Assembly (NCBI GenBank): GCA_015485155.1
Contig: WFUF01000002.1
Location: forward strand, 133,735-197,734
DNA length: 64,000 nt
Direction: 5' to 3'
Source: Robiginitomaculum sp.
GTDB lineage: Bacteria > Pseudomonadota > Alphaproteobacteria > Caulobacterales > Maricaulaceae
The notes under the pieces are model-generated. The model was given only the letters and a program-made list of their open reading frames with translations, had not been told where the DNA came from and did no database searches. The position numbers and the translations under genes were made by a program. Shown here piece after piece: positions 1 to 64,000 of the stretch (positions are counted from its first letter, which is position 1; every line of letters begins with the position of its first letter).

Positions 1-385
1 ACAGATCATTGGGGAATTCCATATCGGCCTTGTCAATTTCATCAATCAGCAATACCGGGCGTTTTTCGGCAGCAAATGCTTCCCATAATTTGCCTTTGCG
101 AATGTAATTGCGCACGTCTTCGACCTTTGGATCGCCAAGCTGGCTGTCACGCAGGCGTGCTACAGCATCATACTCATAAAGCCCCTGAGCTGCCTTGGTG
201 GTGGACTTGATATGCCACTCGATCAGCTCCATTCCCATGGCTTTGGCTACTTCAATGGCCAACATGGTTTTACCTGTTCCAGGTTCACCCTTGATCAAAA
301 GCGGTCGCTCTAAAGTTACCGCTGCATTAACCGCAACAGACAGATCATCAGTAGAAATATAGTTTTTTGTACCTTCAAAACGCAT
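1..385 (-). CDS. MoxR-family AAA+ ATPase, N-terminal part (runs off window)
   Basis: The minus strand reads from an ATG at 383-385 through about 128 codons and leaves the window at position 1. I translated it by hand. It contains a Walker A motif, GEPGTGKT, near residues 33-40 and a Walker B motif, LLIDEID, close to the window edge. This is the MoxR branch of AAA+ ATPases. Members usually act as chaperones with a von Willebrand factor A-domain partner encoded next door, which would lie outside this window. The C-terminal half is not visible, so the subfamily cannot be fixed. Confidence 0.85.
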   Translation of the reverse strand, partial: MRFEGTKNYISTDDLSVAVNAAVTLERPLLIKGEPGTGKTMLAIEVAKAMGMELIEWHIKSTTKAAQGLYEYDAVARLRDSQLGDPKVEDVRNYIRKGKLWEAFAAEKRPVLLIDEIDKADMEFPNDL

Positions 386-549
386 TAGTTGATTCCATAT
401 TTTGAACAATCACTGTGTTTGGTACGAACTAGCAGAGCTTCGCGCAAGTTTTTAGCGCTCGTTAACCAACAAGGTTTAGATTATTTTTAGCAAGTTTGTA
501 CATAATCAGCCTTCGACCGATGTCGGGGTTTATTACGGAGGATAAGGCA

Positions 550-975
550 ATGCCTTTGAAATTATCTCTAAAGCCCGGTGAACGGTTCGTTTTGAATGGC
601 GCTGTTATTCAAAATGGTGAACGAAGGGCCAATCTGGTTTTACAAAATCGGGCCTCCGTTCTACGGGAAAAAGATATTATGCAGGAAGCTGAAGCGAATA
701 CGCCAGCCAAACGCATCTATTTCCCGGTTATGATGATGTATCTCGATTCCGAAGGAAACGAAGATATGTACAATGAGTTTGTGCTCAAAATGACGGAGTT
801 CATGGGCGCAATTAAAAACCCGGATATGCTCGCCGAATGCGTTGCGGTATCCCGGGATGTGATGGCGGGAAACTATTACCGGGCGCTGAATACGTGTCGC
901 AGGCTGATAGAATATGAACAAGAAAGACTGACACATGTCACTGAACGCATACCAAAAAGTATCCGAACGGGCTGA
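550..975 (+). CDS. flbT: Flagellin mRNA regulator FlbT
   Basis: The product is 141 residues and matches FlbT, which in Caulobacter binds the 5' region of flagellin mRNA and couples flagellin translation to hook assembly. It begins MPLKLSLKPGERF, the usual FlbT N-terminus. I chose the ATG at 550 because a GGAGG lies just upstream; an in-frame TTG at 496 would add an atypical leader. It shares 41 bp with flaF in another frame, so the two are probably translationally coupled. FlbT and FlaF are antagonistic flagellin regulators in Caulobacter. The flagellin genes are not in this window. Confidence 0.93.
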   Translation: MPLKLSLKPGERFVLNGAVIQNGERRANLVLQNRASVLREKDIMQEAEANTPAKRIYFPVMMMYLDSEGNEDMYNEFVLKMTEFMGAIKNPDMLAECVAVSRDVMAGNYYRALNTCRRLIEYEQERLTHVTERIPKSIRTG

Positions 976-1333
976 AAGTCCATCAAGTACCGAATACCGG
1001 CTGTTCGCCCAGGTGACCCGATCTTTGATGGACGCAAAGAATGCCGGTGATGAGGCGTTTTCTGCACTGGCAGAGGCCATAGACTGGAACCGGCGGGTTT
1101 GGGCCGCCATGGCGCTTGATTGTGCTCAGGAGGACAATGGCCTGCCGGACGCATTGCGCGCCGGGATCATTTCCTTATCCTTGTTCATTGGCCGCCATTC
1201 CTCAGTTGCGGTGCGAAATAGCGAGGAGGTGGACGTTCTGGTGGATTTGAACAAAACCATTATGCAAGGCCTTGCAGATCAACAACGCTTTGCGGCACAA
1301 AATACCGAGCAACCGATTTCCCAGGCGGTATAG
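935..1333 (+). CDS. flaF: Flagellar biosynthesis regulator FlaF
   Basis: This 132-residue protein resembles FlaF, a small cytoplasmic helical protein needed for flagellin synthesis and secretion in alphaproteobacteria. The core stretch with DWNRRVWAAMALDC near residues 50-63 and the LSLFIGRH segment are typical of the family. Its start lies inside the 3' end of flbT (41 bp overlap), which suggests co-expression in fixed ratio. Palindromic repeats follow 10 bp after the stop, and motE converges from the other side. Confidence 0.92.
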   Translation: MSLNAYQKVSERAESPSSTEYRLFAQVTRSLMDAKNAGDEAFSALAEAIDWNRRVWAAMALDCAQEDNGLPDALRAGIISLSLFIGRHSSVAVRNSEEVDVLVDLNKTIMQGLADQQRFAAQNTEQPISQAV

Positions 1334-1343
1334 TTTGAAATCC

Positions 1344-1440
1344 GTCCTTAAACTAGCGAAGCGATAGGACAGATACCCGTCCTCAAGTAGCGAAGCGATA
1401 GGACATTAAAAGAACTTCCCACTTTTGCTTGCAAATGCTT
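1344..1440 (+). repeat. Dispersed palindromic repeat, copy 1 (two hairpin units plus B block)
   Basis: Two hairpin units lie at 1344-1370 and 1379-1404. Each has outer arms GTCCT and AGGAC around a core containing TAGCGAAGCGATAG. They are followed at 1414-1440 by a B block whose core is CTTCCCACTTTTGC. The element fills the space between the convergent genes flaF and motE, and its last base is 2 bp from the motE stop codon. Related copies occur at 11239-11340, 30911-30962 and 61489-61615. It may act as a bidirectional 3' end or RNA-processing element. Confidence 0.85.
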
Positions 1441-1442
1441 GT

Positions 1443-2141
1443 TTAACCGTCTTTTACGTCATTGTTTGCAAGCAATGCCTCGACATTCTTCGGGCGGGCG
1501 AATTGCTCTGTCATCTTTATGGTCAAATTTGTTGCGCGCTGCGTATCCATTGCCGCCAGAATTTTGGCCATGGATTGAGGCTTCATGCGAGTGGCTACCT
1601 GCAGCAGCACCTTGTCGTCTAAGGTGTTAAAAATTACGGCTGCAGAGCGGGGCTTCATGGTTTCATAGGTTTTAACCACTTGTCGGACACGGGCTTCTTC
1701 CAACTCGTCCAATTGGCCAATACGCTCGTCATATTTGGCAATGGCAGCTTCGATTTGCTCCAGACGCTCATCGAGTTTGGCCTCTGATAGCAATACCACT
1801 GCCTCGCGGGTTTTTAAGTCCCGTTCCCGGCTGTCAAGCTCTTCCCGCCGTTCTGAAAGTCGCATGACAACCCGCAATTCCTGTTCGCTTAGCCCAACTT
1901 GTTCGGCAAACCCGGGGGTTTTACAGGTTTCTGCAACGGGTTCTGGTTCTTCTGTGATGTCAGGCATTTTTTTTGCAGGTTTTGACTCTTTGTGTTTTGA
2001 TGCCTTTTCCTTGCTGGCAGCAGCAAAGGCTGGTTTTGCCGGGTCAAGCGCCATAAGAATTTCATTTGAAATGGACAAGGCTTTAAGCGCTGCCAGACCA
2101 ATTGCTAGAATTGCCAATACTGCAAATAAACGAATTGTCAT
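1443..2141 (-). CDS. MotE-like flagellar protein with MgtE-N/FliG-like domain
   Basis: The 232-residue protein has one N-terminal membrane segment (residues about 3-22), a charged Lys/Glu-rich linker, a long coiled coil (about 95-150) and a C-terminal MgtE_N/FliG-like helical repeat containing MKPRSAAVIFNTLDD. This architecture matches MotE, the periplasmic chaperone for the motor protein MotC in Rhizobiales, and related proteins encoded beside fliM in Caulobacterales. It is the last gene of the fliL-fliM-DUF6468-motE block. I chose the ATG at 2141, with AGGA upstream, over the overlapping TTG at 2144. The gene assignment is firm; the exact role here is inferred. Confidence 0.8.
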   Translation of the reverse strand: MTIRLFAVLAILAIGLAALKALSISNEILMALDPAKPAFAAASKEKASKHKESKPAKKMPDITEEPEPVAETCKTPGFAEQVGLSEQELRVVMRLSERREELDSRERDLKTREAVVLLSEAKLDERLEQIEAAIAKYDERIGQLDELEEARVRQVVKTYETMKPRSAAVIFNTLDDKVLLQVATRMKPQSMAKILAAMDTQRATNLTIKMTEQFARPKNVEALLANNDVKDG

Positions 2142-2144
2142 CAA

Positions 2145-2531
2145 CTATCCTGCTCTTTTTAGGCGATCCATAATACCAGATGCGCTGACTGTCGTGGCCG
2201 CGGGAACGGAAGGGTTGTTGTGGCTATTGCCAGCAGCGGGAATACGCCCCATTCTTGGAGGCGTTGTTGGTCGTGCCAGCTTGTTTTGCAGGGACTTTGC
2301 CTCAATGATCCTGGCTTCCAGGTCCTGTCCGACCTGCTCGGCGGATGACCGCAAATTCGTGATACACTGCTCAGCCTGCAAGGTAGCCTGCACCATGTCT
2401 GAAATAGATTGCCGGACACCGTCCTGTCCGGAACGAAGAGCCTTTAGCTTTCTATCTAAAATGAAGCAATAACAAATAGTTATGACCAATAACAGGCTCA
2501 TCAAAATCTCAAATCCAAGGGAAACACTCAT
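2145..2531 (-). CDS. DUF6468 flagellar-cluster membrane protein
   Basis: This 128-residue protein has one transmembrane segment near the N-terminus (residues about 5-25, ending CYCFILDRKLKAL). A coiled-coil region follows with heptad-like spacing (about 35-90), then a Pro/Asn-rich tail. It corresponds to DUF6468, a family found in alphaproteobacterial flagellar clusters between fliM and the MotE-like gene. Its stop codon abuts the start region of the downstream motE-like gene, so the two are co-translated. The molecular function is unknown. Confidence 0.75.
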   Translation of the reverse strand: MSVSLGFEILMSLLLVITICYCFILDRKLKALRSGQDGVRQSISDMVQATLQAEQCITNLRSSAEQVGQDLEARIIEAKSLQNKLARPTTPPRMGRIPAAGNSHNNPSVPAATTVSASGIMDRLKRAG

Positions 2532-2535
2532 AAAA

Positions 2536-3708
2536 TCACTCCATTATCTTTTTGACCATTTCCGGGGATGTCAATGAACTGGCCATTCGTACAGCCACAT
2601 GATGCCCCATCCGTCCAATCTTTCCGGAACCGACAGGAATATTGCCGCAACGGATTGAGACTTCACTGTCCGGCGTAGCGTTTAACATGATCGTATCGCC
2701 GACTTTTAAGTTAAGCACTTTGGAAAGTGGAGCCTGATGTTCATCTAGAACCGCTTGCACGTCAATTCCGGTAGACCACAATTGCGAAGCAAGGTGGCTT
2801 TCCCAGATGTTATCGCGCCCAAACTTTTCCCCCATGAATTGCTGCAACAGCATTTTGCGGATCGGCTCCAGTGTCGAATAGGGTAGCATTAGCTCAATGC
2901 GACCGCCACGATCCTCCATATCAATACGCAAGCGCACTAGAATGGCAGCGTTTGCAGGCCTGGCAATGGCTGCGAACCTAGGATTGGTTTCAATCCGGTC
3001 CAAAGTAAAATCCACCTGGGTCAACGGGGCGAAGGCACGCTGGGCATCTTCGAGTACTACGCGGATCATACGCTGTACCAATTGGCGTTCAATGGTGGTA
3101 TAGGGTCGGCCTTCAACACGCATGGCCGAGGTGCCACGATGACCGCCCAGCAACACGTCCACAATCGAATATATCAGGTTGGAGTCAACTGTCAGCAATC
3201 CAAAATTATCTAATTGTTCAGCGCGGAAAACCGCCAGAATTGCCGGTAATGGAATGGAATTCAAATAGTCTCCAAATCTGATGGATGAGATATTATCAAG
3301 GCTCACCTCCACATTGTCAGATGTGAAATTGCGCAATGAAGTGGTCATCATTCTAACCAGACGGTCAAACACCACCTCAAGCATGGGCAGGCGCTCATAA
3401 GAGACCAGCCCGCTGTCAATGATGGCGCGGATGCCACTATCGCCCTGATGTTCATCTTCGCTACCATCAAAGCCCAGAAGATTATCGATTTCATCCTGAT
3501 TCAATATGCGTTCAGAACCGGGCCCTTCAACGGCAGGGTCAATAGCAGCATCACCATCATCGCCGACCATGGCTTCCCATTCTGCGGCAAAAGCATCATC
3601 ATTGCCCGTTGCTCCACCGCTTTCCTGATCGTCGGAGGCATCGACCTCGCCATTGGCTTCAGCCTCCCATGCCGCCATCATTGCTTCTTGATCTGTATCG
3701 CCAGCCAT
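2536..3708 (-). CDS. fliM: Flagellar motor switch protein FliM
   Basis: The 390-residue protein is FliM, the C-ring switch component that binds phosphorylated CheY. The CheY-binding motif DEIDNLLGF lies near residues 72-80. The CheC-like middle domain follows, and a C-terminal SpoA domain carries VGDTIMLN. The region before the CheY-binding motif is unusual: about 70 acidic residues with two short WEA repeats (AAWEAEA and AEWEAMV), whereas in enterobacterial FliM the motif is at the extreme N-terminus. It lies between fliL and the DUF6468 gene with 1-4 bp spacing. Confidence 0.96.
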   Translation of the reverse strand: MAGDTDQEAMMAAWEAEANGEVDASDDQESGGATGNDDAFAAEWEAMVGDDGDAAIDPAVEGPGSERILNQDEIDNLLGFDGSEDEHQGDSGIRAIIDSGLVSYERLPMLEVVFDRLVRMMTTSLRNFTSDNVEVSLDNISSIRFGDYLNSIPLPAILAVFRAEQLDNFGLLTVDSNLIYSIVDVLLGGHRGTSAMRVEGRPYTTIERQLVQRMIRVVLEDAQRAFAPLTQVDFTLDRIETNPRFAAIARPANAAILVRLRIDMEDRGGRIELMLPYSTLEPIRKMLLQQFMGEKFGRDNIWESHLASQLWSTGIDVQAVLDEHQAPLSKVLNLKVGDTIMLNATPDSEVSIRCGNIPVGSGKIGRMGHHVAVRMASSLTSPEMVKKIME

Positions 3709-3709
3709 A

Positions 3710-4261
3710 TTAGTTCACCAACAGTTTTTCAATCAATACATCGTTCACATGTGCCGGAGCCACCGCCAGATTGACCCGGCGCAATAATTCCAGGCGCAAT
3801 CGGTAATTACCGGCAGAGCCTTTAATGTCTTCTACGCGCAATTCACGCAAAAATGCCTGATATTGGTCGACTACCCTTGGCAGCAATACGTCTAACTGGT
3901 GGATAGTGTCCTCGTCAGGAACCTCTAACTGCATGGTAATTTGCAACACCAATTGCTCGCCATCTTCTTCACCGGCGATATTAACCAGAATATCCGGCAT
4001 TTGGTAAAAAATGGGCACTTCAGCCGAGGCATGCTCTTTTTCATCTGTGGCAGCTTCAATCGGATTGCCGTTTTCATCAAGAGCCACTTCTTCTTTGCCG
4101 CCTCCCATAAACATCAGACCACCGGCAATTGCCGCCAATAGGACAATTACTGCTGGTAAAACAATGAAAAGTAATAGCTTCTTCTTTGATTTTTGTGGAG
4201 CTTCTTCGCCGTCTACACCTTCATCGTCTTCATCATTTTCAACTTCAGTCTCTTCAGCCAT
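3710..4261 (-). CDS. fliL: Flagellar basal body-associated protein FliL
   Basis: This 183-residue protein has an acidic cytoplasmic N-terminus, one transmembrane segment (VLLAAIAGGLMF region, about residues 38-58) and a periplasmic FliL domain ending in ALVN-like residues. FliL stabilises the stator around the motor and is essential for rotation in Caulobacter. I chose the ATG at 4261 because GGAG lies 7 bases upstream; an in-frame ATG at 4273 lacks a good site. It heads the fliL-fliM-DUF6468-motE operon, with a CtrA-like half site about 50 bp upstream. Confidence 0.93.
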   Translation of the reverse strand: MAEETEVENDEDDEGVDGEEAPQKSKKKLLLFIVLPAVIVLLAAIAGGLMFMGGGKEEVALDENGNPIEAATDEKEHASAEVPIFYQMPDILVNIAGEEDGEQLVLQITMQLEVPDEDTIHQLDVLLPRVVDQYQAFLRELRVEDIKGSAGNYRLRLELLRRVNLAVAPAHVNDVLIEKLLVN

Positions 4262-4310
4262 ATGGGACTCCATGTTTATAAAAACAGGTTTTCTCTATTT
4301 ATGAAGATTT

Positions 4311-4318
4311 ATGGTTAA
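4311..4318 (-). promoter_or_regulatory. CtrA half-site TTAACCAT upstream of fliL
   Basis: The minus strand reads TTAACCAT at 4318-4311, about 50 bp before the fliL start. Class II flagellar operons, including fliLM, are CtrA-dependent in Caulobacter, and this octamer is the half-site enriched at CtrA promoters. Only one half is convincing here. Confidence 0.45.
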
Positions 4319-4481
4319 GGAGGCGTTGCGTTTTTGCCGCCACATGGTGATTTGCCAAAATATTTGTCAGCGGCAAATCAAGTGGAATTTCCTGCCGGGT
4401 ACCCGGTCACTGCTTGCCGGGTTTGGGAGAATTTTTGTCGTTACCTGGCAGTAACCTGTTGAAAATACTTGGTTTTGCTTG

Positions 4482-4497
4482 TGGCACATAGCCTGCA
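4482..4497 (+). promoter_or_regulatory. Sigma-54 promoter of the flgF operon
   Basis: TGGCAC followed by five bases and CTGCA gives the invariant GG (4483-4484), ten bases and GC (4495-4496) of a -24/-12 promoter. It stands 68 bp before flgF on the same strand. Rod and ring genes in Caulobacter are class III, sigma-54 and FlbD dependent, so both position and sequence fit. Confidence 0.75.
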
Positions 4498-4564
4498 AGG
4501 CCAAAGGGTGCAAAGGGCAAACAGGCGTAAATCGCACTCACTGATCGGCAAAAGGCTGTAAACT

Positions 4565-5302
4565 ATGGAAAATGCAATGATGGTGGCACTGTCTCGGCAA
4601 GTAACCTTGCGCCGGGAATTATCCATTACCGCCAATAATCTGGCAAATATGTCAACTACCGGCTTTAAGGTCGAAAAATTATTGCTTGCATCCAATGAGG
4701 GCAAAACCGCCAGTCACAGTGACGGGCCAAGAAAAATATCATTTGCCAATGACTGGGGCGTAGCAAGGGATTTTTCTGATGGGGTTATTGAAAACACTGA
4801 TCGGCCTTTGGATATGGCTTTAAGCGGTAAGGGCTTTTTTGTTGTGGAGACCCCGGAAGGGGACCGTTACACCCGCGATGGTCGTTTTACGGTTGATGAG
4901 ACGGGCAGTTTAAGCACTGCCGATGGCATGGAAGTTCTTGATGAAACCGGTGCGCCTGTTCTGCTTGATGCCAATGGAGGTGCTCCGAAAATTGATCGCA
5001 AAGGCGTAATAACCGTTGACGGGCAGGAAGTGGCAAGGCTGAAAATCGTGGACTTTGATGACAAGGGCGCTCTTTCCAAAGATGGCTATGCTAGGTTTGT
5101 CGCACCTGCAGATGCCGTGCCGCAAATTGTTGAAAACCCCACAGTCATGCAAGGGTTTCTAGAGCGTTCCAATGTGGTTGCAATTTTGGAGATCAACCGG
5201 ATGATTGAGGTTAACAGGGCCTATCAGGCCGTGAGCAGCATGCTCAAAAAACAAGAAGATACCAGCAAGCAGGCTATTCAGCGCCTGGGCCGGGTCGGAT
5301 AG
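4565..5302 (+). CDS. flgF: Flagellar proximal rod protein FlgF
   Basis: This 245-residue rod protein has the N-terminal flagellar rod motif (VTLRRELSITANNLANMSTTGFK, abbreviated core NNLANMSTTGFK, about residues 23-34). The FlgE/F/G-like beta domain contains LDMALSGKGFFVVETP, and the C-terminal helix ends MIEVNRAYQAVSSML. It forms the proximal rod in the periplasm. It is the first gene of the flgF-flgG-flgA-flgH operon, 22 bp before flgG. A sigma-54 promoter lies upstream. Confidence 0.95.
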   Translation: MENAMMVALSRQVTLRRELSITANNLANMSTTGFKVEKLLLASNEGKTASHSDGPRKISFANDWGVARDFSDGVIENTDRPLDMALSGKGFFVVETPEGDRYTRDGRFTVDETGSLSTADGMEVLDETGAPVLLDANGGAPKIDRKGVITVDGQEVARLKIVDFDDKGALSKDGYARFVAPADAVPQIVENPTVMQGFLERSNVVAILEINRMIEVNRAYQAVSSMLKKQEDTSKQAIQRLGRVG

Positions 5303-5324
5303 ATTAGTATCAGGGAGATTTATC

Positions 5325-6113
5325 ATGCGTGCACTTAATACCGCAGCTACCGGAATGTTGGCTCAACAGCTAAATGTGGAGGTTATCTCCAATAATATAG
5401 CCAATATGAATACGACGGCGTTCAAAAAACAACGGGCCGAGTTTCAGGATCTGATTTATCAAAGTGTAGAGCGGCAGGGGATAAATTCCTCAGATGCCGG
5501 AACCGTGGTGCCAACAGGAGTTCAGGTTGGGCTGGGGGTAAAGGCAGGTTCGGTTTATCGGATTACCGAACAGGGCAATTTGACACAAACCGGAAATCAG
5601 TTCGATCTGGCGATTGCCGGTGATGGTTATTTTCGGATTCAGCTCCCCACTGGTGAAGATGCCTATACCCGTGCCGGGAATTTTGCCTTGGGGCCGGATG
5701 GGCAGTTTTTGACCGAAGACGGTTATGTGGTTTCTCCGGGTATAACTGTTCCACAAGATGCAATTGATATTGTGATTTCACAGCAGGGACAGGTACAGGT
5801 TCTGTCCCCTGGACAGACCGCTCCGCAGATTATCGGGCAGTTTGAACTGGCTACTTTTTTCAATCAGGCTGGTCTGGATCCACAAGGCGACAATCTGTTT
5901 CTTGAGTCGGCAGCTTCGGGGCCAGCTAATCTTGGCACTCCTGGCATTAATGGCTTCGGGCGAATTACACAGGGCTTTATCGAGGCATCCAATGTTAATG
6001 CTGTTCAAGAAATTACCGCGCTGATTCAAGCGCAAAGAGCCTATGAGATGAACTCAAAGGTTATTTCAGCTGCGGATGAAATGTTATCAACCAGTGCCAA
6101 TTTAAGGCGATAG
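5325..6113 (+). CDS. flgG: Flagellar distal rod protein FlgG
   Basis: The 262-residue protein is a full-length FlgG. It begins MRALNTAATGMLAQQLNVEV and carries the rod signature NNIANMNTTAFKKQRAEFQD. It ends with the conserved helix IQAQRAYEMNSKVISAADEM. FlgG builds the distal rod that passes through the P and L rings, encoded by flgI and flgH in this window. A GGGAG ribosome-binding site precedes the ATG. The gene lies 9 bp before flgA. Confidence 0.97.
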   Translation: MRALNTAATGMLAQQLNVEVISNNIANMNTTAFKKQRAEFQDLIYQSVERQGINSSDAGTVVPTGVQVGLGVKAGSVYRITEQGNLTQTGNQFDLAIAGDGYFRIQLPTGEDAYTRAGNFALGPDGQFLTEDGYVVSPGITVPQDAIDIVISQQGQVQVLSPGQTAPQIIGQFELATFFNQAGLDPQGDNLFLESAASGPANLGTPGINGFGRITQGFIEASNVNAVQEITALIQAQRAYEMNSKVISAADEMLSTSANLRR

Positions 6114-6122
6114 GAAATATTA

Positions 6123-7118
6123 ATGTCCCGTCAATCTGATTATATGCGATATCGAAGAACATTTGGCATTATTGCTTTGGCACTGCTGTTGATTGTAGTT
6201 TCTGCCTCACTTGTTTTTGCTGCAGATAGGGAACAACACTCAACGGAGCCACTGCAATTGCGCCCTTCCATCAAAGTGGATGGCGAGCAGATATTATTTG
6301 ATGATCTGTTTACAAATGCCGGTGATCTGGCCGAAAAATTTGTGGCAAATGCACCTTATCCAGGTCGGCAACTTAGTTTGAACCCTGTAGCCATTGCGCA
6401 AATTGCCGCAAGAAATGGCCGGGTATGGCATAATTCAACCGGTGCAAAGAGAATTTTGGTCAAACGTTCCGGTCGCAGATTAGGCCAGCAGGAATTAAGC
6501 GAGTTAATTTTGATGGAATTGGCTCAAAGAGGCTATGAGCAAAACTACGAATTACTGGTAAGCACTGGTTCGGCCGGTATTTATGTTCCGACGACCGGTA
6601 TAAGCATGTGGACGATTGAGGATTTGAATTTTGACCCAGGAAGTGGAAGGTTTGTCGCCTCGATTTTGCCTTTCCCGGGTGCTCCGCTTGCAATATTGCG
6701 TGGACGGGCCTGGCCAACAATCAAAGTACCTACCCTGAAGCAAAGTATTCACGCCGGCGAACTTATCTCGGCCAGTGATCTTGCATGGAGTGATGTCCGT
6801 GCCGCCCGGCTTGGACAAAAGCCAATACTGAAATTTGAAGACATAGTAGGCAAGATTGCCACCCGCACATTACAGCCCAACCGGGTTTTGCAATCCCGTG
6901 ATGTGCAGGTTCCTCATGCGGTGACCAAGGGTGAAATGATCACCATCAGCTATGAGATGCCGGGCTTGCGCCTGACAGCCAGGGGCAAGGTTTTGGCCAA
7001 TGCCGGAACTGGTGATGTGGTTAGGGCAGTAAATTTATCTTCGAGCCGTACCATTGATGTAAGCATAACCGGCCCCGGGCAAGCGGTGGCAATAACAACA
7101 AGTAATCTGGGTGGATAG
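6123..7118 (+). CDS. flgA: Flagella basal body P-ring formation protein FlgA
   Basis: This 331-residue protein starts with a cleavable signal peptide (hydrophobic segment about residues 13-32, ending SLVFA). The FlgA SAF-type domain is in the C-terminal half, with the pattern KATRTLQPNRVLQ and GDVVRAVNLSSSR. FlgA is the periplasmic chaperone for P-ring assembly by FlgI. The N-terminal half is longer than in enterobacterial FlgA, as is usual in Caulobacterales. It lies between flgG (9 bp) and flgH (3 bp). Confidence 0.9.
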   Translation: MSRQSDYMRYRRTFGIIALALLLIVVSASLVFAADREQHSTEPLQLRPSIKVDGEQILFDDLFTNAGDLAEKFVANAPYPGRQLSLNPVAIAQIAARNGRVWHNSTGAKRILVKRSGRRLGQQELSELILMELAQRGYEQNYELLVSTGSAGIYVPTTGISMWTIEDLNFDPGSGRFVASILPFPGAPLAILRGRAWPTIKVPTLKQSIHAGELISASDLAWSDVRAARLGQKPILKFEDIVGKIATRTLQPNRVLQSRDVQVPHAVTKGEMITISYEMPGLRLTARGKVLANAGTGDVVRAVNLSSSRTIDVSITGPGQAVAITTSNLGG

Positions 7119-7121
7119 ATC

Positions 7122-7844
7122 ATGAAGAAATTATTTTTGATTACAGTATTGGCAATGCCATTGGCAGGGTGTGGAACCATAGACAGAATTAAGAATATCG
7201 GAAAGGCACCGGATCTTTCTCCGATGGAGAACCCGGCAAAAGTCTATGGCAAGCGTCCGGTGGTAATGCCAATGCCTGCCCCGCAGGCGCAGGAAAATCA
7301 GGCAAATTCCTTGTGGCGCAATGGTGCTAGAACTTTTTTCAATGATCAGCGAGCCAATAATATCGGCGATATATTGACGGTTTCCATTGATATTTCGGAC
7401 TCGGCAAGCGTCAATAATACCACCGAACGCACTCGCAGCAGTGCCGAGGATTCAGATCTGACCAATTTCTTTGGACTGGAAAATTATCTCGGGCAAATTA
7501 CTCCGGGATCGGTTACCTCATTGGGTTCGACCAGTTCAAACAGAGGTGCGGGAAGTGTGGCTCGCTCTGAGGCTATCAATCTGACCGTGGCGGCAGTGGT
7601 TACGCAAGTTCTACCCAATGGCAATCTGGTGATCGCCGGTCGGCAGGAGGTACGGATCAATCACGAAGTACGTGATCTTCTGGTGTCGGGCATGGTGCGA
7701 CCGCAGGATATTTCTTCAAGTAATGTAATTGCTCATACGCAAATTGCCGAGGCCAGAATTTCCTATGGCGGACGCGGAGTTATTTCCGATGCACAAAACC
7801 CAAGATTTGGTCAGGAATTATACGACATTATTTTCCCATTTTAG
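7122..7844 (+). CDS. flgH: Flagellar L-ring lipoprotein FlgH
   Basis: The 240-residue product has a lipoprotein signal with lipobox LAGC (Cys at about residue 17) and the FlgH core, including SLWRNGARTFFNDQRANNIGDIL. The conserved C-terminal part contains RPQDISSSNVI and YGGRGVISDAQNPRFGQ. It forms the outer-membrane L ring. It is the last gene of the flgFGAH operon. Its 3' end overlaps the end of the convergent msrQ by 17 bp. Confidence 0.96.
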   Translation: MKKLFLITVLAMPLAGCGTIDRIKNIGKAPDLSPMENPAKVYGKRPVVMPMPAPQAQENQANSLWRNGARTFFNDQRANNIGDILTVSIDISDSASVNNTTERTRSSAEDSDLTNFFGLENYLGQITPGSVTSLGSTSSNRGAGSVARSEAINLTVAAVVTQVLPNGNLVIAGRQEVRINHEVRDLLVSGMVRPQDISSSNVIAHTQIAEARISYGGRGVISDAQNPRFGQELYDIIFPF

Positions 7845-8472
7845 GGCCAGTATCCATTGATAGTAATCTTCGCGCTGGTAACCATTTGGCTATGCGCCAG
7901 CCAAGTAATATCAGTAAAACACCCAAATGCAGCCATGGGCCGGGCTGATTGCCTCTGGTCATGAAAAAATAATGCAATACCGCCAAGAACGCGATGGCAT
8001 AAATCAACTTATGTAATTGTGCCCATTTCTTTGGCCCCATGCGCCGGATCATGGCATTGGTTGAGGTAAGAGCCAGCGGGATAAGCAATAGAAAAGCAGT
8101 CATGCCAAGTGTAATATAGGTGCGCTTTGCTATGTCTTTGAGCAGTGCAGGGATTGAGAACAACAGGTCCATGCCAAAATAAGAAACCAGATGCACGCTT
8201 GCATAAAAAAATGCAAACAATCCAACCATGCGACGCAATCTGGTGATCGCAGGCCATCTGGTAATATCGCGTATTGGTGTAATCATCAGTGTCAGTAACA
8301 AGAGTTTAAGGGCGCTATCTCCCAGAAACCGGTTGCTAGCTTCGATGGGGTTGGCTCCCAGTGCTCCTGTCTTGCCCATGAACAATAAGCCCCATTGCCA
8401 AAACAGCCACAACAAAGGCGTTAGCATGGCAATAAACACCAGCGGTTTTAGCAATGGTTTTATGTTTGCCAC
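7828..8472 (-). CDS. msrQ: Heme b membrane subunit MsrQ
   Basis: This 214-residue integral membrane protein has about six hydrophobic segments and belongs to the ferric-reductase-like transmembrane family. It matches MsrQ (YedZ), which passes electrons from the quinone pool to the periplasmic molybdoenzyme MsrP. Histidines in YASVHLVSY and WAQLHKLIY are likely heme ligands. The start appears to be GTG at 8472, just after msrP (19 bp), so the pair is an operon. Its stop lies inside the end of flgH on the opposite strand. Confidence 0.93.
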   Translation of the reverse strand: MANIKPLLKPLVFIAMLTPLLWLFWQWGLLFMGKTGALGANPIEASNRFLGDSALKLLLLTLMITPIRDITRWPAITRLRRMVGLFAFFYASVHLVSYFGMDLLFSIPALLKDIAKRTYITLGMTAFLLLIPLALTSTNAMIRRMGPKKWAQLHKLIYAIAFLAVLHYFFMTRGNQPGPWLHLGVLLILLGWRIAKWLPARRLLSMDTGPKMGK

Positions 8473-8491
8473 TATGGAAGTCCTGAAATTC

Positions 8492-9451
8492 TTAAAAATT
8501 TTTCTTTAGGTTCATGCCCGCATACATTTGCGCAACTGCCTCGCCATAGCCGTTAAACATTTCAGTGTCACGGCGATTGAACAATGATGAAAAACTGCCG
8601 CCGCCAATTACCCGTTCAGTGGCCTGACTCCAGCGCGGATGATCAACTTTCGGATTTACATTGGAATAAAACCCGTATTCACGGGGTGCAGATTTTTTCC
8701 ATGAATTAGTTGGCTCATTAGCGGTGAATCTTATTTTTACGATGGATTTAATTGACTTAAACCCATATTTCCATGGCACAATCAGGCGTAAGGGTGCGCC
8801 ATTTTGATTTGGCAAATGTCGCCCATACATGCCCACTGCCATTAAAGTCAGATCGTGCATGGCCTCATCCATACGCAAACCCTCCACATATGGCCAGTCC
8901 AGTACCGGCCAGCGGGTTCCGCGCATTTGCTCCGGCTCAAATCTGGTCTCAAATTGCACATATCTGGCCTTTGAGTTTGGCTCAAATCGCGCCAGAATTT
9001 TGCGCAAGGGAACACCGATCCACGGAATGACCATCGACCATGCTTCTACACAGCGTAAACGGTAAATGCGCTCTTCTAGTTCATCAGGTCTTATTAGATC
9101 GTCTACTGAAAAAGTGCCTGTCTTGTCAGCTTCGCCTTCGACCGTGATCGCCCATGGCCTGGTAATCAGGGCATGGGCATATTTGGCCGGATCACTTTTG
9201 TCAGTGCCAAATTCATAAAAGTTATTGTAGCTGGTAGCCAGTTTTTCCGGAGTCGCAGGATCAGAGATTGACCATTTCGATGTTTTGGCCACAAGTGGCA
9301 AATCCGGTGCCGGTGGTTTTGCAATTGCGCCGGAGGCGACCAGACCGCAACTCAAACCAAGGCTGCCAATTATCTGTCTGCGGTCAAGGTAGAGCTTTTC
9401 AGGCGTGCACTGATTTTCAGATAACTCCCATGGTTTTGAAACCCTGATCAT
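8492..9451 (-). CDS. msrP: Protein-methionine-sulfoxide reductase catalytic subunit MsrP
   Basis: The 319-residue protein is a sulfite-oxidase-family molybdoenzyme that repairs oxidised methionine in periplasmic proteins. A twin-arginine signal (DRRQIIGSLG, residues about 23-32) is present. The molybdenum-ligand cysteine lies in RLRCVEAWSM at about residue 134. I chose the ATG at 9451 with GAGG upstream; an upstream in-frame ATG at 9541 would add 30 residues before the Tat signal. The msrP-msrQ pair interrupts the flagellar genes. Confidence 0.93.
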   Translation of the reverse strand: MIRVSKPWELSENQCTPEKLYLDRRQIIGSLGLSCGLVASGAIAKPPAPDLPLVAKTSKWSISDPATPEKLATSYNNFYEFGTDKSDPAKYAHALITRPWAITVEGEADKTGTFSVDDLIRPDELEERIYRLRCVEAWSMVIPWIGVPLRKILARFEPNSKARYVQFETRFEPEQMRGTRWPVLDWPYVEGLRMDEAMHDLTLMAVGMYGRHLPNQNGAPLRLIVPWKYGFKSIKSIVKIRFTANEPTNSWKKSAPREYGFYSNVNPKVDHPRWSQATERVIGGGSFSSLFNRRDTEMFNGYGEAVAQMYAGMNLKKNF

Positions 9452-9649
9452 TTTTCCTGCCTCGTTATGGATATTCCTGATATATACAGGATATTCTAAA
9501 AGTTCGGGGCAATGCCAGCAAAAGATAGCCAGCTCACGCAATGTTTAATTTGCGTGTGATTTGCGTTATCGGCGGATGGCGGGCTTGCTCGATAACGGTT
9601 ATTTCGTTCATACTCTCTTGCAATCAAGATTATGATAATGGGGATTTTG

Positions 9650-10225
9650 ATGGGGAATTATGTAGAAAGAATGTTTCTGGCGGGTTTTGTCGCCCCGGTT
9701 TTTGTCCTGATATCATGCTCAAGCATATCTGAGTCAGAGTGTATGGCCGGTAATTGGGCGGATATTGGATATCGGGACGGACTTAACGGCAAGCAACGCA
9801 CAAAAATAACTGATTATGTGAAGGAATGTGCCGAATATGGTGCCAGTGTTGATCGTCAAACCTATATTGAAAGCTATGAAGTGGGACTGAGCTATTATTG
9901 CACCTATGAGCAAGGATTTGAACGCGGGAAAAAAGGTTATGGTTATAATGCTGTTTGTACCGGCCCGCTGGCAGCAGATTTTCGCGCGGGCTATGATGAG
10001 GGCTATATCGAGTATGAGTTGCGGCGCACCTACTCAAAATATCAGGCAGATATTGAACAGACCGAAGCCGAATTGCAGGATGTCAAGGATCGCATAGCTG
10101 ACCCTGAGGTTGATGAGGATGAAAAAAAGCGATTGCAGAAGAAAAGGAAGCGCCTGTCCCGTAAACTGAAGAATTTGATCTGGGAGTTTCGCGATTTCAG
10201 GCAAAAACATGATCTGTTTTATTGA
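9650..10225 (+). CDS. DUF2799-type lipoprotein
   Basis: This 191-residue protein begins with a hydrophobic signal and a likely lipobox (VLISC, Cys near residue 23). It contains the DUF2799 pattern of WADIGYRDGLNG followed by a TYEQGFERGKKG-type stretch, with several cysteines that could form disulfides in the periplasm. The C-terminal third is a strongly charged coiled coil. I favour the ATG at 9650 over 9632 because of the GGGGA just upstream of it. Function is unknown; it is probably a stand-alone gene upstream of the ECF sigma factor. Confidence 0.75.
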   Translation: MGNYVERMFLAGFVAPVFVLISCSSISESECMAGNWADIGYRDGLNGKQRTKITDYVKECAEYGASVDRQTYIESYEVGLSYYCTYEQGFERGKKGYGYNAVCTGPLAADFRAGYDEGYIEYELRRTYSKYQADIEQTEAELQDVKDRIADPEVDEDEKKRLQKKRKRLSRKLKNLIWEFRDFRQKHDLFY

Positions 10226-10314
10226 TCTGGTATAATTTTTCCAAAACCTGTGAACCATTTGCCATGTTCGTGCGACTTTAGAACACAAGAGTACGCAAAA
10301 GGCACGGCACAACA

Positions 10315-10875
10315 ATGAAACGCACCCCAAAAACCATTGCAAGTGAACTGTTGGTTTTGCAGGTGCAATCAGGTGACAGGGCAGCATTTGACGAACTGTT
10401 CCGGCTCTGGATGCCGGTGATTTATGGGCGATGCTTGCGGCAATTGCGTGAACCGGAAGATGCCAGGGATGCAAGCCAGAAAGTCTGGTTAAAGATATTC
10501 CAGGGCATTCACCGCCTGAAGGATCCGGCCTGCTTTTTGGCCTGGAGCTTACGCATAGCCCATTTGACCTGCACTGATACCATACGAAAGCAAATCCGCC
10601 GGGGTGCTGTGAGACAGGAAATGTCCGGGCAAGATGCTGATGATTGTGAACTATCTTCCCGATCTTACGAGGAAGAGGCAATTGATCTTAAGGTCAGCAT
10701 TATGAACCTGCCCACATCGCAACAGCAGATTCTGGATCTGTATTATGTGGTCGGGTTTTCCGTTGCCGAGATTGCACAAATTCTGGGGCTGGCCACGGGG
10801 ACGGTAAAATCACGCCTGCATACAGCCAGACAAGCACTTAAACTCAAACTTAAAACAGGAGAAAATCATGAGTAA
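10315..10875 (+). CDS. ECF-type RNA polymerase sigma factor
   Basis: The 186-residue protein has sigma region 2 (DRAAFDELFRLWMPVIYGRC and DARDASQKVWLKIF) and sigma region 4 with a helix-turn-helix (FSVAEIAQILGLATGTVKSRL) near residues 140-165. It lacks regions 1 and 3, as expected for extracytoplasmic-function sigma factors. Its 3' end overlaps the next gene by 8 bp (ATG inside the stop region). That gene encodes a DUF6768 membrane protein, a likely anti-sigma or regulator partner. The signal it responds to cannot be read from the sequence. Confidence 0.9.
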   Translation: MKRTPKTIASELLVLQVQSGDRAAFDELFRLWMPVIYGRCLRQLREPEDARDASQKVWLKIFQGIHRLKDPACFLAWSLRIAHLTCTDTIRKQIRRGAVRQEMSGQDADDCELSSRSYEEEAIDLKVSIMNLPTSQQQILDLYYVVGFSVAEIAQILGLATGTVKSRLHTARQALKLKLKTGENHE

Positions 10876-11269
10876 ACTGGATCAAGCGATCCGTGAAGCC
10901 TTATCGCAGGATGAGGCCGAGCAACTAGAATCTCTGGGAGCACCGCAAGGAATGTGGAACCGGCTATGGGGGGTTTTTTGCTCAAATATAGGTCCGTGGG
11001 CATGGTATGGTATGGTTTTGCAATTGACTGCCTTTGTTATTGCCATCTGGGCCGGGTGGAATTTCTATTTTGCCGAAACTGGCCGAACCATGGCGCTTTG
11101 GGGGGCTTTGAGCGGCTTGATGATATTTTTGCAAACCTTCTTAAAATTCTGGTTCTTAGTGCAAATGGACAAGATGGAAATCCTGCGCGAGATTAAACGC
11201 CTTGAGCTACAGGTGGCATTGCTAGCAAGAAAACAAGAATCCTCAAGTAGCGAAGCGATAGGATATTAA
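10868..11269 (+). CDS. DUF6768 membrane protein, probable regulator of the upstream ECF sigma factor
   Basis: The 133-residue protein has a cytoplasmic N-terminus, two transmembrane segments (about residues 42-62 and 72-92) and a C-terminal coiled coil (EILREIKRLELQVALLARK). It overlaps the sigma gene by 8 bp, the arrangement typical of sigma/anti-sigma pairs. The last nine residues, SSSSEAIGY, are encoded by a dispersed palindromic repeat at 11239-11264 that has run into the 3' end of the gene. The family name is confident; the anti-sigma role is inferred. Confidence 0.75.
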   Translation: MSKLDQAIREALSQDEAEQLESLGAPQGMWNRLWGVFCSNIGPWAWYGMVLQLTAFVIAIWAGWNFYFAETGRTMALWGALSGLMIFLQTFLKFWFLVQMDKMEILREIKRLELQVALLARKQESSSSEAIGY

Positions 11270-11340
11270 AAGACTCCCTCAAGTAGCCGCTAGGCGATAG
11301 GACACAAGAGAGCTTCCCACTTTTGCTAAAAATGCTTTAG
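11239..11340 (+). repeat. Dispersed palindromic repeat, copy 2 (two hairpin units plus B block)
   Basis: The first hairpin unit (11239-11264) has arms ATCCT and AGGAT, a compensated change from the GTCCT/AGGAC arms of copy 1. The second unit (11275-11303) has the longer core with CGCTAGGCG but poorly paired outer arms. The B block (11311-11340) has the core CTTCCCACTTTTGCTAAAA and overlaps the stop codon of the DksA-like gene. The element lies between two convergent genes and contributes coding sequence to both ends. Confidence 0.85.
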
Positions 11341-11765
11341 CGACGAATTCGTTCTTCTCGTTCGTGGCGTTCCTGCGCATCCAGTGACAGGGTGGCAATT
11401 GGGCGGGCTTCAAGGCGGGCCAGAGAAATTGGCTCGCCGGTTTCCTCGCAATATCCAAAAGTATCGTCTTCAATGCGGCGCAGGGCACTATCAATTTTAG
11501 CCACCAGTTTGCGCTGGCGGTCACTTGCGCGCAACTCCAGTGAGCGATCAGTTTCTGAACTGGCACGATCAGCCACATCCGCATGGGCAAGACTATCGGT
11601 TTGCATGTTAGTTATGGTTTGCCTGGATTCATTTAGCAATTCATCCTTCCAGGCTTGTAATAATTGGGCAAAATACAGCTTTTGCCGCTCGCACATGAAT
11701 TCTTCGGATTCTGAAGGTTTGTACCCTTCTGGCAATTTGGTGGCGGAGGGTTTTACAGAAGGCAT
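11337..11765 (-). CDS. DksA/TraR-family protein with degenerate zinc finger
   Basis: The 142-residue protein has the DksA/TraR layout. An N-terminal coiled coil (residues about 25-95, with LQAWKDELLNESRQTI) is followed by the finger start GYCEETGEPISLARLEARP. Only the first cysteine of the usual four-cysteine finger is present; the second pair is replaced by LSLDAQE. Such cysteine-poor forms occur naturally and can be zinc-independent. DksA-like proteins bind RNA polymerase through the secondary channel. It lies among flagellar genes upstream of fliX on the same strand. Confidence 0.85.
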   Translation of the reverse strand: MPSVKPSATKLPEGYKPSESEEFMCERQKLYFAQLLQAWKDELLNESRQTITNMQTDSLAHADVADRASSETDRSLELRASDRQRKLVAKIDSALRRIEDDTFGYCEETGEPISLARLEARPIATLSLDAQERHEREERIRR

Positions 11766-11886
11766 GGAATGATTCCCGACTTAAGTGAAATTGCGTCCTT
11801 AGGTTTCGGGCGGAGTATAGCGCTGCAATAGATCAGGTCAATTCACCAGCGGTCTAAAAAAATCACAATAAAACAATAGTTTATGA

Positions 11887-12300
11887 TTATTTATCCATTA
11901 TCTGCATTTTTGCAAGTTCCACATGGGCTCTTATCTCGACCTGCTGCAAAATAGCTTCCAGCGCTGGATCCCCGGTATCCTGACGCTGTTCACCCAGGGC
12001 TCGCAGCAGTCGTTTTAGAGTTTGTTTTTCAATGCCGCCTTCCAGCAAGCCCAATTTAATAGTATCCAAAATATTCAACAATGAACCGGCTCGTTTGGTT
12101 GCCTGCTGACTTGCGGTTTCCACTTCTTCTGCCTGCAGGGCAATCAGGGCGTCTACGGAGGCAATTGGTGACGAAGTCATTACTTTGGTAACTGCCTGTT
12201 CGGAATTTGGCGTAACAGCAGAGAAGCTGGTTGATGCAGCATTGGTTTTAGCCTTGGGCTTGCGCGCACTTACACCGGGATTTGTTGGGTTGACTTTCAT
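11887..12300 (-). CDS. fliX: Flagellar assembly regulator FliX
   Basis: This 137-residue protein resembles Caulobacter FliX, which links early basal-body assembly to activation of the sigma-54 activator FlbD. The N-terminus is low complexity (Asn/Thr/Lys-rich), and the conserved helical region runs from about residue 50 to 135 (GSLLNILDTIKLGLLEGG). It is divergent from flgI, as in Caulobacter, with a full CtrA box and a sigma-54 promoter in the shared intergenic region. Confidence 0.9.
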   Translation of the reverse strand: MKVNPTNPGVSARKPKAKTNAASTSFSAVTPNSEQAVTKVMTSSPIASVDALIALQAEEVETASQQATKRAGSLLNILDTIKLGLLEGGIEKQTLKRLLRALGEQRQDTGDPALEAILQQVEIRAHVELAKMQIMDK

Positions 12301-12352
12301 AACAGCCTTTCACCATCAAACAGAAACTATGGCCTATTAGCTATTGTTTGGA

Positions 12353-12368
12353 TTAACACCGGATTAAC
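12353..12368. promoter_or_regulatory. Full CtrA box between fliX and flgI
   Basis: TTAA, seven bases, then TTAAC matches the full CtrA consensus exactly. It lies 53 bp before the fliX start (minus strand) and about 170 bp before flgI. In Caulobacter fliX is a CtrA-controlled class II gene. This supports a CtrA-CckA cell-cycle circuit in the organism; cckA itself is at 58.9 kb. Confidence 0.75.
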
Positions 12369-12488
12369 CAGTTCATAAACTGGTAGAATCTGCCGGGTTG
12401 TCTTTACCGGGTGCTGGTATCCAAAAGGCATGAAAAAGCTAAGTAGCAGAAAAACAACAAGTAAAAATCACTTTTCTGTCCATATTTT

Positions 12489-12504
12489 TGGCACAGTATT
12501 GGCA
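12489..12504 (+). promoter_or_regulatory. Sigma-54 promoter of flgI
   Basis: TGGCAC and a downstream TTGGCA give GG (12490-12491), ten bases and GC (12502-12503), an exact -24/-12 spacing. The element ends 33 bp before the flgI ATG. It fits the class III flagellar promoter pattern and repeats the pattern seen before flgF. Confidence 0.78.
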
Positions 12505-12536
12505 AGGAATAACCGGATTTACAGGAGTGCCAGTCT

Positions 12537-13646
12537 ATGATGTTTCGAGTTTGCCTGCTCAGCTTTTTTGCAATGCTGGTTTTTGCACCCTCTGCGAGCA
12601 GCACTTCGCGGATAAAGGATATTGTGGATATTGAAGGGGTCCGTGAAAATGCCCTGATCGGCTATGGCTTGGTGGTTGGTCTGAACGGTACCGGAGATAC
12701 CTTGCGCAACATTGCCAATACCAAGCAAAGTCTTGAAAGCATGCTGGAGCGTCTGGGGATTAATACGCGCGGAGCAAATTTGCGAACCAAGAATGTAGCT
12801 GCGGTTATCGTAACTGCGAATTTACCGGCGTTTGCAGTGCAAGGAACAAGGCTGGATGTGACCGTTTCAGCAATGGGAGATGCCAAGAGCCTGCTCGGCG
12901 GGCAATTGCTGGTAACTTCCTTGATGGGGGCTAATGGTGAGGTTTATGCAGTGGCTCAGGGCCCGGTGGCTGTGGGCGGATTTTCTGCCGGAGGTGATGC
13001 AGCATCAGTAAGTCAGGGGGTGCCAACGGTCGGGCGTATTTCTTCTGGTGGAATTGTCGAGCGTGAAATCAAGTTTGCACTTAATAATCAAAGCTCGTTG
13101 CGTCTGGCACTGCGCAACCCGGATTTCACCACTGCCACGAGAATGGCAGGGGCCATAAACACCTTTTTAGGCTTGCCGGTAGCTCATGCAATAAACCCGA
13201 CTTCGGTGCAATTAACCCGTCCTCCTAATTGGCGCGGCGATATGGTCAGCCTGTTAAGCGAGATTGAGCAATTGCGGGTTTCACCGGATCTGCCGGCCAA
13301 AGTGGTCATTGATGAAGTAACCGGAATTATTGTCATGGGGGAGAATGTCCGGGTGTCCACTGTTGCCATTGCCCAGGGAAATCTGACTATTACAGTTGAG
13401 GAAACCCCACAGGTCTCGCAGCCAGGCGCATTTTCTGAAGGTGGGGAAACCGTGGTGGTTCCGCGAACCAATGTGGCAGTTTCAGAAGAAAAGGGTACCG
13501 GTCTGGTAGTGGTGAGGCAGGGGGTTGCCCTGCGTGATCTGGTATCGGGGCTAAATGCACTTGGCGTTACACCTCGTGATATGATTTCAATCTTGCAATC
13601 CATCAAGGCTGCCGGGGCCCTGCAGGCAGAAATCGAGGTTATGTAA
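12537..13646 (+). CDS. flgI: Flagellar P-ring protein FlgI
   Basis: The 369-residue protein has a signal peptide (residues about 1-20) and the full FlgI fold, starting at SRIKDIVDIEGVRENALIGY and carrying LVVGLNGTGDTL. The C-terminal pattern VVVRQGVALRDLVSGLNALG is conserved in the family. FlgI forms the periplasmic P ring around the distal rod. Its TAA overlaps the ATG of the rod-binding gene (TAATG). A sigma-54 promoter precedes it. Confidence 0.97.
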   Translation: MMFRVCLLSFFAMLVFAPSASSTSRIKDIVDIEGVRENALIGYGLVVGLNGTGDTLRNIANTKQSLESMLERLGINTRGANLRTKNVAAVIVTANLPAFAVQGTRLDVTVSAMGDAKSLLGGQLLVTSLMGANGEVYAVAQGPVAVGGFSAGGDAASVSQGVPTVGRISSGGIVEREIKFALNNQSSLRLALRNPDFTTATRMAGAINTFLGLPVAHAINPTSVQLTRPPNWRGDMVSLLSEIEQLRVSPDLPAKVVIDEVTGIIVMGENVRVSTVAIAQGNLTITVEETPQVSQPGAFSEGGETVVVPRTNVAVSEEKGTGLVVVRQGVALRDLVSGLNALGVTPRDMISILQSIKAAGALQAEIEVM

Positions 13647-13987
13647 TGACTGATCCAATGCTTTTTAGTGCAGATTTTGCGCAACAATTATCTGCGGACA
13701 AGGCTACGCCTCGCATTTCCGGTGTACGCACTGAAGCCGAAGCAGAACGTGTTGCACAGGAGTTTGAAAGTTTTCTGCTGTCACAAATGGTGTCTTCGAT
13801 GTTTTCAGGCATAGAAGGCGGTGGCGGCATGTTTGGTGGCGGCCCCGGTGAAAAGGCATTTTCTGGCATGTTGCACGAGGAATACGCCAAAGTCTTTGCC
13901 TCTCAAGGCGGTATTGGGCTTGCTGACGATCTGAAGCTTGAGATATTGCGCATGCAGGGCATTGAGTCATCCAGGGAAACAAAATAA
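13646..13987 (+). CDS. flgJ: Rod-binding protein (FlgJ N-terminal type)
   Basis: This 113-residue protein matches the N-terminal rod-capping domain of FlgJ (AQEFESFLLSQMVSSMF near residues 36-52, and EKAFSGMLHEEYAKVFASQGGIGLADDL split across 72-98). It lacks the C-terminal muramidase domain of enterobacterial FlgJ, as in Caulobacter and other alphaproteobacteria, where a separate enzyme opens the peptidoglycan. Both ends overlap neighbours by 1 bp in TAATG junctions. Confidence 0.88.
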   Translation: MTDPMLFSADFAQQLSADKATPRISGVRTEAEAERVAQEFESFLLSQMVSSMFSGIEGGGGMFGGGPGEKAFSGMLHEEYAKVFASQGGIGLADDLKLEILRMQGIESSRETK

Positions 13988-14433
13988 TGGCACTGGCAGC
14001 AGAAAACCCAAATGACAGGGCAGAACAGCTTTTGGTTTTGTCACAAAAGCTGACAGCTCTGCTTGAGCGTGAAACCAGCTTGTTTGTGGCCAGAACTCCG
14101 CAAAAAGCTGCAAGTTTTGCTGAAGAAAAAGCCCGGCTTGCACAGGTCTATCGCAAGGAAACCATGAGAATTGCCAAAAACCCGGATCTGATTGCAACGG
14201 CCAATGCCAAAATCAAATCAGAACTACGCGCAGCCACTGTAAGTTTTAACAAGGCTTTGGAAGAAAACTATAAGGCAAATGCGACAATCAGGACGATTAC
14301 CGAGGGCATGGTTAAATCCGTGGCAAAAGAGGTTGCCGGGAACCGGGTTGCCAAGTCTGGATATGGCGCAGATGGCGGCAATGCAAGCCCGGCAGGGGCG
14401 ATGTCCGCTATTACCTTAAATCAAGTTGTATAG
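13987..14433 (+). CDS. Flagellar protein of the FlbY/FlgN-like type
   Basis: The 148-residue protein is mostly helical, with ERAEQ- and LTALLERETSLF-type segments near the N-terminus that resemble FlgN-like export chaperones. Its place directly after flgI and flgJ corresponds to flbY in Caulobacter. It overlaps flgJ by 1 bp (TAATG), so it belongs to the flgI operon. I base the name mostly on position, and the chaperone role is inferred. Confidence 0.65.
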   Translation: MALAAENPNDRAEQLLVLSQKLTALLERETSLFVARTPQKAASFAEEKARLAQVYRKETMRIAKNPDLIATANAKIKSELRAATVSFNKALEENYKANATIRTITEGMVKSVAKEVAGNRVAKSGYGADGGNASPAGAMSAITLNQVV

Positions 14434-14518
14434 AGTTAATACTGTATCAGATTTAGCCCGGACCTTGATCTTTGGCGCATGCTTTGCAGGTCTATCTTTA
14501 AGGCTCTAATTCTTAAAA

Positions 14519-14562
14519 AATACCGGCATGCCTTGGTCTTATAGACATGCCGGTATTGTTTT
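14519..14562. terminator. Bidirectional terminator between the flgI operon and the chemoreceptor gene
   Basis: A perfect 12-bp stem (AATACCGGCATG at 14519-14530, CATGCCGGTATT at 14546-14557) encloses a 15-base loop. The minus strand continues with six T residues, which suits the convergent chemoreceptor gene; the plus strand continues with GTTTTG. Confidence 0.85.
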
Positions 14563-14573
14563 GGCTTGATTGA

Positions 14574-16661
14574 TTATGCGGCCTGAACGTCCGACAGGAA
14601 TTTGTCCACCTGTGTGCGCAGATGTTGTGACTGCTCGGACAGGCTTCCTACGGCGTGTTTGACCTGAGCAGAAACGCTTCCCACTTCGGTGGCAGATTCG
14701 CTTAAACCACTGATATTATGGTTGACCTCTGCGGTTCCTTCAGAAGCCTGTACAACGCTGGAGGCGATTTCCTGTGTTGCCTGTCTTTGTTCTTCAAGAG
14801 CATTGGTAACGGCTTCGGAATTGTCTGCCAACTCCTGAATGATTTTTTGAATTCCTTCAAGAGAATCGGCGGCTCCTGTGGTCGAGGCCTGCATTTGATT
14901 AATTTGTACCGAAATTTGCTCTGTTGCCTTGGCAGTTTGCGAGGCCAGACTTTTTACCTCGGTAGCCACAACCGCAAACCCGGCTCCGGCTTCGCCGGCT
15001 CTTGCCGCCTCGATAGTAGCATTTAGTGCCAGCAAATTAGTTTGCTCCGCAATATCATTGATCAGGGCTGTTACCTTGGAGATACCTGAGGCCACATCTT
15101 TTAATTCGTTCATCTGATCTGTGGTCTTTTTGGCTTCAATAACAGCATTGGCGGCTACTTCTGCTGAGGTCTCCACCTGATTTGATATGGAGTCAACGGT
15201 AACAGAAAGCTCCTCCGCAGCAGCGCTTACAGCCTGTACGTTCTGTGCGGACATATCCGATGCCGAAGCAACCGAGCTTGCCCGGGTGGCGGTGGATTCT
15301 GCCACTTCGCGCATGCTGTGGGAGCTGGAATCCAACTCGCCCATGGACAGCTCAATAGACTGAAGCAATTTGGTAATATCAGTATCAAAAGCCTCGACCA
15401 ACTCAGCAAGCTGTTCACCGCGCCTGATACGTTCCTGCGCTGCTTTTTGTTGCTCTTCGGTAAGCTTGTTGGTCTGAATCATGCTGTCTTTAAATACGGC
15501 TAGGGCGCGTGCCATATCGCCAATTTCATCAGCGGAAGCCTCACAGATATCGACTGTCAAATCGCCTTCGGCAAGTTTACGCATGGTGGCACTCATTCCG
15601 CTTAGTCGACGTGAAACATTTTTTACCACATAAAACCAGACAATGGCGCCGCTGGCGGCGATACTGGCAATTGCAGTTAAAATCAGCAGAATCTTACCGG
15701 TGGTAGCAGCAACGGCTGCACGCTTTCCGGCTGCAATGGCTGCTTGTTGGGTTTCTTCGGCAAATTGTGACACATTCTGATTGAGGAAAGTTGCAGCGTC
15801 TTGCAATTCAAACAATTTGTCCTCGATCATCGCCGCCTTGATGAGTTCGGTTTTGCGGCGAGCGAAAATAGAACCATCGCCTTGACCAATGGCCATTAAA
15901 GCTGCGCTTAGTTCGCGGATTCCATTTTGTAAATCCGATCCCATGATAGCAACATTCGATCTTAGCTCGCTGGCTGAGGAGGTGAAGGTTTCCTCAATTC
16001 GTTTAAGATCGTTCAATGACTCACTGGCTACAGTTTCAGCATAGGTAACCTTGATAACATTGATTGACATTAAAATCCGTAGCAGGGACTCAATATCATA
16101 GTCTTCAGCGGTTTCCAGTTGGTTCTCAAGCCGGGAAATCAGATTTATACGAAGCGCTCCGGCTATTTTTGTTGATTGTTGAATGGAGGTCCGTCTTTTC
16201 AACTGTTCTGTTACCAGCTTCTCAAGTTCTGTTACCAGCTTCGGATAGGTCTCAGCCTGTGTAGTCAGATTGGCAATAATCTCATTGTCAGTTACTTTTG
16301 ACTTTGCCACATGTTCGATCAGTTTAAGCAGTTCCGTATTCAACTCATTGGCACGTTTATGAGCAGCTTCTGCTTCTTCGATGCTCAAAGCCCGTTCCAG
16401 ATCGGTAACAGCATTTACAAAGGCATTACCCGTTACGGACAATTCAAGTGAGGTTTCAAGATTATCCAGATGGACCGAGCTGATTTCTTTTTGAACCGCA
16501 GAAGTGTTGGCATTACTCCATAGTCCGACACCAACAGCAAAGATTGTAAATGCGGCAATTGCACCAAACGCAAGAAGCAGACGGGTGCTGATTGTTTGTG
16601 GTAATTGAAAGCGTGTGATAGCGAACTCCCCCGAGTTTGGTTGAAAAAAGACTATACTCAA
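14574..16661 (-). CDS. Methyl-accepting chemotaxis protein
   Basis: This is a full-length chemoreceptor of up to 695 residues. A first transmembrane helix ([21 protein letters not shown] region) is followed by a long helical sensor region of about 280 residues, a second transmembrane helix ([18 protein letters not shown]) and a HAMP domain. The signalling domain carries the hairpin tip [19 protein letters not shown]. The ligand is unknown. The start is uncertain: the TTG at 16661 has a weak ribosome site, while a perfect GGGGGAG (16632-16626) sits six bases before an in-frame ATC at 16619. Confidence 0.92.
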
Positions 16662-16700
16662 ATCTCTAGTTCGCTAATTTTATCGAATTTGGTTAACAAA

Positions 16701-16726
16701 AGGCTCCCCCGCTGGCGGAGGAGCCT
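16701..16726 (-). terminator. Terminator downstream of the TonB-C gene
   Basis: An inverted repeat with arms AGGCTCC and GGAGCCT is followed on the minus strand by TTTGTT. It lies 25 bp after the end of the TonB-C gene and before the chemoreceptor start, so it separates the two minus-strand units. Confidence 0.7.
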
Positions 16727-16750
16727 GATTTTTTTGCAAAAATTGTGAAT

Positions 16751-17092
16751 TTACAATTTGAAAGAGATTTTCGCCTTTGCACCTTCAACCGTACTTGCAG
16801 GAGGTTCATACTTCCATTTGGAAACCGCCTTCATGGCAGCATCATCAAAAACACCCTCAGGGACGGCTTCGGCCACGGCGATATTGCTTACCTTGCCGTC
16901 GGTTTCCACGTTGTAGGTCACGATAACATGGCCTTCAATCTTGCGGCGTTCTGCACCTCGTGGATATACTGGAGCAGAGCGCTTTTTGGCTACAAGCTGG
17001 TCACTGCCGGCAAAAGCTGTTGGAGCTGCGATCATTGTGCTGGTGGCTATAGCCATGCCTGCGCACAGAGCGATTTTTCTAATAATATTCAT
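16751..17092 (-). CDS. Small TonB C-terminal-domain protein
   Basis: The 113-residue protein has a signal peptide or anchor (residues about 1-28) and then one TonB C-terminal domain (YPRGAERRKIEGHVIVTYNV, ending WKYEPPASTVEGAKAKISF). It lacks the long proline-rich spacer of classic TonB, so it is probably a periplasmic TonB-C protein rather than an energy transducer spanning the periplasm. It is encoded downstream of hfaD on the same strand, with 178 bp between. Any link to holdfast anchoring is positional only. Confidence 0.8.
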   Translation of the reverse strand: MNIIRKIALCAGMAIATSTMIAAPTAFAGSDQLVAKKRSAPVYPRGAERRKIEGHVIVTYNVETDGKVSNIAVAEAVPEGVFDDAAMKAVSKWKYEPPASTVEGAKAKISFKL

Positions 17093-17206
17093 TCTAAGAC
17101 ACCCGATTTGTTGTTATTGGCGCCTTTATTGGTCACCATTGGATGCACGTTAGCAGGCACTGGCTAAAGTGAATTAAAAGAAATTGATAAAATTTTAGCT
17201 AGTTCT

Positions 17207-17221
17207 GCATTTTTAGCAAAA
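17207..17221 (-). repeat. Fragment of the dispersed repeat B block
   Basis: The 15 bases here (GCATTTTTAGCAAAA) are identical to the inverted B block of the dispersed repeat family at 30.9, 11.3 and 61.6 kb. Only this core survives. It lies 50 bp downstream of the hfaD stop. Confidence 0.5.
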
Positions 17222-17270
17222 TCAGTGCTAATTATTGTTTTTAATCGATGTTTTGCCTAGATATCTGTTA

Positions 17271-18512
17271 CTATTCACCGGAGCTGGCCTGGAATGTAGC
17301 GGAATTTCCAACGGCTGTTGCCGAGCCAATTACCGTTCCGCCATTACCTGCTATGACAGTTGTAGTGGTTGTGACGCTTGCAGAGTTGTTTTGGTTGTTA
17401 TTTGCCGTCATATTGCCGCCGCAAACCGAGCACAAATATCCTGACACTGCATTGCCAAAAGCGGCAGAGCTGATTATTTGTGTTGCCTGACCAACACCAC
17501 CGGCATCGGTACCATTAAACTCGGTCAAGGCTTCAATATCGCCGGTATTTAGCTGCACATTATCAATATAAACGTCTGAACCGATATTTGAGGTCAGGTT
17601 GGAATTGCCAATGGCATAAGAGCTTACTGCGTTGGTATTACCCCAAATTCCAATATCAACATCGGTCTGGGCATTGATATAGGCGGAGTTTTCCTGATTT
17701 ACTTCAGAGTTCACATACCCATATGAGTTTTCAATGGAAAAATTGTTGCCTGTTGCCGTGGTTGCCACAATGCTGTCTTCAACTGATGGCCCGAACAGCC
17801 CACCAATAGCCCGAACGGTAGGGCCGGCACTGTTTTGATTAACGCTGACCAGTGTGGTGGTTTGCTCTCCACCTGCGAACCCGGTATTGGCGATGGCGGT
17901 AGATGCCACTGTGGCAGAGTCAGCAAACAGTCCACCAGCATCAATCAGGGCCCTTGAGGTGATTGTAGCCTGATTACTTTGGGTGATTGTGCTGTCAATC
18001 AGCCCCCCATAGGTAGTCTGGGTGCTGATGGCATTTGCAGAGGCCAGAGCCGAAACATCTGGATTCATTGCCCAATTGTATACATTCAGGTCAGTCTCAG
18101 CACCAATTGTGTAGCCGGCATCAACGGTTTGGGTGGAGTTGCTACTAACATTGCCGCAACAGGTGGTAATGGTTGCACTATTACCTAGGCCAAAGGAATT
18201 AGCCGAGGCACTGTCAGTTGCGATGGTTACATCAACTACACTTTCCGCAAAGCCGGAAGCACGCAAGGTCTGGCTGTTATTTACATTTACATTACCCAAA
18301 GAGTAATCGACGAGCAGGGTATTGCCCAGAGCACCAGCTTGACCGGCTACAGTCTGTACTTCGTCAACAACGACGTTCAGGAGCGAGTCAAACGGCCCTG
18401 TGTCCAATAACTGGACGTTTTCAACCTCAATCGTATCGTCCGCGAAGGAAGCTGCGGACATAAGGGTCGCGATCGCGGTGCCAGCGATTAGGGTCTTGAC
18501 GGGTGTAGCCAT
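17271..18512 (-). CDS. hfaD: Holdfast anchor protein HfaD
   Basis: The 413-residue secreted protein has a signal peptide (MATPVKTLIAGTAIATL, cleavage near ASFA). It is followed by a long Asn/Ser/Thr/Ala-rich beta-solenoid-like region with repeated short motifs such as NNSQT, NSTQT and SNQAT. HfaD is a surface adhesin that, with HfaA, attaches the polar holdfast polysaccharide to the envelope. I placed the start at 18512 behind GGAGG; the open frame extends further upstream without a ribosome site. The start lies 86 bp inside the 3' end of hfaB, which implies tight co-expression. Confidence 0.87.
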   Translation of the reverse strand: MATPVKTLIAGTAIATLMSAASFADDTIEVENVQLLDTGPFDSLLNVVVDEVQTVAGQAGALGNTLLVDYSLGNVNVNNSQTLRASGFAESVVDVTIATDSASANSFGLGNSATITTCCGNVSSNSTQTVDAGYTIGAETDLNVYNWAMNPDVSALASANAISTQTTYGGLIDSTITQSNQATITSRALIDAGGLFADSATVASTAIANTGFAGGEQTTTLVSVNQNSAGPTVRAIGGLFGPSVEDSIVATTATGNNFSIENSYGYVNSEVNQENSAYINAQTDVDIGIWGNTNAVSSYAIGNSNLTSNIGSDVYIDNVQLNTGDIEALTEFNGTDAGGVGQATQIISSAAFGNAVSGYLCSVCGGNMTANNNQNNSASVTTTTTVIAGNGGTVIGSATAVGNSATFQASSGE

Positions 18513-19431
18513 TATTGGCCTCCAGATTATTATGGGCATTGATGAAATTACCCGTGCCGCCATTGGTGGACAGCGGATCATAGTATGAACAGACGCTTGG
18601 CCCGGAAACGCCATACAAATTGGCTGATATTTCCAGAACTGCCCGTTCAATTGCTGAACGAACTGCTAATTGCATAGGTTCCAGCGATTTGCTGCCTGCA
18701 TTGATATCAATGATGTTTTGTTGGTTGAAGAATGCGAATATGCCGGCGCTTATTTCATAGCCAATGATTTGTTTTTGATAGGAAATAACGTCGACGACTT
18801 CTAGGGACTTTGTATCTACCAGCCGTAAGTCCAGTCCAATGTTCATTACATAGGTGCTGGCCTTGAACAGTCCTTTGGGGTCAGTTACGTCCACATCACC
18901 GCCATAGGCATCAACGCCGGAAGAGGCGATGTTGAAATTCAATTCGGTAATACCGCCCACCAGGTAAAAGTCAGATCCGGCAACAGATCCGGCTTTGATC
19001 TTCCGGTATTCAGCGCCATTATCGCTGATTAGCTTGTTATTGGCGTATTTTAGCTCCAGTTCAGAAACCGAAGTATCATATCGCTCAACCAGACGCGCAC
19101 CGGCTTTGGCAAAAGCGGAAATAGCCATAAGGGATGCGCCCTGGGTGATTTTTGCGCCGCCTTCAAGCTCTCGCTTGCCTGTATAGTCAACAATGCGGCC
19201 TACTGCGATGCGAGGAGCGTTAAAGTTGGATGAACGGGCATATCTGCCCAAACAGGTAAGAGCCGCTGAATACGGGGTTGGGTTAGTCGTTACAGGCGCA
19301 CCACCAGCCGGTTGCGCGTATAATCCATTGCGTCCCGCAGTGGGGGCAGCGCAAGAGGCTATTGCCAATGATCCGGCCACAAGCATGGCGGGCAGGCGGG
19401 TTCGTGCAAATAGTGCCAGCTTACTAGTCAT
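18427..19431 (-). CDS. hfaB: Holdfast anchor lipoprotein HfaB (CsgG family)
   Basis: This 334-residue lipoprotein (lipobox IASC near residue 27) belongs to the CsgG family that forms outer-membrane secretion pores for curli-like fibres. HfaB is required to export and stabilise HfaA and HfaD in Caulobacter. Characteristic segments are RIAVGRIVDYTGKRE and TYVMNIGLDLRLVDTKSLEVV. It overlaps hfaA by 8 bp upstream and hfaD by 86 bp downstream. The last residues are Arg/Asp-rich and are encoded over the hfaD signal peptide in another frame. Confidence 0.92.
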   Translation of the reverse strand: MTSKLALFARTRLPAMLVAGSLAIASCAAPTAGRNGLYAQPAGGAPVTTNPTPYSAALTCLGRYARSSNFNAPRIAVGRIVDYTGKRELEGGAKITQGASLMAISAFAKAGARLVERYDTSVSELELKYANNKLISDNGAEYRKIKAGSVAGSDFYLVGGITELNFNIASSGVDAYGGDVDVTDPKGLFKASTYVMNIGLDLRLVDTKSLEVVDVISYQKQIIGYEISAGIFAFFNQQNIIDINAGSKSLEPMQLAVRSAIERAVLEISANLYGVSGPSVCSYYDPLSTNGGTGNFINAHNNLEANNGYTRQDPNRWHRDRDPYVRSFLRGRYD

Positions 19432-19912
19432 TCAGATCAATCCTTCCGTTTAGTTCAACGAAATTTTCTTCGGCTATTGGTGGTGGCAGGTTCGCGCCGG
19501 TAGTGTTTACTATCTGGTCGCCATTATTGATCTGGGTGTTGTCAATGATAACCGTATTCCAATTGCCATTGGTTATTACATTTAGCTGATTGCCAATGGC
19601 ATTGGCATTGCCATAGGAGTTTTGATTGTTAAAGAACTCACCATCAAGACCACCGGCAAGTGTAGTACCATCGCCAGAGAGGATCCGGCCATTGATAATC
19701 AGGCGATTGCCATCTCTGGGCCGTGATGTGGGATTGTACGGCGTGTTCTCATCCCGATATGAGCGGCCATAGGGAATGTTTAGTTCGCTGGGATAGGTGA
19801 CCGATTGCGCAAGTGCAGGTGCCGTAAATCCAATTGATACGCCGATAGCGATAACCAGAGACAGACAGGTTTGTTTGCCGGGAGTAATAACGTTTTCGAT
19901 GATGTTTCTCAT
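19424..19912 (-). CDS. hfaA: Holdfast anchor protein HfaA
   Basis: The 162-residue protein has a signal peptide ending in ALAQ near residue 36. It is followed by a curlin-like Asn/Gln/Gly-rich region (NNQNSYGNANAIGNQLNV; similar spacing in TNGNWNTVIIDNTQIN). HfaA is a small amyloid-like surface protein that anchors the holdfast. It is the first gene of hfaA-hfaB-hfaD. The presence of the complete operon is the best evidence for a surface-attaching Caulobacterales-type host. Confidence 0.9.
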   Translation of the reverse strand: MRNIIENVITPGKQTCLSLVIAIGVSIGFTAPALAQSVTYPSELNIPYGRSYRDENTPYNPTSRPRDGNRLIINGRILSGDGTTLAGGLDGEFFNNQNSYGNANAIGNQLNVITNGNWNTVIIDNTQINNGDQIVNTTGANLPPPIAEENFVELNGRIDLND

Positions 19913-20224
19913 CTTGCCTGTTCCTTCAAACTGCGTCCACTTTCAAATCCATGTGGATGCAACCGCTGTGCCAGTTTGAAACAGGTGAAACCCGGCATCT
20001 TACCCGGAGCGTTTTTGCAAAAGCGGACATGGTTTTACTTATGATAAGTGCGATAAAACAAAGATTTATAGTATTGCCAGTTCAAAACTAACCAGAAATT
20101 TACTCTAGACTTATAAGCCAGTCAGTGAACAGGCGGAACCAATTGACCGGGTGGTGGGCAAATTCAACCGGGCGATTCTGCGCTGTTCAGCTATCAGTTT
20201 TTAACACTTTTACAGCCGCTCATG
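19913..20224. other. Intergenic region upstream of hfaA with a decayed repeat copy
   Basis: This 312-bp stretch contains no credible gene. It must hold the hfaA promoter, but I see no convincing full CtrA box or sigma-54 element. At 20008-20036 the minus strand reads AAAACC, then a diverged version of the dispersed repeat B block (core CCGCTTTTGCAAAAACGCT). The rest shows no clear structure. Confidence 0.6.
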
Positions 20225-21406
20225 TCATGTCAGTTCGGTGCGATATTGCCGCTCGGCCAGCAGGTAAAACCCTACTGCGGTAACCGAATACAAGGCAAAT
20301 ATTGCAACGCGCAGCCATTGCTGTTCCAATCCGCTGGAGGTCAGCAAAACACTTACTGCCCAGATTGCCATGCCGCCAAAACCGGTTTTGGGGTCAGCAT
20401 TGGCAAATCCACGCGATGCTATCCAGATGCCGACAATTGACAATACTCCGCCACCTGCACCATCCCACCACCATGATTTTACCGGGTCAAGCGGTGCAAA
20501 AACCACCAGGATCAGCACACCAGCCAGCATGAACAGCCCTGCCTTATCCAGCTTGCTTTCATTGGAGTTCAAAACAGCCAAAACAACAATTAGCAGTAAT
20601 ATAGCGCTTAACAATACCCAGTATAACAGCCCGTCAGTTTGTCCGGGGTTGGGGGTAAATGTTGCAAATGGCGAAAATGCCAGACCGGCAGCACTCGCGC
20701 TGGCCATTATAATAACAAGTTCATCCCATGTGATGATGGGTTTTGGTTTTCTTGTGGCCCGGATCACCATTACCACAGCGCTTAAAAACAAGGCTGCCAT
20801 GAGTGATATCTGCGCCAGTCCGCCAACGCGCAAAACAATTGCTGCTTGTGCTGTAAATCCTGTCCACATGATAAGTGCAAGCGCAAACCCGGTGGCGGCA
20901 AACTGGTTTTGCTGGCGTTCTGCCCAGGCAATTCCCAAAGCAATCAATAGCAGATATGGCCACAAAAATTCTGCCGGGGGGTTGGAGGCGTAAGCCAGTA
21001 CGCACCAGACCATCATTATGGGTATTGTTAGCAGCAAAGAGGTTCCGGATCCGGTAAAAATGGCCGTGGCCAATGCAATGGCAGTCATAACTCCCCACAT
21101 TGCAGCACCAGACACAAGTGATTGCTCAGGGATAACGTGATGTGCAGTTACCAGCAGGCAAAGCACAAATCCGCTCCACAGCCAATCGGCCAGCACAGCA
21201 TTTCCCTTCCAGCTTGCCAGTATTGCTCCTGGTGCAGGCAATATGGCTGCGATTGCAATGATAGACCAAAGTGCCCAGCCGCCAGCTTTAAGAGCCTCCG
21301 CTGTTGTTAGCAGTGTCAGTGATAGCAGCAAAAAGGCCGCCGCCAGTAAGGGGGCAGCAAACGAAGCATTTGTTTCAGTGTTTGGCCGGGAGAATTGCTG
21401 GGACAT
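20225..21406 (-). CDS. Multi-pass membrane protein of unknown function
   Basis: The 393-residue protein is almost entirely hydrophobic, with about twelve predicted membrane segments separated by short loops and no obvious catalytic motif. The first segment follows a short polar N-terminus (FSRPNTETNAS). I do not recognise a family with confidence; it resembles DUF2157-like or polysaccharide-polymerase-like membrane proteins only in general composition. It is isolated between hfaA and the divergent CBS-domain gene. Confidence 0.7.
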   Translation of the reverse strand: MSQQFSRPNTETNASFAAPLLAAAFLLLSLTLLTTAEALKAGGWALWSIIAIAAILPAPGAILASWKGNAVLADWLWSGFVLCLLVTAHHVIPEQSLVSGAAMWGVMTAIALATAIFTGSGTSLLLTIPIMMVWCVLAYASNPPAEFLWPYLLLIALGIAWAERQQNQFAATGFALALIMWTGFTAQAAIVLRVGGLAQISLMAALFLSAVVMVIRATRKPKPIITWDELVIIMASASAAGLAFSPFATFTPNPGQTDGLLYWVLLSAILLLIVVLAVLNSNESKLDKAGLFMLAGVLILVVFAPLDPVKSWWWDGAGGGVLSIVGIWIASRGFANADPKTGFGGMAIWAVSVLLTSSGLEQQWLRVAIFALYSVTAVGFYLLAERQYRTELT

Positions 21407-21571
21407 TTTACCTGCAGTTTGAATACGTATTGTGTCGCATTTTGTATGTATTCGCCGTGCAAAACAAACCAGTTCGCGCCTCAGGAGTGCTCAGCAATAC
21501 GCCCCGCATTTGGGGAATACCGGAATTTATGGTATATTTTACACCCGACAACAGCTCTGGGAGGACAGGCA

Positions 21572-22003
21572 ATGAATGCGAACAGCATATTGCAGGGCAA
21601 GAGTACCAAGGTGTTCGATGTCAAAATAGAGGCGAGCCTGCAACAGGCTGCTCAGCTTATGGATGACAAGCGCATTGGCGCAGTTCTGGTAAGAGGCGCA
21701 AAACAGGAAATTTGCGGCGTATTGTCAGAGCGTGATGTTTCCCGGCAGGTAGCGCGCAAGGGCAGTGCAGCTTTGGATCGTCCGGTAGGAGAGTGTATGA
21801 GCCGCAAGGTCATCACAGTGCAGCCAAATACCAGTCTTGATGATCTGATGAATATCATGACTGATCGGCGCATCAGGCATTTGCCAGTAGTCGATGGTGA
21901 CCAGCTTCTGGGCATGATTTCCATTGGTGATGTGGTAAAACACAAGATCAATGAGGCTGAAGCCGAAGCCGAGGCCATGTATAATTATATCGCCGCTGGC
22001 TAA
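21572..22003 (+). CDS. CBS-domain-pair protein
   Basis: This 143-residue protein consists of two CBS domains (about residues 8-68 and 75-138), with the typical pattern VSERDVSRQVARKG in the first and IRHLPVVDGDQLLGMISIGD in the second. CBS pairs bind adenine nucleotides and regulate other proteins; stand-alone forms like this are common in alphaproteobacteria. The ATG at 21572 has GGGAGG upstream, so the longer open frame from 21395 is not used. A palindrome AATACGTATT at 21422-21431 lies between it and the divergent membrane gene. Confidence 0.88.
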   Translation: MNANSILQGKSTKVFDVKIEASLQQAAQLMDDKRIGAVLVRGAKQEICGVLSERDVSRQVARKGSAALDRPVGECMSRKVITVQPNTSLDDLMNIMTDRRIRHLPVVDGDQLLGMISIGDVVKHKINEAEAEAEAMYNYIAAG

Positions 22004-22662
22004 AATGCGACAAACAGATAAGAGCAAATTTTAAGCTCATTTTACCGAAAATGTTCTGGCGCTATTGTGTTTTGAGCGCAGAAAAACTGTTTCCTTATTT
22101 TCCCCACAGGATAACAGGCAAATACAAAGGCGATTTGTACGACCGTCTGTCAGGATTGCTTGGGAAATGCAAGTGCGCAAAACCTTTGATACTATTGGTG
22201 TTTGAGAAAAGTATTTACCTGTCAAAGAGCGTTTTTATCGGGGGCTTTGCCCCAACTCTTACATTATAACAGGTTTAAGGTTGGCGGGCGCCTTTTACAC
22301 TTATCCCCTATTCCCAAGGGTCAGTCAGTATCCACAAGGGTCATTTAAGGGTTCTTTTATTATAACGAAGTGCTTTTTGGGTGTGATTACAGGGTGGCCC
22401 AAGTATCACTCAAGGGACAGCGAAATTTACGCTGACCCTATAAGTGACCCTAGGCAACTGACCCTAACCCCAACCGTCACTTGCGTCCTACGCGCCGTAA
22501 GTCCATCCTTGCAAGGATAATGGCATGAATTAGTACCCTTAGTTGGACGGGATTTGAACTTCCCGTCCGGCGATTTAGAGCACTCACCCTTTAAGCCCGG
22601 GTTGGAATATTGCCCGCGCCAGTGCGAAGGCACTGTGCGCGGGCTTTGTCTGGTCGGGTTTG
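22004..22662. other. 659-bp gene-free region with AGGGTCA/TGACCCT heptamers and palindromes
   Basis: No reading frame here looks real. AGGGTCA occurs at 22317-22323 and 22337-22343, and its complement TGACCCT at 22433-22439, 22445-22451 and 22459-22465. One DnaA-box-like site (GTATCCACA, about 22328) lies beside the second heptamer. A 14-bp palindrome ATCCTTGCAAGGAT is at 22505-22518. An 8-bp perfect hairpin (GGACGGGA/TCCCGTCC) is at 22545-22568. A GGGGC/GCCCC hairpin is near 22240. Function is unknown. Confidence 0.6.
22612..22644. terminator. Strong hairpin downstream of katA
   Basis: A near-perfect 14-bp stem (GCCCGCGCCAGTGC and its complement with one bulged base) closes on a GAAG loop. 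It lies 19 bp after the katA stop on the minus strand. The T-run is weak on both sides (TTTGTC on the plus strand), so it may act as an mRNA 3' stabiliser as much as a terminator. Confidence 0.65.
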
Positions 22663-24114
22663 TCAATCTGCCGGCTGTTGCTTTTCCAGAGCGCGGCGAA
22701 TTCCATCACCATAGTCTTTGCTGATAAGGTCATAATGGGCCAGCGCCCGCTCTATGATCTCTTTTGGCACCCCTTGCATGCTGCTGGCCGTATTGCTGTA
22801 GAGACGTTGGCGCTCATCCTGACTCATAAGGTTGTGCAAGGCCCGTGGTTGCGTGTAATCATCACTGCCATCACGATGATCATAGCGATCAGCATTGCCT
22901 GATATTTTTAAGGGAGGCTCGGCAACGCCCGGATCCTGTTTGGCTGTATCAGCATATGAATTTGGCTCATAATAGGCATCTATGTGCCCGGTTTTCTGGC
23001 CAATGAAGTTCATGCTGCCGTCCTTGTGATAATGGTGCATCGGGCATTTTGGTGCATTGACCGGCAAGGCTTCATAATGGGTGCCAAGACGATAACGATG
23101 AGCATCAGCATAGGAAAATATCCGTGCCTGCAGCACCCTGTCAGGGCTAAACCCAATGCCTGGAACTATGTTGGACGGGCTAAATGCAGCCTGCTCAATT
23201 TCAGCAAAATAGTTTTCTGGATTGCGGTTTAACTCTATTACCCCCACATCAATCAGCGGGTAATCACCATGCGGCCAGACCCGGGTTAGATCAAAGGGGT
23301 TAAATGGTGCCTGTTCAGCATCAGCTTCCGGCATTATCTGGATTTTGACATCCCATTTGGGAAATTCGCCATTTTCAATGGCTCCAAACAGGCTTTCCTG
23401 ATAGCCTTCGCGGGTTTCTCCGATGATTTTGGCGCCTTCCTCATTGGTATAGAATTTGTGGCCCTGGCGGGTTTTGAAATGAAACTTCACCCAGAACCGT
23501 TCGCCATCTTCATTCCACAGGGAATAGGTATGACTGCCATATCCATTCATGTTCATTGGTGTCGTGGGCAGGCCGCGATCAGACATCAATATGGTTATCT
23601 GATGCAATGCTTCGGGGCTTAATGACCAAAAGTCCCACATGGCAGTATTAGAGCGCAAATTGCTTTTGGGATGGCGTTTTTGTGTATGTATGAAGTCGGG
23701 GAATTTATATGGGTCTCTAATAAAGAATACCGGCGTGTTATTGCCAACAAGATCCCAGTTTCCTTCTTCGGTATAAAATTTCAGGGCAAACCCGCGTACA
23801 TCCCGTTCGTGATCGGCGGCACCTGCCTCCCCGGCTACGGTTGAGAACCGCGCCAGCATTTTAGTTGTGGTGCCGGGCTGTAATACTTTGGCTCTTGTGT
23901 ATTTGCTAATGTCATTGGTCACAGTAAAGGAGCCAAAAGCACCCCATCCCTTGGCATGAACCACTCGCTCTGGAATGCGTTCACGGTTTTGGTGGGCCAG
24001 TTTTTCAAGCAATTGGTAGTCCTGCATAAGAATTGGCCCGCGTTCTCCCGCGCTAAGGGAGTTTTGGTTGTCAGCAATAGGGGCTCCGGCAGTGGTGGTC
24101 AGGCGTCTGGTCAT
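22663..24114 (-). CDS. katA: Monofunctional heme catalase
   Basis: The 483-residue protein is a clade 3 small-subunit catalase that splits hydrogen peroxide in the cytoplasm. The catalytic His (about residue 53) is in [12 protein letters not shown] and the catalytic Asn (about 125) in [15 protein letters not shown]. The proximal heme tyrosine is in [14 protein letters not shown]. Length and order are normal. It is divergent from oxyR with 112 bp between, the usual arrangement for an OxyR-controlled catalase. Confidence 0.97.
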
Positions 24115-24226
24115 GGTGTTCTCCTGTTCTGTCTGGTTAACGGTAATATTGTCTTGGGGTTGACCATAACCAGCAAGTTTAGTAACAACAAATTGTTAGA
24201 TTTTCTTTTTTCGATAAGTTTGTCTT

Positions 24227-25162
24227 ATGGCAATAACTCTGCGACAGTTAAGTTACTTTCAAGCACTGGTTGAAGAGCGCCATTTTGGTCGCGCAGCAAA
24301 GAGGGTGCATATTTCACAGCCTGCCCTGTCCATACAGATCAGGGAGCTTGAGAAAGAACTAAACGCCCATCTGGTAGAGCGTCATACCAGAGAGGTTATC
24401 ATAACTGCACTTGGCCATGAGGTATCACAGCGGGCGCAGCAGATTTTGGGTCAAGTGGATGATCTGGAATATTCCATGCGCTGGCACGGGGGATTATCCG
24501 GGCATTTGTCAATCGGAATTATTCCAACAATTGCGCCTTATTTATTGCCGGGAGCATTACCGGTTTTGCAAAAGCACAATCCTTCCCTAGAGGTACAGGT
24601 AGAAGAAGCGCATACTGAAAAAGTCCTGGCTGATTTAGTTGCAGGGGTTTTGGATGTGGCTGTTATTGCACTGCCCAGTGGTCAGGTTGATGTATTGTTT
24701 GAGCAGGCTTTGTTCGAGGACAGGTTTGTTTTAGCAGGCTCTGTGGAAGTGTTAAGTGCATTACAAAAACAAACAAAAGCGGTAAGTCCCGATAAGCTTG
24801 ATCCAGGGCAGCTCCTGTTACTTGATGAGGGTCATTGCCTGACCGATCAGGCCCTTGAGGCATGTAATCTTGAGCATTCGTCCACTTTGGCCAATTTAAG
24901 AGCCTCATCACTGACCACGCTGTGTGGATTGGTTGCTTCTGGGTTTGGGCTTACCTTTTTGCCGGAAATTTCGGTTGAGCGGGAGTATTCTGCCTCCAAG
25001 GGAATGACCGCAATCCGCTTTGGTGGTGATCAACCATCACGGACAATTGGAATTGTCCGCCGCAGATTAACACCCGATGATGGTTGGTTTACTGATGTTG
25101 CAGATATTTTCAGAAAAACCGGTGAAGATCTGCTGCACACGGCTCGTCAAATAATTCCATAG
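24227..25162 (+). CDS. oxyR: Hydrogen peroxide-responsive LysR regulator OxyR
   Basis: The 311-residue LysR regulator has an N-terminal winged helix-turn-helix (FGRAAKRVHISQPALSIQIR, residues about 20-39). Its effector domain keeps the two redox cysteines, Cys204 and Cys213, in EGHCLTDQALEACNL. Those two residues form the peroxide-induced disulfide in OxyR. Its position divergent from katA supports the name. It probably binds the 112-bp intergenic region and controls both genes. Confidence 0.95.
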   Translation: MAITLRQLSYFQALVEERHFGRAAKRVHISQPALSIQIRELEKELNAHLVERHTREVIITALGHEVSQRAQQILGQVDDLEYSMRWHGGLSGHLSIGIIPTIAPYLLPGALPVLQKHNPSLEVQVEEAHTEKVLADLVAGVLDVAVIALPSGQVDVLFEQALFEDRFVLAGSVEVLSALQKQTKAVSPDKLDPGQLLLLDEGHCLTDQALEACNLEHSSTLANLRASSLTTLCGLVASGFGLTFLPEISVEREYSASKGMTAIRFGGDQPSRTIGIVRRRLTPDDGWFTDVADIFRKTGEDLLHTARQIIP

Positions 25163-25182
25163 GTCTGGCCTTGGCATCAAGA

Positions 25183-25866
25183 TTATTTCTCAATATCAAT
25201 AGAATAGCCCGACCCGCGAACTGTGCGAATAATATCCGGTTTGCCACCTTTATTTAGCTGATTGCGTAACCGGCCAATATGTACATCAACAGTGCGATCA
25301 TCCACAAAGACATCTGTGCCCCAGGCATTGTCCAGCAATTGCGCCCGCGACCAGACTTTTGTTGGCCGGCTTAACAGGGTATGCAGCAGGCGAAATTCCG
25401 TAGGGCCAAGTCGAACCGGATCACCATCACGGCGAACCCGGTGTGTTTCCGTATTTAATTGCAACCCGCCATAGCTAAGCTCAACCTGTCCCCGGCTTGA
25501 GCTGCGAATATTGGCCTTTATGCGGGCCACAAGCGTATTTAGAGAATATGGCTTAACCACATAATCATCAGCTCCGGTGTTTAATCCTCTTACCTTGTCT
25601 TCTTCGGTTCCTCTGGCAGTTAGCATGATGACGGGAATTGACCCGGTGTCCTGATCACGTTTGATTTTTGTGCAAACCTCAATTCCCGACATGTCAGGAA
25701 GCATCCAGTCCAGCAGAATCAAATCCGGCAGGAATTCCTGTGTCTTCGCCAGGCCGTCATCGCCATTTGCCGCGTGTTTGACTTCAAATCCGGCAGCCTC
25801 AAGATTGTATTGTAGAACCTGTGCCTGTGCCAATTCATCCTCAATTATTAAAATTAGCTGTGACAT
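25183..25866 (-). CDS. phoB: Phosphate regulon response regulator PhoB
   Basis: This 227-residue OmpR-family response regulator has a receiver domain with the phospho-acceptor Asp53 in LILLDWMLPDMSG and Lys in YVVKPYS. The C-terminal winged helix ends with WGTDVFVDDRTVDVHIGRLR and TVRGSGYSID. It binds Pho boxes such as the one before pstS. It is the last gene of the phoR-to-phoB series, 6 bp after phoU. Confidence 0.96.
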   Translation of the reverse strand: MSQLILIIEDELAQAQVLQYNLEAAGFEVKHAANGDDGLAKTQEFLPDLILLDWMLPDMSGIEVCTKIKRDQDTGSIPVIMLTARGTEEDKVRGLNTGADDYVVKPYSLNTLVARIKANIRSSSRGQVELSYGGLQLNTETHRVRRDGDPVRLGPTEFRLLHTLLSRPTKVWSRAQLLDNAWGTDVFVDDRTVDVHIGRLRNQLNKGGKPDIIRTVRGSGYSIDIEK

Positions 25867-25872
25867 AGGTCT

Positions 25873-26622
25873 TTAGCTCTCTTCCGGACTGCTCTGCTTA
25901 TTATCCAGATCCTGCGGACTAAAAATAATCTGGCTGGTTTTATCGCCTTTTGGCCGTTTCTCCGCGGGCCACTCGCCGGTCACCATATAGATGACTTCCT
26001 GGGCAATTTCTGTGGTGTGGTCGCCCATGCGTTCGATATTCTTTGCAATGAATAACAGGTGCATGGCACCGGCAATATTCTTTGGGTCTTCCATCATATA
26101 GGTCAGCAATTCACGAAACAAAGTGTTGTTCATATGGTCAACATCTTCGTCCCGGCTGCGGATTTCCTCGGCGGTTTCCACATCCAGATTATTATAGGCA
26201 TCAAGGGCAGACTTGATCATTTCCTGTACCAGCTCACTCATGCGAACCAGTGTACTTATGGAACCGGTAAAGGCCTCGGCCTTGGTAATAGTATGGGTGC
26301 GTCGGGCCATGTTCTTGGTGTATTTCCCAATGCGCTCCAAATGTCCGGCAATGCGCAGCGACATGATAACATTGCGTAAATCTGCAGCAACGGGTTGTCG
26401 CAGGGCCAATAATTGAATAGCGCTGGCATTGAGCTTTGCTTCCATTTCACGGATGCGGCTTTGGTTTGGAAGAACTTTCTTGGACAGTTTTGCATCTTCT
26501 TTTTTCAAGGCGCGTGTTGCCTGGATTAGCTGTTGTTCAACCAGCCCGCCCATTTCCAGAATCAGGTTCTCATTCTTGTTCAGATCCTTGTCAAAAGAGC
26601 GAAGAATATGGTCGGTGTTCAT
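25873..26622 (-). CDS. phoU: Phosphate transport regulator PhoU
   Basis: The 249-residue protein contains two PhoU three-helix repeats (about residues 15-105 and 120-210), including the family pattern RNVIMSLRIAGHLERIGKY and the later IAKNIERMGDHTTEIAQ. PhoU links the PstSCAB transporter to PhoR and restrains the regulon when phosphate is plentiful. It lies between pstB (9 bp) and phoB (6 bp). Confidence 0.96.
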   Translation of the reverse strand: MNTDHILRSFDKDLNKNENLILEMGGLVEQQLIQATRALKKEDAKLSKKVLPNQSRIREMEAKLNASAIQLLALRQPVAADLRNVIMSLRIAGHLERIGKYTKNMARRTHTITKAEAFTGSISTLVRMSELVQEMIKSALDAYNNLDVETAEEIRSRDEDVDHMNNTLFRELLTYMMEDPKNIAGAMHLLFIAKNIERMGDHTTEIAQEVIYMVTGEWPAEKRPKGDKTSQIIFSPQDLDNKQSSPEES

Positions 26623-26631
26623 GGCTGGCTC

Positions 26632-27438
26632 CTATCCTGTGCGGCCGGAAATATAGTTTTGAGTTCGTGTTTGTTTCGGGTTGGTGAAAATGTCCCGTGT
26701 CTTGCCAAACTCAACAAGGTCTCCCAGATGAAAAAAAGCGGTTCGCTGTGATATGCGTGCCGCCTGTTGCATGGAGTGGGTGACGATGACGATGGTATAA
26801 TTCTCTTTCATGCTCTCCATCAAATCCTCGATAACGGCGGTGGCAATAGGATCCAGCGAGGAGCACGGCTCGTCCATTAAGATTACCTGAGGATCTACGG
26901 CAATGGCCCGGGCAATGCACAATCGTTGCTGCTGGCCGCCGGAAAGCCCGGTGCCGCCTTCATGCAGGCGGTCAGCAACTTCATCAAACAGGCCGGCGCG
27001 TTTTAATGAGGAGACAACGATTTCCTCCAAATGCTCTTTGGAGCTGGCAAGACCGTGAATTCGCGGCCCATAGGCCACATTATCAAAGATAGATTTTGGA
27101 AACGGGTTAGCCTTTTGAAACACCATTCCAATCCGGGCGCGCAAGGCAACCACGTCTACTGCCGGATCGTAAATATCCTGTCCTGCAAAGCGAATATCGC
27201 CAGTGACCTTGCAGTTGTCTATGCTGTCATTCATTCTGTTAAAGCAGCGCAAAAACGTACTTTTGCCACAGCCAGAAGGCCCGATCAGGGCAGTGATTCT
27301 GTTTTCAGGTATTTCAAAGGAAACATTGTTGATCGCTTGTTTGCTGCCATAAAACACATCAACATTTTTGGCGCTTAGAATGATATTTTTTTTTGATTTT
27401 TTTGCAGGTTTGTCTTTTTTAACCGAAGATTTTGTCAT
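26632..27438 (-). CDS. pstB: Phosphate ABC transporter ATP-binding protein PstB
   Basis: The 268-residue ATPase has Walker [10 protein letters not shown], the ABC signature LSGGQQQRL and Walker [14 protein letters not shown]. It powers high-affinity phosphate uptake through PstC and PstA. A Lys-rich N-terminal extension of about 20 residues precedes the ATPase core. I placed the start at 27438; an in-frame alternative at 27462 would overlap the end of pstA by 17 bp. Confidence 0.95.
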
Positions 27439-27445
27439 TGTACTG

Positions 27446-28723
27446 TTACCACTTTTTTTCAAATTTCTTGCGCAATATTACGGCGGTTAAGTTCATGGCT
27501 ATTAAAAATGCCAGCAAAACCAGAATTGCAGCAGAGGTGCGCTCAACAAACCCTTTTTCAGGGCTGTCGGCCCAAAGGAAAATCTGTACTGGCAGTGAGG
27601 TGGCAATGTCGGTTATGCCTTGGGGCACATCAACAATAAACGCTACCATGCCGATCATCAGCAGGGGGGCAGTTTCACCCAGCGCCCCGGCCATTCCAAT
27701 CACGGCCCCGGTCAGCATGCCGGGCATGGCTGCAGGAACTGTATGGTGAAATGTGGTTTGAACCTTGCTGGCTCCAAGACCAAGGGCAGCTTCGCGCAGG
27801 GTGTTGGGTACTGAGCGCAAGGCGGCGCGTGAGGCAATTATGATTGTAGGCAGTGTCATCAGCGCCAGAACCAGCCCACCTACCAATGGCGTTGATCGCG
27901 GCAGGTTCATCACCCCCAGAAATATCGACAGCCCCAACAGGCCGAAAACGATGGATGGCACAGCGGCCAGATTGTTGATATTGACTTCGATAATATTGGT
28001 AATAAAGGACTTTTTGGCAAATTCTTCCAGATAAATTGCAGTTAATACTCCCATAGGAAACGCAATTACAAAACATACCAGCAGTGAAAAGAACGAGCCG
28101 ACCATGGCACCAAAAATACCTGACATTTCCGGTTCACGTGAATCGCCCTTGGTAAAGAATGCGCTGTTGAATTTCTTTTTGATATGACCGTTGTCTTGTA
28201 ATTTTCTGATCCAGCTAAGTTCTGTGTCTTTCAATCGGCGCAGGTTTTCTTCCACGCCTAAATCAACCTTGCCCTTTATTAACATATCCACATCGGCAGA
28301 TGCGGTTAGCCATATATCGCGAGTTGTGCCGATAAGTTGCGGATCTTTTGCGGCCATATCCGCTAGCTCAAAGGCTGCGCCATTGGATAATAATCTGCCA
28401 AGCCGTCTTTGATCACGGCGCTTGGTGACTTCGGGGAATAATTGCTTTAGCGCTTTGGTTATCAGGGGCTTGTAATTGGCTAGTGCCAATTGCGCCGGGT
28501 CGCGTTTTGCCTGTGGGTCCAGGATTTGCTCATCAAAATTTATTTGCAGCAGTATTCTGGTTTGTGAAAAGGCACTGCTTCCGCGCATGCCAATTGCCAC
28601 AAACATAAAGACCAAAAAGCCAAGGGATAGCAAAATTGCTATTCTCCCCATCCATCGAAAACGGGTTTCGCGGCCATGGCGGGCTTTTAACTGCGCCGAA
28701 CTTGTCAATGAATGTTCAGGCAT
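27446..28723 (-). CDS. pstA: Phosphate ABC transporter permease PstA
   Basis: The 425-residue permease has a first membrane helix (about residues 25-48), then an alphaproteobacterial periplasmic insertion of about 150 residues (DUF3333-like). The ABC permease domain follows, with [17 protein letters not shown] near residues 345-361. I chose the ATG at 28723, which overlaps the pstC stop (ATGCCTGA), indicating coupling. The longer frame from 28759 lies inside pstC. It forms the membrane channel together with PstC. Confidence 0.94.
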
Positions 28724-29672
28724 AGATTGTCCTGTACTTGTTGAAGACCTTAAGGGCAATCATGTTAAGGCCCATGGTAAGAATGAATAAAAGCAGAGCG
28801 ATAGCAAAGGCAGCAAGGGTTTTGGCACTGTCAAATTCCTGATCACCGGTCAGCAGGGTGACGATCTGAACGGTCATGGTGGTAACAGCATCAAATGGAT
28901 TTAGGGACAGATTGGCCGAAAGTCCGGCGGCCATGACCACAATCATGGTTTCCCCGATAGCTCTGGAAATGGCTAATAGCAAACTGCCGGCAATGCCAGG
29001 TATGGCGGCTGGAATAACTACTTTGGTAATGGTTTCAGCCTTGGTCGCCCCCAGGCCTAAAGATGCATCGCTTAAGGTTTTTGGCACTGATGACAGCACA
29101 TCATCAGACAAAGAGGAAATAAACGGGATCAGCATAATTCCCATCATCAATCCGGCAGCAAGAGCGCTTTCGGAGGAAATATCAAACCCGAATCCAGAGC
29201 CGGTATTACGAATAATCGGAGCCACTACCAAGGCTGCAAAAAACCCGTAAACCACTGTCGGTATGCCGGTTAGCAGTTCGAGCATGGGCTTTATCCAGTC
29301 GCGGGTTCTGGTTTCTGCGTATTGGGACAGATAAATTGCAGAGAACAGGCCCAGCGGAGTTGCCACGACCATGGCTATGGTGCTGATCAGCAAGGTACCG
29401 CTTAGCAGTGGTAAAACACCAAATTTTCCACTGGCACCAACCTGATCAGCACGAATAGCGGTTTGCGGGCTCCATTCCAGACCGAACAGGAAACTGCTTA
29501 TTGGAACCTTCTGGAAAAATAAAAATGCTTCAAATGCCAAAGAAGCTACAATTCCTATGGTAACCAGGATTGCAATCATTGAGCAAACCACCAGTCCTGC
29601 GATGATGGTTTGCTCTTTGATCTTGGCAATACGCCCGGAGCGGCGCAATGTTAAATCGTGGGATTGTTTCAC
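28716..29672 (-). CDS. pstC: Phosphate ABC transporter permease PstC
   Basis: This 318-residue inner-membrane permease has about six transmembrane helices. The ABC permease EAA-type loop is visible in LGLGATKAETITKVVIPAA, and ISRAIGETMIVVMAAG follows it. It pairs with PstA. The gene starts 25 bp after pstS ends and overlaps pstA by 8 bp. Confidence 0.95.
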   Translation of the reverse strand: MKQSHDLTLRRSGRIAKIKEQTIIAGLVVCSMIAILVTIGIVASLAFEAFLFFQKVPISSFLFGLEWSPQTAIRADQVGASGKFGVLPLLSGTLLISTIAMVVATPLGLFSAIYLSQYAETRTRDWIKPMLELLTGIPTVVYGFFAALVVAPIIRNTGSGFGFDISSESALAAGLMMGIMLIPFISSLSDDVLSSVPKTLSDASLGLGATKAETITKVVIPAAIPGIAGSLLLAISRAIGETMIVVMAAGLSANLSLNPFDAVTTMTVQIVTLLTGDQEFDSAKTLAAFAIALLLFILTMGLNMIALKVFNKYRTIYA

Positions 29673-29697
29673 GATGAGTTCCTATTTTCAGTAAGCC

Positions 29698-30783
29698 CTA
29701 TTCCAGTGACAAGATGGCAAGGTTTTTGACTTTTTCTTTCCATTGCCCGCGTTCATCTTCGTGCATTGGAATCAGCCCGCGGTCAACCAGATAGCCTTCT
29801 TCGCCACTGGCTTTTTCGCTAAGAAATTCGGTGATATATTCCTGGATGCCCGGAGTCTGGCCGATATGGGCCTTTTTGACATAGAAATACAAAGATCTTG
29901 AAACCGGGTATGAGCCGTCGGCGATATTTTCCAATTCAGCATCAACGCTATTTATGCTGCTTCCTTGAATGCTGTCGAAATTTTGATCCAGAAAACTATA
30001 TCCAAAAATGCCAAAGGCTTTGGGATTGGCGTTTAGTTTTTGTACTAGCAGATTGTCATTTTCACCAGCCTCGATATAGGCACCATCTTCACGAATTGTG
30101 TGGCAAAGTGATTTATAGGCAGGCTTGTCAGTTTTCTTTAATGCCTTGACCCAGTCAAAAGTTTTGCAGCCGCCCTCCATGGCAAGTTCAACAAATGCGT
30201 CACGAGTGCCCGAGGTTGGAGGAGGGCCCATAACCTCGATACGAATATCGGGTAAATCCGGGTTGATCTGACTCCATTTATCGTATGGATTTGGCTTTAG
30301 TGTGTTTTCGGCATCTAGAATATCTTTGGCCAGAGCCAGAAATAATTCCTGCAAGGTAATGTTCATTTTCGGGCTTTTACGGGAATTGGCCAGAACAATA
30401 CCGTCATAGCCGATTTTCACCTCGATAATCTCGGAAATGCCATTTTCTGCACAGCGCTCAACCTCGGAAGACTTGATCCGGCGCGAAGCATTGGTGATAT
30501 CAGGGTGCTGCTCGCCGGTTCCTGCGCAAAACAGCTTTAAGCCCCCGCCAGAGCCAGTGCTTTCAACCACCGGGGTCTTAAAGGATGTGGTGCGACCAAA
30601 GTTTTCCGCAACCGTTGTTGCAAAAGGGTACAGCGTTGATGAGCCAACGATTTTGATATGATCTCGACCACTGGCCGGTGCAATTGCTGCTGGGGCTTCC
30701 TCTTTTGCTGCCGGCGGGGCAGAGGGTGAGCAAGCTATTAACACCATTGTGAAAACGCTTGCAGTAATGGTTTGTAGTTTCAT
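29698..30783 (-). CDS. pstS: Phosphate-binding lipoprotein PstS
   Basis: The 361-residue protein is the periplasmic phosphate receptor of the Pst system. It has a lipoprotein signal with lipobox LIAC (Cys at about 18), so it is probably tethered rather than soluble. The phosphate-contacting segments VGSSTLYPFATTVAE and STGSGGGLKLFC are present, as is GPPPTSGTRDAF. A strong Pho box lies 75 bp upstream. Neighbours are pstC downstream and phoR upstream. Confidence 0.95.
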   Translation of the reverse strand: MKLQTITASVFTMVLIACSPSAPPAAKEEAPAAIAPASGRDHIKIVGSSTLYPFATTVAENFGRTTSFKTPVVESTGSGGGLKLFCAGTGEQHPDITNASRRIKSSEVERCAENGISEIIEVKIGYDGIVLANSRKSPKMNITLQELFLALAKDILDAENTLKPNPYDKWSQINPDLPDIRIEVMGPPPTSGTRDAFVELAMEGGCKTFDWVKALKKTDKPAYKSLCHTIREDGAYIEAGENDNLLVQKLNANPKAFGIFGYSFLDQNFDSIQGSSINSVDAELENIADGSYPVSRSLYFYVKKAHIGQTPGIQEYITEFLSEKASGEEGYLVDRGLIPMHEDERGQWKEKVKNLAILSLE

Positions 30784-30857
30784 GTTTCTCTTCCCTGTTT
30801 GGTAAAAGTATTTTGCCTGCCAATAATTTTTTTCAGCTACCTATTTGTTACATATAT

Positions 30858-30876
30858 ATGATAGTTTTATGACAAG
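30858..30876 (-). promoter_or_regulatory. Pho box (PhoB operator) upstream of pstS
   Basis: The minus strand reads CTTGTCATAAAACTATCAT, two direct 7-bp TGTCAT-like repeats separated by an AT-rich tetramer. It is close to the classical Pho box consensus. It lies 75 bp before the pstS ATG, so pstSCAB-phoU-phoB can be induced separately from the upstream phoR gene. Confidence 0.8.
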
Positions 30877-30910
30877 GGTTCCCGATAGGGCTAAAAGTCA
30901 GGATATTATA

Positions 30911-30962
30911 TCTGTCGCATTTTTGGCCGCAAAACCGGTTCCCACTTTTGCTAAAAATGCTT
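30911..30962 (+). repeat. Dispersed repeat, copy 4 (left part joined directly to B block)
   Basis: A left part (TCTGTCGCATTTTTGGCCGC) runs straight into AAAACCGGTTCCCACTTTTG and the AAATGCTT end of the B block. The hairpin units of the other copies are absent. In copy 3 at 61.5 kb the same left part and B block flank two hairpin units, so this copy shows the element without them. It lies between phoR and pstS, ending 12 bp from the phoR stop. Confidence 0.75.
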
Positions 30963-30974
30963 AGGTCATTTGCT

Positions 30975-32003
30975 TTAGACTCTTAGTTTTACCGTCACCG
31001 ATGTGCCTTGTGATAATTTGCTTTTGATCAGTAATCTGGCCCGGTGCCGGTTTAATATATGTTTGGTAATGGCAAGGCCAAGCCCGGTGCCGCCGATTTG
31101 GCGAGACCGTCCCTTATCCACCCTGTAGAATCGCTCGGTTAACCTGGGTATGTGCTTTGGGGCAATGCCTTCACCAATATCCTCAATTCTGACATTGACC
31201 CAGTTGGCTTTGGTTGTTTTGTGACTGATGCGAATGGTTACAGGCGTTCCCGGGCGGCTGTATTTTAAGGCATTTTCAATCAGGTTCTGGAAAACCTCGA
31301 TCAGTTCGTCATGACTGCCGCGCACCATAGGTATTTCCTCAGGAGCAAGTAATTCGACACGGCCCTTATACTCATTTTTACTGGCGGCCAGTGATTGTTC
31401 CACGGCCGGAATTATTGTTAACAGGTCGACCCTGTCATCAGGAGGCAGGTGCTCTGTTGCTTCCAGTTTTGATAAGGAGAGCAGATCTTCAATAAGGCGT
31501 GACATGCGCTCTGCTTCTCTTTGCATCAATTCAAGAAACTGCATGCGTGCACTGGCATCATTGCGAGCCGGGCCTTTTAGGGTTTCAACAGCACCAAGCA
31601 GGGCGGTTAAGGGTGATCGCAACTCATGACTGACATTGGCGACAAAAGTGCTGCGGGCTTTTTCCGCATAGCGGATGGCAGAGACATCAATCATCGTAAA
31701 CAATAAGAAACTGCTATTGGTATCGGGGCAGTTAATGGGTGCAGCATTGGCCTGAAAGCTGCGGGTGGTTTGCAGATCAAGAACAAAATCACAACTGGTG
31801 CGCCGGTTTTTCTTCAGCGCTCTGGTCAGGCATTGCAATAGTTCAGGTTGACGAAAAACCCGGACAAAATCCAGTCCGCTTATTTTATTACCCAGCATTT
31901 TATCAGCAGCTTTATTGCTTTTAAGAATGTGAAAGGAGCTATCCAGCAATAAAGCCGGAATTGAGAGCGCCTCAACCAATTGCTTTTGAGAATCCTGATG
32001 CAA
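30975..32003 (-). CDS. phoR: Phosphate regulon sensor kinase PhoR without membrane segments
   Basis: The 342-residue kinase has a PAS-like N-terminal domain (about residues 10-110), the His box FVANVSHELRSPLTALLG with His126, and the ATPase motifs NLIENALKYS and GTGLGLAITKHIL. Position and sequence fit PhoR, the kinase for PhoB. Unlike most PhoR proteins it shows no N-terminal transmembrane helix, so it should be cytoplasmic or held at the membrane by PstSCAB/PhoU. It starts 11 bp after the NIT-CRP gene. Confidence 0.9.
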   Translation of the reverse strand: MHQDSQKQLVEALSIPALLLDSSFHILKSNKAADKMLGNKISGLDFVRVFRQPELLQCLTRALKKNRRTSCDFVLDLQTTRSFQANAAPINCPDTNSSFLLFTMIDVSAIRYAEKARSTFVANVSHELRSPLTALLGAVETLKGPARNDASARMQFLELMQREAERMSRLIEDLLSLSKLEATEHLPPDDRVDLLTIIPAVEQSLAASKNEYKGRVELLAPEEIPMVRGSHDELIEVFQNLIENALKYSRPGTPVTIRISHKTTKANWVNVRIEDIGEGIAPKHIPRLTERFYRVDKGRSRQIGGTGLGLAITKHILNRHRARLLIKSKLSQGTSVTVKLRV

Positions 32004-32014
32004 GGCTTATCCTG

Positions 32015-33610
32015 TTAGCTGCTGGAGGTTCCCAGATAGGTGAGCGGGCATTCATGATCCCCCTTATGGCGGCAGGTATTGGACAGGCTTTCATCACAAT
32101 AGGCGCAAAGCGCTTTGGAGTGGGGCTGGGTAATAGTGTCATTCTTAATCTGAAAGCCTTGTGCGCGGAATTTTTTCAAGGTCCGCGAAAAAGTTTCAGG
32201 GGTCATATCCAGATATGAGGCAATCAGGGATTTTTCAAAGGGAAGTTGTATTGAGCCCAGATTATTACCGCCATCTTGTAAACCCAGTTTCAGCAAATAC
32301 CAGCCAACCCGCTCACTGGCGGTGCGCAGGCGTGATTGTTCAATCTGGTGAATCAGGTGCTGTGAACGCAAGGACAGGCTGCCGATCATGTTAAGGGCAA
32401 AGGCATTATTGTCCTGTAAAACCTGACGAACCAATGGAGCCGGTAATGACAAGAGGGTGGTTGGCTCCACCACTTGCGCGCCGGCAGCCGATGGAATGTT
32501 CAGCAAAATAGCAGCTTCCATAATTCCGTCACCGGCGCTAAGCATTTGCAAGACGGCTTCGTCGCCGGCATCACTTCCTTTGAACAGTTTGACCCAGCCA
32601 GACAGTATCAAATAATAACGTGATAAGGGTTCTGATTGTAAAAACAACAACTTGCCTTTTTCGTATTTCTGCACGCTTGCATTGGCAAGCAGGGCCATCA
32701 GCTCGGACTCTCGCAATTTGGAAAATGCCGGCAATGCCTTAATCAGCGGCATGTGCTGTTCAATATTGGTGGAAACCTGTGGTGAAGGCGATGCATCATT
32801 GGTTTTAGAAAACCTCGAATTGATCAGATCCTCGACCATTTTGGTTTCAACTATCTTCAGGCGCTCAACCTTTCCGGTCAGCAATTCAAACCATGTGGTC
32901 GGGGAAATATTCTGCAATTCTTCGGATCGGGATTTATTGGCCAGCATGTCATGCAGATCATCAACAAATTGCATGATATATCCGGAGGTAACATGTTCAA
33001 CCAGTTCACGATGGGCCGGAGCTGCAAGTGACAGGAAGGCACGCTTATAAGAGGTTTGTTCCTCTAAAAGTGTCAGCATGCGTTCGGTAAATTCGCGGTT
33101 CTTAAATACCTGGCTGCAAAACCCGTGCGCGCCCCACGCTCGTTCGCGTCCCACCCTTTCTTTCCATTGCAACAGGTTTGCATAAGCGGTCGCTGTCACA
33201 GGTGCTGTGCTGGCAATATGCAAGGCAATTTCAACCTGCACATTCAAGATCGGGCTCAAAATAGTGTAGGTGTAATGGTTTACCGCTCGCGAGAATGGCA
33301 ATTTAAGTTGTTCAACCTGTTGGCGATGATCATCAAGAGCAAGGGCGGATTCAACAATACCCAATACTTTTTGCAAGGTGGCAGCACCTATTGCTTTTTC
33401 CACTTCCGGACTGGTGCACAATTGCTCCAGCCTGCTTGCCGTTTTACTTGTTTCTTTGGTGTGCTTACGAAATTCATTGCTGAAAATCTGGCCATTGCTG
33501 TCAACATATAATGCAGCGCTGCCACGTTCTAATTGCAATTGATGGGCCAGATCCCCCAATTGCAACAGTGTGGATGCGATTACCTGTCCCAAAGTAATCT
33601 TGCTGTCCAT
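32015..33610 (-). CDS. NIT-domain/CRP-FNR fusion regulator, probable nitrate-responsive transcription factor
   Basis: The 531-residue protein combines three parts. Residues about 10-245 form a helical NIT (nitrate- and nitrite-sensing) domain with the hallmark LERGSAALYV around residues 27-36. Residues about 285-400 form a cyclic-nucleotide-binding-like CRP/FNR core; it lacks the cAMP-contacting RSA motif. A winged helix-turn-helix (SLIASYLDMTPETFSRTLKK) lies near 460-480. A C-terminal tail holds Cys502, Cys505, Cys513 and Cys521 (CX2CX7CX7C). It is divergent from the narK-narGHJI island and 11 bp upstream of phoR. NIT domains in NasR-type proteins sense nitrate directly, and NarR is a CRP-family nitrate regulator of nar genes. 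The role here is inferred from both. Confidence 0.85.
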   Translation of the reverse strand: MDSKITLGQVIASTLLQLGDLAHQLQLERGSAALYVDSNGQIFSNEFRKHTKETSKTASRLEQLCTSPEVEKAIGAATLQKVLGIVESALALDDHRQQVEQLKLPFSRAVNHYTYTILSPILNVQVEIALHIASTAPVTATAYANLLQWKERVGRERAWGAHGFCSQVFKNREFTERMLTLLEEQTSYKRAFLSLAAPAHRELVEHVTSGYIMQFVDDLHDMLANKSRSEELQNISPTTWFELLTGKVERLKIVETKMVEDLINSRFSKTNDASPSPQVSTNIEQHMPLIKALPAFSKLRESELMALLANASVQKYEKGKLLFLQSEPLSRYYLILSGWVKLFKGSDAGDEAVLQMLSAGDGIMEAAILLNIPSAAGAQVVEPTTLLSLPAPLVRQVLQDNNAFALNMIGSLSLRSQHLIHQIEQSRLRTASERVGWYLLKLGLQDGGNNLGSIQLPFEKSLIASYLDMTPETFSRTLKKFRAQGFQIKNDTITQPHSKALCAYCDESLSNTCRHKGDHECPLTYLGTSSS

Positions 33611-33793
33611 ATGGCTCCTTGCCCCTCCTGATTCTCAAGCTTGTGAAAAGTCTAGCATTGTTTTTCAGGTTTGGGCATGCACTTTGGGTAATATCGTCAC
33701 CAAGCTGGAAATACAGTAGGGTGATACGGTTAGTGATTCTGATGTTTACTGTCAGGTTCGCATCTGAAGAATACCAATATTCGGGATATAACC

Positions 33794-35113
33794 ATGGGAC
33801 ATCTTTCTAATGTAACACCGGGTCAACAGAATTGGGCGCTGGCGTCCTCGACTTTGGCATTTACTATCTGTTTTGCAGTCTGGACAATTTTTTCAATTAT
33901 CGGGATCAAGATAAAATCCGAATTGGGCTTAAACGATACCCAGTTCGGGATTTTGGTTGCAACGCCTATACTTACGGGCTCGTTAAGCAGGGTTTTTCTT
34001 GGGATCTGGGCTGATCAATATGGCGGACGAGTAGTTTATGCGGGGCAAATGATGCTAACGGCTCTTGCAGTTGTTTTGCTGTCATTTGCTGATAGTTATC
34101 TGATGTTTCTGGTGGCGGCCTTGGGCGTTGGACTGGCGGGTGGAAGCTTTGCCGTTGGCATTACCTATGTGTCCAAATGGTATCCGAAGGAAAAACAAGG
34201 AACCGCGCTTGGCATATTCGGTATCGGTAATGTGGGCGCTGCGATAACCAATTTTGGTGCGCCGATCCTGCTGGTAGCCGTTGGTGGAGCGTGGCAAAAT
34301 GTAGCACTGGTTTATGCTGCGGTAATCGGATCGACCGCAGTTTTATTCTTCATCTTTTCCAAGGATGATCCGGTACACCGTCATCGCCGTGAGCAGGGTA
34401 TAAAGCATGACAGTTTTCTAAAACAGCTTGCGCCGTTAAAACATATGCAGGTGTGGCGGTTCTCTTTATATTATTTCTTTGTGTTTGGCGGATATGTGGC
34501 TTTGGCGCTGTGGCTTCCCCGATATTATGTCGGGGCCTATGGTCTTGAGTTGGCTACCGCCGGTTTGCTGGCGGCGGTTTATGCTCTGCCGGGGTCTATT
34601 TTTCGGGCGCTTGGGGGCTGGCTGTCCGATAAAGTCGGTGCACGCAAGGTAATGTATTGGACGTTTACGGTGGCTTTTATATCCACGTTTTTCCTGTCTT
34701 ATCCTTCAACAGATTATATAGTTGCCGGGATTGAAGGCCCGATACGGTTTAATTTAACCATTCCGTTATGGCTGTTTGTGTCTATCACAATTGTGCTTGG
34801 CTTTTTTATGTCGCTGGGCAAGGCTGCCGTTTATAAGCACATACCGGTTTACTATCCAGATAATGTCGGTGCGGTGGGCGGAATTGTTGGTCTGATCGGT
34901 GGTTTGGGAGGTTTCTTCCTGCCCATTGCCTTTGGGATGATGAACGACCTTATAGGCGTCTGGACCAGTTGTTTCATGTTGCTTACCGTATTGATCGGCA
35001 TTGCCCTTACCTGGATGCATTTTGCCATTCAAAGACTGGAGCAGTCCAAACACCCCGAACAGCATGGCCCGCGTGATCTTCCGGAGATGGAAGACCTGCA
35101 CGGTGCCAGATAA
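33794..35113 (+). CDS. narK: Nitrate/nitrite transporter, NarK1-like
   Basis: This 439-residue major facilitator protein has 12 membrane segments and the nitrate signature GIGNVGAAITNFGAP near residues 142-156. A second, related glycine-rich stretch (GAVGGIVGLIGGLGGFFLP) lies near 357-375. It resembles NarK1-type nitrate/proton symporters. It begins 183 bp from the divergent NIT-CRP gene. I find no FNR-type box in that interval, unlike the two transporter genes that follow. Confidence 0.92.
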   Translation: MGHLSNVTPGQQNWALASSTLAFTICFAVWTIFSIIGIKIKSELGLNDTQFGILVATPILTGSLSRVFLGIWADQYGGRVVYAGQMMLTALAVVLLSFADSYLMFLVAALGVGLAGGSFAVGITYVSKWYPKEKQGTALGIFGIGNVGAAITNFGAPILLVAVGGAWQNVALVYAAVIGSTAVLFFIFSKDDPVHRHRREQGIKHDSFLKQLAPLKHMQVWRFSLYYFFVFGGYVALALWLPRYYVGAYGLELATAGLLAAVYALPGSIFRALGGWLSDKVGARKVMYWTFTVAFISTFFLSYPSTDYIVAGIEGPIRFNLTIPLWLFVSITIVLGFFMSLGKAAVYKHIPVYYPDNVGAVGGIVGLIGGLGGFFLPIAFGMMNDLIGVWTSCFMLLTVLIGIALTWMHFAIQRLEQSKHPEQHGPRDLPEMEDLHGAR

Positions 35114-35180
35114 AGTTAGGCCGAACTGCTGCGTGCTTCATGGTACATATTGTCGCATTTGCTTCAAAAGACAAAATGAT

Positions 35181-35194
35181 TTGACCTAAATCAA
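35181..35194 (+). promoter_or_regulatory. FNR/DNR-type box before the second transporter gene
   Basis: TTGACCTAAATCAA is a near-palindromic CRP/FNR-family operator, 77 bp before the chosen start of the second narK gene. It shares TTGACC and TCAA with the boxes at 36847 and 45455, which points to one regulator for all three. Confidence 0.75.
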
Positions 35195-35270
35195 ACTGTT
35201 TTGCTCAGGTTTTGCTCATAAACATGCTGGCTCAACTGGAGCCGATATGTTTTTGAAGAAGGGCGAGACA

Positions 35271-36755
35271 ATGGAGCTGCAAAACAAGGCGACACGACTC
35301 TGGGGAGATTTCCTGCGGGTCGACAAGGTACAAATTAGAACTTTTCATGTAACCTGGTTTACGTTCTTTTTATGTTTTTTCGCGTGGTTCGGCATTGCAC
35401 CCTTAATGGCAGTGGTGCGTGAGGAATTATCCTTAACTAAAGAGCAGATCGGCTGGTCGATCATTGGTGCTGTATCGGCAACTGTATTTGCCCGAATATT
35501 GATCGGTTGGTTATGTGATCGCTATGGGCCGCGTTTAACCTATACTTGGTTGTTGATTTTTGGATCGCTTCCGGTGATGGGAATTGGGCTTGCCCAGGAT
35601 TATACAACTTTTCTGATTTTCAGGATAATGATCGGGGTGATCGGCGCCAGTTTTGTAATCACCCAATATCATACTACAAACATGTTTGCGCCAAATGTGG
35701 TTGGAATGGCAAATGCCACCAGCGCCGGATGGGGTAATCTTGGTGGCGGTGTCACCCAGTTTGTCATGCCGGTGATCTTCTCGATCTTTGTGGTTGGCTT
35801 TGGCATGAGTGAAGCATTTGGCTGGCGGGCTTCAATGGTTGTTGCCGGCATAGCGATTTTGCTGGCTGCCCTTGTTTATTACACATTTACACAAGACACA
35901 CCCGATGGTTCATACAAGGAATTGCGGGCCAAGGGAAAAATGCACCATGCAGAAAGAACCACCGGCAATTTCATGCATGCACTAAAAGACTATCGTGTGT
36001 GGTTGTTGTTTCTGATTTATGCAGCATGTTTTGGCATTGAGCTGACCATTTTAGGTACGCTGGCTCTTTATATGTTTGATTATTTTGGCATGAATCTGAT
36101 CACTGCCGGCATGATTGCTGCCAGCTTTGGCCTGATGAATTTATTTGCCAGAACTCTGGGCGGCATATTCGGCGATAACTTTGCGTCCCTTTGGGGATTA
36201 AGAGGCCGGGCTACATGGTTGTTCATTGTATTATTCATTGAGGGACTGGCATTGATGCTGTTTTCGCAGATGAACGTATTGGTCCTGGCCATCCCAACCC
36301 TGTTATTATTTTCACTGTTTGTGCAAATGTCAGAGGGTGCAACTTTTTCCGTAGTTCCATTTATCTCGAAAAAATCCCTTGGAGCTGTTGCAGGTGTAGT
36401 CGGTGCCGGAGGCAATGTGGGCGCGGTATCAGCAGGCTTTTTGTTCAAGGGCGAAATGGGCTGGGATACTTCTTATCTCATTCTGGGCGCTTTGGTCACT
36501 CTTGCAGCTTTTCTGGCCTTGTTTATCCGGTTCAGCAAAGCAGATGAGATTGAGGCGGAGGAACGTTTTGATGAAGGCTATACCCGCCACAGAAAAGCTG
36601 CGGCTCGCAAACACCTTGAAGCTCTGGGCATGAGCGACGAAGAGATTGAAAAGGTCAAGGTTCTTGGCAGCCGTGAAGCCTATGCCTATCGTCGCCTTGA
36701 ATCTCTGGGTGTTGATATGAGCTCGGTAAAAATCCGCGATGAGGATAAGGAATAA
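35271..36755 (+). CDS. narK: Nitrate/nitrite transporter of the NNP family (second copy)
   Basis: The 494-residue protein has 12 transmembrane segments and a long C-terminal cytoplasmic tail (about 70 charged residues). It carries the NNP nitrate signature AGWGNLGGGVTQFVMP near residues 142-157 and GAGGNVGAVSAGF later. This branch includes NasA/NRT-like carriers and differs from its two neighbours, so it is not a recent duplication. I chose the ATG at 35271, preceded by GAAGGGCGAG, over 35247. An FNR-type box precedes it and a terminator follows. Confidence 0.9.
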   Translation: MELQNKATRLWGDFLRVDKVQIRTFHVTWFTFFLCFFAWFGIAPLMAVVREELSLTKEQIGWSIIGAVSATVFARILIGWLCDRYGPRLTYTWLLIFGSLPVMGIGLAQDYTTFLIFRIMIGVIGASFVITQYHTTNMFAPNVVGMANATSAGWGNLGGGVTQFVMPVIFSIFVVGFGMSEAFGWRASMVVAGIAILLAALVYYTFTQDTPDGSYKELRAKGKMHHAERTTGNFMHALKDYRVWLLFLIYAACFGIELTILGTLALYMFDYFGMNLITAGMIAASFGLMNLFARTLGGIFGDNFASLWGLRGRATWLFIVLFIEGLALMLFSQMNVLVLAIPTLLLFSLFVQMSEGATFSVVPFISKKSLGAVAGVVGAGGNVGAVSAGFLFKGEMGWDTSYLILGALVTLAAFLALFIRFSKADEIEAEERFDEGYTRHRKAAARKHLEALGMSDEEIEKVKVLGSREAYAYRRLESLGVDMSSVKIRDEDKE

Positions 36756-36791
36756 CCCCCCAACACCTGTATCCATATTCTATTTGCGACG

Positions 36792-36820
36792 AAAACGGGA
36801 GCCATGGCTCCCGTTTTTAT
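36792..36820 (+). terminator. Terminator after the second transporter gene
   Basis: A 26-base perfect palindrome, with half-site AAAACGGGAGCCA, is followed by a short T-run. It lies 36 bp after the stop of the second transporter and before the FNR-type box of the third. Confidence 0.85.
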
Positions 36821-36846
36821 GTGTTTTGTGAAAAAAAACAGCAGGT

Positions 36847-36860
36847 TTGACCTAGGTCAA
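36847..36860 (+). promoter_or_regulatory. Perfectly palindromic FNR/DNR-type box before narK3-narGHJI
   Basis: TTGACCTAGGTCAA is an exact 14-bp palindrome of the CRP/FNR operator class, 91 bp before the start of the third narK. No other candidate promoter element is evident before narG, so this box probably drives narK3-narGHJI as one operon. Confidence 0.82.
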
Positions 36861-36951
36861 ACGCTTACACGCAAATATGGCTCATAGAGAATCAGGCTTC
36901 ATGCGTGCGCTTTAGTGTTTTGCGCCGCAGTGTAAAAAAGGAGAGCTGGAA

Positions 36952-38589
36952 ATGGCAAAAGATTTATACGATTGGGATCCGGAAAATGAGGCCCAGTGGA
37001 AAAGCACTGGCAAGCAGATTGCCACCCGCAATCTGTGGATTTCCATTCCTGCTCTGTTGTGCGGGTTTGCGGTGTGGCTGTATTGGGGGATCATTACCGT
37101 ACAAATGATCAATCTGGGCTATGCATTTGAAAAATCCGAATTATTTACTCTAGCGGCGATTGCCGGTCTTACCGGTGCCACTTTACGAATTCCTTCAACA
37201 TTTTTCATCCGGCTGGCCGGTGGTCGCAACACAATTTTCTTAACCACTGCCTTGCTGATAATACCGGCTTTAGGCACCGGCCTGTTATTACAAAATCCTG
37301 ATACCCCACTTTGGCAGTTTCAGCTAATGGCGCTGCTCTCTGGTATTGGTGGCGGAAACTTCTCAGCCTCCATGTCCAATATATCATTCTTCTTTCCCAA
37401 AAGGGTTCAGGGTTACTCACTGGGCATGAATGCCGGATTGGGTAATTTTGGCGTAACTACCATGCAAATCCTCATCCCGCTGGTTATGACTGTGGGCATG
37501 TTTGGCGGTACATCCATGACCTTAAAAGCCACTTCGGGGACTTTGATCGGTAAAATTCCCGCAGGCACTGAAACATATTTGCATAATGCCGGATTTATCT
37601 GGGTGGCAATCCTGATCCCGATAGTGATCGCGGTCTGGATGGGCATGAATAATATCAAGGCAGATCATGTATCGCCCAATATTAAGGGGCCGCTGCCGGC
37701 ATTTGGGAAAATCTTGGGCATGCTGCTGATCGGGCTGATTACCTCAACATTTGGATTATGGCTGATGCTGCCTTCGGGCGTTGGTGGTTCCGGACTTGTT
37801 GAATCTGATGCCGCTTTTGCCAAGCTGTTGTCTTCAAAATGGATTGTCTTGCCAATAGTGGTTGTTTTAACCGTGTTTTTCCTGCGGATGCTGCCCGGCT
37901 CCATCGGCCAGAGCCTAAAACACCAATATCGTATATTTAATAATAAGCACACCTGGGCCATGACCATTATCTATACCATGACCTTTGGCTCTTTCATCGG
38001 CTATGCAGTGGCCTTTGGTTTGGCGATCAAGGTTATTTTCGGCTTCTCCCATGTGATGGTGGATGGGGTAATGGTTCATAATATCCCCAATCCCGACGGG
38101 CCGAGTGCCTTGATGTTTGCATGGACAGGGCCATTTATCGGGGCCTTGATCCGACCTGTTGGCGGTATTATTTCTGACAAGATTGGTGGTGCCAAAGTTA
38201 CCCAGATCATTTCGGTGATTATGGTAATCGCTGCCCTTGGTGTGGCCTATTTCATGAAGCAGGCCTATGCCTCGGCTACCCCGCAGGACTATTTTGTACC
38301 ATTCCTGATCCTGTTCCTGATCCTGTTTGCTGCTACTGGTATCGGAAACGGCTCGACCTTCAAGACCATTGCAGTTGTGTTTGACAAGGAACAGGCCGGG
38401 CCGGTTTTAGGCTGGACCGCAGCAATTGCCGCCTATGGAGCGTTCATTATTCCAAAGGTTTTTGGTGAACAGATCAAGGCCACCACTCCTGAATATGCGT
38501 TGTATGGGTTTGCTGCCTTCTATGTGCTGTGTATCGCGATCAACTGGTGGTTCTATTTGCGCAAGGACGCCTATGTGAAAAACCCGTAA
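36952..38589 (+). CDS. narK: Nitrate/nitrite antiporter, NarK2/NarU-like (third copy)
   Basis: The 545-residue protein has a short polar N-terminus (YDWDPENEAQWKSTG), then 12 membrane segments with extra loops. The nitrate signature NAGLGNFGVTTMQ lies near residues 158-170. It resembles NarK2/NarU-type nitrate/nitrite exchangers, which usually sit directly before narG. It is 45 bp from narG and follows a perfect FNR-type box, so it is probably the first gene of the narGHJI operon. An AGGAGAG-like site precedes the ATG. Confidence 0.93.
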   Translation: MAKDLYDWDPENEAQWKSTGKQIATRNLWISIPALLCGFAVWLYWGIITVQMINLGYAFEKSELFTLAAIAGLTGATLRIPSTFFIRLAGGRNTIFLTTALLIIPALGTGLLLQNPDTPLWQFQLMALLSGIGGGNFSASMSNISFFFPKRVQGYSLGMNAGLGNFGVTTMQILIPLVMTVGMFGGTSMTLKATSGTLIGKIPAGTETYLHNAGFIWVAILIPIVIAVWMGMNNIKADHVSPNIKGPLPAFGKILGMLLIGLITSTFGLWLMLPSGVGGSGLVESDAAFAKLLSSKWIVLPIVVVLTVFFLRMLPGSIGQSLKHQYRIFNNKHTWAMTIIYTMTFGSFIGYAVAFGLAIKVIFGFSHVMVDGVMVHNIPNPDGPSALMFAWTGPFIGALIRPVGGIISDKIGGAKVTQIISVIMVIAALGVAYFMKQAYASATPQDYFVPFLILFLILFAATGIGNGSTFKTIAVVFDKEQAGPVLGWTAAIAAYGAFIIPKVFGEQIKATTPEYALYGFAAFYVLCIAINWWFYLRKDAYVKNP

Positions 38590-38634
38590 CCGTTCCTCCG
38601 TTTCTCCGACTTTTTAAGTTAAGGACTAAAATTC

Positions 38635-41600
38635 ATGAGCAATTTTATTGACCGCCTGACCTATTTTTCCAAAGTAAAGGATAGGTTTTCCAATGGCCAC
38701 GGTATTACCACTACCGAAAGCAGGGATTGGGAAAAAGCTTATCGTGGCCGCTGGGCCCATGACAAGATTGTGCGCTCCACCCACGGGGTGAATTGCACAG
38801 GTTCCTGCAGTTGGAAGATTTATGTGAAAAATGGATTGGTAACCTGGGAAACCCAGCAAACTGACTATCCACGCACCCGCCCTGATCTTCCCAACCATGA
38901 GCCACGGGGTTGCTCACGTGGTGCCAGTTATTCATGGTATCTGTATTCGGCATCACGGCTTAAATTCCCGCTGATCCGCTCACGCCTGCTGCAGGCATAT
39001 CGTGCGGCCAAGTCGGAGCTGGGTGACCCGGTCTTGGCATGGGGCAGTATTGTATCAGATCCGTCAAAAGCCAATGAGTACAAGAAAATGCGTGGCCTTG
39101 GCGGCTTTGTGCGGGCCAGTTGGGATGAGGTTAATGAGATTACCGCAGCGGCTAATGTTTACACCACAAAAACCTATGGGCCGGATCGTGTATTTGGATT
39201 TTCACCGATTCCGGCAATGTCCATGGTCTCTTATGCTGCCGGTTCGCGTTACCTATCATTGATGGGCGGGGTTTGCCTTAGTTTTTATGACTGGTATTGT
39301 GATCTTCCGCCATCTTCCCCGCAAACCTGGGGTGAGCAAACAGACGTTCCTGAAAGTGCTGATTGGTATAATTCTTCGTATATTATTGCCTGGGGTTCCA
39401 ATGTGCCGCAAACCCGCACGCCGGATGCGCATTTTTTCACCGAGGTACGTTATAAGGGCACCAAAACCGTATCGGTAACACCGGATTATTCAGAAGTGGC
39501 AAAGCTGACTGATATCTGGCTGAACCCTCGTCAGGGCACTGATTCGGCAATGGCCATGGCTATGGGTCATGTGGTGTTCAAAGAGTTTCATCTTGGCGGC
39601 AAGTCTGAATATTTTACTGATTATGTGCGAAATTATTCCGACATGCCGATGCAAATTCTGCTTGAGAAACAAGGAGAACATTATATCCCCTCGCGTAATT
39701 TGCGGGCCTCAGATTTTGATAATGATCTGGGTGTTGAAAATAATTCTGAGTGGAAATCAGTAGTTTTTGATGAAAGCTCCAAAACCCACCGGGTGCCAAA
39801 TGGAACTATTGGCTCCAGATGGGGTGAGGAAGGAAAATGGAATCTTGAGGCCAAGGACAGTGTCAGTGGCGAAGATATCTGGCCAAATTTAAGCAATATC
39901 GACAAGCCGGACGAAGTTTTAGATGTAGCTTTTCCATATTTTGGCAATCAGCAGCATGAGAGCAAAATCTTTGCTCATACAGATCATGAAAGCGTGCAGG
40001 TGCGCAAACTTCCGGTGCGAAAAGTCGTCTTGAAAGATGGCAGTGAAGCCTATGTGGCAACCGTTTATGACTTAATGGCGGCCAATTATGGTATTGACCG
40101 TGGTCTGGGCGGAGAAAACACCGCCAGTGACTTTAACGATGATGGCCCCTATACGCCAAAATGGGCAGAAAATATTACCGGGGTATCGGCAGACAAAATT
40201 ATTCAGGTTGCTCGTGAATTTGCTGATAATGCCGACAAGACCCGTGGCCGCAGCATGGTCATTCTGGGTGCTGCAATCAATCACTGGTACCATATGGACA
40301 TGACCTATCGCGGGATTATGAACCTGTTGATATTGTGTGGTTGTATTGGCAAATCCGGCGGCGGCTGGGCTCATTATGTGGGACAGGAGAAACTGCGTCC
40401 GCAAACCGGCTGGTTGCCGCTGGCCTTTGGTCTGGACTGGAGCCGTCCGCCACGTCAGATGAATTCAACCTCGTTTTTCTATAATCACTCCAATCAGTGG
40501 CGTTATGAAAAACTGGGGGTTACTGAAATACTGTCTCCATTGGCTGATGCCGGTAAATGGCAGGACTATTCGTTGATTGATTGCAATGTGCGTTCAGAGC
40601 GTATGGGCTGGCTGCCTTCGGCTCCGCAATTGGATGAAAATCCGCTGGGTCTGGCCGCCAAGGCCAAAAATGCCGGTCAATCTACCAAGGATTATGTGGT
40701 TGCAAGCCTGCAAAAAGGTGATTTGCAATTTGCCGCTGAAGATCCTGATCGCGAGGATAATTTCCCGCGCAACCTGTTTGTGTGGCGTTCCAATATTCTG
40801 GGTTCTTCTGGCAAGGGTCATGAATACATGTTGCGGCATTTGCTGGGCGCACAAAATGGCATGATGAGTGATGATCTGGATGGAATGGGTGCGGACAAAC
40901 CATCTGAGGTGCAATGGCATGAGGCAGCCCCTGAAGGGAAACTGGATCTGGTGGTCACTCTTGATTTTCGCATGTCGACCACTGCGGTATATTCTGACAT
41001 CGTATTGCCTACTGCTACCTGGTACGAAAAGAATGATCTTAACACTTCGGACATGCACCCGTTCATTCACCCGCTTAGCCGCGCCGTTGATCCGGCATGG
41101 GAAAGTCGCTCCGATTGGGATATTTTCAAAGGTCTGGCCAAAAAATTCTCTGAATTGTGCGTCGGGCATCTGGGCGTTGAAACTGATCTGGTAACGGTTC
41201 CGATCCTGCACGACACTCCAGGGGAGTTGGGGCAGGCGCTGGAAGTTAAGGACTGGAAGAAAGGCGAGTGTGACCCGGTTCCCGGTAAATCCATGCCAAA
41301 TCTTGTGGAGGTCGAACGTGACTATCCCAACCTGTACAAGAAATTCACCTCACTTGGGCCATTGATGGCCAAGCTTGGAAATGGCGGCAAAGGCGTTGCA
41401 TGGAACACCGAGGCCGAGGTCGACTTGCTGGCAAAGCTCAATAAAACTGTAAGAGCCGAAGGCGTTTCCCAAGGTTTACCAAGGATTGAGAGCGATATTG
41501 ATGCTACCGAGGTGGTATTGTCGCTGGCTCCTGAAACCAATGGCGAGGTCGCAGTAAAGGCCTGGGCTTCCCTGTCAAAAGTAACTGGTCGTGATCATAC

Positions 41601-42414
41601 GCATCTGGCCCGCCCCAAGGAAGATGAAAAAATCCGTTTCAGGGATGTGCAGGCGCAACCGCGCAAGATTATTTCTTCACCCACATGGTCAGGTCTGGAA
41701 GATGAGCATGTCAGCTATAATGCCTGTTATACCAATGTGCATGAGTTGATACCGTGGCGCACTTTAACCGGGCGTCAGCAATTCTATCAGGATCATGAAT
41801 GGATGCGTGATTTTGGCGAGGGATTGTGTGTGTATAAACCGCCTATCTCCACCCGAACCATCACTAATGCAGTCAAGGAGCGCGGCGGTGATGTCAAGCA
41901 GATTGCCTTGAACTGGATCACCCCGCATCAGAAATGGGGCATTCACTCAACCTATTCAGATAATCTGCTGATGTTGACCATGAACCGTGGCGGCCCTGTA
42001 GTATGGCTATCGGAGGTGGATGCGCAAAAAGTGGATATTCAGGATAATGACTGGATTGAGCTTTATAATGTAAATGGTGCGATCACCGCGCGTGCAGTAG
42101 TCAGTCAGCGTGTGCCAGAGGGCATGTGCATGATGTATCATGCCCAGGAAAAGACCATGAACACGCCCGGAAGCCGCATTACCGGAAAACGGGGCGGTAT
42201 CCATAATTCTGTCACCAAGGCAGTGGTGAAGCCGACCCATATGATTGGCGGTTATGCCCAGCTTTCATGGGGCTTTAACTATTATGGAACCGTAGGCTCC
42301 AATCGGGATGAATTTGTAATTTTACGTAAGACCAACACGGTGGACTGGATGGAGGAGCCTTATGAAGAAGGGCAACCGATCAACATGCCGGGAAATGAGG
42401 AGGTAGGCCAATGA
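38635..42414 (+). CDS. narG: Respiratory nitrate reductase alpha subunit NarG
   Basis: The 1259-residue protein is the molybdenum bis-MGD catalytic subunit of membrane-bound cytoplasm-facing nitrate reductase. The N-terminal FS0 iron-sulfur motif is present with His50, Cys54, Cys58 and Cys93 (STHGVNCTGSCSW and RGCSRGAS). The molybdenum-ligand aspartate lies in SADWYNSSYI. There is no Tat signal, as expected for NarG. It reduces nitrate to nitrite with electrons from NarH and NarI. The stop overlaps the narH start by 4 bp. Confidence 0.97.
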   Translation: MSNFIDRLTYFSKVKDRFSNGHGITTTESRDWEKAYRGRWAHDKIVRSTHGVNCTGSCSWKIYVKNGLVTWETQQTDYPRTRPDLPNHEPRGCSRGASYSWYLYSASRLKFPLIRSRLLQAYRAAKSELGDPVLAWGSIVSDPSKANEYKKMRGLGGFVRASWDEVNEITAAANVYTTKTYGPDRVFGFSPIPAMSMVSYAAGSRYLSLMGGVCLSFYDWYCDLPPSSPQTWGEQTDVPESADWYNSSYIIAWGSNVPQTRTPDAHFFTEVRYKGTKTVSVTPDYSEVAKLTDIWLNPRQGTDSAMAMAMGHVVFKEFHLGGKSEYFTDYVRNYSDMPMQILLEKQGEHYIPSRNLRASDFDNDLGVENNSEWKSVVFDESSKTHRVPNGTIGSRWGEEGKWNLEAKDSVSGEDIWPNLSNIDKPDEVLDVAFPYFGNQQHESKIFAHTDHESVQVRKLPVRKVVLKDGSEAYVATVYDLMAANYGIDRGLGGENTASDFNDDGPYTPKWAENITGVSADKIIQVAREFADNADKTRGRSMVILGAAINHWYHMDMTYRGIMNLLILCGCIGKSGGGWAHYVGQEKLRPQTGWLPLAFGLDWSRPPRQMNSTSFFYNHSNQWRYEKLGVTEILSPLADAGKWQDYSLIDCNVRSERMGWLPSAPQLDENPLGLAAKAKNAGQSTKDYVVASLQKGDLQFAAEDPDREDNFPRNLFVWRSNILGSSGKGHEYMLRHLLGAQNGMMSDDLDGMGADKPSEVQWHEAAPEGKLDLVVTLDFRMSTTAVYSDIVLPTATWYEKNDLNTSDMHPFIHPLSRAVDPAWESRSDWDIFKGLAKKFSELCVGHLGVETDLVTVPILHDTPGELGQALEVKDWKKGECDPVPGKSMPNLVEVERDYPNLYKKFTSLGPLMAKLGNGGKGVAWNTEAEVDLLAKLNKTVRAEGVSQGLPRIESDIDATEVVLSLAPETNGEVAVKAWASLSKVTGRDHTHLARPKEDEKIRFRDVQAQPRKIISSPTWSGLEDEHVSYNACYTNVHELIPWRTLTGRQQFYQDHEWMRDFGEGLCVYKPPISTRTITNAVKERGGDVKQIALNWITPHQKWGIHSTYSDNLLMLTMNRGGPVVWLSEVDAQKVDIQDNDWIELYNVNGAITARAVVSQRVPEGMCMMYHAQEKTMNTPGSRITGKRGGIHNSVTKAVVKPTHMIGGYAQLSWGFNYYGTVGSNRDEFVILRKTNTVDWMEEPYEEGQPINMPGNEEVGQ

Positions 42415-43976
42415 CTATTCGCGCACAAATTGGCATGGTTCTGAATCTGGACAAATGTATTGGCTGTCATACCTGCTCTATTACCTGCAAAAATGTATGG
42501 ACGAGCCGTGGCGGTGTTGAATATGCATGGTTCAACAATGTGGAAAGCAAGCCAGGTGTTGGTTATCCTCGAAACTGGGAAGATCAATCAGAATGGAAAG
42601 GCGGCTGGGAGCTTAGCAAATCCGGCAAGCTAAAGCCGAAAATAGGTGGCAAACTTGGCGTCTTGTCAAATATTTTTGCCAATCCTGATCTGCCGCTGAT
42701 TGACGACTATTATGAGCCGTTCACTTATGAGTATGATCATCTGAAAACCTCAAAAGAGAGCAAAACCGTACCCACCGCCCGGATGAAGTCGGCAATTACC
42801 GGCAAGTTCAAGGAAAAACCGGACTGGGGTGTGAACTGGGAGGAAATCCTTGGCGGCGAGTTTGAAAAACGCTCAAAGGATTATAATTTTGACCAGATTC
42901 AAAAAGACATTTACGGCGAGTTTGAAAATACATTTATGATGTATCTGCCGCGTTTGTGCGAGCACTGCTTAAACCCGGCCTGTGTGGCTTCATGCCCATC
43001 TGGCGCGATTTACAAGCGTGAGGAAGATGGAATTGTCCTGATTGACCAGGATAAGTGCCGGGGATGGCGCATGTGTGTCTCTGGTTGTCCATACAAGAAA
43101 ATATATTTTAACTGGCAGTCCGGCAAATCAGAAAAATGCACCTTCTGCTATCCTCGCATTGAGGCCGGAGAGCCAACTGTTTGTTCCGAAACCTGCGTTG
43201 GCCGTATCAGATATCTTGGAGTTCTGCTTTATGATGCGGATAAAATCGAAGAAGCAGCTTCGGCGAGGGAAGAAACTGATCTGTATCAAAGTCAGTGCGA
43301 TTTGTTTCTCGACCCTCATGATCCGGAAGTAATCGAGCAGGCATTGGCCGATGGTGTGCCGCAAAGCTGGATTGAGGGAGCGCAAAACTCGCCAGTTTAC
43401 AAGATGGCGATGGAGTGGAAAATCGCTTTCCCGCTGCATCCTGAATATCGCACCTTGCCGATGGTATGGTATGTTCCGCCGCTCTCGCCAGTGCAGCAGG
43501 CCTCCGAAGCCGGATTGCTGGAAACAGATGGTGTCTTGCCGGATGTTCGCTCGCTTAGAATACCGAACAAATATCTGGCCAATATGCTTACCGCCGGCGA
43601 TGAAGAGCCGATCATCAGCGCTCTGGAGCGAATGATGGCCATGCGTAATTATATGCGCGGCAAAAGCGTTGATGGTGTGGAAAACACCAGAATTCTGGAA
43701 CAGGTCGGCATGTCCAAAGACGAAATGGACGACATGTATCAATTGATGGCGATTGCCAATTATGAAGATCGTTTTGTAATTCCTAGCAATCATCGTGAAT
43801 ATGCCGGTGACGGGCCGTTTGATGCTGATATTGCCTTTGCCACCCGTTCTGAATGTGGGTTCTCGTTCGGCGATGGCTGCAATACCGGCAGCCCTGCCAA
43901 AACCAATTTATTTGGCACCCAGACCCATGCCAACACCATGAGCGGCAAGCCGCGCAAATCGTCAGGAGATCAATAA
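42411..43976 (+). CDS. narH: Respiratory nitrate reductase beta subunit NarH
   Basis: The 521-residue iron-sulfur subunit carries electrons from NarI heme to NarG. Four cysteine clusters are visible: CIGCHTCSITC near residues 16-26, CEHCLNPACVASC, CRGWRMCVSGC and CTFCYPRIEAG. The Trp in CRGWRMC, in place of a cysteine, marks the 3Fe-4S centre. The gene overlaps narG by 4 bp and narJ by 1 bp (TAATG), so the operon is tightly coupled. Confidence 0.97.
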   Translation: MTIRAQIGMVLNLDKCIGCHTCSITCKNVWTSRGGVEYAWFNNVESKPGVGYPRNWEDQSEWKGGWELSKSGKLKPKIGGKLGVLSNIFANPDLPLIDDYYEPFTYEYDHLKTSKESKTVPTARMKSAITGKFKEKPDWGVNWEEILGGEFEKRSKDYNFDQIQKDIYGEFENTFMMYLPRLCEHCLNPACVASCPSGAIYKREEDGIVLIDQDKCRGWRMCVSGCPYKKIYFNWQSGKSEKCTFCYPRIEAGEPTVCSETCVGRIRYLGVLLYDADKIEEAASAREETDLYQSQCDLFLDPHDPEVIEQALADGVPQSWIEGAQNSPVYKMAMEWKIAFPLHPEYRTLPMVWYVPPLSPVQQASEAGLLETDGVLPDVRSLRIPNKYLANMLTAGDEEPIISALERMMAMRNYMRGKSVDGVENTRILEQVGMSKDEMDDMYQLMAIANYEDRFVIPSNHREYAGDGPFDADIAFATRSECGFSFGDGCNTGSPAKTNLFGTQTHANTMSGKPRKSSGDQ

Positions 43977-44653
43977 TGCGTAGTTTTCGGGTTCTTGCCC
44001 ATTTGCTAAGTTATCCGCAAAGCCAGTGGATCTCGCATATGGACGAGCTAAAACAGGTTCTGCTTGAGGAAAAACTGCTCAAGGGCAGAGCTTTGAAGAA
44101 CGTAATGGCGTTTATGGATGATCTTGCTGATACCGATTTGATGGCGGCACAGGAGATCTATGTGGAGCTGTTTGACCGGGGCCGGGCGCACTGCTTGCAC
44201 TTGTTTGAACATGTGCACGGTGAAAGCAGGTTTCGCGGGCAGGCCATGGTTGATCTGGCCGACAGATATAAATCAAAGGGACTGGAAATAGGCACTGGTG
44301 AATTGCCTGACTATCTGCCGTTAATGCTTGAATTTATTTCAATCAGCGCGGCTGAGGAGGGACTGGAGTTGTTGGAGCAGTCTGCACCTGTCATTGCCAC
44401 GATTGGTGAAAAGCTAAAACGCCAGAAATCCGGATATGCCAGCGTGTTTGCCGCGATTGTTTCCATGTCAGGAGCCAGATTAAACGAGGCTGATATCAAA
44501 AAGGCAGCCGATGCTGCCCTGCCGGAAATCAAGACGCTCGATGAGCTGGACGAGCAATGGCAAGAGCCGGAAGCCTTTGGCGGCGCTCCTGAATGTGGCA
44601 CTTGTCCGCCGCATAAAACTCCGATCACAGCCCCAAGTCAGGGAGGCATTTAA
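43976..44653 (+). CDS. narJ: Nitrate reductase assembly chaperone NarJ
   Basis: This 225-residue protein is the dedicated chaperone that inserts the molybdenum cofactor into NarG before membrane docking. It has the NarJ/DmsD helical fold, with YVELFDRGRAHCLHLFEHVHGESR-type core (visible as LHLFEHVHGES) near residues 70-82 and DYLPLMLEFIS near 110. I chose the ATG at 43976, which overlaps the narH stop in TAATG; the frame extends upstream inside narH. The next gene, narI, also overlaps by 1 bp. Confidence 0.94.
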   Translation: MRSFRVLAHLLSYPQSQWISHMDELKQVLLEEKLLKGRALKNVMAFMDDLADTDLMAAQEIYVELFDRGRAHCLHLFEHVHGESRFRGQAMVDLADRYKSKGLEIGTGELPDYLPLMLEFISISAAEEGLELLEQSAPVIATIGEKLKRQKSGYASVFAAIVSMSGARLNEADIKKAADAALPEIKTLDELDEQWQEPEAFGGAPECGTCPPHKTPITAPSQGGI

Positions 44654-45333
44654 TGGCCGAATACATCAACACATTTTTGTTTGGAATTTACCCCTATATC
44701 GCCATTTTTGTTATGATTGTTGGCTCAATTCTGCGCTATGATCAAAACCCGTATTCATGGAAGGCTGATAGCTCGCAATTATTGCATTCCAAGGGTTTGC
44801 GCCTGGGTAACAATCTGTTTCACATAGGCATTTTGCTGTTATTTATCGGGCATTTTGTTGGGCTGTTAACACCTCATTGGGTGTATGAACCATTTATCAG
44901 CGCCGGCCAGAAACAAATTCTGGCAATGAGTGCAGGGGGCCTTTTTGGAAGCATGGCCTTTGTCGGCATGTCGATACTGATCTGGCGACGCACTACACAA
45001 GATCGGGTGCGGGCCACTACCAAATTCATGGATATGGCCATTTTGCTGATTTTATTTGTGCAATTGATACTTGGCATGTTGACGATTCCGGTTAGTGCCA
45101 AACATCTTGATGGCTCTTCGATGATTGCCTTGGCTGAATGGGCTCAGCACATTGTGACCTTTCGTGGTGGCGCTGCTGATTTTATCATGGACGAGGCGCT
45201 TATTTTTAAGCTGCATATCTTTTTGGGATTAACAATCTTCCTTATTTTCCCGTTTACCAGGCTGGTACACATGGTCAGCGCACCACTGAAATATCTGTTG
45301 CGCTCCGGTTATCAGGTGGTACGCAAAAGATAA
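44653..45333 (+). CDS. narI: Respiratory nitrate reductase gamma subunit NarI
   Basis: The 226-residue membrane protein is the diheme cytochrome b subunit that oxidises quinol. It has five transmembrane helices. The paired heme ligands are visible in NNLFHIGILLLFIGHFVG and, near the C-terminus, in KLHIFLGLTIF and RLVHMVSAP. It completes narGHJI and is followed by a clear terminator. Confidence 0.96.
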   Translation: MAEYINTFLFGIYPYIAIFVMIVGSILRYDQNPYSWKADSSQLLHSKGLRLGNNLFHIGILLLFIGHFVGLLTPHWVYEPFISAGQKQILAMSAGGLFGSMAFVGMSILIWRRTTQDRVRATTKFMDMAILLILFVQLILGMLTIPVSAKHLDGSSMIALAEWAQHIVTFRGGAADFIMDEALIFKLHIFLGLTIFLIFPFTRLVHMVSAPLKYLLRSGYQVVRKR

Positions 45334-45355
45334 ATCAATTGCTGTAATACTCATG

Positions 45356-45384
45356 AAACGGCTCGCTTTTGCGGGCCGTTTTAT
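45356..45384 (+). terminator. Terminator of the nar operon
   Basis: Arms AAACGGCTCGC and GCGGGCCGTTT (one mismatch) close on a TTTT loop and are followed by TATT. The hairpin starts 23 bp after the narI stop. Confidence 0.8.
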
Positions 45385-45454
45385 TATGGACAGGAGCCAT
45401 AACGCCTGTGTATGGCGATAATTGTAGTTGCTGCGACGTTTTGTCCATGAGGGA

Positions 45455-45468
45455 TTGACCCAGGTCAA
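45455..45468 (+). promoter_or_regulatory. FNR/DNR-type box before the nar-linked porin
   Basis: TTGACCCAGGTCAA differs from the perfect box at 36847 at one base. It lies 62 bp before the porin ATG and after the nar terminator, so the porin has its own promoter under the same type of regulator. Confidence 0.78.
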
Positions 45469-45530
45469 ACTTATTCTTTCGGGCGATCAGTATAACAGGG
45501 CAGGTTTATTCAACACGACAGGAAAAAGTC

Positions 45531-46805
45531 ATGCGCTATCTTACTATTGCCGCTATTGCCCCTTTGCTCTTAGGCTCCATGTCCGTTTCTGCCCTGGCAG
45601 ATAATGCCAAGGCCTCCAAAGATGACAAGGCTTCCAAAGAGGCGACAAGTCTGGCTGAGGCCATTACCAGGGGTAAGGCCAATTTAACCTTCCGCTATCG
45701 GGCGGAGAATGTTGATCAGGACGGGTTTGCAGACGATGCCTTTGCCTCGACCCTGCGCACCCGGTTAAAATATACTACAGGCACGTTTAACGGTTTTTTC
45801 GGCGTGCTTGAGTTTGACGATGTCTCCAATATTGGTGGCGGCGATTTTAACAGTACTGTAAATGGTAAAACTTCCTATCCGGTGATTGCTGATCCGCAGA
45901 TTACCGAGGTAAATCAGGCATATCTGGCCTATACCGGTATTGACAAGACCACGCTTATGGCGGGCCGGGTAGCCATGAATATGAACAATCAGCGATTTGT
46001 GGGTACTGTGGGCTGGCGGCAGAATGATCAGACATGGGACATGACCGGCTTTATCAATAAGTCCATTGATAACCTGACCCTTACCGGTGCCTATGTGTGG
46101 AATGTGAACCGGATTTTTGGTAATGATCACCCCTTGGGCGATCTTGATACCAACACCTTTATTGTGGACGCCAAATATACCGGGCTGGGCTTTGGAACGG
46201 TGACTGCCTATGGTTTGATTATTGATTTGAATGATGCGCCGGTTGTTGGCCTTTCCAGCAAGACTTTCGGGATTCGCTTTGATGGCAATAATAAAATTGG
46301 CAATGGTGATTTGTCATTTCTTTATGAAGTTGAATTTGCCAACCAAACCGACAATGCTGGCAACCCAACTGACTTTAGTGCCAATTATCTGAACCTGTCT
46401 GCGGGCCTGTCTGCTCATGGGTTTACCGCAAAAATAGGTTTTGAGCGCCTGGGGAGTGATGGCGGATCAATAGCTTTTCAAACTCCATTAGCCACTTTGC
46501 ACAAATTTAATGGCTGGTCAGACAAGTTTCTGGCTACCCCTGCCGGGGGGCTGGATGATTTTTATGGCTCCATCAGCTATAAGGTACAAGGTGACAGCCC
46601 GCTAAAAGGTTTGAAATTTGATGCGATCTATCATGATTTTTCAGCCGCATCAGGCGGAGCCTCCTATGGCCGCGAGCTTAATTTGCAGGTTTCCAAAAAA
46701 ATCAGCAAAAACTACTATGCCGGCCTGAAATTTGCGGATTATCAGACCCGTGGGTTTTCCACTGATACCCAGAAAATCTGGTTTACTCTCGGCGCTAATT
46801 TTTAA
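45531..46805 (+). CDS. Outer-membrane porin linked to the nar operon
   Basis: The 424-residue protein has a signal peptide (cleavage after ALA near residue 23), a short Lys/Asp/Ser-rich segment and then alternating beta strands of a 16- to 18-stranded barrel. It ends with Phe (TLGANF), the usual outer-membrane assembly signal. The first strand region reads LTFRYRAENVDQDGF. The family looks like alginate-export/OprD-type porins, but the substrate cannot be read. Its FNR-type box and position after narI suggest a role in nitrate or nitrite passage. Confidence 0.82.
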   Translation: MRYLTIAAIAPLLLGSMSVSALADNAKASKDDKASKEATSLAEAITRGKANLTFRYRAENVDQDGFADDAFASTLRTRLKYTTGTFNGFFGVLEFDDVSNIGGGDFNSTVNGKTSYPVIADPQITEVNQAYLAYTGIDKTTLMAGRVAMNMNNQRFVGTVGWRQNDQTWDMTGFINKSIDNLTLTGAYVWNVNRIFGNDHPLGDLDTNTFIVDAKYTGLGFGTVTAYGLIIDLNDAPVVGLSSKTFGIRFDGNNKIGNGDLSFLYEVEFANQTDNAGNPTDFSANYLNLSAGLSAHGFTAKIGFERLGSDGGSIAFQTPLATLHKFNGWSDKFLATPAGGLDDFYGSISYKVQGDSPLKGLKFDAIYHDFSAASGGASYGRELNLQVSKKISKNYYAGLKFADYQTRGFSTDTQKIWFTLGANF

Positions 46806-46811
46806 GTGCCA

Positions 46812-46853
46812 ATGTTGATACCGAATGGGGGGATCCTCATTCGGTATCAACAT
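46812..46853 (+). terminator. 16-bp perfect hairpin after the porin gene
   Basis: ATGTTGATACCGAATG (46812-46827) pairs exactly with CATTCGGTATCAACAT (46838-46853) across a 10-base loop. It begins 7 bp after the porin stop. There is no T-run, so it may protect the mRNA 3' end as much as terminate. Confidence 0.7.
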
Positions 46854-47101
46854 GATGATCAGAGCACTTCCAGTTCAAGATGAACCGGAATTTACTAAAA
46901 CTCTTCATGTGCCACATTCGCCTGGCACCTTTAACTTACTGCACAACAAAATTTGCGCCAATTAACAGCATTGAATTTAATAATTCTGATCTGGTAATTG
47001 TCACAGGCTGTACTTATGTAACACCTGTAACTGTATTATCCTGTTGCGATCAGGCTTTTACTCTGCTTAAGGTTCGTAATTACATAATAGTGAGGTGTAC
47101 T

Positions 47102-47506
47102 ATGGAAAACGATAAACAATTCCTAGTGTTAACAACAGATATAGTAGTTGCGTATCTGGAGAATAACCCTGTTGCGTCCACGGAAATAGCCAAAATTATT
47201 CAAAACACCTATTCGGCTCTTCGTAATTGTGATGAGGGCGCTGATGATGCCAAATTGAGCCCTGGACGCCCGGCAGTTGCAATAAACAAATCAGTTTTTG
47301 ACGAATATATCATCTGTCTTGAGGATGGGCAAAAGTTCAAATCCCTAAAGCGGCATTTGCGCAGCAAGTATGATATGTCTCCTGAGGAATATCGTCAAAA
47401 ATGGATGTTGCCTGCCAATTACCCGATGGTTGCGCCGCAATATGCGCGTCGCCGCTCTGAGCTTGCCAAGCAAATTGGCCTGGGTCGCAGTCGCAAGAAA
47501 AAGTAA
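47102..47506 (+). CDS. mucR: MucR-family transcriptional regulator
   Basis: The 134-residue protein is a Ros/MucR regulator, a histone-like DNA-binding family of alphaproteobacteria that controls exopolysaccharide, motility and, in Caulobacter, cell-cycle genes together with SciP. The zinc-finger region is CLEDGQKFKSLKRHLRSKY, followed by MSPEEYRQKW. The first Cys, Asp and His ligands are present. The position of the second finger histidine is Lys or Tyr here, so metal binding may be altered. I chose the ATG at 47102 with GAGGTG upstream; the frame extends 74 codons further without family similarity. Confidence 0.9.
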   Translation: MENDKQFLVLTTDIVVAYLENNPVASTEIAKIIQNTYSALRNCDEGADDAKLSPGRPAVAINKSVFDEYIICLEDGQKFKSLKRHLRSKYDMSPEEYRQKWMLPANYPMVAPQYARRRSELAKQIGLGRSRKKK

Positions 47507-47648
47507 TAAACCTGTCCCTTGTAGGTTCTGACCTATTTGAATAGTTCGCTCTGATGGTGTGGCTTTTTTGACTCACAAACCTAGAATGTAAGGGTAATGA
47601 TTCCATTTTCTGCAGAAAATGGAATCTGACTCTTGCGCTGATTCCACT

Positions 47649-47693
47649 GGTTAACAGATATTAACCAAACGAATCACTTGGCTAATCAAGTGA
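47649..47693. promoter_or_regulatory. Two inverted repeats upstream of the PAS_5 gene
   Basis: GGTTAA, six bases, TTAACC occupies 47649-47666. TCACTTG, six bases, CAAGTGA occupies 47674-47693. Both lie within 65 bp before the start of the PAS_5 gene. The first resembles a CtrA box with spacing of six rather than seven. They look like operators, but the binding proteins are unknown. Confidence 0.5.
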
Positions 47694-47713
47694 CATTTCA
47701 ACAAGGGGGTATC

Positions 47714-48220
47714 ATGGCGCAGGTCAAGTCACTGTTTCGCAACCAGTTGGTTTTAGATGATCAACGAGCACTCTTTGATTACTGGCAAAGTAAATGCAAT
47801 GGAGATTCTTTGCCCCGGCGTCGTGATATTTGTCCATCAGGGTTTGTGCCTTATCTTACTAATGTTTCATTGATTGATGTTGTGACATCTGCAAACACGC
47901 GCCAATACTCATACCGTTTGGCTGGCTCTGGTTTGCGTAATCATTTTGGGCGGGAAGTTACTGGCAAATACATCGAAGAAGTCTTTGATCCTGATAGCTT
48001 CCGTTACTGGCAACGGGTATTAGATGTTTTGGTCGAGCGCCAAAAGCCCTCTTGTGGTTCCGTGCAATGTGATTCTGGCTCAATCCAGAAGACGCAGTTT
48101 TGGATGCGACTGCCGCTGGTTGATGAGAATGGATCAGTAAATATGATACTGTCCCATGATATATCCAGCTCACTATCCGCCGTGTCCAAGGGTGGATTGA
48201 ATCGCGTGGCAATCGTCTAA
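47714..48220 (+). CDS. PAS_5-family protein (single PAS domain)
   Basis: The 168-residue protein is a stand-alone PAS-like domain of the PAS_5 (formerly DUF1491-like) family frequent in alphaproteobacteria. Typical segments are RRDICPSGFVPYLTNVSLIDVV near the N-terminus, YRLAGSGLRNHFGREVTGKY in the middle, and LPLVDENGSVNMILSH later. No output domain is fused. I chose the ATG at 47714, with AAGGGGG upstream. The role is unknown; a partner protein would be needed for signalling. Confidence 0.82.
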   Translation: MAQVKSLFRNQLVLDDQRALFDYWQSKCNGDSLPRRRDICPSGFVPYLTNVSLIDVVTSANTRQYSYRLAGSGLRNHFGREVTGKYIEEVFDPDSFRYWQRVLDVLVERQKPSCGSVQCDSGSIQKTQFWMRLPLVDENGSVNMILSHDISSSLSAVSKGGLNRVAIV

Positions 48221-48265
48221 CATACGAAAATTAAACGTCAGTTTCTTACCTGTATAATTTCTTGA

Positions 48266-48299
48266 TTGACATAATAGGAAAATAATCCTCATAATAGGA
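48266..48299 (+). promoter_or_regulatory. Promoter with direct repeats before the DnaA-IV-like gene
   Basis: TTGACA (48266-48271) and CATAAT (48290-48295) with an 18-bp spacer form a sigma-70-like promoter. The 10-mer CATAATAGGA occurs twice, at 48270-48279 and 48290-48299, exactly 20 bp apart. AGGA and TCCT arms lie between the copies. The repeats overlap both promoter elements, so this looks like an autoregulatory operator. Confidence 0.55.
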
Positions 48300-48344
48300 C
48301 TGTGTTATACCATGTCCTTGTTTACCGTAAGAGAGGATTGAGCC

Positions 48345-48692
48345 ATGAATAATCAAGTAAAGTTCCGCCGTCATGCAGACGAGGCGCGTGCGCGACTAAG
48401 CCGGGCACTGGTTTCTTTTGCATTTAACGTAGAGGAAGATGAGCTTTGTGCTGCTACCAGGCGCAATGCGCGCGTTGCTTTCGGGCGGCAAATCGCCATG
48501 TATCTGGCCCATGTGGCTTTTGAGCTGTCATTAAGTCGGGTTGCTTTTGCTTTTGGGCGGGACAGGACAACGGTTTCTCATGCATGTCATTTAATTGAGG
48601 ATCGCCGGGATGATCCTGAATTTGATCAAAAACTGGACGATATGGAGCAATTATTGCGTGATGCTCCTGAACCTGCCGGGCCAGAACAGTGA
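48345..48692 (+). CDS. Stand-alone DnaA domain IV-like DNA-binding protein
   Basis: The 115-residue protein consists mainly of a domain like the C-terminal DNA-binding domain of DnaA: ARVAFGRQIAMYLAHVAFEL then SRVAFAFGRDRTTVSHACHLIE (about residues 45-87). The GRDRTTVSHA stretch corresponds to the DnaA signature loop that reads DnaA boxes. There is no ATPase domain, so it cannot unwind DNA itself. It may act as a transcription factor or compete at DnaA boxes. It is coupled to the next gene by a GTGA overlap. Confidence 0.8.
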   Translation: MNNQVKFRRHADEARARLSRALVSFAFNVEEDELCAATRRNARVAFGRQIAMYLAHVAFELSLSRVAFAFGRDRTTVSHACHLIEDRRDDPEFDQKLDDMEQLLRDAPEPAGPEQ

Positions 48693-49465
48693 CCGCAAGT
48701 GAACGCAGATTGTGTCGGCTGCTGGAAAAACTGATTTCGCATCCGCAAGTTTTGTTTTGTGATGACAATGGACAATATAAAAGCGCTGCCGATGCAGCGC
48801 CGAAACTGGTCGTGCCAGCGCAATTGGCAAAATTTGCCATAGATCGTGGTTTATTGCGGGTTTGTGGTGTCGGTCAGGTAGAGCCTTGCGAGGGAACCAA
48901 AAGCTGGGTGAAGCGTTTCAAATGCAAATCAGCCGATAAGAATAGTAATATCAATGCGTTTGCTGCTCAACATTTGCAGATGGAAGAACGGGAAATTTTT
49001 GATGAAGCTGGAGAAATGGTACTTACGCAGGTCAATGTAGCCACATCCCCGCTTTTGCGGTTATTCCGCCAAAAGAATGAACTTGGCGAACGCTTCTTGT
49101 CGCCGGTGGAATTTGCGGCCGGACAAAAGCTGCGACAGGATTATGCTGCTTCGGCAATGGGGCGAATGAGTTGCAGCAACTGGGTGCGGGTGGGACTGGC
49201 CAGCGGTGCTGCTAGTGCAGACTCGTGCTTTTATGATGGCAATGCTGGCAGGATGGATGCGCGTAAGCGTGTGATGGACGCGTTGCAGGCGGTGGGGCCG
49301 GTTTTGGATCGGGTCTTGTTTTCAACCTTGATCCGTGAGCAGGGACTAAGCGCACAGGAACAAGACAGGCACTGGCCCAAAAGTTCATCAAAAATTGTAT
49401 TAAAAATTGCTCTTTCGCGCTTGGCAGACCATTATGGCTTGAGTGTTTCACATGAGCAAATTTGA
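48689..49465 (+). CDS. DUF6456 protein coupled to the DnaA-IV-like gene
   Basis: The 258-residue protein starts at a GTG that overlaps the previous stop (GTGA). Its C-terminal region (about residues 120-250) matches DUF6456, with LSPVEFAAGQKLRQDYAAS and the basic stretch RKRVMDALQAVGPVLDRVL. The N-terminal 60 residues contain a possible helix-turn-helix (AQLAKFAIDRGLL). Function is unknown. The coupling suggests the two proteins act together. The 3' end overlaps convergent sufE by 34 bp. Confidence 0.78.
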   Translation: MTASERRLCRLLEKLISHPQVLFCDDNGQYKSAADAAPKLVVPAQLAKFAIDRGLLRVCGVGQVEPCEGTKSWVKRFKCKSADKNSNINAFAAQHLQMEEREIFDEAGEMVLTQVNVATSPLLRLFRQKNELGERFLSPVEFAAGQKLRQDYAASAMGRMSCSNWVRVGLASGAASADSCFYDGNAGRMDARKRVMDALQAVGPVLDRVLFSTLIREQGLSAQEQDRHWPKSSSKIVLKIALSRLADHYGLSVSHEQI

Positions 49466-49863
49466 TGAATGCGTGCTATCATGGCTCTTAATCCATTGGC
49501 CCGTTGCGCTGACAAATTATCTGATAGTCCGATACGATGGAAGAATGAGATAATATCCATATTGCAAATATCTTCAGCGGTTTTTGTATCCACCAGCCGC
49601 AGCAGAACCGCGATTAATCCCCGGACAATATGGGCGTCGCTATCAGCCTGAAAATGGTATTTTCCTTTAGAATCCTGATTAAATAGCAGCCATACCTGAC
49701 TCACGCATCCTTGAATCTTGTTGGCATCAGTTTTCTTTTCCGCAGCAATAGGTGTCATGGCCTTGCCCATTTCTATCACATATCGATAGCGATCTTCCCA
49801 ATCCTCAAGGAATGCAAACTCCTCCTCCAGTTCAAGCATTTTGTCATCCATATCAGTATGCAT
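49432..49863 (-). CDS. sufE: Cysteine desulfurase activator SufE
   Basis: The 143-residue protein is SufE, which takes sulfur from the cysteine desulfurase SufS and hands it to Fe-S cluster assembly. The active cysteine is in KIQGCVSQVW (about residue 49). I chose the ATG at 49863; the frame extends 20 codons further upstream without family similarity. No suf operon lies nearby, so it is a solitary gene. It overlaps the end of the DUF6456 gene. Confidence 0.9.
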   Translation of the reverse strand: MHTDMDDKMLELEEEFAFLEDWEDRYRYVIEMGKAMTPIAAEKKTDANKIQGCVSQVWLLFNQDSKGKYHFQADSDAHIVRGLIAVLLRLVDTKTAEDICNMDIISFFHRIGLSDNLSAQRANGLRAMIARIHQICSCETLKP

Positions 49864-49929
49864 AGTTTGCCTTACCCATGTCTTGAGACCAAAACAAGGG
49901 CTAACCAACAGGGGATTATACAAGTCGTG

Positions 49930-50193
49930 CTATTTGACTGGTTTTTCTTCTTTTCTTGTTAGTTTCTCGGTGGCCAGATTTAAGTATTCAGTAGCCAATG
50001 CCGATGTTTGGGAGGCAGCCTGGCAGACAGCAGGCTGATCTGTACAAAACTGTGCTGCATCATTGGCAGCTTTTATCAATGAGCGCGCCGAGCTTTGCGC
50101 CAGCTCGCGCTGGTCACGCAAAGTTTCCGGGTTTTTGGGCAAAAACAGCAATACAATCGCAAACCAAAACCCGGCTTTGAATAAAAAGCCCAC
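49930..50193 (-). CDS. DUF5330-type small membrane protein
   Basis: The 87-residue protein has one N-terminal membrane segment (FLFKAGFWFAIVLLFLP) and a helical periplasmic or cytoplasmic tail with two cysteines (CTDQPAVC). It matches DUF5330, a small alphaproteobacterial family. Function is unknown. It lies upstream of sufE on the same strand. Confidence 0.7.
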   Translation of the reverse strand: MGFLFKAGFWFAIVLLFLPKNPETLRDQRELAQSSARSLIKAANDAAQFCTDQPAVCQAASQTSALATEYLNLATEKLTRKEEKPVK

Positions 50194-50324
50194 GGATACT
50201 CTCCTGTAATCTGGTGGTTACCCACTCTTCTTCTTGGGTACAAGAGTGCCGAAAAAGCAGCAAAATGCAAGTAGAAACCGGAGTTGTCGTAAAGTAAAGG
50301 TTACCGCCTTTTATCAGGTTTTAT

Positions 50325-51440
50325 TCAATGTTGTTCTTGCTGATGAGGGTCTTTATTTCCGGCAGTAATACTACCAATACATTTGCCAGCGTCAATAAGT
50401 TGATGTTCTGCAATGCAAAACGAGCTTTCAAAAACGAAATGTCCGGCGGAAACGCACTGGCGCAAGTGAACTCGTGACCAATCAATACATTCGCGCAACT
50501 CCGGATCATCAATCCAGTATTGAAAGTACGGATCCTTGTTTGATGGGTCTTGCGGATCGTCAAGAATAACCAGTGCCGCCATACCAAGGATATGAGCCAT
50601 GGTCAAAGACCTTCCTGGTGCAAGTTTTAAGTCCTGACCAGGTGCAAAAGTATCGGCTAATGCCGCAGATGGGCCAAGGCTAAAATTGCTGGCAAAGGAT
50701 GATGTTTCGGCTGCGCTTATATCTGGATCATTAAACAAAGACATCGCCGAGGACGCCAGCATTTGCAGATCATTATTGTCTAATGGCGCCGGACTGTTCG
50801 GAGCCAGCTTAATAGCATCAAGCCGAAAGCTCTTTCCACCCTGTTTTTTATTGGCCCAGCTTTGTTTCTGCATGGAATAGGCCTGTTCCTTGAATAAGGC
50901 TCCACCGAGCTTGATTTCATTGGCATCTTTCATGCCGGAGCGCAAAATAGCGTTCTGGGCCTGTTCGGCACCGGGGAACTGGAATGCGGCCATTGGATTT
51001 TGGTGCAGACGATCCAGCACAGCTTTGCGGCCATAAGTATTTTGCCAATAGCGGACTCCAAGAAAGTACTCAGGTGTTTGCAAGGCAATCAATGCACTGT
51101 CTGCCATCCAGCCTTTGGCAATTCTGGCGCCATCATAGCGGGCAAAATCCATCATGGCGCTTTCCAACTCTTCAGCCGATGCCATGTGTTGGCTGCTGTG
51201 GTTTCGTAATGATTTCTTGTAATTAGCCCAGTGAGCTGCCTCCCGCACTAATAAATGGCTGCTGCCAATCGGCGTGCTTGTGGCTTGAGCAGGATAATGA
51301 CCGGAGTCCGTTCCGGCTCCCAGCGGGGAGGCAGGGGACGTTTTAGTGTCAAAGTCCAATGTTGTTATTTGCGCAGAGACGCCCTCACTGGCAATCAGTA
51401 AGCTACAAGCGCTCAATATTATGATATGCAGAAACTTCAT
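50325..51440 (-). CDS. Secreted protein of unknown function
   Basis: The 371-residue protein has a signal peptide (hydrophobic residues about 4-18, cleavage near VSA). The central region is Ala-rich, with WANYKKSLRNHSS and YWQNTYGRKAVLDRLHQNPM. The C-terminal part carries four cysteines (CIDWSRVHLRQC and later CIAEHQLIDAGKC) that could form disulfides. I do not recognise a family. It stands alone between the DUF5330 gene and the DivJ-like kinase. Confidence 0.65.
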   Translation of the reverse strand: MKFLHIIILSACSLLIASEGVSAQITTLDFDTKTSPASPLGAGTDSGHYPAQATSTPIGSSHLLVREAAHWANYKKSLRNHSSQHMASAEELESAMMDFARYDGARIAKGWMADSALIALQTPEYFLGVRYWQNTYGRKAVLDRLHQNPMAAFQFPGAEQAQNAILRSGMKDANEIKLGGALFKEQAYSMQKQSWANKKQGGKSFRLDAIKLAPNSPAPLDNNDLQMLASSAMSLFNDPDISAAETSSFASNFSLGPSAALADTFAPGQDLKLAPGRSLTMAHILGMAALVILDDPQDPSNKDPYFQYWIDDPELRECIDWSRVHLRQCVSAGHFVFESSFCIAEHQLIDAGKCIGSITAGNKDPHQQEQH

Positions 51441-51654
51441 GTAAAACCAAAATCAATATGAGTATTCAGTCTAGCACGAACCCGGAACATTACCAATTAC
51501 AAATTTTGTTCATACTATTTGATGTTTCTGCCCCTGTAAGATGCGCCTCCTCTGAATTGTATCAAGAGAAACAGTAATTTATCAATATTTCTTCCAATCG
51601 GGAACCCTATAATAGTTCAGAATATGTTAACGATATACATAAAGAATCCACTGC

Positions 51655-53358
51655 ATGAATTCAGAAAAAAAATCCAAAGCGTTTTTTTGGGAAAGATTTG
51701 CCCGTGCCTATTCCTTGCCAATTAGTTGGCTTGTGGGGGTTCCGATTGTTTTAACGCTGGTCATGATGCAGGCTTCTGGTGTTCCTGTATCGCATGTTAT
51801 TGCATTGGGTGCCGTAGCGGTTCTGCCTTCCTTTATTCATTTGGCGCTGGCTAGATTTCTGGAAGAAGAATGGGCGCAGGCTTTTGTGCTGGTGGCATGG
51901 ACTACATTGGCGGCTTTGGCGATTGCTGCTCCGGGCAGTCTATATACTCCGTTCATTGGTTTTGCGGTATTGCCGATTGTTGCCGCGGTTTCCTTTGGCG
52001 GCATGCGCCGGGTTCTTGAAGCCACCGCACTTACGTCATTGATTGTCAGCGCAATTGCACTTGCTTCGGCTCATGGATTGCTAGCGCAAAACAGTGGGAT
52101 ATTATCTGGTCTTGCAGGGCTGGAGCTGGGTGCTCTGGTGCTTAATCTTGTGGTGGTGGGAACGGGTCTGGCCTCGGTTTTGCCATTGATTGACAGGCAG
52201 GCAAGGCTACGCGAAGCCTTGTTTCGCAAATCTCCTCATCTGGATTTTTGTTTAAACCGCAATGGTGATATTGTCTGTGCTACTGATCTGGCGAGAAAAT
52301 GGCGCAGGGCGGCATCTTTGGATGATCTGCTAAAAGAAAAGCAGGCTTTTGCCAAAGCCAAAAAAGCAATTGACGCTACGTTTGAAAGCAAGCAGGCTAC
52401 TTCATTGCTTATTCCGATAGGTGATGAGAATGATACGCATTTGCTGCGCATTCGGTATCTGGATCAACAGCAGGTCATGCTTGGCTTTAGGGATGTTTCC
52501 AGACAGTTGAGCACTCGAAGGCAGTTAATCCTTGAAAGAAATGCCGCACTTAATGCAAGCCGTGACAAAACCCTGTTTCTGGCGAGCATGAGCCATGAAT
52601 TGCGTACTCCATTAAATGCCATTATCGGGTTTTCCGATATGATGAAAGCAAGGCTGTTCGGCCCGATTCCGGCAAAATATGCAGAATATGCTGATCTTAT
52701 TCACGAAAGTGGCCGTCATCTGGTTGATCTGGTGGGTGATGTGCTGGACATGTCAAAGATCGAGTCTGAAAATTATCAATTGGGAAACGACAGCTTTGAC
52801 ATTAATGAGGTGGTGCGTTCGTGTGTGAAGTTGATGCAGCTTACCGCAGATGAAGCGGGTGTAGGTCTGCAGGTTGATCTTCCCGATTATCCGGTGCGGG
52901 TGATTGCTGATCGCAAGGCCTTGCGGCAGATTATGTTCAACCTGCTTTCAAACGGCATCAAGTTTACTCCGGCAGAAGGCAATATTACCTCCAAGATCGA
53001 AATTGATGGGGATCAGGTGATATTGGAGGTGGCTGACAACGGGGTCGGCATGTCACCTGAAGATGCAGGGCGCATGGGGCGGCCTTTTCAACAGGCGCAA
53101 AGCGCAAGCAAGACCGATGCGCGCGGCACAGGTCTTGGGCTTTCGCTGGTAAAAGCGCTGGCCGAGTTGCACAAAGGAAAATTTGATCTGCAAAGCGATT
53201 TGGGGCAGGGCACAATCATTCGCCTGCAATTGCCTATTATTGATAAATCCCGTATGGACAAGGTAAAGGTGCAGGCTCTTGATGTGCGCTCGCATATTCG
53301 CAGGGCTCAGGCCGCAACCGAGCAAATAGCTGCGGTATCGGCGAGATTATCAGGTTGA
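51655..53358 (+). CDS. DivJ/PleC-like membrane histidine kinase
   Basis: The 567-residue kinase has about six N-terminal membrane helices (residues about 20-185) and a PAS-like linker. The dimerisation domain reads FLASMSHELRTPLNAIIGFSD, with His314. The ATPase part carries NLLSNGIKFTPAEG and GTGLGLSLVKAL. The segment FGPIPAKYAEYADLIHESGRH is typical of the DivJ/PleC group that controls DivK and polar development. The multi-helix N-terminus favours DivJ. The final 40 residues form a basic tail. It shows no operon partner. Confidence 0.8.
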   Translation: MNSEKKSKAFFWERFARAYSLPISWLVGVPIVLTLVMMQASGVPVSHVIALGAVAVLPSFIHLALARFLEEEWAQAFVLVAWTTLAALAIAAPGSLYTPFIGFAVLPIVAAVSFGGMRRVLEATALTSLIVSAIALASAHGLLAQNSGILSGLAGLELGALVLNLVVVGTGLASVLPLIDRQARLREALFRKSPHLDFCLNRNGDIVCATDLARKWRRAASLDDLLKEKQAFAKAKKAIDATFESKQATSLLIPIGDENDTHLLRIRYLDQQQVMLGFRDVSRQLSTRRQLILERNAALNASRDKTLFLASMSHELRTPLNAIIGFSDMMKARLFGPIPAKYAEYADLIHESGRHLVDLVGDVLDMSKIESENYQLGNDSFDINEVVRSCVKLMQLTADEAGVGLQVDLPDYPVRVIADRKALRQIMFNLLSNGIKFTPAEGNITSKIEIDGDQVILEVADNGVGMSPEDAGRMGRPFQQAQSASKTDARGTGLGLSLVKALAELHKGKFDLQSDLGQGTIIRLQLPIIDKSRMDKVKVQALDVRSHIRRAQAATEQIAAVSARLSG

Positions 53359-53533
53359 TCTGATTATTTCCTGGCCATTTGTGTGACGGCCCGACCCGTT
53401 ATATTTTCAAGATGAATCCTCAAATTGTCATGGGTTTTTCAACTGCAAGTTAAATAGAATTCACAAAAGTGTCATGCTGCTGACCTAGCTTTGCTTGCAA
53501 ACATTCTGCAAGATTTATTGTGAAGGGTTAATT

Positions 53534-54694
53534 ATGAAACATAAATCACAAATGGTTTTTAAATCTGTACTTGCTGCTGTGGGTGGAGTTGCTCTGGCGT
53601 TACCGGTTCATGCTGAGGATGCAGGCAAAAACACTTTGGCGGGCTTATTCCAAGGTGCGCCAAAATACAAGGATGCTGATGGAAACTGGCTCAAGCTGCG
53701 CGGGCGCATATTTTATGATATGGCTTCAGTAAATGAGACTCCAACCGGTGGAGCTACCAATAGCATAGATGCGGATGAGTTTCGTGCTGCGCGATTGGGT
53801 GTGCAGGGGCAAAATGGCAATTTCAAATATGTGGCGGAATTGGATTTTGCTGGCGGAAAAACCTCATTTAAGGATGTGAATGTGTCATGGAACGGCCCGG
53901 TTGCTGTTAAGGTCGGACAGATGAAAACCACCAATTCCATGGAAGAAATAACCTCTGCGCGGAACATATCTTTTCTGGAGCGCGGCATGGTTACAGATGC
54001 ATTTGGTCTGGATCGCAGGCTTGGCATGATTGTGGCCAAAACCGGGAAAAACTACCGGCTGGCTGCCGGTGCTTTTGGAAATTCATTAAATGCAAAGCAA
54101 AGCTCAAAACCCGGCAATACAGTGCTAAGCGCCCGTGTCAGCTTTGCTCCCATACTTGAAGCAGACAAGGTTCTGCATATTGGAGGTTCGGTGCGTTATG
54201 TGAAGAGTGCCATTGGCGCGCCAAACCGTTCGGCGCGCTGGGGGGCGCATTTGGCAAACGAGAAGATCAAGCCGGTTATCGGCGGTGATGCCAGGCTGTA
54301 TGGGCTGGAACTGGCCACTGTGTTTAAGGGTTTTCATGCTCAAGCTGAATATATGTCCGAGGACGGAGATTTGGGTTCGGCCAATGGTGGTTTTGTACAG
54401 GCCGGTTATTTTCTTACTGGTGAAACCCGCAAATACAAGGCAGGTTCAGGCAAGTTTGATCGCACTAAACCCCTGCGCCCCCTGTCTGAAGGCGGATTTG
54501 GCGGCTGGGAAGTGGCTGCCCGCTTTGACACACTGGATGCCAGAAAAGCCGGTGATGAACAAGTCGACGCGTGGACGCTTGGGCTGACATGGTATCCTGA
54601 AAGCCATTTGCGGGTGAAGGTTAATTATACCGATGCCAGCGGTGATCGCTTTGCAGGGGATGGTTTACAGGTTCGTTTTCAGGTTGACTGGTAA
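53534..54694 (+). CDS. Phosphate-selective-type porin (OprO/OprP family)
   Basis: The 386-residue protein has a signal peptide (cleavage after VHA near residue 26), then the OprO/P barrel starting at LKLRGRIFYDMASV. Conserved segments are FRAARLGVQGQNGNFKYVAEL, split by short turns, and the terminal strand VRFQVDW. I chose the ATG at 53534; an upstream in-frame start at 53495 lacks a signal-like sequence. A weak Pho-box-like TTGTCAT is about 100 bp upstream. The substrate may be phosphate or another anion. Confidence 0.85.
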   Translation: MKHKSQMVFKSVLAAVGGVALALPVHAEDAGKNTLAGLFQGAPKYKDADGNWLKLRGRIFYDMASVNETPTGGATNSIDADEFRAARLGVQGQNGNFKYVAELDFAGGKTSFKDVNVSWNGPVAVKVGQMKTTNSMEEITSARNISFLERGMVTDAFGLDRRLGMIVAKTGKNYRLAAGAFGNSLNAKQSSKPGNTVLSARVSFAPILEADKVLHIGGSVRYVKSAIGAPNRSARWGAHLANEKIKPVIGGDARLYGLELATVFKGFHAQAEYMSEDGDLGSANGGFVQAGYFLTGETRKYKAGSGKFDRTKPLRPLSEGGFGGWEVAARFDTLDARKAGDEQVDAWTLGLTWYPESHLRVKVNYTDASGDRFAGDGLQVRFQVDW

Positions 54695-54716
54695 TTATCA
54701 AAAACTTTCCTTAAAA

Positions 54717-54756
54717 AAATAAACCCGGAGCAGGCCAAGCTGCTCCGGGTTTATTT
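54717..54756. terminator. Bidirectional terminator between porin and DUF885 gene
   Basis: A perfect 16-bp stem (AAATAAACCCGGAGCA and its complement) encloses an 8-base loop. T-runs follow on both strands. It serves the two convergent genes. Confidence 0.92.
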
Positions 54757-54769
54757 TTAAGTGATGGCT

Positions 54770-56629
54770 TTAACTGGCCTTTGTTTCTGCGATCCAGTCA
54801 TTTACTACAGTTTCAAGAACTTCTAATGGCACCGGGCCGCCAGCCAACACTACATCATGGAATTTACGAATATCGAACTTGTCACCAAGTTCGGCATTGG
54901 CACGGGCGCGTAATTCCTGAATTTTCAGCATGCCAATTTTATAGGCCGTGGCCTGTCCGGGCATAACAATATAGCGCTCAATGGCATTGGTGCTGTCATC
55001 AATGGAATTTGGTGTGTTTTGCACCAGATAATCAATTGCCTGTTGTCGGCTCCAGCGTTTGTCATGCAGTCCGGTATCTACAACCAGTCGTGCTGCACGC
55101 CATAATTCCATGGCCAACCGCCCAAAGTCCGAATAGGGGTCAGTGTAAAAACCCATTTCCTTGGGGATCAACTCAGAATACAGGCCCCAGCCTTCACTGT
55201 AGGCAGTATAACCACCCATTTTGCGGAACATTGGAATGTCCTGCAATTCCTGGGCTATGGACAATTGCATATGGTGCCCAGGCACTCCTTCATGATAGGC
55301 CAAGGCCTCCATCTGATAGGTGGGCATGCTTTTCATGCGATATAAATTGGCATAATAGGTGCCAGGCCGTGATCCATCCAAAGCCGGGCGCTGATAAAAG
55401 GCTTTGCCTGCTGTGGCTTCACGAAACGGCTCAACTGCTTTTACGATCAGTTCTGCTTTTGGTTTGGTGATAAAAATTTCATCAAGGCGACCGCGCATGG
55501 TATCGATCAGGGCAGTGGCTTCTCTTAAATATCTTTGTCGGCCCTCTTCGGTATCATCATAGTAAAATTGCGGATCAGAGCGCATGAACATCATAAACTC
55601 AGGCAATGATCCCTCAAAATTTACTTTGCGCATAATTCCGCGCACTTCTTCATGGATACGGGCAACTTCACGCAGGCCAAGGTCATGAATTTGATCAGGG
55701 CTCATAGTGGTTGTAGTCATGTTGCGCAGGCGATTGGCATAATAATTGGCCCCATCGGGCAGTTTCCATACGCCATCATCGGTGCCGGCACTGGCCCCCT
55801 GCCGCTTCATTTCCGCAATTAGAGCAGTATATGCAGGGCCAACAGAACTCCCAAGAGCAGCTTCGGCGCGGGTTACAAGGTCGGCTTTAGCCTCGTCTTC
55901 AATGTCCAGCTTGGCAATTTTTTTCTTAAAATCATCTAATAGCGGGCTGTCCTCGTCGCCGGAAAACGGCACGCCGGAGATTACATTCTGTGCAGCATTG
56001 ATTACCCGATCATAGACAAATTCAGGGGGGTGGATACCTTTTTCAAACCGACGCTTGGCATTGGCAATATGCTCTGCCAGATAATCCTGTATGCCGTTTA
56101 ACCGTGAAATATAGGCTTCAGCATCTTGTTGGCTGGTTATCCGGTGTTGATTGATCAAAAATGCAGGTATCTGGCTTTGTACGCCAAACATCTGGTTAAA
56201 TGAGTAGGAATAGTCCAGATAAGGCAGGCTGCGTTCTGCCTGCTTGGCATTAAATTCAGCCAGCCGCCATGATAATTGTGCACTGTCGTCCAGTTTTTCA
56301 AAATCAAAATCCGTAATCATTTTTTGATATGCGGCCATTTGCAATTGGTGGTTTTCCAACGCAAAGGGTAAGGAAGGATTGTCCCATTTGCCATAATCTT
56401 CGTCCTTAATGCCAAGATATGATTTCATCATTGGCGAACGTGATAAGAAAATTTCATACTGATCCTGGAAAAAGTCGTTTAAGCGTTTGGTTTCCGATAC
56501 AGTTTGTTCCAAATCGCTTTTTGCTGCTGGACTGTTAATATGGCTATTGTTTTGTGTTTCGCTTGCCGGTGAGCAAGCCAGCAATAACGCGCTTAGTGCT
56601 GTGCTGATAAGAATTTTCGATTTTAACAT
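54770..56629 (-). CDS. DUF885 lipoprotein, probable metallopeptidase
   Basis: The 619-residue lipoprotein (lipobox LLAC, Cys about 19) belongs to DUF885, a family related to zinc peptidases. The motif YHEGVPGHHMQLSIAQE, about residues 452-468, supplies His-Glu-x5-His-like ligands. A later Glu in YSEGWGLYSE is also conserved. It probably degrades peptides in the periplasm or at the outer membrane. The length is normal. It stands alone before fliQ, which is on the other strand. Confidence 0.85.
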   Translation of the reverse strand: MLKSKILISTALSALLLACSPASETQNNSHINSPAAKSDLEQTVSETKRLNDFFQDQYEIFLSRSPMMKSYLGIKDEDYGKWDNPSLPFALENHQLQMAAYQKMITDFDFEKLDDSAQLSWRLAEFNAKQAERSLPYLDYSYSFNQMFGVQSQIPAFLINQHRITSQQDAEAYISRLNGIQDYLAEHIANAKRRFEKGIHPPEFVYDRVINAAQNVISGVPFSGDEDSPLLDDFKKKIAKLDIEDEAKADLVTRAEAALGSSVGPAYTALIAEMKRQGASAGTDDGVWKLPDGANYYANRLRNMTTTTMSPDQIHDLGLREVARIHEEVRGIMRKVNFEGSLPEFMMFMRSDPQFYYDDTEEGRQRYLREATALIDTMRGRLDEIFITKPKAELIVKAVEPFREATAGKAFYQRPALDGSRPGTYYANLYRMKSMPTYQMEALAYHEGVPGHHMQLSIAQELQDIPMFRKMGGYTAYSEGWGLYSELIPKEMGFYTDPYSDFGRLAMELWRAARLVVDTGLHDKRWSRQQAIDYLVQNTPNSIDDSTNAIERYIVMPGQATAYKIGMLKIQELRARANAELGDKFDIRKFHDVVLAGGPVPLEVLETVVNDWIAETKAS

Positions 56630-56675
56630 AATTTCTCCCTTTGTGCAGACCGTACCCGCTGGCGGTCATGATTTG

Positions 56676-56683
56676 TTAACCAT
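56676..56683 (+). promoter_or_regulatory. CtrA half-site TTAACCAT before fliQ
   Basis: TTAACCAT lies 52 bp before the fliQ ATG. The fliQ promoter of Caulobacter is a well-known CtrA target. Only one clear half is present here. Confidence 0.5.
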
Positions 56684-56735
56684 GGTATCCGCACTCTACT
56701 ACACTAAATTCACCGCGTAACATTAGAAAAAGTTC

Positions 56736-56999
56736 ATGAATAGCGCAGAAGTGCTTGATTTTGCCCGTGAGGCGATCTGGCTGATACTCCAGATGTCCGG
56801 CCCGATTATGGTGGTGGGATTAGCTGTAGGTGTGGGAATTGCTTTGCTGCAGGCCTTAACCCAGGTGCAGGAAATCACATTGGTGTTTGTGCCCAAGATT
56901 GTCGCTATTTTCATAGCTTTGCTTATTTTTATGCCGTTAATGGGGGCATTGCTCGGAGGCTTTATGAGTGAGATTGCCGACCGGGTAGCTTCCATGTAA
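56736..56999 (+). CDS. fliQ: Flagellar export apparatus protein FliQ
   Basis: The 87-residue protein is a normal-length FliQ with two transmembrane helices (about residues 16-38 and 50-72). It carries GVGIALLQALTQVQEITLVFVPK across the loop (core LQALTQVQEITL). It forms part of the export gate with FliP and FliR. It starts the fliQ-fliR-flhB operon; fliP is not in the window. Confidence 0.96.
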   Translation: MNSAEVLDFAREAIWLILQMSGPIMVVGLAVGVGIALLQALTQVQEITLVFVPKIVAIFIALLIFMPLMGALLGGFMSEIADRVASM

Positions 57000-57013
57000 G
57001 GGGGCGGCGGCTT

Positions 57014-57769
57014 ATGGATATTTCCTCGATATCAACAACCAGTTTCGCTGCGATTTTAGTGTTTGCGCGCATTGGCAGCATGTTGATGTTATTGCCGGGG
57101 TTTGGCGAAAGCATGGTTCCCGCACGTCTTAGGCTGGCATTGGCTTTAGTGCTGGCCCTGATGCTGGGCGCAATTCTTGAGCCACGCCTGCCGCCTCCGC
57201 CCGAACAGCCGATGTCCTTGTTCGCCCTTGTGGGCGGCGAGGTTCTGATCGGCCTGATGTTCGGTGCCATTGGACGTTTGATGTTAAGCGCCTTGTCCGT
57301 AGCCGGACAGGTAATCGGTATGCAGTCCGGTCTCGCCTTTGCACAAACTTTCGATCCTTCACTGGGAAGTCAGGGCGCGATTTTTTCCACCTTTTTGAAT
57401 TTAACCGGGGTGGTGCTGATTTTTACTACTGGTCTGCATCATATGTTCATCACCGGATTGCTGGGTTCATATGAATTGATCGGGCCAGGTACTATTCCAT
57501 TACCATCAGATGCAAAAGACCTGGCTACCGATACGGTTGCGCAATCATACCGGCTGGGCATACAGATGGCCTCGCCGCTGATTGCATTTGGGCTTATTTT
57601 TTATCTGGCGCTGGGTGTCTTGTCGCGTTTGATGCCGCAGGTGCAGATTTTCTTTGTAGCCATGCCGTCGAATGTTTTGGTGGGAATTACAATCTTTGCT
57701 TTAAGCTTTAGCGCAATGATGGCGGTATGGGTAATGTATATTGAGCGTTATGGGGCCAGTTTGAACTAA
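57014..57769 (+). CDS. fliR: Flagellar export apparatus protein FliR
   Basis: The 251-residue membrane protein is FliR of the export gate, with about six hydrophobic segments. Conserved stretches include FARIGSMLMLLPGFGE near the N-terminus and GQVIGMQSGLAFAQTFDP in the middle. It follows fliQ by 14 bp and overlaps flhB by 1 bp (TAATG). Confidence 0.96.
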   Translation: MDISSISTTSFAAILVFARIGSMLMLLPGFGESMVPARLRLALALVLALMLGAILEPRLPPPPEQPMSLFALVGGEVLIGLMFGAIGRLMLSALSVAGQVIGMQSGLAFAQTFDPSLGSQGAIFSTFLNLTGVVLIFTTGLHHMFITGLLGSYELIGPGTIPLPSDAKDLATDTVAQSYRLGIQMASPLIAFGLIFYLALGVLSRLMPQVQIFFVAMPSNVLVGITIFALSFSAMMAVWVMYIERYGASLN

Positions 57770-58836
57770 TGGCCGACGATCAGGACAAGTCACAAAAAAC
57801 CGAAGCCGCTACTCCGCAGAAACTGCTTGAGGCGCGCAAAAAAGGTGATGTGGCAAAGTCACAGGAAATTCCAAGCTGGCTGCTGCTTGCAACCTCGGTA
57901 CTGGTAGTTGCGGCCTTTTCCGGCCCGATGATGAGCAGTTTAACCGCGTGGCTGACTACATTTTTGACCAATCCGATAGCCTTGCACATTGATGGCCACA
58001 ATGTTCAATCCATGGCCTCAGAAGTTGTGTGGCGTTTGTTTGGGGCCATGGGGTTTATTTTGGGGTTGCTGGTGGTGGCAGCATTTGCCGGTCATGTGAT
58101 ACAAACCGGGTTTTTATGGGCTCCTGACAAGATTCAGCCGAAAATTTCAAAAATATCCCTGATTGAAGGCTTTAAGCGCCTGTTCGGCATGCAAAGCCTG
58201 GTCAATTTTGCCAAGGGGATTGGTAAAATGGCTTTGGTCGGACTTGCTGCATTGGCAGTAATGTGGCCGCGCCGCGATATGCTAGCCTCTTTACCTTATC
58301 TGGATTTGTCGGCCTTACTGCCATTGATCAAGGAATCAGCTATCTTGTTATTGCTGGCCTCAGTATCGGTTTTTGCAATAATTGCGGTAACTGACTACAT
58401 GTATCAAAAGCATAGTTTTCTGGAGAGGATGCGGATGTCACGCAAAGACTTGCGTGATGAGTTAAAGAACACCGAGGGTGATCCGCATGTACGGGCAAGA
58501 TTGCGGCAAATTCGTTCCGAGCGTTCCCGGCAACGCATGATGCAGGCGGTTCCTGATGCCACTGTTGTTATTGCCAACCCGACGCACTATGCGGTGGCTT
58601 TGAAATATGACCAAAGCGAAGCTCCGGCTCCGGTTTGTGTGGCCAGAGGGGTTGATGACATTGCATTGCGCATTCGTCTGCTTGCCGAGCAAAATGATGT
58701 GCCGGTAGTTGAGGATCCACCACTTGCACGCGCCTTGTACGCAAGCTCGGAGCTGGATCATGAAATACCGGAAGAACATTTCCAGGCTGTGGCCAAGGTG
58801 CTTGGCTTCGTATTGTCACGGGGTAAGGGAAAATGA
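57769..58836 (+). CDS. flhB: Flagellar export switch protein FlhB
   Basis: The 355-residue protein has four transmembrane helices and a cytoplasmic C-terminal domain with the autocleavage site NPTH in VVIANPTHYAVALKYD (about residue 267). FlhB controls the switch of export substrate from rod/hook to filament. The N-terminus DKSQKTEAATPQKLLEAR is typical. It overlaps fliR by 1 bp and is followed after 84 bp by cckA. Confidence 0.96.
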   Translation: MADDQDKSQKTEAATPQKLLEARKKGDVAKSQEIPSWLLLATSVLVVAAFSGPMMSSLTAWLTTFLTNPIALHIDGHNVQSMASEVVWRLFGAMGFILGLLVVAAFAGHVIQTGFLWAPDKIQPKISKISLIEGFKRLFGMQSLVNFAKGIGKMALVGLAALAVMWPRRDMLASLPYLDLSALLPLIKESAILLLLASVSVFAIIAVTDYMYQKHSFLERMRMSRKDLRDELKNTEGDPHVRARLRQIRSERSRQRMMQAVPDATVVIANPTHYAVALKYDQSEAPAPVCVARGVDDIALRIRLLAEQNDVPVVEDPPLARALYASSELDHEIPEEHFQAVAKVLGFVLSRGKGK

Positions 58837-58920
58837 GCGCAGGGGACTTGAGCAAATATACAAACCATGATTCGCTGGTAGCAGATTGTCAGACAAGTAA
58901 AAATCATTAGGGGAGCGGCC

Positions 58921-61443
58921 ATGAGCCTAACACAGGGTAACAAACCAAAGCCTGCATTGTCTGATGCATGGAAACGGGTCTTGTTATATGGATCGGCAGG
59001 ATCATCAGTTTTTGCCTTGAGCGTGGCACTGCTTATGCCTCAGGCCATTGGTCCCGAAGGCTTTATTCTGGCATTTGGAATTGCCGCGGTTCTGGTGGTT
59101 GTGCTGTATGGCCTGTGGTCAGGTGGCGCGGCGGCCCGTAATTTGTCACCGTCTGCTATTGAAAAACTGGATACCGATCCACCGTTTGCGCTTTCGGTTC
59201 TGGAATCAGATGAAGATGCGTTGCTTGTTTACTCATCGCGGGGAGAACCGTTTTATGCTAACCGCAAATACCGCCAGCTATTGCAACAGGCGGGACTTGG
59301 CAGCACTTATGGCCGTCCGCCAGCCTTTGACCGTTTGGTGGGCGGACATCCGGGCTTGTCAGCATTTGCGTTTCGTTTGGCCAAGGCTGGCCGTTCGGGA
59401 CAAGCCAGACAAGAGCGGCTGCCGGGGTTTGAAATCAATTCGGAAATGCTGGAATTTGATGCCAGCGTATCGCCATTATCCGGTGGGCAATCCCTTTTAC
59501 GACTGACCAGAAGAGTATCTGCGGATAAAGGCGCCGAGGGAGAATATAACCCGGTTTCAGGTACCGCACTGCTTGATGAAGCTCCGATTGGGTTTTTTTC
59601 CGCCAATGCTGATGGAAAAACCCAATACATGAACGATACCCTGCGCAGTTGGCTTGGAGTTTCACCCAATGCCCCCAATCCTGATGCCGGAGATTTTATT
59701 GTGGGGGATGCTAAAAGGGTGCTGGGTCAAAAAGGTGCGCCTGAGGATATTGTCAGATCCGAGGTAAAGTTGCGGGCCAGGGATAATATCGAGACCCCGG
59801 CGATGATTGTCACAAAGTGGGTGGATCAGGACAGTATTCCAAGCAGTAGCTCGGTGGTTTTTGGCAATGGGCGCATTGCAGCACCTATGGGGGTGGCTCA
59901 GGCTTTGGAGCCAGCCGGGCGAGGTACCGGCCAGTCACTTGATGAGCTTTTGGATGCTGCACCATTTGGGGTTGCCCGTCTGGATGGTCGCGATGCTGAC
60001 ATTGCCATTATTGAAGATTGTAATAGGGCCCTGGTGCAGATGACCAGCGGCGCAGCAACTCCAGGTACGGCTTTCTTGAAAATATTATCTAGCGAAACAG
60101 AAGATCCAAAAACCAGCCTGCTACAGGCAAAGCCGGGTTCTGCAACGCCGACCGAGGTGATGTTGGTCGGTGAGCCGCCGAGGCCGGCTCACCTTTATTT
60201 GTCCACTGACAGGGCCGGGCGTGCCTTAGTATTTTTGATGGATATGACCGGATGGAAAGACCTCGAAACTCAGTTGTTTCAAGCGCAAAAAATGCATGCC
60301 ATTGGCAAGCTGGCTGGTGGTGTTGCTCATGATTTTAATACCTTATTGAATGTCATAAGATTAAACTGTGATGAATTGCTAAGCTGTCACCCTATTGGAG
60401 ATCCTTCCTTTGGTGAGTTACAGCAAATCAACCAGACTGTGAATCGTGCCAAATCTCTGGTTAGCCAATTGCTGGCATTTTCTCATCAGCAAACGTCACG
60501 TTCCGAGGTTATGGACGTTGCCGAATTTTTGTCCGAAGTCAGTATTTTGCTAAAACAGGTATTGCAGGAAACTGTTACGCTTGAGCTCAAGCATGCGCGT
60601 GACAAGTTAAACATTCGTGCCGATCGCAGGCACCTTGAAACCGCTTTGATGAATTTGGCAACAAATGCCAGAGACGCCATGAAGGGCAGGAGCAATGCCC
60701 GCCTGACCATTCGTACTTCGTCCCATGAAACCATTCCGGCAGAGGTTGCTGCAGATAAAAACCCGCCTGAGGGTAGCTGGGTGGTTATTGAAGTCATCGA
60801 TACCGGTTCCGGGATGGAAGAGGATGTGCTTGAGAAAATATTTGAGCCGTTTTACACCACCAAACAGGTTGGAAGCGGAACCGGCCTTGGCCTGTCAACA
60901 GTATATGGTATTATAAAGCAATCCGGCGGATATTTACATCCGATCTCTGTTGTTGGTGAGGGGACAAATTTTCAGCTATGGCTTCCGGCTGTGGATGCAA
61001 AGACACTAAGCGATACTGAACAGTCAGCAAAAAAGAAGAAAGCCAACCTTCCGAAAAAACCTGCTGATATTTCCGGGCGTGGAAAAATCCTGTTTGTGGA
61101 GGATGAAGGTGCTTTGCGCAGCATTGCCGCCAAAACCCTGGAAAAACGAGGCTATGAGGTATTGCAGGCTGGCGATGGCGAAGAAGCATTGCAATTGGCC
61201 AAGGATCATGCAGGTTCAATAGACCTGATGATCTCGGATGTTATGATGCCAAATATGGATGGGCCAACTATGCTCTCCCAGGCCCGTGAATATCTTGCTG
61301 ATGCCAGGATCGTCTTTATCTCAGGTTATGCCGAAGAAGAGTTCTCTGATATTTTGTCCAAAGAAGAAGACGTAAGCTTCCTGCCAAAGCCGTTCTCACT
61401 GGAAGAACTTGCTACCAAGGTGAAAGGGGAATTAGCTGGCTAG
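58921..61443 (+). CDS. cckA: Cell-cycle hybrid histidine kinase CckA
   Basis: The 840-residue hybrid kinase is CckA. It has two N-terminal membrane helices (residues about 20-65) and two PAS-like regions (about 80-180 and 210-330). The His box MHAIGKLAGGVAHDFNTLLN holds His470. The ATPase domain includes GTGLGLSTVYGIIKQSGG. The C-terminal receiver has Asp773 in LMISDVMMPNMDG. In Caulobacterales CckA phosphorylates CtrA and CpdR through ChpT. Its location directly after fliQ-fliR-flhB is conserved in Caulobacter. The start has GGGAG upstream. Confidence 0.95.
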   Translation: MSLTQGNKPKPALSDAWKRVLLYGSAGSSVFALSVALLMPQAIGPEGFILAFGIAAVLVVVLYGLWSGGAAARNLSPSAIEKLDTDPPFALSVLESDEDALLVYSSRGEPFYANRKYRQLLQQAGLGSTYGRPPAFDRLVGGHPGLSAFAFRLAKAGRSGQARQERLPGFEINSEMLEFDASVSPLSGGQSLLRLTRRVSADKGAEGEYNPVSGTALLDEAPIGFFSANADGKTQYMNDTLRSWLGVSPNAPNPDAGDFIVGDAKRVLGQKGAPEDIVRSEVKLRARDNIETPAMIVTKWVDQDSIPSSSSVVFGNGRIAAPMGVAQALEPAGRGTGQSLDELLDAAPFGVARLDGRDADIAIIEDCNRALVQMTSGAATPGTAFLKILSSETEDPKTSLLQAKPGSATPTEVMLVGEPPRPAHLYLSTDRAGRALVFLMDMTGWKDLETQLFQAQKMHAIGKLAGGVAHDFNTLLNVIRLNCDELLSCHPIGDPSFGELQQINQTVNRAKSLVSQLLAFSHQQTSRSEVMDVAEFLSEVSILLKQVLQETVTLELKHARDKLNIRADRRHLETALMNLATNARDAMKGRSNARLTIRTSSHETIPAEVAADKNPPEGSWVVIEVIDTGSGMEEDVLEKIFEPFYTTKQVGSGTGLGLSTVYGIIKQSGGYLHPISVVGEGTNFQLWLPAVDAKTLSDTEQSAKKKKANLPKKPADISGRGKILFVEDEGALRSIAAKTLEKRGYEVLQAGDGEEALQLAKDHAGSIDLMISDVMMPNMDGPTMLSQAREYLADARIVFISGYAEEEFSDILSKEEDVSFLPKPFSLEELATKVKGELAG

Positions 61444-61488
61444 GATTTTCGGTTCAAAATGCCTAAAATTTGCTTATCCAATCTTTAT

Positions 61489-61615
61489 CTGTCGCATTTT
61501 GGCCGCAAAACCCGCGCTCAAGTAGCCGCTAGGCGGTAGCGCAAATAAATACTCCTCAAGTAGCCGCTAGGCGGTAGGACAGATAAGAGCTTCCCACTTT
61601 TGCTAAAAATGCTTT
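61489..61615 (+). repeat. Dispersed palindromic repeat, copy 3 (left part, two hairpin units, B block)
   Basis: This is the most complete copy. The left part (TCTGTCGCATTTTGGCCGC, then AAAACC) is at 61489-61512. Hairpin unit 1 (61514-61542) has arms GCGCT and AGCGC. Unit 2 (61553-61579) has TCCT/AGGA arms. Both have inner stem CCGC/GCGG. The B block (61588-61615) has the core CTTCCCACTTTTGCTAAAA. It lies between cckA and the recA promoter. Confidence 0.88.
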
Positions 61616-61639
61616 GGAAAACCGTGAATAAAAATAAAT

Positions 61640-61654
61640 GTTCCTATTGTGTTC
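61640..61654 (+). promoter_or_regulatory. LexA (SOS) box before recA
   Basis: GTTC, seven bases, GTTC is an exact match to the alphaproteobacterial LexA box. It lies 77 bp before the recA ATG. It indicates DNA-damage control of recA. Confidence 0.85.
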
Positions 61655-61731
61655 TTAGAACAAATGGTGTACACAGGTAAAAATTGAGCATTGCCCTGTG
61701 GCGCTCACTATGTTGTAAAGGAACTTAAGAG

Positions 61732-62817
61732 ATGGCAAAATCAAGTTTGAAACTGGTAAAGAACGAGGTCGATGTGGATAAACAAAAAGCATTAGAATCT
61801 GCATTGGGTCAGATTGACCGGGCATTTGGCAAAGGCTCATTGATGAAACTGGGCCAACGGGAAAATCTGGATGTTGATTCTATTTCCACAGGATCACTTG
61901 GTCTGGATATTGCTCTTGGCGTTGGTGGTCTGCCAAAGGGGCGCATTGTCGAGATCTATGGCCCTGAGTCATCGGGCAAAACATCGCTCACCTTGCATAC
62001 GATCGCTGAATGTCAAAAGAAGGGTGGAGTTGCGGCTTTTATTGATACGGAGCACGCGCTGGATCCGGCCTATGCAGCCAAATTAGGCGTGGATATTAAC
62101 GAGTTGCTTATTTCACAGCCCGACACCGGCGAACAGGCGCTTGAGATTGTTGATACTCTGGTTCGCTCCGGGGCAGTAGATATTGTGGTGGTTGATTCGG
62201 TTGCCGCCCTTACCCCGAAGGCTGAGCTGGAAGGCGATATGGGTGACAGCCTGCCCGGTTTGCAGGCCCGCCTTATGAGTCAGGCCATGCGCAAACTAAC
62301 TGGTACTATTTCCCGTTCAGGAACCCTGGTTGTCTTTACCAATCAGATCAGAATGAAAATCGGGGTTATGTTTGGCAGTCCGGAGACTACAACCGGCGGT
62401 AATGCGTTAAAGTTTTACTCCTCAGTTCGTCTTGATATTCGTCGCATTGGTGCCATTAAACACCGCGATGAAGTGGTCGGGAATCATACCAGGGTCAAAG
62501 TGGTAAAGAACAAGGTTGCAGCACCATTTAGACAGGTGGAATTTGATATCCTTTATGGCGAGGGCATTTCGCAAACGGGTGAATTGCTTGATCTGGGTGT
62601 AAAGGCCGGTATCGTTGAAAAGTCAGGATCATGGTATTCGTGCAATTCAGAGCGCATCGGACAGGGCCGGGAAAACGCTCGCAAGTTTCTGCTGGAGAAT
62701 CCAGACATGGCCGATGAAATCAGGAACAAGGTTCGCGCTGATGCCGGCCTGATTGCTGAGGAAATGTTATTGGGTGGTTCTGAAAACAGAGGTGAAGAGG
62801 ATGTTGCGGCAGGCTGA
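61732..62817 (+). CDS. recA: Recombinase RecA
   Basis: The 361-residue protein is RecA, the DNA strand-exchange ATPase and SOS co-protease. Walker A is [10 protein letters not shown]. Loop and filament motifs include [26 protein letters not shown] and the DNA-binding loop [18 protein letters not shown]. Length and order are normal. A GGAACTTAAGAG site precedes the ATG and an SOS box lies upstream. Confidence 0.98.
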
Positions 62818-62848
62818 ATGATCCACTACACACTGGTTTAGACATTTG

Positions 62849-62873
62849 GGGCGTTCGACCTGGTCGGACGCCC
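62849..62873 (+). terminator. Terminator of recA
   Basis: An 11-bp stem (GGGCGTTCGAC pairs with GTCGGACGCCC, one wobble) closes on a 3-base loop. It is followed by TGTTTGTTC. It lies 32 bp after the recA stop. Confidence 0.82.
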
Positions 62874-62939
62874 TGTTTGTTCTAATCGCTTAACTTTAGG
62901 ATCCTGCCCCGGGTCAAAATCAGTAATCAGGCAAGTTTA

Positions 62940-64000
62940 ATGCAAAACATGAATGACATCCGCTCTGCTTTTCTTGGTTATTTTGAAAAGAACGATCACC
63001 AGATAGTGCCATCGGCGCCATTGGTTCCGGATAATGATCCCACCCTGTTATTTACCAATGCCGGCATGGTGCAGTTCAAGGACGTGTTTACCGGGGTTGA
63101 AACCAGAGACTATGCCACTGCGGCAAGTTCGCAAAAATGTGTAAGGGCAGGCGGCAAGCATAATGATCTGGATAATGTAGGTTATACGGCCCGGCATCAC
63201 ACCTTTTTTGAAATGCTGGGCAATTTTTCCTTTGGTGACTATTTTAAGGAAAAGGCGATTTTTTACGCATGGGATTTTTTAACTCGTGAACTGGCTATTG
63301 ATGCAGCAAAACTGCTTGTAACCGTATATGCCGAAGATGAAACCGCTGCAGATTTATGGAAAAAGATCGCCGGCCTTGATGATCGGCGAATTATCCGCAT
63401 CGCCACGGCAGATAATTTCTGGTCGATGGGTGATACCGGCCCGTGCGGGCCATGCTCTGAAATTTTTTATGATCATGGGGCAAATATTCCCGGAGGGCCT
63501 CCAGGTTCCGCTGATGAGGATGGTGACCGGTTTGTGGAAATATGGAATCTGGTTTTCATGCAGTTTCAGCAATCTGCTGATGGCACAAGAATAAATCTGC
63601 CAAAACCCAGCATTGATACCGGCATGGGGCTGGAGCGAATAAGTGCTGTATTACAAGGAGTGAGTGATAATTATGAGATTGATTTATTCCGTGATTTGAT
63701 CAGTGCCAGCGAGCAGATAACTTCCACAAAGGCCAGCGGTGATAACAAGGCCAGTCACCGGGTTATTGCGGATCATTTGCGTTCGTGCTCGTTTATGCTG
63801 CTTGATGGTGTAACTCCTTCCAATGAGGGGCGTGGCTATGTGTTGCGCCGGATCATGCGAAGAGCAATGCGCCACGCCAATTTACTGGGCGCAACTTCTC
63901 CAATAATGCACCAACTGGTTCCGGCGCTGGTGTCGGCCATGTCTGAGGCCTATCCCGACTTGAGCAAGCGCCAATCAGCTATTGAGGCCAGCTTTCAGCA
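62940..64000 (+). CDS. alaS: Alanyl-tRNA synthetase, N-terminal part (runs off window)
   Basis: I translated 353 codons from the ATG at 62940 to the window edge. The sequence matches AlaRS class II catalytic core: [36 protein letters not shown] and [17 protein letters not shown] are all present. It charges tRNA-Ala with alanine. An in-frame ATG at 62949 is a second possible start. The recA-alaS order is common in alphaproteobacteria. The editing and C-terminal domains are outside the window. Confidence 0.96.

Follow-up and report, generated by a model that had tools for sequence, protein, structure and literature searches.

A NIT-CRP/FNR fusion protein with a C-terminal four-cysteine tail as a candidate nitrate- and redox-responsive activator of nar genes in Robiginitomaculum

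What does a transcription factor sense, and which genes does it control, if a putative nitrate sensor is built into its own polypeptide? This question is raised by a gene located in a window of 64,000 nucleotides of Robiginitomaculum sp. DNA (contig WFUF01000002.1), the product of which joins a NIT domain to a CRP/FNR-type module and which is divergent from a set of nar genes. Alphaproteobacteria are generally without NarXL and use NarR and FnrP instead, nitrate control of nar in this group being ascribed mainly to NarR (PMC8139620); the suggestion, made in an earlier note on this DNA, that the fusion replaces NarXL thus draws the wrong contrast.

Domain architecture and predicted nitrate pocket

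According to the ORF list of the window, the open reading frame at 32015-33610 (minus strand, ATG start) encodes a protein of 531 aa, the features of which are as follows.

32015-33610, minus strand: gene of the NIT-CRP-Cys4 regulator (open reading frame; Pfam; same fusion at 77 loci)
32825-33553, minus strand: NIT domain, residues 20-262 (PF08376, E 3.4e-36; match to NasR 4AKK by sequence and fold)
33524-33535, minus strand: first predicted nitrate-pocket motif, Q26-L-E-R29 (aligned with NasR QCER)
33140-33151, minus strand: second predicted nitrate-pocket motif, G154-R-E-R157 (aligned with NasR GQER)
32408-32671, minus strand: CRP/FNR effector-domain core, residues 314-401 (PF00027, E 1.1e-14)
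32105-32314, minus strand: winged helix HTH_Crp_2, residues 433-502 (PF13545, E 3.3e-11)
32183-32197, minus strand: recognition-helix signature E472-T-F-S475-R476, compare ETISR of FNR (no variation at E, S or R among 81 sequences; alignment with E. coli FNR)
32048-32107, minus strand: C502-x2-C505-x7-C513-x7-C521, candidate Fe-S or zinc site (all 80 complete sequences)

The domain search confirmed the reading of the earlier note that NIT is fused to a CRP/FNR module, as three Pfam domains were detected, all well above their cut-offs: NIT (PF08376) with 126.2 bits against a cut-off of 24.9 and with profile positions 1-238 of 239 covered, cNMP_binding (PF00027) with 54.6 bits against 27.5, and HTH_Crp_2 (PF13545) with 43.4 bits against 27. 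The LERGSAALYV hallmark is located at residues 27-36, where that note had placed it, and the NIT match, which it had expected at residues 10-245, covers residues 20-262. The cNMP_binding-type core together with the HTH_Crp winged helix, recognised by both Pfam and fold, assigns the protein to the CRP/FNR superfamily; no ANTAR domain was matched in it by Pfam, the output end being occupied by HTH_Crp_2. Sensor domain and DNA-binding domain share one polypeptide, in keeping with the one-component logic that had been proposed.

An AlphaFold model of the regulator, generated from 71 relatives (mean pLDDT 82.9, pTM 0.64), matched NasR (4akk_A) with a Z-score of 29.3 over 270 aligned residues and A. 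fischeri FNR with a Z-score of 23.0. Additionally, 4AKK (NasR) was the only solved structure matched by the N-terminus in the sequence search (E 1.1e-9). The lists of structure matches obtained with the whole model (Foldseek) were dominated by CRP/FNR chains, and the absence of other folds from them is uninformative. cAMP was rejected as an effector: of the residues E72, R82 and S83 in the phosphate-binding cassette of E. coli CRP, only E72 is kept, the cAMP-contacting pair R82 and S83 being replaced by two alanines. The N-terminal cysteine cluster of E. coli FNR and the internal cysteine of its core are likewise absent, the alignment revealing no cysteine between residues 165 and 502 of the regulator.

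A scan of genome contigs identified 79 loci, 77 of which carry the same three-domain fusion and two of which are NIT-less. As these three domains recur at 77 loci elsewhere and the predicted structure matches both NasR and FNR, mis-assembly or a chance fusion is ruled out. The hosts of the fusion are mainly Robiginitomaculum-like bacteria, Kordiimonas, Emcibacter, Asticcacaulis and Pseudaquidulcibacter, with one gammaproteobacterium, Exilibacterium; the closest match to the window is a Robiginitomaculum contig (L040, 97% identity), and viral contigs yielded no relatives of the regulator. By genome sampling the fusion is uncommon overall, being present in 8 of 200 sampled genomes of the order besides that of the window, and in at most three of about 400 genomes when the sampling was widened to the class or the phylum (the window genome counted). 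A divergent narK is located within 600 bp at 63 of the 77 fusion loci, usually with narG and narH beyond it, and several of the remaining fusion loci stop at a contig edge.

In NasR and related sensors, nitrate is held between two arginines of G-x-x-R-type motifs, NasR having a glutamine in place of one glycine (PMC8199190), and E175 and R176 of NasR are predicted nitrate-pocket residues (PMC7496416). Both NasR pocket motifs are kept in the regulator, Q26, E28 and R29 being invariant in all 71 aligned rows and R157 being found in 78 of the 79 sequences covering that position; sensing of nitrate or nitrite is thus likely, with nitrate itself, as judged from the sequence, the likely ligand. A NIT domain alone is no proof of nitrate binding, since nitrate and nitrite both failed to bind to that of PA4520 (PMC6381276).

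The nar cluster and its candidate operators

The placement of the regulator gene, which had been described as divergent from narK-narGHJI, proved to be correct: opposite it lie three genes for narK-type transporters and then narGHJI, together with candidate promoter elements.

33794-35113, plus strand: narK1, the divergent neighbour; intergenic region shared with the regulator gene, without box
35181-35194, plus strand: candidate operator TTGACCTAAATCAA before narK2
35217-35222, plus strand: -10-like CATAAA, spaced from the narK2 box as in class II promoters (position of the conserved A in relatives)
35247-36755, plus strand: narK2
36847-36860, plus strand: candidate operator TTGACCTAGGTCAA before narK3-narGHJI
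36883-36888, plus strand: -10-like CATAGA at class II spacing
36952-38589, plus strand: narK3 (NarU-like)
38635-42414, plus strand: narG
42411-43976, plus strand: narH
43853-44653, plus strand: narJ, longest open reading frame; translation may in fact begin further downstream
44653-45333, plus strand: narI
45455-45468, plus strand: candidate operator TTGACCCAGGTCAA before gene 45531
45491-45496, plus strand: -10-like TATAAC at class II spacing
45531-46805, plus strand: gene 45531, porin-like protein with signal peptide, an outer-membrane barrel as judged by its sequence; likely a member of the regulon

The tandem NarK-type genes before narG, of which there are usually two in relatives, number three in the window (33794-38589), with operators before the second and third. 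Gene 45531 gave no Pfam or NCBIfam match and is possibly a nitrate porin; its relatives adjoin NIT-CRP genes at several Emcibacteraceae/Kordiimonadaceae loci, and at the locus L083 two NIT-CRP genes (7989-9569 and 11083-12648) flank a homologue of it. Downstream of the nar cluster, the window encodes a ROS/MUCR-type transcription regulator (46880-47506, plus strand). A PhoR-type histidine kinase (30975-32003, minus strand, 342 aa) is encoded 11 bp downstream of the regulator gene; it is apparently without an N-terminal membrane segment and has pst-type phosphate transport genes after it, and most other NIT-CRP genes show no such neighbour.

The box TTGAY-N4-RTCAA was found in 60 of the 64 regions between a NIT-CRP gene and narK, against an average of 0.08 in dinucleotide shuffles; 63 of these regions come from the loci above and one from the window, and many, being from related species, are not independent. 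None of eight control patterns, among them the two half-sites spaced by 3, 5 or 6, gave a match in the 64 regions. The box keeps to a narrow range of distances from narK, mostly 52-93 bp. Downstream of it, conservation is highest at an A that is shared by 43 of 54 aligned sites and lies 30.5 bp away from the centre of the box. With a box centred at -41.5, the arrangement known from FNR class II activation, this A would fall at position -11, which is the most conserved base of the -10 element in sigma-70 promoters. Furthermore, an ExxSR recognition helix of the FNR type and a TTGAT-type box are both present for the NIT-CRP protein.

The window itself represents one of the four intergenic regions without a box, the best partial match between the regulator gene and narK1 being no better than those in shuffles, and the same region of the near twin L040 is likewise devoid of one. 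As the box is missing in both, narK1 and the regulator gene may be under other control. Autoregulation through an exact box is unsupported in the window, where no such box is located next to the regulator gene. The link to nar drawn in the earlier note is upheld with respect to adjacency; the boxes, missing from the shared intergenic region, precede narK2, narK3-narGHJI and gene 45531.

Across the genome of 2.39 Mb, seven exact boxes were counted versus nine for the reversed control, so the count alone is uninformative and the case rests on position: three of the seven lie outside coding sequence, all of them in the nar cluster. The remaining four lie inside other coding regions, and a wider regulon based on them was rejected on this ground.

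The NIT-CRP regulator is the sole HTH_Crp_2 protein found in the genome (rated 99.99% complete), which holds a single NIT domain. The one other cNMP_binding protein in this genome, of 620 aa, reads as a patatin-like phospholipase (as judged from its sequence) and not as a transcription factor, and no further CRP/FNR regulator was found there. PilJ domains (NarX/NarQ/McpN type) were found neither in the window's genome nor in ten other fusion genomes, the latter result being no evidence of replacement, as only fusion genomes were covered. Some CRP/FNR proteins repress, and the regulator could in principle be a nar repressor or act mainly on other target genes, the boxes belonging to another regulator. 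The class II activator geometry, and the finding of no other CRP/FNR regulator in the genome to which the boxes might belong, make this a most improbable explanation; activation of the targets, rather than repression, is very likely.

NIT-less relatives and the C-terminal cysteine tail

Two NIT-less paralogues in Robiginitomaculum (L116:7977-8744 and L118:7971-8717) have kept the CRP core and the cysteines and are divergent from ccoNOP-ccoG-ccoI, the oxidase genes with their assembly genes, with a TTGAY box in that intergenic region. On the tree they are placed inside the NIT-bearing clade, a position which suggests that they have lost NIT. More distant NIT-less relatives are located beside narK-narGHJI (L133, L134, L136, L137 and L138) or cco (L131), with boxes; Cys4 is intact in most of these, the protein at L138:5435-6220 having a tyrosine at the second cysteine (LCQFYD). 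The tree requires three changes of the NIT label, for which one gain and two losses could account; being quickly built and having long branches, it is not regarded as proving a single origin of the fusion. At L138, where the nar regulator is without NIT, a NIT protein that reads as a chemoreceptor is encoded just after narI (16593-18473), such that the NIT sensor is separate from, and not fused to, the nar regulator.

These relatives bear on the possibility that the NIT domain of the fusion no longer senses nitrate, binding another anion or merely aiding dimer formation, and that the protein is an FNR analogue with O2/NO input via Cys4. While such a role would be in line with the non-binding PA4520 domain and with the NIT-less relatives that take the same position beside nar, we consider it improbable: both arginine motifs hardly vary among about 78 proteins, although the most distant of these are only 31-40% identical to the window protein, and in most genomes the fusion is still found next to nar, the close relatives that appear to have lost NIT being found at cco. 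A nitrate-sensing NIT domain is thus retained as the preferred reading, and the tail is considered below as a probable second input.

This tail was overlooked in the earlier interpretation, of which the fusion and the nar adjacency stand. All four cysteines are kept in 80 of 80 complete sequences (81 in all), the spacing being 2-7-7 in 76 of the 80, and the remaining two cysteines of the regulator, 65 and 165, are variable among relatives. Residues 511-531 were modelled by AlphaFold with low confidence (pLDDT 33-70). Conservation of this degree points to metal binding at the tail, which we regard as highly probable. Conserved cysteines in a C-terminal extension are also found in Gram-positive-type Fnr, and those of B. 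subtilis and B. cereus hold an oxygen-labile [4Fe-4S] cluster in this extension (PMC3520743). By analogy they provide a precedent for the location of the tail, though their spacing, C-x2-C-x4-C, differs from that of the regulator.

The pattern C-x2-C-x7-C-x7-C also fits a zinc site, in which case the protein could be an activator responsive to nitrate only, with NIT sensing nitrate, Cys4 holding a structural, non-sensory zinc, and oxygen control being exerted elsewhere or absent. Near-rigid spacing would be expected of a structural site, and the conserved NIT motifs are equally in agreement with such a protein; it is nevertheless an unlikely alternative, given that the genome yielded no second CRP/FNR protein through which oxygen might control nar, and that the cysteines are kept in NIT-less relatives at cbb3 oxidase genes. 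Genes for cbb3 oxidase are typically oxygen-controlled. Because the core and tail without NIT sit at genes typically under low-oxygen control, we infer that an O2/NO input through the tail is to be favoured, and our assignment of Cys4, made on sequence grounds, leans towards an Fe-S site with such an input.

Proposed mechanism and comparison with known systems

The best explanation, which we regard as probable, is that the protein represents a nitrate-plus-redox activator of nar at class II promoters. It would act in the cytoplasm as a one-component protein that activates respiratory nitrate reduction, and it would be expected to form a dimer, to bind TTGAY-N4-RTCAA via its FNR-type recognition helix and to activate from near -41.5 (class II), with narK2, narK3-narGHJI and the porin-like gene as its predicted direct targets in the window genome. 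Nitrate and/or nitrite would be held between the arginines of the QxxR and GxxR motifs of NIT, and the ligand-bound domain may relieve inhibition of the CRP/FNR core or orient it correctly. The Cys4 tail is probably metal-binding, an O2/NO-labile Fe-S cluster being more likely than structural zinc, and nar would be on only with nitrate present and oxygen low. More tentatively, the regulator may constitute an AND switch, in which NIT would report nitrate, a C-terminal Cys4 Fe-S site of a new type would report no oxygen (or NO), and both would feed a shared FNR-type head at class II promoters; it would then do alone the work of FnrP and NarR of Paracoccus, and the NIT-less relatives at cbb3 genes would presumably have the oxygen input only. 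A merging of the NarR and FnrP roles in the regulator is more likely than a replacement of NarXL.

The earlier statement that no characterised protein of this architecture is known was borne out in the open-access literature, in which none was found (subscription journals lying outside the scope of the search). The NIT and CRP/FNR parts are known; what appears to be new is that they are joined, and that a C-terminal Cys4 and a conserved set of operators go with them. The NIT-CRP family would represent a second solution to nar control in alphaproteobacteria, with a recognisable sensor domain, so that a single purified protein would suffice to assay nitrate sensing and transcription activation. 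Through this family the NIT fold is connected with DNA binding, the CRP/FNR proteins of Gram-negatives gain a candidate Fe-S site at the C-terminus, and the natural domain-loss relatives make the nitrate and redox inputs separable.

Among known systems, the NIT-ANTAR antiterminator NasR of Klebsiella oxytoca is likewise a one-component protein, the cytoplasmic N-terminus of which is a NIT domain of the same fold and pocket motifs; however, its output is an RNA-binding ANTAR domain and its target assimilatory nas, whereas the regulator described here carries a CRP/FNR DNA-binding module with a Cys4 tail and lies at respiratory nar. The NarX/NarQ-NarL/P two-component systems exert the same nitrate-responsive control of nar, but the regulator keeps sensor and DNA-binding domain in one polypeptide. 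B. subtilis Fnr, also a member of the CRP/FNR family, similarly has an extended C-terminus with cysteines, three of which ligate its oxygen-labile cluster (PMC3520743); there the ligands are C-x2-C-x4-C plus an Asp, while in the regulator, which additionally has NIT, the cluster is only predicted, at C-x2-C-x7-C-x7-C. FNR and FnrP share with it the core fold, the ExxSR helix and the TTGAY box at class II spacing, yet have N-terminal cysteines, in contrast to the four cysteines after the winged helix and the added NIT domain of the regulator. NarR is not known to carry a NIT domain. In Paracoccus, NarR is a CRP/FNR-type activator of narGHJI that is also alphaproteobacterial and responds to nitrate/nitrite, but it is without an Fe-S cluster (PMC8139620).
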